Source of the DNA: Terriglobales bacterium
GTDB lineage: Bacteria > Acidobacteriota > Terriglobia > Terriglobales > Acidobacteriaceae
Length of the DNA stretch: 33,684 nt
NCBI GenBank assembly: GCA_030038475.1
Contig: JASHOU010000044.1
Location: 1 to 33,684 of the forward strand
Reading direction: 5' to 3'
This document shows positions 1-33,684 of this stretch, one piece after another. The first letter of the stretch is position 1. Every line of letters begins with the position of its first letter. Below the pieces are notes generated by a model that worked only from the letters and a program-made list of their open reading frames with translations, did not search any database and was not told the DNA's origin. Position numbers and translations under genes: made by a program.

Positions 1-417
1 CAAAATCCGGGCGAATCTTCGGCGCAATCGTCGTCTCAATCTTCTTCACAATATAAGCCGCAGTTTCCGGGCGACCCGGCGCGTTCGGAATCGGAGGCGG
101 CGGCGCTTGGATATATGCGGGTAGTGTTGCGGGCGCAACATGCTTACAAGAAGCGGCACGATAAGTTTGCGGAGTCGCTGCAGGAACTGGCGGGAACGGG
201 ATCGTTCACCAAGCGCATGGCGGCGAGCACCAACCGAGGGGATTACACGGCGAGCTTTCGTCAGCGGCATGAGGGCCCGGATCATGACGGCTTTGTACTG
301 ACGATGACGCCCAACCATATGGACAGCGAGCACCGTTCGTTTTATGCGGAGGAAGATGGGGTGATTCATGCCGACGATCAGAAGCCGGCGGATGCCAGTT
401 CGCCGACGGTGAGGTAG
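1..417 (+). CDS. Pilin-like / type II secretion pseudopilin-like protein, C-terminal part (5' end outside window)
   Basis: The frame is open from the first base and ends with TAG at 415-417, giving 138 visible residues. The N-terminal part lies outside the window, so no prepilin peptidase site or membrane helix can be seen. A Ser/Gln-rich stretch is followed by an amphipathic helix with ALGYMRVVLRAQHAYKKR. After it come a small beta-rich portion (DGFVLTMTP) and a tail around RSFYAEEDGVIHADD. That order (helix with a conserved AQ/Y, then an FxL strand, then a 'RSFY...GVI' ending) resembles pilin-like proteins common in Acidobacteriota, but this is pattern memory and not a search result. It converges with the APC permease gene, with 8 bp between the stops. 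It could also be an unrelated secreted protein. Confidence 0.5.
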   Translation, partial: QNPGESSAQSSSQSSSQYKPQFPGDPARSESEAAALGYMRVVLRAQHAYKKRHDKFAESLQELAGTGSFTKRMAASTNRGDYTASFRQRHEGPDHDGFVLTMTPNHMDSEHRSFYAEEDGVIHADDQKPADASSPTVR

Positions 418-425
418 GGGATGAA

Positions 426-2801
426 TTAGTCGCTTGTGCCGCCAGAGGTGTAGGTTTCATCGCGTTCGGAACGGACCGGGCCTGGCTGGACGGTGGGAAC
501 CTGATCGGCGATGCGGCGAGCGGGGAGCGGGCCCGGTTCGCTGCCGTGGCGTTTCAAGTCTTTGACGATGTCTTCACGGTCGCGTGCGCCATAGTCGTGG
601 GCGAAGCGAGTAAGAGCCTCAGTGAGAATGTCGTGATGGTGCAGGTTTTCTAAACCCGGCTCGCGGGTAATGTTGAGCCACAAGCGATGCAGCAGGATAA
701 CGTCCTCGTTTTTCATGGTGGGGGTGTGAGGCCCGATGCGGAAAGTGTCGACGACACTATTGGGCTGAACGATCTGGAGAACAAACTGCCTCTTCGGTTC
801 CGGTATGGCTTCCCAGGCGCTGCCCAGCGCGAAGGCCTGCTCGGCAGCGGTCATTTTGCTGGAGAGTCCGCTCACGACGGTTGAAGACTCGAGATTGTGA
901 GCGGTCTGAGCGATGGCCGACCAGGGGTCGCGAGCGGGGACGACGAGCAGCGAGATCTTCTTGCCAAAACTTTCGGCGACGGAGACGACACGCGTGAACA
1001 AAGCCTGCTCATAATCGCTAAACACCTGTTCGGTGGAAAGGCCATAGGCAGCGGTTCCGAACTGGCTGATGCGGGCGGTCATGACCACCACGTCTTGTCC
1101 ATGGGTATCGGTGTGTTCGAGCACCCAGCGCAGATGACTCAGCGTGTTGTAGTCGCGAACTGGAACGAGGACGTTGCCGGGGTGAATGCCGACGGTCTCG
1201 CGCTCAACGTTTTCCGCCATTTGTAATTGGAACTGCTCTTTCATTTGCGCCGCGGTGTGGGCGTGCTTGCGGCGGTTGATTCTTTCCGAGAAAGTAAAGA
1301 TGGCGAAGAAGACCACGGAAAAAATCAGGCCGCTGACGGTGGCCACCGATTTGGTGAAGAGATTCACGATGGCCGTGGAAAGCAGAACCATTCCGACCGA
1401 GGCGAGTCCGATGGGGATCTCGATTCCGAACAGGCGAAGATTGGGCGGGACCTTCCAGTGGCGTTCGCCCTTGTAGCGGTAGCGTAGGACAAGCATGGAG
1501 ACGGTTTTGAAGACGAAGCTCCAGACCACGCCGAAAGCGTAGGCTTCGCCGAGGGTGTAGATGTTGCCCCAGCTGACGATGATGGTGAACAGTTGCAGGC
1601 CGACGATGAGGTTGATGATGCGGTAGGTGGTACCGTATTTTTTGTGCGGGCGGCGGAACCAGTCGGCGAGAACACCGTCTTCGGAGACGCGGTTGAGAAC
1701 TCCGTTGGAACCGACGATGGCGGTATTGACGGCGCCGGAGAGGATGAGGAATCCAACTACGACGACGAAGGCACGGAAAGCGAGACGCAGAACCTGCGGG
1801 CCGACCATGTACATGGCGAGTCCGGCGATGAGATTGTCGCTGTACATCTTCATGCGGACATCGTCGGGAATTAAAATTACCGCCAGCAGGGAGACGATGC
1901 CGGTGAAGACGAAGCTGTAAACACCGATGACGATGGCGGTGCGTTTCAGGTTTTTCAGTTTGGGGTGCGCGAGTTCGCGATAGACCTGGGCCAGCGATTC
2001 TTCGCCGCTCATGGCCAGCACAGAGTGGCCGAAGCCGATGATGAGTCCGAGAATGCCGAACAAGTGCGGCAGGTTGCTATGTTTCCAGAAGCCGAGCGAT
2101 TCGTCGCTGTAGCGGATGTTGGCGAGGGTGGGGAACGGCGGCAGATGGCCGCCGACTTTGAGCAGGGTAAACAACGACCAGCCGAGCAACATGACCACCA
2201 TGACGGTCGTGATCTGCATTACCCAGAGAGCCTTTTCGCTAGACTCCTCGATGCCCTTGATGTTCTGCCACCAGAAATAAAGCGTGACGGCAACGGCAAA
2301 GACGACGGCGGTGAAGTTCTCGCCGATCTGGGGTGTGCCGTGGAATGAGCGATGAATGGCGGCGGGAATCCAGCCGTGGGCGTCGGCGATGGCGATGGTG
2401 TCGTTGATGAGGCCGGCGATGTATTGTCCGGCGGAAACGCCAGAGACCGGGCCGGTGAGAATGTAATCGAACATCAGGGCGGAAACGCTGAGTTTGGCGA
2501 GCGTGCCGCCGAGCGCTTCCTTGACCACGCGATAGACGCCGCCGCGCACGAACATGGAACAGCTTTCCACGTAGACGGCTCGGACCGCGAAGGCGAACAA
2601 CATGACCGCGAGAACAAACCAGGGAGCGCTTTTGCCGATGGCCTGCTCGGCGATTCCGCCGGCGTAGAAAGCGGAGGAGCCAAGATCGTTGAGAATAACG
2701 GCGGCCGCTCGCCAGTAGGAGATGAAGGTGAGCATCACCGAGGTCGCAACCACAATGCGAACCCGGTTCGAGCCGGTGGGTGCGTTGGAGGTTGAGGACA
2801 T
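426..2801 (-). CDS. APC superfamily amino-acid/polyamine permease with USP-like C-terminal domain
   Basis: This 791-residue protein is an inner-membrane secondary transporter, probably for amino acids or related amines; the substrate cannot be read from the sequence. Residues about 15-510 hold at least twelve hydrophobic segments in APC style, with a Gly-rich unwound helix near TGPVSGVSAGQYIAG and a conserved GFGHSVLAMSGEESLAQVYRE-like helix 6 region. From about residue 545 to 700 a soluble domain begins with GNVLVPVRDYNTL and alternates strands and helices like a universal stress protein fold. APC proteins are usually 450-500 residues long, so the extra 250 residues are a genuine extension. 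The ATG start at 2801 lies 12 bp downstream of a small membrane-protein gene, so the two are probably co-transcribed. A weak AGGGCG precedes the start. Confidence 0.85.
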   Translation of the reverse strand: MSSTSNAPTGSNRVRIVVATSVMLTFISYWRAAAVILNDLGSSAFYAGGIAEQAIGKSAPWFVLAVMLFAFAVRAVYVESCSMFVRGGVYRVVKEALGGTLAKLSVSALMFDYILTGPVSGVSAGQYIAGLINDTIAIADAHGWIPAAIHRSFHGTPQIGENFTAVVFAVAVTLYFWWQNIKGIEESSEKALWVMQITTVMVVMLLGWSLFTLLKVGGHLPPFPTLANIRYSDESLGFWKHSNLPHLFGILGLIIGFGHSVLAMSGEESLAQVYRELAHPKLKNLKRTAIVIGVYSFVFTGIVSLLAVILIPDDVRMKMYSDNLIAGLAMYMVGPQVLRLAFRAFVVVVGFLILSGAVNTAIVGSNGVLNRVSEDGVLADWFRRPHKKYGTTYRIINLIVGLQLFTIIVSWGNIYTLGEAYAFGVVWSFVFKTVSMLVLRYRYKGERHWKVPPNLRLFGIEIPIGLASVGMVLLSTAIVNLFTKSVATVSGLIFSVVFFAIFTFSERINRRKHAHTAAQMKEQFQLQMAENVERETVGIHPGNVLVPVRDYNTLSHLRWVLEHTDTHGQDVVVMTARISQFGTAAYGLSTEQVFSDYEQALFTRVVSVAESFGKKISLLVVPARDPWSAIAQTAHNLESSTVVSGLSSKMTAAEQAFALGSAWEAIPEPKRQFVLQIVQPNSVVDTFRIGPHTPTMKNEDVILLHRLWLNITREPGLENLHHHDILTEALTRFAHDYGARDREDIVKDLKRHGSEPGPLPARRIADQVPTVQPGPVRSERDETYTSGGTSD

Positions 2802-2813
2802 TCTGCGGACGCC

Positions 2814-2954
2814 CTAGTGGTTGTTTTCGTCCTTTCTATCCAAGAGGGTTCCGATGTCTTCGATGCCGGTCAGGAGCAGCACCAGCACGGATCCGGCCCA
2901 GCCGGCGATGAACATGTACTCCAGAATTCTTACGAACAGGATGCCGACATTCAT
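2814..2954 (-). CDS. Small single-span membrane protein (46 aa) preceding the APC permease
   Basis: The reading frame runs from ATG at 2952-2954 to TAG at 2814-2816 on the minus strand, giving 46 residues. The central part, roughly residues 12-30, is a continuous hydrophobic helix (MFIAGWAGSVLVLLLTG). It is followed by an acidic, charged tail ending RKDENNH. It sits 12 bp upstream of the permease start on the same strand, which fits an operon. The hydrophobic-then-charged layout, the tight spacing and codon usage like the neighbours argue that it is real. The function is not recognised; an accessory subunit or regulator of the transporter is only an inference. The overlapping plus-strand frame in the same place has no recognisable protein character. 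Confidence 0.6.
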   Translation of the reverse strand: MNVGILFVRILEYMFIAGWAGSVLVLLLTGIEDIGTLLDRKDENNH

Positions 2955-3008
2955 GACACGCTATGTTATCTGATCGGCGCGGCGATTGGCGTGAGATTTG
3001 TCGCGCTG

Positions 3009-3036
3009 CGAGCTTGGGGTTGCGGGTTTCGGGCTC
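3009..3036. repeat. Heptad (7-bp period) array, four units
   Basis: Four consecutive 7-bp units, CGAGCTT, GGGGTTG, CGGGTTT and CGGGCTC, lie in the divergent gap between the small membrane protein and lnt. The units share a CGGGYT-like core. This belongs with the other 7-bp-period arrays of the window, although it is the shortest and the least certain one. Confidence 0.4.
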
Positions 3037-3103
3037 CGCGCAAACGCGCGGTGGAAGCTCGTTGGTCCGAGATCGTAGCTATTTCCGTTTGCTATTCTGA
3101 TGC

Positions 3104-4750
3104 GTGCTGAAAATCCATGGCAGGGCGTGGACGCTGGCGATCGTGTCGGCCGGCTTGCAGGTGGTGATCTTTCCGCTGCCGGGGCTGTATTGGCTGGCGT
3201 GGATTGCCGTAGCGCCGCTGATCGTTGCGATTCTGCAGGCACGCGAGCCCGATACACTGCAAGTTGAGGGTCAAACGCGATTGCTGCCGGCATCGCCGTG
3301 GCAGGGATTCGTGTTGGGCTACGCGTGCGGAATTTTCTGGTTTGCGGGAACGTGCTACTGGATCTTCGACACCATGCGGCGCTACGGCGGGATGCCGGTT
3401 CCGGCAGCCGCGCTGGCACTGATTCTGTTCTGCATGTATGTCGGGCTGTACCACGGGATGTTTGGGCTGTTGCTGGCTTGGGTTGTGGGATCGCCTAAGA
3501 GTTCGAAAGCGAAGCCTGGCGGTTCGGGAGCTGGGACGCGGCGCGCGCTGGTGGCGGCTCCGTTTCTGTGGGTTGCGGTGGAACTGGCGCGGACGCGGAT
3601 TACGGCGTTTCCGTGGGAGCTGTTGGGATATTCGCAGACGGGCAATTTTGCGCTCACACGGATTGCAACGCTGGTGGGGGTGTATGGGCTTTCGTTTGAA
3701 ATTCTGCTGGTGAACAGCGTGTTCGCGGCGGCGTTTCTGGGGCCGCTGGAAGGAGCGAAGCAGCGGCGAAGATGGCTGCTGGCGGCGGCGTGCGGCGCGG
3801 CGGTGATTTTGCAGTCGGGACAGCTCATTTCGGCGCCACCGGCAGCGGCGGATCACACGGCGGTTTTGATGCAGCCGAATATTCCGATCCTGGAGGGAGC
3901 GTCGTGGACAAGAGAATATTTTCTCGACACGCTACGCGATTTGACGGCTGTGAGTTTGCGTGTGGCGGGAGAAAAAACGGATCAGCGTACCAATCTGATC
4001 GTTTGGCCGGAGTCGCCTTCACCGTTTTATACCAACGATCCGCTGTTTCGGGCGGCGATGAGCGCGCTGGCGAAGGAGGCGGATACGTGGGTGGTGGCGG
4101 GAGCGATCGGCGTAACACCGGCAGCGCAGCGCGGCGGGGAAAGCTCGCAGATTTTCAACTCGGCGGCGCTGGTCGATCCGCAGGGGGCGTGGATTGCGCG
4201 TTATGACAAAGTGCATCTTGTGCCGTTCGGCGAATATTTGCCGTTTCCGAAGTTGTTTGCGTTTGCGGGAGGACTGACCAAAGAAGTGGGGGAATTTCAG
4301 CGCGGCACGTCGCGCGCGCCGCTTGATGCCGGAGGCGAGCGGCTGGGAACGTTTATCTGCTACGAGTCGATCTTTCCCGACGAAGTACGGCAGGGGCCGT
4401 TGCAGGGAGCGCAAGTTCTGCTGAACATTTCGAATGATGGCTGGTATGGCGACAGCGGTGCATGGAAGCAGCACCTGCAACAGACGCAAATGCGGGCGAT
4501 CGAGAACGACCGCTGGCTGCTGGCGGCGACGAACACGGGAATGACGGCGTCGATCGATCCTTATGGACGAATCGTTGCGGCGACGCCGCGCAAGGTGCGC
4601 ACGGCGTTGGCGGCTCCCTATGCGCTGATCTCGGAAACCACTTTTTACACGCGGCATGGGGATTGGTTCGCATATCTGTGTGCGATAATTTCTGTAGCAG
4701 CAGTGGTGATGCGGTTTGTTTCAAGACGGTCGTTAGTCGATGGTCGTTAG
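3104..4750 (+). CDS. lnt: Apolipoprotein N-acyltransferase
   Basis: Lnt transfers an acyl chain from a phospholipid to the N-terminal cysteine of lipoproteins at the periplasmic face of the inner membrane, the last step of lipoprotein maturation. The 548-residue protein has an N-terminal block of hydrophobic segments (about residues 1-230) and then a nitrilase-type domain. The family's catalytic triad is visible: Glu303 in WPESPSP, Lys369 in YDKVHLVPFGEYLPF and Cys419 in ICYES. The NISNDGWYGDSGAW motif follows. The start is GTG at 3104, because an in-frame TGA lies 6 bp upstream and no nearby in-frame ATG exists. The C-terminal residues RSLVDGR are encoded by a 7-bp repeat array that runs through the stop codon, so the end of the protein may be recently altered. 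prfB follows 78 bp downstream. Confidence 0.94.
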   Translation: MLKIHGRAWTLAIVSAGLQVVIFPLPGLYWLAWIAVAPLIVAILQAREPDTLQVEGQTRLLPASPWQGFVLGYACGIFWFAGTCYWIFDTMRRYGGMPVPAAALALILFCMYVGLYHGMFGLLLAWVVGSPKSSKAKPGGSGAGTRRALVAAPFLWVAVELARTRITAFPWELLGYSQTGNFALTRIATLVGVYGLSFEILLVNSVFAAAFLGPLEGAKQRRRWLLAAACGAAVILQSGQLISAPPAAADHTAVLMQPNIPILEGASWTREYFLDTLRDLTAVSLRVAGEKTDQRTNLIVWPESPSPFYTNDPLFRAAMSALAKEADTWVVAGAIGVTPAAQRGGESSQIFNSAALVDPQGAWIARYDKVHLVPFGEYLPFPKLFAFAGGLTKEVGEFQRGTSRAPLDAGGERLGTFICYESIFPDEVRQGPLQGAQVLLNISNDGWYGDSGAWKQHLQQTQMRAIENDRWLLAATNTGMTASIDPYGRIVAATPRKVRTALAAPYALISETTFYTRHGDWFAYLCAIISVAAVVMRFVSRRSLVDGR

Positions 4751-4797
4751 TCGTTGGCAAGAACTCGCAATGACCAACTATTAGCGACCAACAACTG
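4729..4797. repeat. Heptad array with inverted arms at the lnt 3' end
   Basis: The left arm has four 7-bp units at 4729-4756: GTCGTTA, GTCGATG, GTCGTTA and GTCGTTG. The right part (about 4766-4797) read on the minus strand gives related units (GTTGTTG, GTCGCTA, ATAGTTG, GTCATTG), so the region is two facing arms with a short centre. The left arm contains the lnt stop codon at 4748-4750. The structure could fold into an imperfect hairpin in the lnt-prfB transcript. Confidence 0.6.
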
Positions 4798-4828
4798 GCT
4801 TCCAAGATAAAGACCAAGTGGATCAGCA

Positions 4829-5930
4829 ATGCTAGATGAACTGGAACAGCAATATACTTCTCTGAAGACAAAGGTTCACGACCTGCGGGAGTATCTTTGA
4901 CGCGGGCAAGCTGCGCCAGCAGTTTGCCGAAATCGAGAAGCAGGCAGCGGATCCGAATCTGTGGTCGAATCCGGAAAAATCTCAACAGGTAATGCGCGAA
5001 CGGAAGCGCCTGGAGAGCATGTTGTCGCTGGAGGGCGATCTGGCGCGGCGCACCGACGACATTGCCACGTATTTCGATCTGGCGGGCGAGGGCGAGAACG
5101 TCGCCGCCGATTTGCAGCGCGATCTGGAATCGCTGCGCGAACTGGTGGATCGTGTCGAGACCGAGACGCTGCTTTCGGGCGAAAACGATGGCCTCAATGC
5201 GATCGTGACGATTCATCCGGGAGCGGGTGGCACTGAGTCGCAGGACTGGGCGGAGATGCTGCTGCGCATGTATCTGCGCTGGGCGGAGCGGCAAGGATTC
5301 AAAACCGAGATGTACGACTATCAGCCGGGTGAAGAAGCAGGAATCAAGTCGGCGACATTTTCCGTGATCGGGCAATATGCGTTTGGTTATTTGACGAGCG
5401 AGATTGGCGTGCACCGTCTGGTGCGGATTTCTCCGTTCGATCAGGCGAAGCGGAGGCATACATCGTTTGCCAGTGTATATGTTTCGCCGGAGATCGACGA
5501 GAGCATCGAGGTCGTTATTCGGCCGGAAGACATTCGGATCGATACCTACCGCTCGAGCGGCAAGGGCGGGCAGCACGTGAACACGACGGATTCGGCGGTG
5601 CGGATCACGCATATTCCGACCGGCCTTGTGGCTGCGTGCCAGAACGAGCGATCGCAGCACAAGAACAAAGACAAGGCGATGAGCATGTTGCGGTCGAAGC
5701 TCTATGAATTCGAGCTGGAGAAAAAACGCGAGGCGACGAAAAAGATCGAGGATTCGAAACTGGATATCGATTTCGGGTCGCAAATCCGGTCATACGTGCT
5801 GCAACCGTACCGCATGATCAAGGACCATCGCACGAAGCTGGAGATTGGCGATGTGGATCGGGTGCTGGATGGCGATCTGACGCCGTTGATGCAGGCGTAT
5901 CTGCGGATGAGACGAGGGGAAAAGAAATAG
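4829..5930 (+). CDS. prfB: Peptide chain release factor 2 (programmed +1 frameshift)
   Basis: RF2 releases the finished peptide at UGA and UAA codons. Translation starts at ATG 4829 and reads 23 codons to CTT. It then meets an in-frame TGA at 4898-4900 and must slip +1 to continue as GAC at 4899. The joined product is 366 residues, the usual RF2 length. The codon-recognition tripeptide SPF is at residues 201-203 and the catalytic GGQ at 246-248 (GKGGQHVNTTDSAVR). Starting at a later ATG such as 4992 would lose the N-terminal helical domain, so the frameshifted form is the right model. Low RF2 levels favour the shift, which gives autoregulation. No strong Shine-Dalgarno is seen before 4829. 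The gene probably follows lnt in one transcript. Confidence 0.96.
4886..4901 (+). promoter_or_regulatory. prfB +1 programmed ribosomal frameshift site
   Basis: A Shine-Dalgarno-like CGGGAG at 4886-4891 is followed by TAT, the slippery CTT codon (4895-4897), the in-frame TGA stop (4898-4900) and a C. Spacing and order are those of the well-known bacterial prfB site, where the internal SD, CUU and UGAC together drive the shift. The internal SD is one base weaker than the AGGGGG of Escherichia coli. Confidence 0.95.
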
Positions 5931-5968
5931 GGACGGTAAAAGAGAGCTGAGGGAGGAATATTTCCATT

Positions 5969-6487
5969 GTGATTGGCGAGAGCCTTGAGAGAAAGGGAAT
6001 CGTCAGGATTGTAGCGGCGATCGGAAGTTGTCTTTTAAATAGTTCCGCGGCAATGATTGTCTGCCCGATAGTCGCGGGGATTATCGCCTACGTCTTCGCA
6101 AGTCTTTCCTCCCCTCTGAAAGCCATAGGCGAGGTCGGGGGATTTGCCAACCCACTCGTCTGGGGCCCAGCATTCGTGGCTGGTTTTCTTCTGAGTTACG
6201 CTACGAGGCAGCGCGCGGCACGTTGGGTTTGGCTTTGGGGTTTTGGATGGCTGGCCGTGGGTATCGGGGATTCGGTGCGGTTCTACGATCCTCATTACTA
6301 CCAAGGGTGCTCGAACTTCCAAAATGTTGTGAATGCGTTCTTTATCCTCAACTCAAGAAGATGCGGCGGCGGGAGCTCGACTCTCAACGGTTTGTTCTTC
6401 ACGCTCCCGGCGATAAGCTCCGTCGCGTATTCGATGGGGGCGTGGGCTGCGATTAAATATGTCGACGCCGGGACAGAGCAAATATGA
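5969..6487 (+). CDS. Hypothetical multi-span membrane protein
   Basis: This 172-residue protein has about four hydrophobic segments, near residues 15-45, 62-77, 84-98 and 140-160. It has a loop rich in Cys/Gly/Ser (residues about 118-137, SRRCGGGSS). The start is GTG at 5969, chosen because a good GAGGGAGG Shine-Dalgarno lies about 10 bp upstream and no in-frame ATG occurs before residue 29. No family is recognised. Two cysteines flanking the loop before the last helix could form a disulfide outside the membrane; that is inference. It stands 38 bp after prfB and 48 bp before the HD-domain gene on the same strand, so co-transcription is possible. Confidence 0.7.
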   Translation: MIGESLERKGIVRIVAAIGSCLLNSSAAMIVCPIVAGIIAYVFASLSSPLKAIGEVGGFANPLVWGPAFVAGFLLSYATRQRAARWVWLWGFGWLAVGIGDSVRFYDPHYYQGCSNFQNVVNAFFILNSRRCGGGSSTLNGLFFTLPAISSVAYSMGAWAAIKYVDAGTEQI

Positions 6488-6535
6488 GTATCGAGAGTAC
6501 AACTCTGGGGCTGAGTCCATCTGAAAAGTAGAATC

Positions 6536-7141
6536 ATGAGCGGGAAGCGGCCGAAACACAAACCGCCGAATCTTGGACCGCGCCTGCAGCGTGCGTTTCG
6601 CTACGCGGCGAAAATGCATGATGGGCAGGCGCGCAAGGGAACGACGGTGCCTTATCTCTCGCATCTGATGGCGGTCACGTCGCTCGTGCTCGAAGCGGGC
6701 GGCGACGAGGAGATGGCGATTGCGGCGCTGCTCCACGATGTGGTCGAAGATTGCGGTGGAATGCCGCGGCTGCGGGAGATCCGCAAGATGTTTGGTAAGC
6801 GCGTGGCGCATATTGTGGAGGGGTGCACGGATTCCTTCGTCGAGCCGAAACCGGATTGGATCGAGCGCAAGCGCGGATACCTGGAAGAGGTGAAACATGC
6901 CGATGACGAGACGCGGCTGGTTTCGGCTTCGGACAAGCTGCATAATGTGCGGACGATTCTGACGGATTACCGCAAAGATGGCGAGGCGATATGGGTGCGG
7001 TTCAATGGGAAGAAGGAAGGAACCCTCTGGTACTATCGCGCGCTGACCGACGAATACTCGCGCAAGCCGAACCGTATCACGCGCGAGTTGGTGATTGCGG
7101 TCGCGCAACTGGAGCGCGATGTCGGCTCTAAATCGCGCTAG
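6536..7141 (+). CDS. HD-domain phosphohydrolase, small alarmone hydrolase-like (SpoT/Mesh1 type)
   Basis: The 201-residue protein is essentially one HD domain. It has the layout of the (p)ppGpp hydrolase half of RelA/SpoT: HDGQARKGTTVPYLSHL (His43), ALLHDVVEDCGG (His67-Asp68, Glu71-Asp72) and a downstream SASDKLHNVRTIL helix matching the 'DKLHNxRT' signature. There is no synthetase, TGS or ACT domain, so it would act as a stand-alone hydrolase of alarmones or of another nucleotide; which one cannot be read here. It differs from full-length RelA (over 700 residues). Start ATG 6536 is 48 bp after the membrane protein gene. Cytoplasmic. Confidence 0.82.
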   Translation: MSGKRPKHKPPNLGPRLQRAFRYAAKMHDGQARKGTTVPYLSHLMAVTSLVLEAGGDEEMAIAALLHDVVEDCGGMPRLREIRKMFGKRVAHIVEGCTDSFVEPKPDWIERKRGYLEEVKHADDETRLVSASDKLHNVRTILTDYRKDGEAIWVRFNGKKEGTLWYYRALTDEYSRKPNRITRELVIAVAQLERDVGSKSR

Positions 7142-7170
7142 TGTCCTGAATTGACATCACCAAGGCCCAA

Positions 7171-7245
7171 GAAGTCTTCCCACACAATCGTTTCCCTCCG
7201 AATCGTTTCCGACCCCATCATTTCCCACCCAATCGTAACTTGCGC
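7171..7245. repeat. 15-bp period imperfect tandem repeat, about five units
   Basis: Units begin at 7171, 7186, 7201, 7216 and 7231. The core AATCGTTTCC occurs at 7186 and 7201 and in degenerate form in the others (CATCATTTCC at 7216, AATCGTAAC at 7231). The repeat fills most of the gap between the HD gene and the alpha-repeat protein gene and ends about 20 bp before the latter's Shine-Dalgarno. It is therefore likely within its promoter or 5' leader. Confidence 0.6.
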
Positions 7246-7275
7246 GGTGACGCCGAACGGAATAGGAGATTAATC

Positions 7276-8463
7276 ATGCCTCGCATGATTGATCTAATCC
7301 GGAGCTCGGGGGTTCCGTCGAACCTGATGCAAGCGGCGGCGCGGGGATCTCTGTCGGTGCCGCCGGCGGAGATGATCGAGATTCTGGTTCATCTGGCGCT
7401 GCACAACAAATTATTTGCCGAGCGAGCGCGACTGACGCTGGCGAGCTGGGATGAAAAGGCCAGCCTGGCGGCGGCGGGCGATCCCAAGACCAGTCCGGGA
7501 GTGCTGGAGTATTTGGCTGCGCCGGAGAATCTGAGGCCTTGTCTGCTGCCGGTGCTGGTGGAAAATCCGGCGGTGGGGGAAGAATCGCTGGACCGGCTGG
7601 CGCTAACCGGGTCGCGTTCGGTGATTGAAAGTCTGATGACAAGCCAGCGGGTGATGAGCTCTACGCGGCTGATACAGGCGTTGCAGTCGAATCCGAATCT
7701 TCGTCCTAACGAGATGAGCGAGATTGGCAGAAAGCTTCATATCGCTCCGGCAGAGGAGCCGATGGCTGGCGAAGCGCAGGAGAACGACGAAGTTGTGGAA
7801 GCAGCGGTGCAAAAATATCTGGAAGAGAATGCGGTCGAGGTGGAAGCAGAGAAAGACAAAGCGTTCCAGGCGATGGGAGCGACGCAGGATGAAGCGACCG
7901 GCGAGGCCGCAAGTGAAGTTGAGCCGCAGGCAGCGGCGGCAGCGGCGGGGGCGGGAGCGTCGTCCAGCGCGACGGTGAGCAAGCCAAGCGCCGGCGCTGC
8001 TACGGCCAAGGCCAAGAAGCAACCAGTTACCGGGGAGGAAAAGCGCGACAGCACGCTGCAAAAGATCGCTAAGCTCGGCATCAAGGGCAGGATTGCGCTG
8101 GCGATGCGCGGCACCAAGGAGGAGCGGTCGATTCTGGTGCGCGATGCCACCAAGCTGGTGGCGCTGGCGGTGTTGGACTCTCCGAAAGTCACCGATGGCG
8201 AGGTGGAGGGCTTTGCGTCGCAAAAAAATGTTTTGGAGTCGGTTTTGCGGACGATTCCGATGAAACGTAAATTTGCCAAGAATTACAGCATCATGCGGAA
8301 CATCGTTTACAATCCGCGTTCGCCGCTCGACACCTCGCTCACGTTGATGAAGGGCCTGCTGATCCACGACTTGAAAAATCTTTCGGGGAACAAAGAGGTG
8401 TCGGACACGATTCGCAAGCTGGCTCTGCGTCTGTATAAGCAGAAGATGGAAAAGAAGAATTGA
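7276..8463 (+). CDS. Hypothetical alpha-helical repeat protein with Ala/Glu-rich linker
   Basis: The protein has 395 residues from ATG 7276, preceded by a clear TAGGAG Shine-Dalgarno about 7 bp upstream. An upstream in-frame GTG at 7240 has no such site and was not chosen. Residues about 1-155 are short helical repeats with recurring phrases (ASLAAAGDPKTSPGVLEYLA, NPAVGEESLDRLAL, NPNLRPNEM) like leucine-rich-repeat-variant (LRV) or HEAT-type solenoids. Residues about 155-265 are an acidic then Ala/Lys-rich low-complexity linker. Residues about 265-395 form a second helical domain with KIAKLGIKGRIALAMRGTKEERSILVRD. No enzyme motif, signal peptide or membrane segment is seen, so it is probably a cytoplasmic scaffold. 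The function is not known to me. Confidence 0.8.
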   Translation: MPRMIDLIRSSGVPSNLMQAAARGSLSVPPAEMIEILVHLALHNKLFAERARLTLASWDEKASLAAAGDPKTSPGVLEYLAAPENLRPCLLPVLVENPAVGEESLDRLALTGSRSVIESLMTSQRVMSSTRLIQALQSNPNLRPNEMSEIGRKLHIAPAEEPMAGEAQENDEVVEAAVQKYLEENAVEVEAEKDKAFQAMGATQDEATGEAASEVEPQAAAAAAGAGASSSATVSKPSAGAATAKAKKQPVTGEEKRDSTLQKIAKLGIKGRIALAMRGTKEERSILVRDATKLVALAVLDSPKVTDGEVEGFASQKNVLESVLRTIPMKRKFAKNYSIMRNIVYNPRSPLDTSLTLMKGLLIHDLKNLSGNKEVSDTIRKLALRLYKQKMEKKN

Positions 8464-8556
8464 GGGTATGATTTAGCCTTGGGCGACGAGTCTTGCCCGT
8501 GTTGCTCCGCGGCGAGGTGACGCGGCGAGCCGCGTTTCTAAGCTGCATCCCTGGGG

Positions 8557-8973
8557 ATGAAACAATCGGACCCTATTTACGACCTTTTATCGCGGGCGAA
8601 GACGATTGCCGTGGTGGGACTATCAGACAGCCCGATGCGGCCGAGCCACGGCGTTTCCGCTTACATGCAGGCGGCGGGTTATAAGATTATTCCGGTGAAT
8701 CCGCAGATCGCGGAGTCGCTCGGAGAGAAGGCGTATCCGTCGCTGCTCGAGGTGCCGCCTGCGTTGGCGAAGAAGATTGATTTGGTCGATGTATTCCGCC
8801 GCTCCGAATATGTCGACGCAATTGTCGATCAGGCGATCCAGCTGAAAATTCCCGCGATCTGGCTGCAGGAGGGCGTGATCAACGAACGCGCTGCGGAAAA
8901 GGCGCGCAAGGCGGGAATGTTTGTGGTGATGGACCGCTGTGTCTTGAAAGAACACCGGGCGCGATTCGGCTGA
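8557..8973 (+). CDS. CoA-binding domain protein (YccU-like)
   Basis: This is a single Rossmann-type CoA-binding domain of 138 residues, the usual length for the YccU/CoA_binding_2 family. Visible marks are the N-terminal TIAVVGLSDSPMRPSHGV nucleotide loop, IPVNPQ, the LVDVFRRSEYV segment and AIWLQEGVINERA near the end. The precise role of these proteins is not settled; they bind CoA or a related nucleotide in the cytoplasm. The ATG start at 8557 gives the standard N-terminus (MKQSDPIYDLLSRAKTIAVVG). The 93-bp upstream gap holds small GC-rich inverted words but no clear promoter. It converges with the SpoIIE phosphatase gene, with 13 bp between the stops. Confidence 0.88.
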   Translation: MKQSDPIYDLLSRAKTIAVVGLSDSPMRPSHGVSAYMQAAGYKIIPVNPQIAESLGEKAYPSLLEVPPALAKKIDLVDVFRRSEYVDAIVDQAIQLKIPAIWLQEGVINERAAEKARKAGMFVVMDRCVLKEHRARFG

Positions 8974-8986
8974 CCTTCAACACGCG

Positions 8987-10288
8987 TTACGCGCTACTGC
9001 CGGAGGTGGACTGTATTCCGCGCGCCTTCACCAGAATCACCGTGGCATCATCGCGAAGGCCCGTGCCATTGGCGAATTTTCTGACGTCCGCCAGCAGAGT
9101 ATCCGGCGTGACGGCAGGCGCCTGCATCTGCGCGAGGAGCCGCTCCGCGCCGTATTCTTCTCCGGAATCGACTTCAGCCTCGGTGATTCCATCGGAATAA
9201 AATGCGATGCGCGACTGTTCGCCGAGAGTCACTTCTGTTTCCGAAAATTTGCTGGCGGAAATTCCCAGCGGCAAGCCGTGCTCGTGCTTGATCCAGCGAT
9301 GGCCGGAAGAATCGACCAGCAGTGGCGCCAGATGGCCGGCATTGGCGATCCGCAGAAGACGGGTCGACGGGTCGAGTTCGGCATAGACCATGGTGACGAA
9401 GCGGCCGCTGGGAAAATCCTCGATCATCATGTTATTGAGCCGCGTCAGCACCTCGGCCGGACCGGATTCGGTTTGCGCGAACGAGCGGACCATGCCGCTG
9501 GTGCGGGACATGAGCAGTGCCGCCGCCGTGCCTTTTCCGGAAACGTCGGCGAGGACCAAGCCCCAGCGTCCGTTGCTGAGCGGGATGAAGTCATACCAGT
9601 CGCCGCCGACCGAGCCCGCCGGAACCGACAGGCCGGATACGGCGAAGCCCGGGATGAGAGGCGAGCTGCGCGGGAGCAGCGCCTGCTGAATCGAGCGCGC
9701 CTCTTCGGCTTCGCGGGTCATGCGCTCGCGCTGTTGGCGCTCATCGCCATAGCGACGGGCGTTGTAGACGGCGACGGCAACGTGAGCGCATAGCGCCTGC
9801 AACAAGCTCAGCTGATCGGGACAGAAGGCGTTGAGTTCGCAATGGGAGACGGTGAAAACCCCGACCAGTTCGCCCTCGCGTTCGAGGGGTATGGCGACTT
9901 CGGAGCGGGTATCGGGCTCGCAAGCCACATAGTAAGGATCGCGGGTGACATCGGGAGCATAGTGCATTTTGCCGGTCGCGGCGACGTGTCCCACCATTCC
10001 GGAGCCGGGTTTGAGGCGATGGCCTTTACCGTAGAGGGTGCAACCGCGAACCGCGGCAAGGACAAATTCAGGATCGTCGGGATTACGGAGGTACAAGTTG
10101 ATTTCGACGCAGCCGAGAGACGCCGCAACCTCATCGACGATGCGCGGAATGAGCTCTTCAAGGTCGAGAGTGGAGGTGATCCGCTGTGCGAATCTTTGGA
10201 GGCGCACCAACTCGGCGATGCGGTTTGCGGATGGTTCGGGCACGGGCTGCATGGAGAGGCCGAAATCCGTGAGCGGGGTGGTGGACAC
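8987..10288 (-). CDS. GAF domain plus SpoIIE-type PP2C serine phosphatase (RsbU-like)
   Basis: The protein has 433 residues, no membrane segment, a GAF sensor domain (about residues 28-185) and a PPM/SpoIIE phosphatase domain (about residues 210-425). Phosphatase motifs are visible: GGDWYDFIPLSNGRWGLVLADVSGKG, RFVTMVYAELD, RIANAGHLAPLLV and RIAFYSDGITEAE, including the metal-binding aspartates. Such proteins dephosphorylate anti-sigma-factor antagonists in partner-switching stress pathways; no antagonist or anti-sigma gene is nearby, so the partner is unknown. The start is GTG at 10288 with a perfect AGGAGG about 8 bp upstream. A short helical linker between the domains (YGDERQQRERMTREAEEA) probably transmits the signal. 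Confidence 0.9.
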   Translation of the reverse strand: MSTTPLTDFGLSMQPVPEPSANRIAELVRLQRFAQRITSTLDLEELIPRIVDEVAASLGCVEINLYLRNPDDPEFVLAAVRGCTLYGKGHRLKPGSGMVGHVAATGKMHYAPDVTRDPYYVACEPDTRSEVAIPLEREGELVGVFTVSHCELNAFCPDQLSLLQALCAHVAVAVYNARRYGDERQQRERMTREAEEARSIQQALLPRSSPLIPGFAVSGLSVPAGSVGGDWYDFIPLSNGRWGLVLADVSGKGTAAALLMSRTSGMVRSFAQTESGPAEVLTRLNNMMIEDFPSGRFVTMVYAELDPSTRLLRIANAGHLAPLLVDSSGHRWIKHEHGLPLGISASKFSETEVTLGEQSRIAFYSDGITEAEVDSGEEYGAERLLAQMQAPAVTPDTLLADVRKFANGTGLRDDATVILVKARGIQSTSGSSA

Positions 10289-10354
10289 GACGAAATCCTC
10301 CTGCCGATGGACTGCAACTGCTCATTTGATTATTGTTTTATGAGATTGCCAAAA

Positions 10355-11785
10355 TCAGGTTTCAGATTCTCTTTTTGTTCGGTCCTTGCCGGGGTTCGAC
10401 GGCCGGGCGGAAGCGGGTTGTTTGATGCGCTTGATTTCTTCCAGACGCTCGTTGATCCGTTTTTCTACGCCCTCGTTGGTTGGGTGATAGTAGACGCGGT
10501 CGCGCAGGCTGTCGGGCAGGCACTGCATGTCGGCGACCTTTTCTTCGGTGTCGTGGGCGTATTGATAATCTTTGCCGTAGCCGAGGTTTTTCATCAGGCT
10601 GGTGGGCGCGTTGCGCAGGTGCAGAGGAACGGACTCGGCGACGGTTTGCTCGACATCCTGCAAAACCGCACCATAGGCGGTGTAGAGCGCGTTGGATTTG
10701 GGCGCGACGCAAAGATAGACGACGGCTTGCGCGAGGGCGAGATTGCCTTCCGGCATGCCGATGAAGTCGACGGCATCGCGCGCGGCCATGCAGAGCGCGA
10801 GCGCGTTCGGCTCAGCGAGGCCGATATCTTCGACGGCCATTCGGACGACGCGGCGGGCGATGTAGAGCGGGTCTTCTCCGGCTTCTAACATGCGGGCGAG
10901 CCAGTAGAGAGCGGCGTCGGGATCGCTGTTGCGGACGGATTTGTGCAGTGCAGAGATGAGATTGTAATGCTCTTCACCGCTTTTGTCGTAGAGCAGGATA
11001 CGCTTCTGGAGGGCCTCTTGGATGGTTGCGTCGGTGATTGTGGTGGCGGCGGAAGATGTGGGTAGATGCGGCTCTACCGTCGAAGGCTGAGCGCTGCGTT
11101 GGTTTAGTGTCAACGCGGCGGCAACTTCTAAGACGTTGTAAGCGTTGCGGGCGTCGCCGCTCGAATAGGCGGCGATTTTGCGCAGGCTTTCGACAGAAGT
11201 TTGGAGGTGCATTTCGCCCAGGCCGTGCTCTTTGTCGCTGAGAGCACGCCGCAAGAGAAGCACAATCTCGTCTTCGGTCAGAGGTTTCAATACATAGACG
11301 CGGCAGCGCGACAGAAGCGCAGAGTTGATTTCGAACGACGGATTTTCGGTAGTGGCGCCAATCAGGCGAATGTTGCCTTTTTCCACGTGGGGAAGAAACG
11401 CGTCCTGCTGGGCTTTGTTGAAGCGGTGAATTTCATCGACGAAAACGATGGTGCGGGTGCCGTACTGGCGGGCGCGTTCGGCGTCGGTCATGACCTGCTT
11501 GATTTCCTTGATGCCGGAGAGCACGGCGGAAAACTCGATGAAATCGGCTTTGGTGATGCGGGCGATGATCTTGGCGAGGGTGGTCTTCCCGGTGCCGGGA
11601 GGACCCCAGAAGATCATCGAGGTGGGATCGTCGCGTTCGATCTGCACGCGCAGCGGCTTGCCGGGGCCGACGAGATGCTCCTGGCCGACGAATTCGTCGA
11701 GCGTGCGCGGGCGCATACGGTCGGCGAGGGGACGCGCGCCGGTTGCGGCGCGATCCTCATTCGGAATGGGTGCGAAGAGATTCAC
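10355..11785 (-). CDS. rarA: Replication-associated recombination protein A (AAA+ ATPase)
   Basis: RarA/MgsA is a clamp-loader-like AAA+ ATPase that acts at stalled replication forks. The 476-residue protein shows the family N-terminus [20 protein letters not shown] and Walker [10 protein letters not shown] (Lys67). Walker B is [22 protein letters not shown], followed by [20 protein letters not shown] (sensor 1 and arginine finger area). The C-terminal tetramerisation domain includes [25 protein letters not shown] low-complexity insert of about 35 residues (near residue 225, [17 protein letters not shown]) interrupts the usual domain. The GTG start at 11785 has no Shine-Dalgarno because a heptad repeat array lies directly upstream. 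Confidence 0.94.
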
Positions 11786-11789
11786 AAAT

Positions 11790-11887
11790 TTGTAATTGGC
11801 AATTTGTGATTTGTAATTTGGAACGAATCGATACTGGTTGATCTTAGGTTTTCAAATTACCAATCACAAATCACAAATTACCAATTC
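11790..11887. repeat. Heptad array with two inverted arms between rarA and the RNA methyltransferase gene
   Basis: Left arm (11790-11824): five units TTGTAAT, TGGCAAT, TTGTGAT, TTGTAAT and TTGGAAC. Right arm (11853-11887): CAAATTA, CCAATCA, CAAATCA, CAAATTA and CCAATTC, which on the minus strand read GAATTGG, TAATTTG, TGATTTG, TGATTGG and TAATTTG. The arms face each other around a 28-bp centre. The right arm includes the stop codon and last residues of the methyltransferase; the left arm abuts the rarA start. The array is AT-rich, unlike the surrounding sequence. Confidence 0.75.
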
Positions 11888-12713
11888 TTCTTGCCGCTTC
11901 ATACAACACGATGCTGGCGGCGACGCCGGCATTGAGCGATTCGACCGCCGCGGCCTGCGGGATAATCAGCATTTCATCCATTTCACGCATGATTTCGCGC
12001 GGCAAACCTGCACCTTCGTTGCCGATGAAGATGGCAAACGGCAAAGTCCACGATATTTGCGGCAGCGGAGTTCCCTGATGCGATGAGGTTGCCAGCAGGC
12101 GAATGCGGCGCGCGCGCAGAAGCGGAATCAGTTCCGCAGAGGAAATTTGCATGAGCGGCAGACGAAAAATAGAACCCGCCGAACCGCGCGTCGCTTTGGA
12201 GTTGTACGGGCTGACGGTTCCTTCGGTGAGAAAGACTCCGGCGGCACCGAAGGCTTCGGCGGAGCGCAGAATCGTGCCCAGATTGCCGGGATCCTGAAGG
12301 CCGGCGGCGACAAGCAACGGGCCGGCGCTCGATCGCTCGAGGAGTTGGGGCGAAGTGTAGGTGGGCAGCTTGACCAGCGCCGCTACGCCTTGAGGTGTCT
12401 CACTCGGCACGATTGAGTTGAAGAGTGCATTTGGGAGCACGAGCGTCTCAGTGCGGGCTGCGATCTGCGGAAGGATTTTTCCCGCGAGCGGCCGGGCCGA
12501 TTCGCTGAAGAACACGCTCGTGAGATGGTTGCCGCTGCGCATCGCCTCCTCGATCAATTTGACGCCCTCGATGGCGCACTCACCGTGCGGGGTGAGTTCG
12601 GCGTGGCGGAAGGCACGGCGCAATTCCTTCAGCCTTTGGTTATGACGCCCCGTCACGGGACGCAAACGTTCTGACTGAGTGGGGGTTGGGGTGCCCTTCG
12701 CGTGTTGCTTCAT
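11871..12713 (-). CDS. TrmH/SpoU-family RNA methyltransferase
   Basis: This is a 280-residue SPOUT-class enzyme that 2'-O-methylates rRNA or tRNA using S-adenosylmethionine; the target base is not readable. An N-terminal substrate-binding domain begins ITGRHN-like (VTGRHNQRLKELRRAF). The trefoil-knot motifs follow: 1, GLQDPGNLGTILRSAEAFG; 2, IFIGNEGAGLP; 3, VESLNAGVAASIVLYEAAR. The ATG at 12713 (MKQHAKGTP) is chosen. The open frame continues to 13397, but that extension lies antisense to the Sua5 gene and has no protein character. The last five residues and the TGA stop are built from the adjacent 7-bp repeat array. It is divergent from the Sua5 gene with a 99-bp gap. Confidence 0.92.
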   Translation of the reverse strand: MKQHAKGTPTPTQSERLRPVTGRHNQRLKELRRAFRHAELTPHGECAIEGVKLIEEAMRSGNHLTSVFFSESARPLAGKILPQIAARTETLVLPNALFNSIVPSETPQGVAALVKLPTYTSPQLLERSSAGPLLVAAGLQDPGNLGTILRSAEAFGAAGVFLTEGTVSPYNSKATRGSAGSIFRLPLMQISSAELIPLLRARRIRLLATSSHQGTPLPQISWTLPFAIFIGNEGAGLPREIMREMDEMLIIPQAAAVESLNAGVAASIVLYEAARRIGNL

Positions 12714-12812
12714 GGGTTGGTTCCAAGAACAGGATGTATGGTACATTTCCTTATTTGAAGCCACAACATTCAGGCCTGCATTGGTCACGCCGACCATCGG
12801 GAAGGAACCAGA

Positions 12813-13451
12813 GTGCGCGCTGAAATCCTGAAAATTCATGCCGTGACGCCGGAATCTTCGCTGATCAAATATGCCGCGGAACAGATTCAGGCGGGGCAAG
12901 TTCTGGGTATGCCAACCGACACGTTTTACGGTCTCGCGGCCGACCCCTTCAATCTGCGTGCGGTAGAGCGGGTCTATGAGATCAAATCGCGGTTGCGACA
13001 CAAACCGCTCTCGCTCTTGATCGAGAATGTGGATCAGGCGGAGGAATTTGCACGCCCCTTGACCGACGATTTTCATCTTCTGGCGCGGCGTTTTTGGCCG
13101 GGGCCGCTCACCATGATTGTGCCGGCAGCGGCGCATCTGCCGCTGAAGGTGACCGCGAATACGGCGAACGTGGCGTTGCGCGTGCCGGCGGCGGAAATCC
13201 CACTGGCGGTGGTGCGGGCGGCGAAAATTCCCATCACGGCTACATCGGCCAACCTGAGCGGCGCCGCGGAATGCACAACCGCAGAGCAGGTGCGCGACCA
13301 GTTGCATGATCGCATTTCGCTGATCGTCGACGGGGGAAAATCTCCTCGGAGCGTTTCCTCGACAATCGTCCACTTCAAGGAAGACGGCAGCTGGCAAATT
13401 CTGCGCGAAGGCGCGGTTCCAACGAAAGAGATTGTCGAAGCGTTATCGTAG
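12813..13451 (+). CDS. tsaC: L-threonylcarbamoyladenylate synthase (Sua5/YciO/YrdC family)
   Basis: This enzyme makes threonylcarbamoyl-AMP from threonine, bicarbonate and ATP for the t6A37 modification of ANN-decoding tRNAs. The 212-residue protein is the short (TsaC/YrdC) form without the extra Sua5 domain. Visible features are the PTDTFYGLAADPF segment, YEIKSRLRHKPLSLLI (the KxR motif), RRFWPGPLTMIV, VALRVPA and ITATSANLSG. These mark the ATP and threonine pocket. The start is GTG at 12813 with GGAAGGA about 6 bp upstream. It is divergent from an RNA methyltransferase, so two RNA-modification genes share one promoter region. The symbol could equally be given as sua5 or ywlC. Confidence 0.92.
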   Translation: MRAEILKIHAVTPESSLIKYAAEQIQAGQVLGMPTDTFYGLAADPFNLRAVERVYEIKSRLRHKPLSLLIENVDQAEEFARPLTDDFHLLARRFWPGPLTMIVPAAAHLPLKVTANTANVALRVPAAEIPLAVVRAAKIPITATSANLSGAAECTTAEQVRDQLHDRISLIVDGGKSPRSVSSTIVHFKEDGSWQILREGAVPTKEIVEALS

Positions 13452-13452
13452 G

Positions 13453-13523
13453 GCAGGTTGCAGGCTTCGAAAGTTTTCAAGGTTGCGATGGGCTCGCCGA
13501 TTTATCACCATGAGACCTTGAAA
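13453..13523. repeat. Heptad array and hairpin between tsaC and the YdcF-like gene
   Basis: Units GCAGGTT, GCAGGCT, TCGAAAG, TTTTCAA and GGTTGCG run from 13453 to 13487. An exact 9-bp inverted repeat TTTCAAGGT (13475-13483) / ACCTTGAAA (13515-13523) pairs the two sides. The array follows immediately after the tsaC stop. It is weaker than the arrays at 11790 and 20818. Confidence 0.45.
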
Positions 13524-13556
13524 TCGATTCACGTTCGGAGATCGTGTTCGGAGATC

Positions 13557-14186
13557 ATGCCCGAAGATCACACTCCATTGAATCAAAAGAAATCCTGGTG
13601 GATGCGTTCCTGGCTGCTGTTTCTGCTGGCGGCGTTGGGAGCGCTGCTGTTGTTTCTCGGCATTACGGGACTGCGCATCGTGCGAGCCGCCGCGGAGACG
13701 CCGGCAAACAAAGCGGATGTGATTGCCATTTTCGGAGCGGCGGAGTATTCGGGCCATCCCTCGCCGGTTTACAAGGCACGCCTGGATCACGGTTACGAGT
13801 TGTTTGAGAAGGGAATGGCGCCGGTGGTGATTACGACCGGGGGATCGGGACAGGATCCGGATTTCAGCGAAGGCGGCGTCGGTAAAGAATATCTTCTGCG
13901 GCGCGGCATCCCTGAGAAGGATCTGATTGCGGAGACGCAGGGTTCCGACACGGCAAAATCGGCCGCGCGCGTGGCCAACATCATGCGCACGAATGGCATG
14001 CGCAGTTGCATTGCGGTGAGCGACGCGTACCATTTATTTCGCATTCGCGCCTTGCTGGAGCACGAAGGCGTGTTGGTGGAATTGGCGCCGCGCCCGGAGT
14101 CGCGTCCACGCTCTACCTGGGAGCGCTTTGCAGCGGTGATGCGTGAGGCGCTGAGCTACCTGGCGTGGAGGGCCGGGTTGCCGTAG
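13557..14186 (+). CDS. YdcF-like membrane-anchored DUF218 protein
   Basis: The protein has 209 residues from ATG 13557. It has a short charged N-terminus and one membrane anchor (about residues 15-42, WLLFLLAALGALLLFLGITG). A DUF218/YdcF domain facing the periplasm follows: ADVIAIFGAAEYSGHPSPVYKARLDHGYELF, VVITTGGSGQDPDFSEGG, LIAETQGSDTAKSAARVANIM and CIAVSDAYHLFRIRALLEHEGV. Related proteins (SanA, ElyC, YdcF) have roles in envelope integrity or bind SAM; a specific reaction is not assigned. The frame is open to 13458, but that stretch is repeat sequence, and a GGAG lies just before ATG 13557. An 11-bp word, GTTCGGAGATC, occurs twice in the 25 bp before the start. Confidence 0.85.
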   Translation: MPEDHTPLNQKKSWWMRSWLLFLLAALGALLLFLGITGLRIVRAAAETPANKADVIAIFGAAEYSGHPSPVYKARLDHGYELFEKGMAPVVITTGGSGQDPDFSEGGVGKEYLLRRGIPEKDLIAETQGSDTAKSAARVANIMRTNGMRSCIAVSDAYHLFRIRALLEHEGVLVELAPRPESRPRSTWERFAAVMREALSYLAWRAGLP

Positions 14187-14196
14187 AAGCAGTGGC

Positions 14197-14252
14197 GAGC
14201 TACGGGCTTCGAGCTGCGAGCGGGCAAAGCCGAAATTGGGAGCTCCTAGCGC
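14197..14252. repeat. Heptad array between convergent YdcF-like and YfiT-like genes
   Basis: Units GAGCTAC, GGGCTTC, GAGCTGC and GAGCGGG occupy 14197-14224. A looser inverted continuation (CAAAGCC, GGAGCTC, CTAGCGC) runs to about 14252. The array fills nearly the whole gap between two convergent stop codons, a place where it could act as a bidirectional transcription end, although no T-run is present. Confidence 0.5.
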
Positions 14253-14253
14253 C

Positions 14254-14778
14254 TCACCACCCCATCTTTTGGCGCAGGCTGGTGACATGGGCAGTGTGAT
14301 GGCGTCCGTGCCAGGCATAGAGGGCCAAGTTTTTTTCGAGCGTCATCGGTCCCAGCTCGGGATGGCGAAAGGTGCGTTTCCATTCCGCGTCAGTCAATTC
14401 GCGCAGCATCAGCGTCCAGCGCTGGTGTAGGGAATCGAGCAGGGCGAGCGACATTTCGATGGGCGCGTGTTTGGCCTCGGGCAATTCAGCCCAGACATCC
14501 TCCATATAGGGCTTGATGGTGGGATTCTCTTCGGTGAGCGCCAGCTTGAAGCGAATATAGCTGTTCATGTGGCTGTCGGGGACGTGATGAGCCAACTGGC
14601 GGAGGGTCCAGCCGCCATCGCGATAGGGAGTATTGAGTTGCTGGTCGGAGAGTCCGTGGAGCGCGGCTCGCAGCAGCGTGGGAGCCTGCTCGATATGGTT
14701 CAGGCATTCATGTTTCTGTTCAGCGGTCAGCGGGCCAGAGTAGGAAAACTTACCAATCGGATAGCGCGGGTCAGGCAT
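14254..14778 (-). CDS. DinB-superfamily metal-dependent protein, YfiT type
   Basis: The 174-residue protein closely follows Bacillus YfiT in layout: YPIGKFSYSGPLTAEQK, then LNTPYRDGGWTLRQLAHHVPDSHMNSYIRFKLALTEENPTI in shorter conserved blocks, and a C-terminal LYAWHGRHHTAHV. Three conserved His positions (His64/65, His160, His164) match the metal site of the four-helix DinB fold. Family members are putative hydrolases or thiol (bacillithiol) transferases; which substrate applies here is unknown. It is cytoplasmic with no signal peptide. The start is ATG 14778. It lies 136 bp downstream of the ion-channel gene on the same strand and could share its transcript. Confidence 0.87.
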   Translation of the reverse strand: MPDPRYPIGKFSYSGPLTAEQKHECLNHIEQAPTLLRAALHGLSDQQLNTPYRDGGWTLRQLAHHVPDSHMNSYIRFKLALTEENPTIKPYMEDVWAELPEAKHAPIEMSLALLDSLHQRWTLMLRELTDAEWKRTFRHPELGPMTLEKNLALYAWHGRHHTAHVTSLRQKMGW

Positions 14779-14914
14779 GGCGGGTCCTCAGCACAGGTAG
14801 ATGATTGCGCGATGCCGGGAGGCGCAGAAAAGGTGTACGGGAAGATGAGATGGCAGCTCCCAGACAAGTTGATTTGCAGTCGATGTGGATGCCTGATGGC
14901 GCCAGCCGAGAAAA

Positions 14915-15607
14915 TCAATTATCCAGATCGCCGCCAGAGTACCGGTACGCGCCCATTAATCTTGCGATCAAGACGGCGAGGTAAAGCACGCCGATAATGG
15001 CTTCGATTACGGAAAGCGACCGGGCCGGCGCGGAGACGGCGGTGACGCCGACCGCGCCGAGGGAGGTCATAACGGCGAAGCTGTAGTAAATGAAATCGAA
15101 CCGGTCGGGGATGGTGTGGAGGTTGATTCGAGGATCGAGATAGAAGGCCTTGGGCTGAATGGCAGCCATCATGCCGTAGACGCTGGCGAAGGAAAACCCT
15201 ATCAGCAGATAGATGCAAAGCGCTCCGAAGATGGCCTCTGAATTTGGTTTTTCGCGCGTAAAGATGCGGCGGAAGATGACCACCACGATAAATACATCAA
15301 AGACAAAACTAAGAGCGATGCTCAGGAGGGAAAGAACTCCCGGGCTGGGCTGACGAGGCAGCATGCGCTCCAACACGGCGGGAACCGCCAGCACAAGCGC
15401 AGCCAGCAAGAGCGTTCTCCGTAGGCGGATGGCGTACACGGCGATCACAATTCCAGCTGCGCTGACAACACGGAAGGCGAAATAAGCGAATCCTTCGTCT
15501 TGCAGGTAGGGATAGAGGACGAGAATCGCCAGCAAGAAGAGGAAAAGCAGAAAAAACTTGTGGCCCGTCAAAGGCTGCGCACGATTAGGGGCGGTCGAGG
15601 GGCGCAT
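14915..15607 (-). CDS. Two-TM pore ion channel-like protein with atypical selectivity filter
   Basis: This 230-residue integral membrane protein has hydrophobic segments near residues 17-35, 38-55, 64-80, 90-112, 130-150 and 190-222. The last pair with the loop between them looks like the Ion_trans_2 potassium-channel pore module. FDFIYYSFAVMTS precedes the filter, and VSAPARSLSVIEAIIGVLYLAVLIARLMG matches the inner helix of that family. The filter itself reads SLGAVGV where potassium channels have T(V/L)GYGD. Potassium selectivity is therefore doubtful, and the protein may conduct another ion or none. Start ATG 15607 has only a weak upstream purine stretch. It lies about 116 bp downstream of the cyclase-like gene on the same strand. 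Confidence 0.75.
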   Translation of the reverse strand: MRPSTAPNRAQPLTGHKFFLLFLFLLAILVLYPYLQDEGFAYFAFRVVSAAGIVIAVYAIRLRRTLLLAALVLAVPAVLERMLPRQPSPGVLSLLSIALSFVFDVFIVVVIFRRIFTREKPNSEAIFGALCIYLLIGFSFASVYGMMAAIQPKAFYLDPRINLHTIPDRFDFIYYSFAVMTSLGAVGVTAVSAPARSLSVIEAIIGVLYLAVLIARLMGAYRYSGGDLDN

Positions 15608-15723
15608 AAACTAAGAGGAACAGAGAGTGTCGCTTTTTCTAGCACGACTTTTCTAGCACCCCGTGCCATTCCGCGCAACATGGTTGTCGCAAAGCGAGAT
15701 GGGACGATTAGCGCTGGAGTTGC

Positions 15724-16434
15724 TTATGTCTGGGATGAGTCCCAGCTTACCATGGCGAGAATGCGGACCGGGGCCGGGCCGAGTGTTTTGGTTTTTGCCG
15801 GGGCAACAGCAGGAGCTACGATGATGAGCGAACCGGTCGCGGGCAACTCGGTAAAGTGTGCGGCTCTTTCTACGACGTAGTTTCCGTGGAGGGCGAGTTG
15901 ATTCGCCAAGATGTGATCCGCGGATAAGCTCAGGGGCGTCTCAACGGCAAACCCGAGGGTCTTGCGGCCTTCAAGGAGAAACATTGCGGCGTCGTGGGCG
16001 ATGGGAAAGGGCATTGGTGCCTCTTCGGATAGATTGGCGGCGGACTTACCAGCGAACACGCCGACACGGCGGATGGCAACGACAGATCCTTGCGGAATCA
16101 TGCCGTGGCGAGATTCCCAGTTGGCGATATCGTCGAGGGAAATTTGCGAGCTGCTCGCAGACTTCACGTTCAAATCCATAATTACCAACGGAGCTACGAG
16201 ACGCTCGGGCGGAATTTGCGCGGTGGACCATGTTCCGGGAATCAGCGAATCGGGAGCGATGATCTGAGTTCCGGGTTCCGAAGCTGGGCCTTGCCCTTGC
16301 GAGGCGATCGACGCAGCGGACAGGTCCACTACGCGCGAATAGCGGTTTTGCTGCATGGAACCGGGACGACGGTCGGCGAAGAGCAGAATCGCCAGCACGA
16401 GCGCGTAAGCGATGATGAAACTGCGAATCCGCAT
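15724..16434 (-). CDS. Membrane-anchored cyclase-family protein lacking the metal-binding motif
   Basis: The protein has 236 residues from ATG 16434, beginning with a signal anchor (IRSFIIAYALVLAILLFA). The rest follows the PF04199 cyclase/kynurenine-formamidase-like fold. RVVDLS is at the start, IPPERLVAPLVIMDL and ISLDDIANWESRHGMIPQGSVVAIRR form the core, and LPATGSLIIVAPA and APVRILAMV close it. The family's HxGTHxDxPxH metal site should lie just before IPPERL; the sequence there reads GTQIIAPDSL, so the histidines and aspartate are gone. The protein is therefore probably not a standard hydrolase. The frame is open to 16560 with other possible starts (another ATG 32 codons further upstream). 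Divergent from mrdA. Confidence 0.68.
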   Translation of the reverse strand: MRIRSFIIAYALVLAILLFADRRPGSMQQNRYSRVVDLSAASIASQGQGPASEPGTQIIAPDSLIPGTWSTAQIPPERLVAPLVIMDLNVKSASSSQISLDDIANWESRHGMIPQGSVVAIRRVGVFAGKSAANLSEEAPMPFPIAHDAAMFLLEGRKTLGFAVETPLSLSADHILANQLALHGNYVVERAAHFTELPATGSLIIVAPAVAPAKTKTLGPAPVRILAMVSWDSSQT

Positions 16435-16674
16435 GGAATGATTAAGCCGAGCCCTTTTGAAGATCGATTTATACGATGGTTCTTTATTGTTGCTGGTCGA
16501 GGTCCCGGGGTTCAATCCACGTTTGGACATGACCCGCCGATTGTTTTTTCCAGACGTCACAGCAGGAGAAGCGGGCGGCGGCTGAGCCGAAACTTTCGTT
16601 TCTAATCAATATTCGGCTAGAAGGCGCGCAGGTTAGAATAGAGTCAATATCCCTGTCCGTTTTCCTGAGGATCG

Positions 16675-18681
16675 ATGTTCGGCCGCGAAGAAAAGGTTTC
16701 CCCGCTCCGGCTCACCGCCGTGCAATACGTAATCCTGTTCATCTTTCTGCTGCTGGCTTATGGATTGTGGCGGCTGCAGGTGATGAAAAGTGACGAGTAC
16801 GCTTTGCTGGCGGAAAAAAACCGCGTGCGCAATGTGCCGATTCTCGCTCCGCGCGGCAAAATTCTCGATCGCGAAAGCCGCACCATTGTCGATAACTATC
16901 CTTCGTTCTCCGCGCTCCTGCTGCGCGATTCCACACGCGATTTGAACGCCGACGCGGACGCGATTGCCAAAGGTTTGCACCTGAATCCCGACGAGGTGCG
17001 GCAGCGCATCCGCCATTTCTCGTCGATGCCGCAGTACCAGCCGATTTTTTTGAAAGAAGACATCACGCCCGATGAACTCGCCTTCATTGAAGCGCACAAA
17101 AACGAGCTGCCGGAACTGGAAACCATCATGGCGCACCGGCGGCTGTATCCGCGCAACGGGTTTATGGCGCACCTGATCGGCTATGTGGGCGAAGTCACCG
17201 AGGACATGCTCAATCAGCCGCAGTTCGAGCTTTACAACCCCGGAGATGTGGTCGGAATCAGCGGAGTTGAGAAACAATACAACAGCATTCTGATGGGCAA
17301 GAACGGCTCGCGGCGCGCGCTCGTCAACAGCCATGGGCGCGAAGTCGGGCGGCTGGATGAGACACCGGCCGAACCTGGGAAACAGCTCAAGCTGACTGTC
17401 GATCTGGATTTGCAAATCGCCGCCGAGCAGGCCCTCGAAGGCAGGAACGGCGCCATCGTGGCGATGAACCCGCGCAACGGCGAGATTCTGGCGATGGTGA
17501 GCCGGCCGACGTTCGATCCCAACGATTTCGCGGTAAAGATTTCACGGGGCGAATGGAGCAAGCTGGTGGACGATCCCGATCATCCGCTGTTGAACAAGGC
17601 GATTCAGGCGCAGCTCGCGCCCGGATCGACGTTCAAGATCATCATGGCGACGGCGGGCTTGCAGGAGGGCATCGCGCAAGATATGCACGTGACCTGCAAC
17701 GGCGGCGCGACTTTCTACGGGCGATACTTTAAGTGCTGGATCTCGGCCCGCCATCAGACTCATGGTGCGGTTGACATCTACAAAGGAATTTACCAGTCCT
17801 GTGATGTTTTCTTTTACACCCTCGCCGAGAAGCTGGGCATCGACCGCATCGCTAAATATGCCACCATGCTTGGGCTGGGGCAAAGAACGGGTATCGACTT
17901 GCCTCAGGAGGCCAGCGGCGTGATGCCATCGGAAGAATGGAAGATCAAGAATTTCAAGCAAAAGTGGTATGCGGGTGAGACGATTTCGGTCGGCATCGGG
18001 CAGGGCGCCGTAGCGGTCACGCCCATCCAGATGGCGCGAGCATTTGGCGCGATTGCTAGCGGTGGCCACATGGTTCGCCCGCACGTGATTAACCCGACGG
18101 ATTTGCCGCCCGGGGTGATTCCTGCTTCCAACGTTCCTGAGGAAGTGACCGTTCCGCTCGACCCAAAGAATTGGGAGATCATTACGGACGCCATGGCACA
18201 AGTCGTCAGTCCAGTCGGCACGGCCGCCGCCTCGCAAATTAAAGGAATCGACATGGCGGGCAAAACCGGAAGCGCCCAGACAATTAGCAATACGCTGAAG
18301 TCGAAGATGAGCGCGGCGGAGAAAGCCCTCCACAAGGATAACGGCTGGTTCGTAGGCGTGGAGCCCCGACGAAATCCGGAGATTGTGGTCTGCGGGCTCT
18401 ACGAGGAAGGCGAGCACGGTGATCGGACAGCACGAGTAGTTGCCCAGGTCATCAAAGCTTACGTCGAAAAAGAGCGCCGTCAACCGACGAAAGTTGCGGG
18501 TTCGAAAGATGGAAAATCGAAAGACGGCAAAGTCGAAATTGGCGCCGTGTGGAGCGAGTCCGGCGGCGCGGATGACGGCGGGAATGATAACGGCGAAGAC
18601 CGTTTGCGGGCGGGACGGTTTGTGATCGAGGTTGCGCATTCGAAGACTTCTCTTGCAACGGCCGCGCCGGGCGTGCACTGA
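16675..18681 (+). CDS. mrdA: Penicillin-binding protein 2 (elongasome transpeptidase)
   Basis: PBP2 cross-links peptidoglycan during cell elongation together with RodA and MreB. The 668-residue protein has a short cytoplasmic N-terminus, one membrane helix (about residues 20-38) and a dimerisation domain with RGKILDRESRTIVDNYPS. The transpeptidase domain carries the three active-site motifs: SxxK at Ser318/Lys321 (PGSTFKI), SxN-type SCD in YQSCDVFFY, and KTG in AGKTGSAQT. The C-terminus (residues about 595-668) is a hydrophilic, Asp/Gly/Lys-rich tail of low complexity. The start is ATG 16675 with a weak GAGG upstream. No rodA or mre gene follows; the downstream gene is a small membrane protein of unknown role. 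Confidence 0.94.
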   Translation: MFGREEKVSPLRLTAVQYVILFIFLLLAYGLWRLQVMKSDEYALLAEKNRVRNVPILAPRGKILDRESRTIVDNYPSFSALLLRDSTRDLNADADAIAKGLHLNPDEVRQRIRHFSSMPQYQPIFLKEDITPDELAFIEAHKNELPELETIMAHRRLYPRNGFMAHLIGYVGEVTEDMLNQPQFELYNPGDVVGISGVEKQYNSILMGKNGSRRALVNSHGREVGRLDETPAEPGKQLKLTVDLDLQIAAEQALEGRNGAIVAMNPRNGEILAMVSRPTFDPNDFAVKISRGEWSKLVDDPDHPLLNKAIQAQLAPGSTFKIIMATAGLQEGIAQDMHVTCNGGATFYGRYFKCWISARHQTHGAVDIYKGIYQSCDVFFYTLAEKLGIDRIAKYATMLGLGQRTGIDLPQEASGVMPSEEWKIKNFKQKWYAGETISVGIGQGAVAVTPIQMARAFGAIASGGHMVRPHVINPTDLPPGVIPASNVPEEVTVPLDPKNWEIITDAMAQVVSPVGTAAASQIKGIDMAGKTGSAQTISNTLKSKMSAAEKALHKDNGWFVGVEPRRNPEIVVCGLYEEGEHGDRTARVVAQVIKAYVEKERRQPTKVAGSKDGKSKDGKVEIGAVWSESGGADDGGNDNGEDRLRAGRFVIEVAHSKTSLATAAPGVH

Positions 18682-18751
18682 ATTGCATTTTGACTGCTGA
18701 ATACTTACGTTCCGTAACAGCTGGCACGTTTCAAATGGGGAGGATGCGAGT

Positions 18752-19204
18752 ATGAATACTCATCGGGAGAGTTGGCTCGCGTGGAGTCTGTCGAGTTTAG
18801 TCTCGCTGGCCATATTTGCAGGTTTCTGGTTTTACCTCATATTCCATCGTTGGGTCGGTCTCTCCATCCACCAATTGATTCGCCCGTTCATTGTCCTGGC
18901 TATCTTGGTACTGTGCTTTGCTGCGGCTGCAAAACTGTCGAGAGAAAGGTTGATCAATTGCGGCAGCATAACACCGATGGCAGTTGTCGTGTGGTCCCTC
19001 TTTCTATCCGCGGGTCTGTGGTTTGTGTACTATGCGCGAGAATTTGGTTATCTTAATGCATCTGCCACTTTGGCGTGTTACATTGGCCTGCCAGTATTTA
19101 TTGGCCTAGTCGCATTAGTGACCTATCCGTTTATGCGTCGGTTTGGGCGCGATTTCGCCCCACGAAGATCTCCTGACTCTCCGGGATCAGGGATTATGAA
19201 GTGA
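18752..19204 (+). CDS. Hypothetical four-span membrane protein
   Basis: The protein has 150 residues with four hydrophobic helices, around residues 12-30, 43-62, 74-94 and 103-126, and a basic C-terminal tail. A strong GGGGAGGAT Shine-Dalgarno lies about 7 bp before ATG 18752, which fixes the start. No domain family is recognised. It follows mrdA by 70 bp on the same strand. A link to cell-wall synthesis is only positional. The gene has slightly lower GC than mrdA. Confidence 0.78.
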   Translation: MNTHRESWLAWSLSSLVSLAIFAGFWFYLIFHRWVGLSIHQLIRPFIVLAILVLCFAAAAKLSRERLINCGSITPMAVVVWSLFLSAGLWFVYYAREFGYLNASATLACYIGLPVFIGLVALVTYPFMRRFGRDFAPRRSPDSPGSGIMK

Positions 19205-19441
19205 GATCCCGCAAACAATATGCCACCCACATCGACGTGCTATGGGCACCGCACTCGCGTGACGAGCATGAACGGTTTGCTCAGCGCCAACCGCTGAAAC
19301 CCGATCATCACTGCTACGCCCCTAAGTCCCTGTACTACCGAGACTTCGCCGCCTTTGTTCCATGACTTCCGTAACTTTCCATTGCCCCGACCGGGGTGTA
19401 ATCTCGCCCTGAAATGTGCAAATACCCAATCGCAGGCGTGC

Positions 19442-19873
19442 ATGGCACGAACCGCAAGAAAGGTTGTCGCTAACGTGTCTGAAGCCGTCAAGGGAAACAT
19501 CGGGGATGTCAGCAAGAATCGACGGGGCTATGCGGATGTGCAGGGTGCGCCGCGTTTCCCCATCAAACTGCCGGTGGCGCTAAAGTCGACGTCGCCAGCC
19601 AGTCAGGCTGCGGTCGCGGGTCAGGCCGGCCAAGTCGTGGCCAAGAGAATTGAGACGGAGAACATCTCCGCCAACGGCGTTCTGTTTCGCATGGATGCGG
19701 ATGTGCCGGTGGGTTCGGCGGTAGATTTCACGCTCTCACTTCCCGCTGATGTTGTGGGCGCAGATGCCGATGTGCAAGTGGACTGCCGCGGACGGGTGGT
19801 GCGCAGTTTTGAAGATGGCGGACGGCGCGGCGTCGGCGTGGTCATCGATGAGTACAGGTTTGAGCGCAAGTAG
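19442..19873 (+). CDS. PilZ-domain protein
   Basis: PilZ domains bind cyclic di-GMP and control motility, exopolysaccharide or transcription. The protein (143 residues from ATG 19442) has a basic N-terminal tail and then the domain: RFPIKLPVALK, ETENISANGVLFRMDADVPVGSAVDFTLSLP, VDCRGRVVR and RRGVGVVIDEYRF. The (D/N)xSxxG motif is present as NISANG. The RxxxR motif is degenerate (RFPIK), which may weaken ligand binding. An upstream in-frame ATG at 19355 exists, but neither start has a clear Shine-Dalgarno. The 237-bp gap before it holds only a CCCCG-AC-CGGGG hairpin near 19385. The next gene is a LuxR-type regulator 86 bp downstream on the same strand. Confidence 0.8.
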   Translation: MARTARKVVANVSEAVKGNIGDVSKNRRGYADVQGAPRFPIKLPVALKSTSPASQAAVAGQAGQVVAKRIETENISANGVLFRMDADVPVGSAVDFTLSLPADVVGADADVQVDCRGRVVRSFEDGGRRGVGVVIDEYRFERK

Positions 19874-19959
19874 TTTGCTGCGGATCTGCCTGGGCAAGCG
19901 GCACGAAGACAAGCGGCGTGAGAGTGAAGCGCGATTGGCAGGGCGCGAAATGAGGATGG

Positions 19960-20790
19960 ATGGCTAGCACTTCGGTTGGCAATTCGGTTGGCAGTCCGGT
20001 CACGGTCGAGCCAGGCGAAGGCATGCAGCCTGTGGACGGCAAACCTACCATCCGTGTGATTGTGGCCGATACGCAGGCCATATTCCGCGCCGGGCTGCGC
20101 AAGATTTTTGCGCTGGAGGACGACATTCGCGTGGTTGGCCAGGCGGAGAGCCTGGATCAAACCGTTACCGCCATCCAGAAATTTTCTGCCGACGTTGTAA
20201 TCTTCGAAGCTATCCTGGCGCCGAATCCGGGCGACACGGTTTCAGACCTGCTCCGGCAAAATGCGAACTGCCGTCTGGTGGTGGTGCTCCAGGAACCCGA
20301 CCAGGAGATGACGCTCGACTTGTTCCGGCGTGGAGCGCATGGCATTGTTTCGCGCGAGATCGAGCCGGAAATGTTGGTGGAATGCCTGCACAAAGTCGCG
20401 CAGGGTGAGCCCTGGCTCGACAATCGCGCGATAGGCTGGGTGATGCAGGCGTTTCGCACGCAAGGTCTGCGTCCGGCAGGGTCGCGGCCCAAGGTTTCGC
20501 TGACTCCCAAAGAGTCGCTTATCGTCTCCTGCGTTACGCAGGGAATGAAGAACAAAGAGATTGCGCTGCGGGTGGGCACCACCGAGCAGGTGGTGAAGAA
20601 TTATCTCCGCAAAGTTTACGACAAGCTGGGCGTAGCCGACCGGCTGGAACTGGCGCTCTACTGTCTGAATCACCGAGTAGTGGATGGCGCGGCACAACCC
20701 AAGAACGCCGCCCAACCCACCAACGGCCACGCTCAAGCGTTGCCGGAAACACCGAATGCCACCGCCGCGGCTTCGGGATCACATTCCTGA
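19960..20790 (+). CDS. LuxR/NarL-family response regulator with degenerate receiver domain
   Basis: The 276-residue protein has a receiver-like domain at about residues 30-145 and a LuxR helix-turn-helix at about 185-245 (LTPKESLIVSCVTQGMKNKE, then VVKNYLRKVYDKLGVADR). The receiver keeps the fold (IRVIVADTQAIFRAGLRKIF) but has lost the phosphorylation residues. The acceptor Asp is Glu83 (DVVIFEAIL), the second acidic residue is Thr38, the conserved Thr/Ser is Gln111, and the Lys is Arg132. It is therefore unlikely to be phosphorylated by a histidine kinase, and none is encoded nearby. The N-terminal 28 residues are disordered-looking. The start is ATG 19960 with GAGG just upstream. Confidence 0.9.
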   Translation: MASTSVGNSVGSPVTVEPGEGMQPVDGKPTIRVIVADTQAIFRAGLRKIFALEDDIRVVGQAESLDQTVTAIQKFSADVVIFEAILAPNPGDTVSDLLRQNANCRLVVVLQEPDQEMTLDLFRRGAHGIVSREIEPEMLVECLHKVAQGEPWLDNRAIGWVMQAFRTQGLRPAGSRPKVSLTPKESLIVSCVTQGMKNKEIALRVGTTEQVVKNYLRKVYDKLGVADRLELALYCLNHRVVDGAAQPKNAAQPTNGHAQALPETPNATAAASGSHS

Positions 20791-20817
20791 CTGTTCGTCT
20801 TCTAGTACAATTCCCTG

Positions 20818-20914
20818 TTCAGTTCCGGTTTCCGGTTCTCACTTTCCAGTTCTCAGTGAGAACTGCCGATCTTTTTATTGGGAGCCGGGAACTGGTAACC
20901 CTGAACTGAGAACC
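20818..20914. repeat. Heptad array with two inverted arms upstream of bfr
   Basis: Left arm (20818-20859): TTCAGTT, CCGGTTT, CCGGTTC, TCACTTT, CCAGTTC and TCAGTGA. Right arm (20880-20914): GGGAGCC, GGGAACT, GGTAACC, CTGAACT and GAGAACC, which on the minus strand read GGTTCTC, AGTTCAG, GGTTACC, AGTTCCC and GGCTCCC. The two arms face each other across about 20 bp. The array lies between the LuxR-type regulator stop and the bacterioferritin start and could form a long imperfect hairpin in the bfr leader. Confidence 0.75.
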
Positions 20915-20946
20915 GATCCAGCAGCGATTTTGACGAAAGGCGAACT

Positions 20947-21432
20947 ATGAAAGGCGACACAAAAATTATTGCCATTCTCAACGAAGTGCTGAAAGCCGAA
21001 CTCACGGCTATCAACCAATATTTTCTGCATGCGGAAATGTGCGAGAACTGGGGCTATCAGAGGATGGCCAAACACACGCGCAAGGAATCGATCGAAGAGA
21101 TGCAACACGCAGAAATTCTGATGGAGCGCATCCTGCTGCTCGATGGCACGCCCAATATGAGCGACTACTTCAAGATCAACATCGGGCAGAACTTGAAACA
21201 GCAGCTGCAAAACGATGTGGACCTGGAATACACGGCGGTGAAGCGGTTGAACGACGGCATCAAGCAGTGCGTTGCCGCCGGAGACAATGGTTCGCGCGAA
21301 CTGCTGGAGAAGATTTTGATCGACGAAGAGCACCACATCGACTGGCTCGAAGGCCAGCTCTACATGATCAAAGAGATGACCTACGAGAACTACCTGACGC
21401 AGCAACTGGGCGAGGGCGAAGAGAAGGACTGA
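20947..21432 (+). CDS. bfr: Bacterioferritin
   Basis: Bacterioferritin is a 24-subunit cytoplasmic iron store that oxidises Fe(II) and binds haem between subunits. The 161-residue protein is full length. All ferroxidase ligands are in their standard positions: Glu18, Glu51, His54, Glu94, Glu127 and His130. The haem ligand Met52 is also present (EEMQHAE). ATG 20947 is preceded by AAAGGCG. A heptad inverted-repeat array fills the leader upstream; no Fur box is evident. The tRNA-Ser gene follows 83 bp downstream on the same strand. Confidence 0.96.
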   Translation: MKGDTKIIAILNEVLKAELTAINQYFLHAEMCENWGYQRMAKHTRKESIEEMQHAEILMERILLLDGTPNMSDYFKINIGQNLKQQLQNDVDLEYTAVKRLNDGIKQCVAAGDNGSRELLEKILIDEEHHIDWLEGQLYMIKEMTYENYLTQQLGEGEEKD

Positions 21433-21515
21433 GGCGTTTCTCGCCGCGCAAGACCCTATTCACGCATAAGTACAATCCCTCCCTGCTAGAATCGGGGTAG
21501 CCACCGTCGCTTGCC

Positions 21516-21605
21516 GGAGAGATGGCCGAGTGGCTGAAGGCGCACGCTTGGAAAGCGTGTTTAGGGGAAACTCTAACGTGGGTTCGAATCCCACTCTCTC
21601 CGCCA
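21516..21605 (+). tRNA. tRNA-Ser (anticodon GGA)
   Basis: This 90-nt type II tRNA includes an encoded CCA. The acceptor stem GGAGAGA (21516-21522) pairs with TCTCTCC (21595-21601), followed by discriminator G and CCA at 21603-21605. The anticodon loop TTGGAAA at 21548-21554 gives anticodon GGA at 21550-21552. The long variable arm (about 21560-21577) is typical of serine tRNAs, and GGTTCGAATCC forms the T arm. Confidence 0.98.
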
Positions 21606-21704
21606 GATAGTTCTGAAGTGTCGTACCACCATGAACCCATCCAAGTGTTGGTCAGATTCGCAGAAATCGGTCTTGGTCCAGGCCAAGCGACGTTGATTGT
21701 TTTG

Positions 21705-23093
21705 TTATTGCCAGCCTCCGCCGAGAGCCTGGTAAAGCAGGACCATGGCTTGAAGTTCGCTGAATCGCGCTTGCGCAAGACTCAGTTCCGCGGAAAAGTA
21801 GTTGGTGTCGCTGGTCAGAACTTCCAGGTAGCTGGTCGCACCACCTTTGTAGCGCAACGCCGAGAGGCGCGATCCATCGGCAGCTGAGGCGGTGAGCAAC
21901 TGCAACTGCTGGCGGAGTTCCTGTGCCTTTTGGTAACCAATCAGTTCGTCAGAGACTTCGCGAAACGATTCCTGAACCGTTTGCTGATATACCAGCGTTG
22001 CTTGCTGTTGCAGAGCTTCAGCCAGCTTGACATTCGACTTGATCCTGCCGGCGGTGAAAATCGGCTGGGTCAAACCTGCAGCAAAGTTCCATAATCCAGA
22101 AGGGCCGGTGAAGAGGCCACTGAGGGCAGCACTTTGCGTGCCGCCGGCCCCGGTGAGGCTGATTTGCGGGAAATACGCCGCGCGGGCCACCCCGATCTGC
22201 GCATTCTGCGCGATCAATTGCTGTTCGGCCTGAAGTACGTCTGGCCGGCGTTCCAGCAGCGCAGAGGGAAGACCAGCGGGAATGTGTGGAGGATGGAATT
22301 GCTCGGTTAAGGTTTGGCCCCGCGGAATCGGACCGGCGTATCTTCCAAGAAGGACACTAAGGGCGTTTTCCTGTTGTTGAATCTGACATTCCAGGTCCGG
22401 GATCTCCGACGAAGCGGTGTATACCAACTGCTCCGCCTGCCGGACCTCCAGCATGGAAGCGGCGCCATGCTGCTCTTTCGTCGAGACCAGCTCAAGTGAG
22501 TCCTGCCGCGAAGCCAGCGTGCGCTTGGAAATTTCCAGTTCCAAGTCAAGCGCGCGCAATTGGAAATATCCAGAGGCTACGCTGGCGACCAACGATGACA
22601 AGACAGACCGGCGGCCCCATTCCGTGGCCAGAAGCTGCGCGCGGGCCGCTTCAGTAGCGCTCCGGTACTGACCCCAGAAGTCCAATACCCAACTGACCGA
22701 AACATCAAGCTGCTCGGCATTCAGCTGATAGGCGGGTTGGAGCTTGTTTTGTGGCGAGCGCAGTGCTGTGGCGCCGGCATCCCCGACGACGATCGGAAAT
22801 TGATCCGCGCGAGTGATCCCCAACTGGGCCCGGGCTTGGATGACGCGCGAAGCCGCGATGCGGACGTCATAGTTCTGCTGCAGCGCGGTATGGATTAATC
22901 CTTGGAGTTCCTTGTCCTGAAAGACTTCCCACCATTTCTCGTCGCCGAAAGCGGTTGCCTGGGCATCCTGTGGCGACTCACCCCGGTAGATTCCCGGAAT
23001 GTCAGTTTCAGGGGGCTTGTACTTGGGGTGAAGTGTGCATCCTGTAAGAAGCAAGGTGAAACTCAGCATCAGATATTTACGCGGAGTCTTCAT
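21705..23093 (-). CDS. RND efflux outer-membrane lipoprotein (OprM/NodT family)
   Basis: This is the outer-membrane channel of a tripartite efflux system: 462 residues from ATG 23093. The signal peptide ends in a lipobox, LLLTGC, so the mature protein is a lipoprotein. Family marks are WWEVFQDKELQGLIHTALQQNYD, IQARAQLGITRADQFP, the VSWVLDFWGQ motif, DVLQAEQQLIAQNAQIGVARAAYFPQIS and AGRIKSNVKLAEALQQQA, arranged as the two OEP repeats of helical hairpins. Its ATG overlaps the TGA of the pump gene by 4 bp, showing translational coupling. A longer in-frame extension to 23261 lies inside the pump gene and is not used. Confidence 0.93.
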   Translation of the reverse strand: MKTPRKYLMLSFTLLLTGCTLHPKYKPPETDIPGIYRGESPQDAQATAFGDEKWWEVFQDKELQGLIHTALQQNYDVRIAASRVIQARAQLGITRADQFPIVVGDAGATALRSPQNKLQPAYQLNAEQLDVSVSWVLDFWGQYRSATEAARAQLLATEWGRRSVLSSLVASVASGYFQLRALDLELEISKRTLASRQDSLELVSTKEQHGAASMLEVRQAEQLVYTASSEIPDLECQIQQQENALSVLLGRYAGPIPRGQTLTEQFHPPHIPAGLPSALLERRPDVLQAEQQLIAQNAQIGVARAAYFPQISLTGAGGTQSAALSGLFTGPSGLWNFAAGLTQPIFTAGRIKSNVKLAEALQQQATLVYQQTVQESFREVSDELIGYQKAQELRQQLQLLTASAADGSRLSALRYKGGATSYLEVLTSDTNYFSAELSLAQARFSELQAMVLLYQALGGGWQ

Positions 23094-26000
23094 GCCGGTT
23101 TTCCCTTCTGCTTGCCCCCGAAAATGCTGGAAACACGTTCGACCACGACGAAGGTTACGGGAATAATGAAGATTGCGATCACGGAAGCGGTGAGCATTCC
23201 TCCGATTACCACCGTGCCCAACACCCGGCGTGACACAGCGCCCGCTCCCACCGCAGCCCACAAAGGCAACATGCCGAGGATGAAGGCGAAGGCTGTCATC
23301 AGGATGGGTCTGAGGCGCACGCGGGCAGCCGCAAGCGCGGCGTCGATCAACGGCATTCCACTGTCATAGTTCGCTTTAGCAAATTCGACGATCAAGATTG
23401 CATTCTTGGCCGCCATGCCAATCAGCATGACCAGTCCGATCTGCGCGTACACGTCGTTCTCCATGCGACGAGACCACAGAGCGGCAAAGGCGCCGAGCAT
23501 CGCGATCGGAACGCCCAGCAGCACGCTGAACGGAATCGACCAGCTCTCGTATTGCGCCGCCAGGATGAGGAAGACAAATAAGCCGGAAAGGCCGAAGACG
23601 AGCGCCGGAGGCACGCCTTGCGCTGCTTTCTGTTCCTGGAATGACATACCCATGAAGTCGAATCCCATGCCTTCGGGCATGGTTTGTGCAAATACCTCCT
23701 CGAGGGCGCGCGTGGCCTGGTTGGCGCTGTATCCTGGAGCGGCATTGCCGTTGATTTGCGCCGCACGATACTGGTTGTAGCGCATGGTGAACTCAGGTCC
23801 AGCCTGCGGTCCGCTTAGTAAGAGTGTGCTCAGCGGCACCTTCCCGCCGTTGGAGTTGGAGACGTAAAACTGGCCAAGGTCTTCCACTCGCGTACGATAT
23901 TGCCCTTCTGCCTGCACCCGGACCTGCCACTGCCGGCCGAACTGGTTGAAATAGTTGACCAACGCCCCGCCCATGAACACTTGCATGGTCTGATACACGT
24001 CTCTGAGTAGAACGCCTTCCTGCAAGACCTTGGCCCTATCCACATCCACGGAAACTTGCGGCACGGATGGAAGAAATGTAGTTGTCACGCCCGCCAGCTC
24101 GGGCCGTTTGTGAGCGGCTACCAAGAATGTCTGCACGTTTTGCGCAAGAAAGCTAAGATCTTTTCCGGCACGGTCTTCTAGAATGAAAGTGAACCCGCCG
24201 GAAGCGCCGATTCCCGGAATCGCCGGGGGTGGGAAGGAAAAGGCATATCCCTCCTGCACCGAGTAGAGCGCGCCATTGATGCGGCGGAGCAGCGCATCCG
24301 CCTGCTCTTCCGGAGCCTTCCGCTCCGACCACGGCTTCAACGTAATGAAGAAGAAAGCGCTGTAGGTATTCGAAACTCCGCTCAGCAAACTAAAGCCATT
24401 GACGGTGGTACAGCCGCTCACACCCGGGATCTGGGCAACAATTTCTTCCACCTTTCGAGTAGCAGCCTCCGTGCGCTGCAAAGAAGCGGCGTCAGGAAGT
24501 TGAATTCCACCAAAAAGGTATCCCTGATCCTCTTGTGGGAGAAACGAAGATGGAATCTTGCCGCCCATGAGCAGCGCAGCGGCCGCCACCAACGCGAGCA
24601 GTACCATGCTCAACACGGACTTGTGAATCAGCAGGGAGCTGCCATGGACGTAACCATCGGTTGCCCTTCCGAATACACGATTGAACAAAGCGAAAAACTT
24701 CCCCATCACTCCGCTGCTCTTCTTCTTCGGGCGCAACAGCAAGGCGGACAACGCAGGACTCAAGGTGAGTGCATTGAAGGCGGAGAACAACACCGAGATG
24801 GCGATGGTCACCGCAAATTGCTGGTAGAGGCGTCCGGTAATGCCGGGGATGAGCGCGGTCGGAATAAAGACGGCGGCGAGAATCAGAGCGGTGGCAATCA
24901 CCGGGCTGGACACTTCCTCCATCGCCTTCACGGTTGCGTCTTTCGGCGAAAGGCCTTGCTCGATGTGGTGCTCGACTGCTTCGACCACAACAATCGCGTC
25001 GTCGACCACGAGGCCGATCGCGAGCACCAGACCGAAAAGCGAAAGAGTGTTGATGGAAAAACCGAGGAGGGGAAATACGACGAAGGTACCGATGAGAGAT
25101 ACAGGAACGGCCATCAGCGGAATCAGAGTCGCCCGCCATCCCTGCAGAAAGATGTACACCACGAGAATCACGAGGACCAACGCCTCGAATAAAGTCTTAA
25201 CGATTTCGTGGATGCCTTCCGTGACTGCCAGTGTCGTGTCTAGCGAAATCTCGTAGTCCAGGTCTTCCGGAAAAGTTTGTTTCAGTCGCGTCATCAGCTT
25301 TTTTACGCTGTTGGCAGCCTGTAGGGCATTCGAGCCCGGCAGTTGATACACCGCGAGAACGGCAGCAGGCTTGCTGTTGTAGCGTGCGCTGACGTTGTAT
25401 GTCTGCGCGCCGAGTTCGAGACGGGCAACATCCTTCAGCCGCAGAACGGCTCCATTGGGGAGCGCCCGAATGATGATTTCGCCGAATTCTTTCGCGGAGG
25501 TCAGTCTCCCCTGAGCTCGTACCGCGTAGGTAAACTGCTGTCCTTTGGGAACCGGTTCCGCGCCGATCTGCCCGGCTGGATTGACGGCATTTTGTGTCTG
25601 GATGGCAGCGATAATCTGTGGCACGGTAACGCCGAGCTTAGCCAGCAGGTCCGGCCTTACCCAGCAGCGCATGGCGTACTGCCCCGCGCCAAACACGGTT
25701 ACGCTGGCGACGCCCGGCTGACGGGTAATCTGGTCCACGAGGTTGATGTAAGCGTAGTTCGCCAGAAAAATGTTGTCGTACGTGCCTTTTGGAGAGAATA
25801 GAGAAATCAGGATCAAGGGCGAAGCGGTCGACTTCTGCACCGTCACCCCGGCTTGGGTCACGTCCGCGGGGAGTTGCGAATTCGCCTGCTGCGTCCGCAT
25901 TTGCGCGAGAATCTGATCGGTGTTGGGATTACTCTTGATATCGAAGTCCACCGTTAGCGCCATCGAGCCGTTGTTGGCGTTCGTGGAATACATATATTCC

Positions 26001-26224
26001 ATGTTGTCCACGCCGCTCATCTGCTGCTCGATGGGAGTGGCGACGGATTGCTCAATCGTGAGTGCGTCGGCTCCGGGGTAAGTCGCATTCACCTTAATTT
26101 CGGGCGGGACGATGTTAGGAAACTGTGCGCTGGGCAGCGAAAGCATGGCCACGGTGCCGACGATGACCATGAGAATCGAGATCACCATGGCGACGATCGG
26201 GCGCTCGATGAAAAATTTGGACAT
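23090..26224 (-). CDS. RND multidrug efflux pump inner-membrane subunit (HAE1/AcrB family)
   Basis: This is a 1044-residue proton-driven exporter, normal length for AcrB/MexB proteins. Typical features are the N-terminal FFIERPIVAMVISILMVIVG and the proton-relay aspartate pair in GLVVDDAIVVVEAVEHH (near residue 408). MEEVSSPVIATALILAAVFIPTA comes next, and the conserved Lys in MAAKNAILIVEFAK marks the second relay. Two large periplasmic loops with the internal repeat of the family are present. It should form a trimer that takes drugs, bile-like molecules or solvents from the periplasm and hands them to the outer-membrane channel encoded next. ATG 26224 follows the adaptor stop by 3 bp, with GGAAAGAGTAGG just upstream. 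Confidence 0.96.
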   Translation of the reverse strand: MSKFFIERPIVAMVISILMVIVGTVAMLSLPSAQFPNIVPPEIKVNATYPGADALTIEQSVATPIEQQMSGVDNMEYMYSTNANNGSMALTVDFDIKSNPNTDQILAQMRTQQANSQLPADVTQAGVTVQKSTASPLILISLFSPKGTYDNIFLANYAYINLVDQITRQPGVASVTVFGAGQYAMRCWVRPDLLAKLGVTVPQIIAAIQTQNAVNPAGQIGAEPVPKGQQFTYAVRAQGRLTSAKEFGEIIIRALPNGAVLRLKDVARLELGAQTYNVSARYNSKPAAVLAVYQLPGSNALQAANSVKKLMTRLKQTFPEDLDYEISLDTTLAVTEGIHEIVKTLFEALVLVILVVYIFLQGWRATLIPLMAVPVSLIGTFVVFPLLGFSINTLSLFGLVLAIGLVVDDAIVVVEAVEHHIEQGLSPKDATVKAMEEVSSPVIATALILAAVFIPTALIPGITGRLYQQFAVTIAISVLFSAFNALTLSPALSALLLRPKKKSSGVMGKFFALFNRVFGRATDGYVHGSSLLIHKSVLSMVLLALVAAAALLMGGKIPSSFLPQEDQGYLFGGIQLPDAASLQRTEAATRKVEEIVAQIPGVSGCTTVNGFSLLSGVSNTYSAFFFITLKPWSERKAPEEQADALLRRINGALYSVQEGYAFSFPPPAIPGIGASGGFTFILEDRAGKDLSFLAQNVQTFLVAAHKRPELAGVTTTFLPSVPQVSVDVDRAKVLQEGVLLRDVYQTMQVFMGGALVNYFNQFGRQWQVRVQAEGQYRTRVEDLGQFYVSNSNGGKVPLSTLLLSGPQAGPEFTMRYNQYRAAQINGNAAPGYSANQATRALEEVFAQTMPEGMGFDFMGMSFQEQKAAQGVPPALVFGLSGLFVFLILAAQYESWSIPFSVLLGVPIAMLGAFAALWSRRMENDVYAQIGLVMLIGMAAKNAILIVEFAKANYDSGMPLIDAALAAARVRLRPILMTAFAFILGMLPLWAAVGAGAVSRRVLGTVVIGGMLTASVIAIFIIPVTFVVVERVSSIFGGKQKGKPA

Positions 26225-26227
26225 GGC

Positions 26228-27448
26228 CTACTCTTTCCCTGCCGGCGTCTGGTAGGAACTTGGTTGAACCACAGCACCCGGACGCACTTTCTGTATTCCT
26301 TGCACAATGACCTGTTCTCCAGCCTTGAGTCCGTCTTTAATCACCCATTCAGTTCCCACGCGTGGTCCAACCTTGACCGACCGGATCTCGGCCTTATTGC
26401 CGCTCCCTAGAACGGCGACCTGGTAGGATCCCTGAGTTTCGTTGACTGCCGCTTGCGGAATCACGAGCGCGTTGTTGAGGATTTCCGTCTGCATGCGGAT
26501 CCGGCCGAATTGCCCCGGACGGAGGATACGCTCTGGATTTGGAAAGGCTGCGGCGATGCGAATCGTACCTGTGTGCAGGTCGACTTGCCGGTCTGCCAAA
26601 AACAGTTTTCCGGGGTGGTCGTATGTGGTGCCATCGGATAGGACCAGTTGCAGCGGCCGCAGTTCCCCTGGAGCCATTCGGACGCCCATTGCGGCCTGGC
26701 TGATGATCTTCGCAGCTCGAAGATATTCATTTTCGCCCAGTGCAAAGTAAACCTTGACTGGGTCGAGTTGGGAAACCGTTGTGAGTTGGGTGGTTGGGCC
26801 CACGAGGTCGCCGATCTGTCCATTTGCAATTCCCGCAATGCCATCGATCAGAGACCGAACCTTTGTATAACCCACATTGATCTGAGCCAGCTCTACCTGG
26901 GCCTGCTGGGCCCGCACCACTGCCTCTGCCGCACGTAACGTCTGGATATCGCTGTCCAATTGGCTCTGCGCAATCGCCCGTGCCGCGGCGAGCGGCCGAT
27001 CCCGATCCACGTTCTGACGTGCATCGGCTTCCTTGGCTTTCGCTTGCGCCAGTTGTCCTTGTGCTTGTTCGAGAGAGGCTCGCAGCGGCTGTGGGTCGAT
27101 CTCAAAAAGGACTTGTTCCTTCTTAACGAAAGTGCCCTCTTTGTAGGTTTGCTTGATCAAGTAGCCGGTAACCTGCGGCCGGATATCCGCGTTCACAAAG
27201 CCGTCAACGTTGGCCACCCATTCTTGCATGATCGGAACGTCCCTCTGCAGCACTGGAGTCACTTCGACTCGAGGAGGAGGAAGGCTCGGCGTGCTCGGGC
27301 GTTCGCCGCAACCCGTGGCCAGCAGCAATCCCGCGACCGCCAAGACCCGAAGAATCCTTCGGATGCCTTGGGATTTTCTCTTGATTCGCATTTCCCTCGA
27401 CCGCTCCTCGGAAATCGCGCGCCGAATGTTCCTGGCACAGTCAGACAT
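26228..27448 (-). CDS. RND efflux periplasmic adaptor (membrane fusion protein, AcrA family)
   Basis: The adaptor links the RND pump to the outer-membrane channel. It has 406 residues with an N-terminal signal and lipobox (LLLATGC, Cys near 47). The domains follow the AcrA order: RVEVTPVLQRDVPIMQEWVANVDGFVNADIRPQVTGYL (lipoyl half), an alpha hairpin (SLEQAQGQLAQAKAKEADARQ), YTKVRSLIDGIAG, a beta barrel with QLDPVKVYFALGENEYL, and the membrane-proximal VIVQGIQKVRPGA. The start at 27448 has a strong AGGAGGAG. An internal ATG at 27391 would give a shorter, more usual lipoprotein signal and remains possible. It is the first gene of the minus-strand adaptor-pump-channel operon. No regulator gene is adjacent; the nearest is the GntR gene about 1.4 kb upstream. 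Confidence 0.93.
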   Translation of the reverse strand: MSDCARNIRRAISEERSREMRIKRKSQGIRRILRVLAVAGLLLATGCGERPSTPSLPPPRVEVTPVLQRDVPIMQEWVANVDGFVNADIRPQVTGYLIKQTYKEGTFVKKEQVLFEIDPQPLRASLEQAQGQLAQAKAKEADARQNVDRDRPLAAARAIAQSQLDSDIQTLRAAEAVVRAQQAQVELAQINVGYTKVRSLIDGIAGIANGQIGDLVGPTTQLTTVSQLDPVKVYFALGENEYLRAAKIISQAAMGVRMAPGELRPLQLVLSDGTTYDHPGKLFLADRQVDLHTGTIRIAAAFPNPERILRPGQFGRIRMQTEILNNALVIPQAAVNETQGSYQVAVLGSGNKAEIRSVKVGPRVGTEWVIKDGLKAGEQVIVQGIQKVRPGAVVQPSSYQTPAGKE

Positions 27449-27589
27449 ACACTCCTCCTGGCAGAGCAGAACCAGCTTACAGTTGGTCGCGGACTCAAAA
27501 GTGCGAGAAATGGCACACCCCAGTTATTTCGGTCCGTGTTAAGAGACAACCAGCGTTATACTTCCGGGTGAAGGTGGCCCACCCGCCTG

Positions 27590-28483
27590 CTACGGCGTTG
27601 TTTGTAAGACGAGCGTCTTTTCCAGCCGAAAGTTCAAGACACTCTCCGCAGGCACCTGAACCTGTTTGCCCCGAGTGAACACCTGAGTTAGAAAGCCGCC
27701 GCCAGCACCAGCGAGAGCGCCGACGCCGGCTCCTTTGCCACCACCGAAAATCCCACCCATCAAGGCACCCAGGGCCGAACCGCCCCCTATGGTTTCCACG
27801 GTGCGCCGATTGGCGCCAACACCCCTCCGGTTTGTTTCCGCGACGTCGGAGGAGACCACCTGATATTGCTTCTTGCCGACGCTAACGGAATATAGATCGA
27901 GAACCAATTCCGGACTGTGCATGAAGCCGCCAGACGAAATTTTGCGGACGATCAGCTGCGCACTCGATCCGGCTGGAATGGCGACTCGGCCCGCGGTGTC
28001 CTGAATGTCCCCGGTAATCGACGCCGAGTAAGTTTGGCCGTCATAGGATTTGGTTGAATCGATCGTTTCGCCTGTCTGTATGGTCAGGTCAGTGCCAATG
28101 GGAATCACCAATGCGGCGCTTGAAACCGGCCAGGGCGCCGATCCCAGGCTATTGAAGACAATCGCGTCGATATCGCTGGTTGGGAACTGGTACTTGATGC
28201 CGAGCGCATCCTGAAATGTGACTGGATTCGACCCGGTGAAGTGGCCCGAGTAACTCCTTCCGCCGCGCAACGCGACCGTATCACTTGAGGCATTGAAAGC
28301 GAGAGATTGTACATCTTTCGCGGGGAACTGATACAGGATTCCCTGCCCATCGGTGAAGGCGACAGTCTCCAGGCCACATTCGCCCGAATAACTGCTCCCG
28401 TCTCGCAAAATGATCGTGTCCGCAGACGCAAGCGTTGCGAACGAGAAGCACACCGTAAAGAGCAAGCAGCAAAGTCCTTTCAT
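27590..28483 (-). CDS. Secreted protein with internal duplication and C-terminal glycine zipper
   Basis: The 297-residue protein has a cleavable signal peptide (KGLCCLLFTVCFSFATLASA). Residues about 20-110 are two copies of a roughly 44-residue unit: ADTIILRDGSSYSG...ILYQFPAKDVQSLAFN and SDTVALRGGRSYSG...IKYQFPTSDIDAIVFN. A middle beta-rich part carries IPAGSSAQLIVRKI. The C-terminal part has a glycine zipper, ALMGGIFGGGKGAGVGALAGAGGGFL, before RGKQVQVPAESVLNFRL. Such zippers occur in small envelope proteins and insert in or associate with membranes. ATG 28483 is chosen because GGAGA lies about 7 bp upstream and it gives a correct signal peptide; the open frame continues to 28597 without support. 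The function is unknown. Confidence 0.82.
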   Translation of the reverse strand: MKGLCCLLFTVCFSFATLASADTIILRDGSSYSGECGLETVAFTDGQGILYQFPAKDVQSLAFNASSDTVALRGGRSYSGHFTGSNPVTFQDALGIKYQFPTSDIDAIVFNSLGSAPWPVSSAALVIPIGTDLTIQTGETIDSTKSYDGQTYSASITGDIQDTAGRVAIPAGSSAQLIVRKISSGGFMHSPELVLDLYSVSVGKKQYQVVSSDVAETNRRGVGANRRTVETIGGGSALGALMGGIFGGGKGAGVGALAGAGGGFLTQVFTRGKQVQVPAESVLNFRLEKTLVLQTTP

Positions 28484-28856
28484 CTCATCTCTCCTTCGTG
28501 ATTGGCATTGCGTCAGACTTGGAAAACTCCCTTCCTCTGGACTGCGCCGCAGCTTTCGATTCGCGCAAGCGCAACCTTCTATTTGTCCTTTGCACAATGT
28601 CCCAAACCTAACCTAAGGGATCCTTCAAACGCGCTCGCAAATCTACTCGAAAGTCTTCCGCGAAGGAAAAACTACCTCAGCGCTACCTCGGTTGCACGCT
28701 CAGCGCTACCCCGGTTGTGTGGGCACAGCATGCTTTTCCAATGACGAGGGACAGTTAGAGCACCGCTGATCCCACCTTGCATTGTTCTTGCTCTGACGCG
28801 AATTCTTAGAAGCGCCACACTGCCTGGCTCTTCACCCCTGATTTTGTCAATGCCTG
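28484..28856. other. Gene-free stretch between the secreted protein and GntR genes
   Basis: No convincing reading frame or RNA gene is seen in this 373-bp stretch. It contains the 5' leader of the secreted-protein gene, a CTTCC-GC-GAAGG-like inverted word near 28655-28666, and one two-copy repeat (listed separately). No clear terminator with a T-run is visible for the GntR gene that ends at 28857. Confidence 0.5.
28676..28721. repeat. 23-bp direct repeat, two tandem copies
   Basis: Copy 1 at 28676-28698 and copy 2 at 28699-28721 both begin CTCAGCGCTACC and continue with CGGTTG. They agree at 19 of 23 positions. Their role is unknown. Confidence 0.6.
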
Positions 28857-29657
28857 TTACCTCCGAGCATCCGCCGCCCGGCCGTCGAAATTTGCATTCT
28901 GGACGGCGCTGCTGTTGACCATTGCCGCCAGAACGGCCTGTAATGATTTTTGGAGATGGATTTCGGTGAGGTGCCCAGCTCGTTCGCCATCGCCTTTCTC
29001 AAGGGCCTCGACGATATTCTTGTGATCGTCAGACATTGTGCGAATCTGAGCTGGCATCGATAAGCTCACATGGATAATGCGACGCGTCTCTTCCATTGCC
29101 TCAAGAATCGCTCGGAACAGCGAGTCGTTCCCTGAAGCCCGGGCAATTTCAAGATGGAATTTCTCGTTCGCCATGATCCACTCGACTTGACCCATCCGAT
29201 CGTCGATATCGAATGTCGTGATCTTATCGTCAAAAGACCTAAGCCGGACTGGATCCACGCGTCCCGCTGCCAGCCTAGCAGCTGCGGATTCGAGTATGAT
29301 TCGTAGTTCCAAAAGATCTTTCACAGATTTCATCGTAAGCGGAGCCACAATGTACCCTTGGCGCGCGCGAGGGGTAACGAGTCGCTCGCGCGACAGCGCC
29401 GCCAGCGCCCATCGTATGGGAGCTTTGCTTACGTCATAGCGATCTGCCAGCTGGCTTTCACTGCAAGACTCGCCGGGAGCGAAAACGCACGTGAGGATGT
29501 CATTTTTTATCCGTGCGTAAATCTGCTCCTTGAGAGGTACATCAACCTTTGGGGCGGCGCTCTGGGTACCGCTGGAGTTGTTTCGAATCCCACCGCTCCT
29601 GACTCTTACTCGCGCTTTTACTCTCTGCACTGGGCCTTCTTTCTTACCGCATCCCAT
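28857..29657 (-). CDS. GntR-family transcriptional regulator with FCD domain (FadR subfamily)
   Basis: The 266-residue protein has a basic, low-complexity N-terminal extension (about 38 residues) and a GntR winged helix at about residues 40-105: LKEQIYARIKNDIL, GESCSESQLADRYDVSKAPIRWALAALSRERLV. An all-helical FCD ligand domain covers about 110-240 (VKDLLELRIILESAAARLAAG, ANEKFHLEIARASGN, DDHKNIVEALEKGDGERA). FCD regulators bind small organic acids or similar ligands, often with a metal; the ligand here is unknown. It is divergent from the leader/DUF3300 genes. A TTGACA-17-CATTAT promoter and the first of three palindromes precede it, which suggests autoregulation. The start is ATG 29657, where the Shine-Dalgarno is weak. 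Confidence 0.9.
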   Translation of the reverse strand: MGCGKKEGPVQRVKARVRVRSGGIRNNSSGTQSAAPKVDVPLKEQIYARIKNDILTCVFAPGESCSESQLADRYDVSKAPIRWALAALSRERLVTPRARQGYIVAPLTMKSVKDLLELRIILESAAARLAAGRVDPVRLRSFDDKITTFDIDDRMGQVEWIMANEKFHLEIARASGNDSLFRAILEAMEETRRIIHVSLSMPAQIRTMSDDHKNIVEALEKGDGERAGHLTEIHLQKSLQAVLAAMVNSSAVQNANFDGRAADARR

Positions 29658-29701
29658 TGATCGATCAGTTGATAGACTGACTCTTCGACACTTCTTTTGT
29701 G

Positions 29702-29730
29702 ATAATGCCCTTTCATTCGTGACATGTCAA
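29702..29730 (-). promoter_or_regulatory. Putative sigma-70 promoter for the GntR gene
   Basis: Read on the minus strand, TTGACA (29725-29730) is followed after exactly 17 bp by CATTAT (29702-29707). The -35 box overlaps palindrome 1, so an operator there would block RNA polymerase. Confidence 0.6.
29720..29729. promoter_or_regulatory. Operator-like palindrome 1, TGACATGTCA
   Basis: A perfect 10-bp palindrome that overlaps the -35 of the GntR promoter. It is one of three identical copies in the 168-bp divergent region and the likely binding site of the adjacent GntR protein. Confidence 0.65.
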
Positions 29731-29761
29731 TAATAAAATGAAAAATAATATTTGACATTAG

Positions 29762-29771
29762 TGACATGTCA
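29762..29771. promoter_or_regulatory. Operator-like palindrome 2, TGACATGTCA
   Basis: This copy starts 42 bp after copy 1 (four helical turns). A TTGACA at 29752-29757 lies just upstream, with an AT-rich -10-like AAATTA at 29776-29781. The palindrome would then sit in the spacer of a rightward promoter for the leader/DUF3300 genes. Confidence 0.65.
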
Positions 29772-29793
29772 TGCCAAATTAACTATTGCATTT

Positions 29794-29805
29794 GTGACAT
29801 GTCAC
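29794..29805. promoter_or_regulatory. Operator-like palindrome 3, GTGACATGTCAC
   Basis: A perfect 12-bp palindrome that extends the same 10-bp core. Its core starts 33 bp (about three helical turns) after copy 2 and ends 20 bp before the GTG of the short leader frame, near the expected transcription start. Confidence 0.65.
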
Positions 29806-29824
29806 GCACAATTAGGAGGATGTT

Positions 29825-29905
29825 GTGAAAAAAATGGACGCGGCGCGGAGCCTAGCTGTTCTTGCTCTAGGCAGTCAGGATGTGTTTCATGCGACAGACA
29901 TATAA
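29825..29905 (+). CDS. Possible 26-residue leader peptide upstream of the DUF3300 gene
   Basis: A GTG start at 29825 follows a perfect AGGAGG (29815-29820) at 4 bp. The frame encodes 26 residues beginning VKKMDAARSLAVLALGS and stops at TAA 29903-29905. It overlaps the DUF3300 start (29889) by 17 bp in another frame. The Shine-Dalgarno is the best in this region, yet the only frame it serves is this short one. It may couple translation or act as a regulatory leader. Whether the peptide itself has a role is unknown; a chance frame is possible. Confidence 0.4.
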   Translation: MKKMDAARSLAVLALGSQDVFHATDI

Positions 29906-31178
29906 GTTCAGCGCGATTTTGTTGTTGATCACGCTGGTAGTTTTGCCGGACTTCGGTCCGCTTCTTTCGGCGCAGACAACGGTCCCGACACCGCAAGAAC
30001 TGGATCAGTTGCTGGCTCCGGTCGCTCTTTATCCAGATTCTCTGCTGTCTCAGATCACTACGGCCTCGACAAATCCGCAGGAAATCCTGGATGTGAATTC
30101 CTGGTTGCAGCAGCACCCTGGTCTGACGGGCACCGCGCTGACCGATGCGGCTCAGAGTCAGGGATTCGATCCTGCATTTATCGCCCTGGTGAATTTCCCT
30201 CAAGTGCTGGAGATGATGGCGGAGCACATCGACGATTACGCCGCCATCGGAGAGGCGTTCACGGCTGATCAGGGAGCTGTGACGGAGTCGATTCAGCGAT
30301 TGAGGGCTCAGGCCTATGCCGCTGGTGCGCTTCGCAGCAATGCGCAGCAGACGGTCGAGGTGCAGCAACCGGCAGGCCAGACTGTGTATGTAATTCAGCC
30401 GGCGAATCCGCAAGTCGTCTATGTGCCGCAATATGACCCCACCGCAGTTTACGTTCGGCCTGCCTCCAGCGGCGTCGTTGCGACATCGATGATCACTTTC
30501 GGAGTGGGGATCGGGATTGGCGCTCTGCTCGTTACGAACCACCCTTGGGGATGGGGCGGATGGGGATGGAACTGGGGAGCGCGACGCGCCTATTACAATC
30601 ACGGCTATTGGGGCGGTTGGGGGCCGAATCCTTATCGTCCGCCGCACAACTATTATCGCGGACGACCGATTGTGTGGGCCAACCGGCCAGGTTATCGCGG
30701 CAACTGGGGCTACCGTCCGCCTCACTATCGCCCGCCAAATCGTCCGGGGAACAACCATCCCGGAAATCGGCCCGGCGGACACCGCCCGGCACCGACACCA
30801 AGGCCCAACGCGGGCACACCAAACCGGCCGGTACGGCCAAGTCCGACGAAACCGGCACCGCCAAATCGCACTCCTGGACAACCGAGCCGACCCGAAAATC
30901 CGGATCGGCAAAGACCGAACCGGCCTACCACGCCTGACCGAACGAGGCCAGCGCCACCGAACGGAACGCCAAGACAGCCGAGCCGCCCTGCAAACCCGGA
31001 CCGCCAGAGACCAGGCCGACCCGAAACACCGGACCAAACGAAACCGGGACAGCCGAACCTAACTCCCGGGCAGCCGAGACCTGGGAATCCGGATCGGCAA
31101 AGGCCGAGTCGACCCGCTCAGGCCAAACCAGCACGACCGGATCGATCTCGCGCAGGCAATTCGCGGCCGCGATCTTAA
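29889..31178 (+). CDS. DUF3300 domain protein with Pro/Arg/Asn-rich tail
   Basis: The secreted or envelope protein has 429 residues from ATG 29889. A signal peptide (YKFSAILLLITLVVLPDFGPLLSAQ) leads into the DUF3300 domain at about residues 32-190: LDQLLAPVALYPDSLLSQITTAS, VNSWLQQHPGLTG, ALVNFPQVLEMMAEHIDDYAAIG and VYVIQPANPQVVYVPQYDPTAVYV. A Gly/Trp/Tyr-rich linker follows, and the last 180 residues are low complexity, rich in Pro, Arg and Asn with recurrent NPDRQRPxRP units. The domain's function is unknown. ATG 29889 is preferred over 29880 because AGGA sits 9 bp before it. The palindromes upstream suggest control by the divergent GntR protein. Confidence 0.88.
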   Translation: MRQTYKFSAILLLITLVVLPDFGPLLSAQTTVPTPQELDQLLAPVALYPDSLLSQITTASTNPQEILDVNSWLQQHPGLTGTALTDAAQSQGFDPAFIALVNFPQVLEMMAEHIDDYAAIGEAFTADQGAVTESIQRLRAQAYAAGALRSNAQQTVEVQQPAGQTVYVIQPANPQVVYVPQYDPTAVYVRPASSGVVATSMITFGVGIGIGALLVTNHPWGWGGWGWNWGARRAYYNHGYWGGWGPNPYRPPHNYYRGRPIVWANRPGYRGNWGYRPPHYRPPNRPGNNHPGNRPGGHRPAPTPRPNAGTPNRPVRPSPTKPAPPNRTPGQPSRPENPDRQRPNRPTTPDRTRPAPPNGTPRQPSRPANPDRQRPGRPETPDQTKPGQPNLTPGQPRPGNPDRQRPSRPAQAKPARPDRSRAGNSRPRS

Positions 31179-31322
31179 CCGGAGGATCGCTCGGAGTCGC
31201 AACTTTCGTTCCGAGTGGCAACTCGTTAGAAAGCAGTGCGCTTGCAAAGAATTCGAAGATCCCGACTGCCGGGAAACTCATGAAGGTTCGTGACCACGAT
31301 TCGACGGTCGAGGAAGAGCTCC

Positions 31323-31655
31323 ATGGAACCGCGAAAATGCACAACCGTTAGCGCAGTGGGCGCAAGACCGGCACGCCGCCCGAGAGAAAGGCGAGCTCCC
31401 CTCGCATTCCACACGCTACTGGAGCGTCTGCTGGTGGTCCTTGGACTGGTGCTGCTTGCCGTCTATGTGGCAGCGAAGATTCATGGGGCCGTTTTGTCCC
31501 GAGCTGCGGTGCAGCGATTTGAAGAACTCAAGCAAGCGGTCCCAGGCAACAACTCCCCCGGCGATGCGGCACTTATTGTGTCGGTCAGAGAGGAACCACG
31601 AACAAGATCGAATCCTGAACTTGTCTCGCGGTCGAAGGGGCGCAGTAACGGCTAG
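31323..31655 (+). CDS. Small single-span membrane protein, possibly a truncated sortase-type N-terminus
   Basis: The protein has 110 residues from ATG 31323, with AGGAAG about 6 bp upstream; an in-frame GTG at 31290 is an alternative. A basic N-terminus (PARRPRERR) is followed by one hydrophobic helix (LLERLLVVLGLVLLAVYVAA), then KIHGAVLSRAAVQRFEELKQ and a hydrophilic tail ending in a stop at 31653-31655. The anchor plus 'IHGxxLSRAA' stretch recalls the beginning of class D sortases from Acidobacteriota, but no catalytic Cys, His or Arg domain follows. It may thus be the remaining front end of a broken gene. This reading is weak, and it may simply be a short membrane protein. Confidence 0.4.
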   Translation: MEPRKCTTVSAVGARPARRPRERRAPLAFHTLLERLLVVLGLVLLAVYVAAKIHGAVLSRAAVQRFEELKQAVPGNNSPGDAALIVSVREEPRTRSNPELVSRSKGRSNG

Positions 31656-31672
31656 GGAATCAAGTCATTCGC

Positions 31673-31891
31673 TTGAAGCACGCTGCGCCTTCGAAAATGG
31701 CGTTGGCAGATTCCCAAAAGGGTGTTGTGGTCCAGGCACTTCGTGCTATGCCCCGCGGAGCTGTTACGAATGACATTGTCAGGCAGATCTCTGAGGTCCT
31801 ACCGGCTAAGGACAAACAAAAATTGAATCGGTTACCGCGTGCTGTTCCTGACTGGACGCGGCCACTCGTAAAAAGGATTTCCTCGGAGTAG
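31673..31891 (+). pseudogene. AbiEi-like antitoxin remnant (C-terminal part only)
   Basis: The frame of 72 residues starts at TTG 31673. VVVQALRAMPRGAVTNDIVRQISEVLPAKDKQKLNRL and AVPDWTRPLVKRIS resemble the C-terminal helical end of DUF6088/AbiEi-type antitoxins. Its stop is 2 bp before the start of an AbiEii-type nucleotidyltransferase frame, the normal order and spacing of that operon. The DNA-binding N-terminal half of about 130 residues is missing, and upstream sequence is unrelated, so the gene appears cut near 31,660. The family assignment rests on pattern and position, not on a search. Confidence 0.5.
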
Positions 31892-31893
31892 CG

Positions 31894-32346
31894 ATGGATC
31901 AATTCGCAAAGAAGCTACCTGTAGAGCGCGAACCTTTTTTCACTGAAGCTGCTGCTCGGAGGGGAATTCTCTCGCTCATCGTCGAAAAGGACTTCTGGGT
32001 GACTTGGTGCCTCAAACGTGTTTTTGAGATGAAGGACATCCCAGGGCACATATTCAAAGGCGGGACGTCACTATCGAAGGTGTATGGGTTGATAAACCGA
32101 TTTTCAGAGGACATCGACATATCAATTGACCGCTTTGGACTTGGCTTTGCCGGTGAGAGGGACCCGGCGCAAGCGGGTTCACGCAAGAAACGAGAAAAAT
32201 TGACCGACGATCTAAAGCATACGTGTGCGAACTTTATAGCAAACGAGAGCGAAACTTGTGGAGGTATTCTCGTTCACATTCGTTCTTCTCAATGCAGGCC
32301 GAGCACGCTCCACAGTTCAGGCCTGCCGCCCGCCAAATCTGCTTGA
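31894..32346 (+). pseudogene. AbiEii/AbiGii-type nucleotidyltransferase toxin, C-terminally truncated
   Basis: The frame of 150 residues carries the nucleotidyltransferase signature of AbiEii toxins: VEKDFWVTWCLKRVF, HIFKGGTSLSKVYGLI and RFSEDIDISIDRFGLG, with the Gly-Gly-Thr-Ser loop and the Asp-x-Asp metal site (DID). Full-length AbiEii proteins are about 300 residues. Here similarity seems to end near residue 115 (after DDLKHTCANFIA) and the frame stops at 32344-32346, seven bases before a mobile element. The toxin catalytic core is thus present but the C-terminal half is gone. AbiE works as a type IV toxin-antitoxin phage defence; this copy is probably inactive. Confidence 0.6.
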
Positions 32347-32352
32347 GCTTTT

Positions 32353-32469
32353 CTAGGAGTGTGTCCGAGTATTCGGAATTGACTTGTTTCGACCACTACC
32401 TGTTGTGGTTCTGCGCGAAGCGGGCCACAACATGTCAGCCGACGAATGATTTCTCGGACAGACTCCTAG
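32353..32469. mobile_element. MITE-like element with 17-bp terminal inverted repeats and TA flanks (Tc1/IS630 style)
   Basis: The left end CTAGGAGTGTGTCCGAG (32353-32369) and the right end CTCGGACAGACTCCTAG (32453-32469) are inverted copies with one mismatch in 17. Each end carries CTAG, so a TA dinucleotide flanks both sides (32354-32355 and 32467-32468), as expected for IS630/Tc1-type insertion with TA duplication. The interior has a TTGTGG / CCACAA hairpin at its centre and no gene. It is 111 bp between the TAs. The element provides the stop codon of the truncated integrase. Confidence 0.75.
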
Positions 32470-33438
32470 CATGTGATTATCGGGGTTACCGTTCTTTGTT
32501 GCGAAGACCAGCCGATGTTTCCGTTTGTAGGTCTGCTCCGAGAAGATTTTCTTGACTTCCAGGTTACTCATGAGCCAGGGAGGTACGGGGACGGTTCTCT
32601 CTTCATGATCTTTTATCACGAAGTCGTACTCTGGTTTGGGCGTGACTTTAATGGTGTAGTTTTTCCAGTCGAGGTCGGCCCAAGACAGGAAACGAACTTC
32701 GTCTTCCCGGAAACCTGTTAGCAAGAACGTTCGGAAGAGAATCTGCTCAGCCGTCCAGCGTGGCACACATGCGTTAAAGAACGTTCGCAGCTCTTCTGCA
32801 GTGTAAATTTCCGGTTCTCGATCAGTCACCCCGAGCCTGGTGTCTCTAGTCGTGATTATCCCTTCACCGGGCTTGAGCTTGAGGGAATCCCTGTACCACT
32901 GGCTTATTCGAGTGAGCTTGTTTCCCGCGGTTCGGGCTGAATTCATCTCGTTGTCGAGCAGCCATTTCCGATACTCAAGAAGATCCTTTCGGGTGAGATC
33001 AACGACGTTGATGCGGTGTGGTCCGTCATTCAAGTTCCATTCCTGAAATTGGCGCAGCGTGTGCTCGTAGAGCTCATGGGTTTCCGGGCGATTTGAGAGT
33101 TTCACGTCTTCCAGCCACCCGTGTGCGGCTGCCTTTATGGAAAGTACCGGCGTATCGATTTGTTTGACCGGTATCCCTTTGGCTCGCGCTGTCAAATATG
33201 TCGATTCAAAATCGGCGGCGTTGACGGCGTCTTGCGCATTTGGCCCGATCTTTTTCCAAATCTCTCGGTCGGCTTCATAGCGGTGGAGGTAGAAGTTTCC
33301 CTCGGGGTGATGTTCTTCTTTGCCTTTAACGATCACCCAATCAGACTTGATCTTTCCGTTCTTTCCAATGGAGGGTTTGCAGTAGCGCCACTTCTTGCCG
33401 ATACGAACGTACTTCCAGACGGATACGCGTCTGTTCAT
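32353..33438 (-). pseudogene. Tyrosine recombinase/integrase, truncated at its C-terminus by a MITE
   Basis: The frame starts at ATG 33438 (GGAAAGG about 9 bp upstream). It shows an N-terminal arm-binding part rich in Lys/Arg/Trp, a SAM-like core-binding domain (about residues 100-205) and the beginning of the catalytic domain: TAEELRTFFNACVPRW, TGFREDEVRFLSWADLDW (first catalytic Arg) and the Lys-containing strand near KDHEERTVPVP. After KNGNPDNHM the sequence enters the MITE, and the last 38 residues come from it. The stop TAG is the terminal CTAG. The HxxR, second His and nucleophile Tyr are absent, so the protein cannot recombine DNA. No remainder of the gene is seen beyond the MITE. Confidence 0.85.
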
Positions 33439-33472
33439 GGGCGAATCCTTTCCGCCCTTGGAACGTATCCCG

Positions 33473-33502
33473 GAATACTAGGGGAGTACTAGATGAGTAT
33501 TC
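33473..33502. promoter_or_regulatory. Inverted/direct repeat cluster upstream of the integrase
   Basis: GAATACT (33473-33479) and AGTATTC (33496-33502) form an inverted pair around AGTACT (33485-33490). TACTAG is repeated at 33476 and 33487, 11 bp apart (one helical turn). The cluster lies just upstream of the integrase start and could be its operator or an arm-type attachment site. Confidence 0.4.
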
Positions 33503-33547
33503 TCTAAGTAACTAGGCATATGAGCCCGGCGATGATTTAATGGGCCC

Positions 33548-33684
33548 ATGCCTTTTCAGAGGAGACGTGGGCTCCTGGTCTTCAGCGAAGACGAGCAGCG
33601 CATGTTGGAGCGTCTCCGCAAGTCGCGCACTGAGGAGAAAAGGCGTACAGTGCGGGCGGCGATCTTGCTGGACTCCTTTGCCGG
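33548..33684 (+). CDS. IS630-family-like transposase, N-terminal part (cut by window edge)
   Basis: ATG 33548 opens a frame of 45 visible residues that runs off the window: MPFQRRRGLLVFSEDEQ, RMLERLRKSRTEEKRR, TVRAAILLDSFA. The pattern of a short strand followed by 'SEDEQxxLERLxxSRT...RRxxRAAILL' fits the N-terminal DNA-binding region of IS630 transposases. The DDE domain is outside the window, so the family call is tentative. The left inverted repeat cannot be defined from what is visible. If correct, it would be a candidate source of transposase for the TA-flanked MITE 1.1 kb away, although their ends have not been matched. Confidence 0.55.
   Translation, partial: MPFQRRRGLLVFSEDEQRMLERLRKSRTEEKRRTVRAAILLDSFA

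Follow-up and report, generated by a model that had tools for sequence, protein, structure and literature searches.

The window analysed here, a contig of 33,684 nucleotides from a Terriglobales bacterium, carries three identical copies of a 10-bp palindrome, TGACATGTCA, in front of a GntR-family gene that heads a cluster of RND efflux genes. Which protein reads these palindromes, and which genes are placed under its control? The features on which the argument rests are given below, where C8 denotes another contig of the same genome, carrying a paralogous cassette.

29720..29729, no strand: palindrome 1 (TGACATGTCA), overlapping the -35 of leftward candidate promoter P1; counterpart in C8
29762..29771, no strand: palindrome 2 (TGACATGTCA), overlapping the -35 of leftward candidate promoter P2; counterpart in C8
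29795..29804, no strand: palindrome 3 (TGACATGTCA), on the DUF3300 side, ending 9 bases before the Shine-Dalgarno-like AGGAGG
29702..29730, minus strand: candidate gntR promoter P1, consensus match TTGACA-17-CATTAT; hexamers and spacing identical in C8
29745..29772, minus strand: candidate gntR promoter P2, consensus match ATGACA-16-TATTAT; GTGACA-16-TACTAT in C8
29814..29819, plus strand: Shine-Dalgarno-like AGGAGG, preceding a 26-codon ORF
28857..29657, minus strand: GntR-family regulator with FCD domain (Pfam FCD 3.9e-23, GntR 1.1e-14); start codon uncertain, an in-frame GTG at 29630 being possible too
27590..28483, minus strand: unassigned ORF with an export signal by eye, mostly within ~1.2 kb unmatched in C8; no NCBIfam family above cut-off (scanned from 28507)
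26228..27448, minus strand: RND efflux periplasmic adaptor (TIGR01730, 8.6e-72)
23090..26224, minus strand: RND efflux permease (NF000282, 1280 bits, cut-off 1250)
21705..23093, minus strand: efflux outer-membrane subunit of the NodT family (TIGR01845, 7.4e-115, scanned from 23261; frame from ATG 23093)
29880..31178, plus strand: DUF3300 protein (Pfam PF11737, 8.1e-52); the start may be ATG 29889

The interval singled out in the initial annotation (29658-29824) takes up the greater part of the 222 bp that separate gntR from DUF3300, an intergenic region that is AT-rich (40% GC) and holds all three palindromes. These are exact copies with start-to-start spacings of 42 and 33 bp, as had been claimed. 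When Markov-1 sequences modelled on the 222-bp region were used as simulated gaps, three copies of one 10-bp palindrome were obtained in 0 of 20,000 cases and two copies in 3 of 20,000.

In the window as in C8, the two palindromes nearest to gntR each overlap the -35 hexamer of a candidate promoter, and the earlier placing of one palindrome over the gntR -35 holds for palindrome 1 and P1. The core-promoter overlap is thus kept in the homologous locus, as judged from consensus promoters in one paralog pair, and it is partly built in, because TGACA supplies five of the six bases of TTGACA. Scanning of 301 bp on both strands yielded five promoter consensus matches, compared with 0.7 in shuffled sequences; a third, weaker minus-strand match in the window reads ATGTCA-17-TATTAT, and the corresponding scan of C8 returned equivalents of P1 and P2 in corresponding places plus one match on the opposite strand. 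The matches on the plus strand, CTGACT-18-GATAAT (29677-29706) and GTGACA-16-AAAAAT (29719-29746), are placed otherwise than in the initial annotation, where palindromes had been assigned to the interior and the vicinity of the start of a rightward promoter; such a promoter is not established.

On the DUF3300 side, the 26-codon ORF (29825-29905, GTG at 29825) has a good Shine-Dalgarno sequence and overlaps the start of the DUF3300 gene, and it possibly encodes a leader peptide. The DUF3300 protein itself has a long tail rich in Pro, Arg and Asn (window 30760-31178; by eye). AbiEii-like and tyrosine-recombinase-like ORFs (window 31894-33438), found where the contig ends beside the cassette, hint at a mobile region.

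Genomic distribution of the motif and the paralogous cassette

The genome (4,464,700 bp in 216 contigs) contains five exact copies of TGACATGTCA, a count that is unremarkable in itself, since 2.8 are expected by chance from the base composition of the window. All five sit in the promoter regions of two gntR copies, and the genome scan recommended in the initial annotation therefore revealed no random scatter of the motif. Because the exact copies outside the window front the second gntR copy only, the palindromes are very probably sites of the adjacent regulator, which agrees with the earlier assignment of the motif to the FCD-type GntR protein. Sites with one mismatch are near background (28 genome-wide versus 24 for the reversed control pattern), and the 8 of these 28 that were checked all fall within open reading frames of 100 aa or more.

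An AATG extension turns the palindrome into an oriented motif, GTGACATGTCACNAATG, which in the gntR sense is matched within one mismatch at four of the five sites and with three mismatches at the fifth. At up to two mismatches this extended motif is confined, within this genome, to the two gntR loci, so that a regulon motif in the wide sense that had been envisaged is not supported. Allowing three mismatches gives 18 places (control, 6), eight of them at the two gntR loci and ten elsewhere; seven of the latter fall within ORFs of 120 aa or longer and three fall outside such frames.

The remaining exact copies, C8:28615 and C8:28648, are 33 bp apart and lie upstream of a second gntR, whose product is 92% identical to the window GntR protein. 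It is followed by an RND adaptor gene (95% identical protein) and by a pump gene of which the contig, ending there, includes just the first part. This paralogous locus, the oriented AATG extension and the RND genes that follow gntR all go beyond the initial annotation. Three blastn blocks of DNA homology link the window and C8; they start at palindrome 2, span gntR and reach into the pump gene. In the gntR-adaptor interval the ~1.2 kb of the window unmatched in C8 consists mostly of one ORF, and the gntR leader is longer in C8 by about 50-60 bp. The 21 bases that follow each palindrome pair palindrome 2 with the first C8 site (16/21 identical) and palindrome 1 with the second (17/21). Palindrome 3 reaches 12/21 with palindrome 2 and likewise with the first C8 site, and has no C8 counterpart. 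The two palindromes that do have one are spaced at 42 bp in the window versus 33 bp in C8. The paralog comparison is modestly significant (Fisher p 0.026, with a count that includes the chance-aligned stretch of palindrome 3). As the two cassettes are paralogs, the association of the motif with gntR counts as one duplicated event and not as two independent ones.

The regulator and known GntR operators

The product of gntR belongs to the FCD-type GntR class, with 54 bits for the GntR wHTH (cut-off 27) and 83 bits for FCD (cut-off 24); no NCBIfam cut-off was reached by this protein. Among solved chains, the highest scores went to 3c7j, 7xp0 and 6z74, the last of which we take to be Atu1419, as the residue numbers of the Atu1419 paper fit the chain. 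By sequence alone, N164, H168, H212 and H234 are predicted to be the metal ligands of the FCD domain. A single-sequence AlphaFold model of the protein (mean pLDDT 43) was left unused.

The regulatory arrangement proposed here is of a known type. In the available portions of the report on Atu1419, an FCD/VanR-type GntR regulator of Agrobacterium fabrum, three identical 10-bp perfect palindromes are described at promoter elements (PMC7797058). The window locus shares with it an FCD GntR protein, three such palindromes including the promoter region of the regulator's own gene, and a metal site composed of Asn and three His, in which the N-x3-H spacing is that of N137/H141 in Atu1419 (PMC7797058). 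According to the same portions, the Atu1419 operator is, in contrast, ATGTATACAT, two of its sites lie 190 bp apart in one promoter region with the third elsewhere, and the protein controls hydroxycinnamate degradation, not efflux (PMC7797058). In the alignment of the two proteins Glu34 and Arg49 of Atu1419 are kept as E67 and R82, whereas the key Arg45, which reads a key G, aligns with Lys78, and Thr46 with Ala79.

Other members of the family were compared on the basis of similarly partial texts. HypR of Streptomyces coelicolor, an FCD GntR autorepressor, recognizes the motif CTNTGC(A/C)ATGTCAC, which has ATGTCAC in common with GTGACATGTCAC; however, its site is described without clear symmetry and its regulon serves hydroxyproline use from several promoters (PMC6608401). 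The operators of the FadR subfamily, with the consensus TKGT-N2/3-ACMA and double sites common in divergons, are likewise short palindromes in regulator/target intergenic regions, but the GT-N2/3-AC core failed to match here, TGACATGTCA having the reverse order AC-AT-GT (PMC4494728). The initial annotation was therefore right in separating the motif from the classical FadR sequence TGGTNNNACCA. In the NanR operator, (GGTATA)3, three regulator dimers occupy three repeats, which are GGTATA units and not separate palindromes (PMC8012715). The exact 10-mer occurs as a string in 18 papers of the open literature, a body that excludes subscription papers and preprints; of the 17 listed, none deals with a bacterial operator as judged by title and abstract opening. 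Hence, while the FCD-GntR multi-operator type is already known, we found no description of this operator sequence in that literature.

Predicted control of the efflux genes and competing explanations

We consider it likely that the adjacent FCD GntR protein uses the palindromes as operators, through which it would repress its own gene and, by read-through, the RND adaptor, pump and outer-membrane genes. Judged from the DNA and the encoded domains, control by GntR of its own expression via the palindromes is very probable, and that of the neighbouring efflux pump probable. In such a scheme each palindrome would be occupied by one GntR dimer. Since the two candidate promoters arranged in tandem and pointing leftward have their -35 hexamers overlapped by palindromes 1 and 2, RNA polymerase would be blocked. 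Repression would extend from gntR to the downstream RND genes. In the scans of either copy, neither a sigma-70-like promoter nor a coding-strand terminator was found between gntR and the adaptor gene, where the sole terminator-like site is on the opposite strand. GntR may be released when a ligand occupies the metal site of the FCD domain. Palindrome 3, as an added operator unit in the window copy, could serve the control of rightward transcription toward DUF3300, and the C8 cassette, having the same operator, would be cross-regulated.

Several observations count against reading the palindromes as GntR operators, namely the off-consensus motif, the replacement of Arg45 by Lys, and the presence of TetR-like genes at 2/4 homologous pump loci. 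RND operons are usually under TetR or MarR regulators, and a protein of this kind encoded elsewhere might own the operators and control both cassettes, gntR being merely one of its targets. Among 80 other genomes searched at E<=1e-120, four have a relative of the adaptor (53-56% identity); inspection by eye of the stretch examined upstream of these four more distant homologs revealed a TetR-like ORF in two cases (L064, L067) and a GntR-like ORF in none. The departure of the motif from the FadR consensus, as given in the available portions of its report, favours such a regulator too (PMC4494728). Yet no second regulator gene common to both loci was seen in the ORF lists inspected by eye (L006 from base 6000), MarR-like and pirin-like ORFs having been noted on C8. 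Moreover, operators located at a regulator's own promoter usually mediate autoregulation. Ownership by another regulator is, on balance, unlikely. A different origin of the repeats, as a by-product of tandem duplication of a promoter fragment in which each unit was kept for its -35 hexamer and not as a protein operator, would suit the oriented repeat unit and the fact that TGACA gives most of a -35. However, in all five copies the 10-bp palindrome is perfectly preserved, even in the TGTCA half outside the -35, and the 21 bases that follow the counterpart palindromes differ at 4-5 positions, which makes this explanation very improbable.

Cooperative looping between phased palindromes, put forward in the initial annotation, would be a compatible addition to control by GntR. 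Of the helical register on which it was based, one part stands, as 42 bp corresponds to 4.00 turns, but 33 bp makes 3.14 turns, a phase error of 51 degrees, and equally good phasing is reached by 12% of spacing pairs drawn at random (20-59 bp). Distances of 33-43 bp are, furthermore, short for a DNA loop, and the spacings of the paralogs differ. The available text on Atu1419 does propose that this tetrameric FCD regulator loops 190 bp (PMC7797058). Looping is weakly supported, superfluous to the account of autorepression and, in our estimation, quite unlikely; side-by-side cooperative binding without it is possible.

Control of an RND pump by an FCD GntR protein has no clear precedent in the titles and abstracts of the open literature; the nearest match by title deals with a GntR protein of mycobacteria that acts on a permease (PMC4609117). 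The palindromes thus constitute a concrete candidate operator for an uncharacterised regulator heading a multidrug-type efflux gene cluster. They would extend the FCD-GntR set by a non-consensus operator together with its recognition helix, a pair of use in deriving rules for protein-DNA recognition; aside from the operator and the recognition pair, the system would represent ordinary gene regulation. A more far-reaching combination can be offered only tentatively, being rather doubtful as a whole: an operator outside the FadR-subfamily class, read by an FCD GntR with Lys for Arg and Ala for Thr, would cross-wire two paralogous RND cassettes; duplication of an operator unit in the window copy would have recruited DUF3300 as a divergent gene; and recombination would have remodelled the stretches separating the operators while these stayed fixed.

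Occurrence in other genomes and in viral contigs

Among 399 genomes sampled from the class, the exact palindrome pair (15-45 bp gap) was found in one, the bacterium's own. Homologs of the GntR protein at E<=1e-28 are present in 5 of 396 genomes of the phylum (at most six candidates scored per genome): its own and four with proteins at 31-34% identity, which are therefore too distant for footprinting. At E<=1e-40 the protein was found in 1 of 61 genomes, again its own. Plasmids yielded six records at E<=1e-25 with identities of 30-35%. A scan of genome contigs for GntR identified one locus, L019, in Candidatus Sulfotelmatobacter MAG JOPF030 (genome G786; a genus of Acidobacteriota). The rare motif and the rare GntR protein go together, L019 included.

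This locus carries a near-identical copy of the cassette, palindrome 3 included, with palindrome spacings of 33 and 43 bp. In the stretch tested (window 3104-8463), G786 and the bacterium's own genome share just 67-78% DNA identity, so the L019 copy was either transferred or mis-binned. G786 has one gntR copy and a fourth palindrome, located inside an ORF. L019 differs from the window at 8 of 6321 columns, all of them in 29740-29810 (71 bp), a clustering for which 0 of 200,000 simulations were as extreme. None of the eight differences is inside a palindrome, two pairs of them are adjacent-base swaps, and the avoidance of palindromes within the 71 bp is not significant (about 0.07). A pump contig of G786, L057 (G786:C385), is a mosaic: where it differs in 25765-27377, 7/7 positions have the C8 allele and fall within 26759-26921; it shows ~3 kb without difference from the window, and is ~7% divergent toward the outer-membrane gene (21708-23735 region). 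Either gene conversion between paralogs or an assembly chimera would produce this structure. Because of this mosaic, the L019 difference cluster is more likely to stem from recombination over short tracts or from an artefact of assembly or binning, and we left it out as evidence.

The exact palindrome pair is also present in 17 viral contigs. A tblastn search (E<=1) of the DNA examined from these contigs gave no GntR match, so the viral pairs are attributed to chance or to other repressors. In four viral contigs (L042, L045, L047 and L049), whose examined DNA gave no match to this GntR, there are pairs of TGACATGTCAC, perhaps operators of phage repressors.
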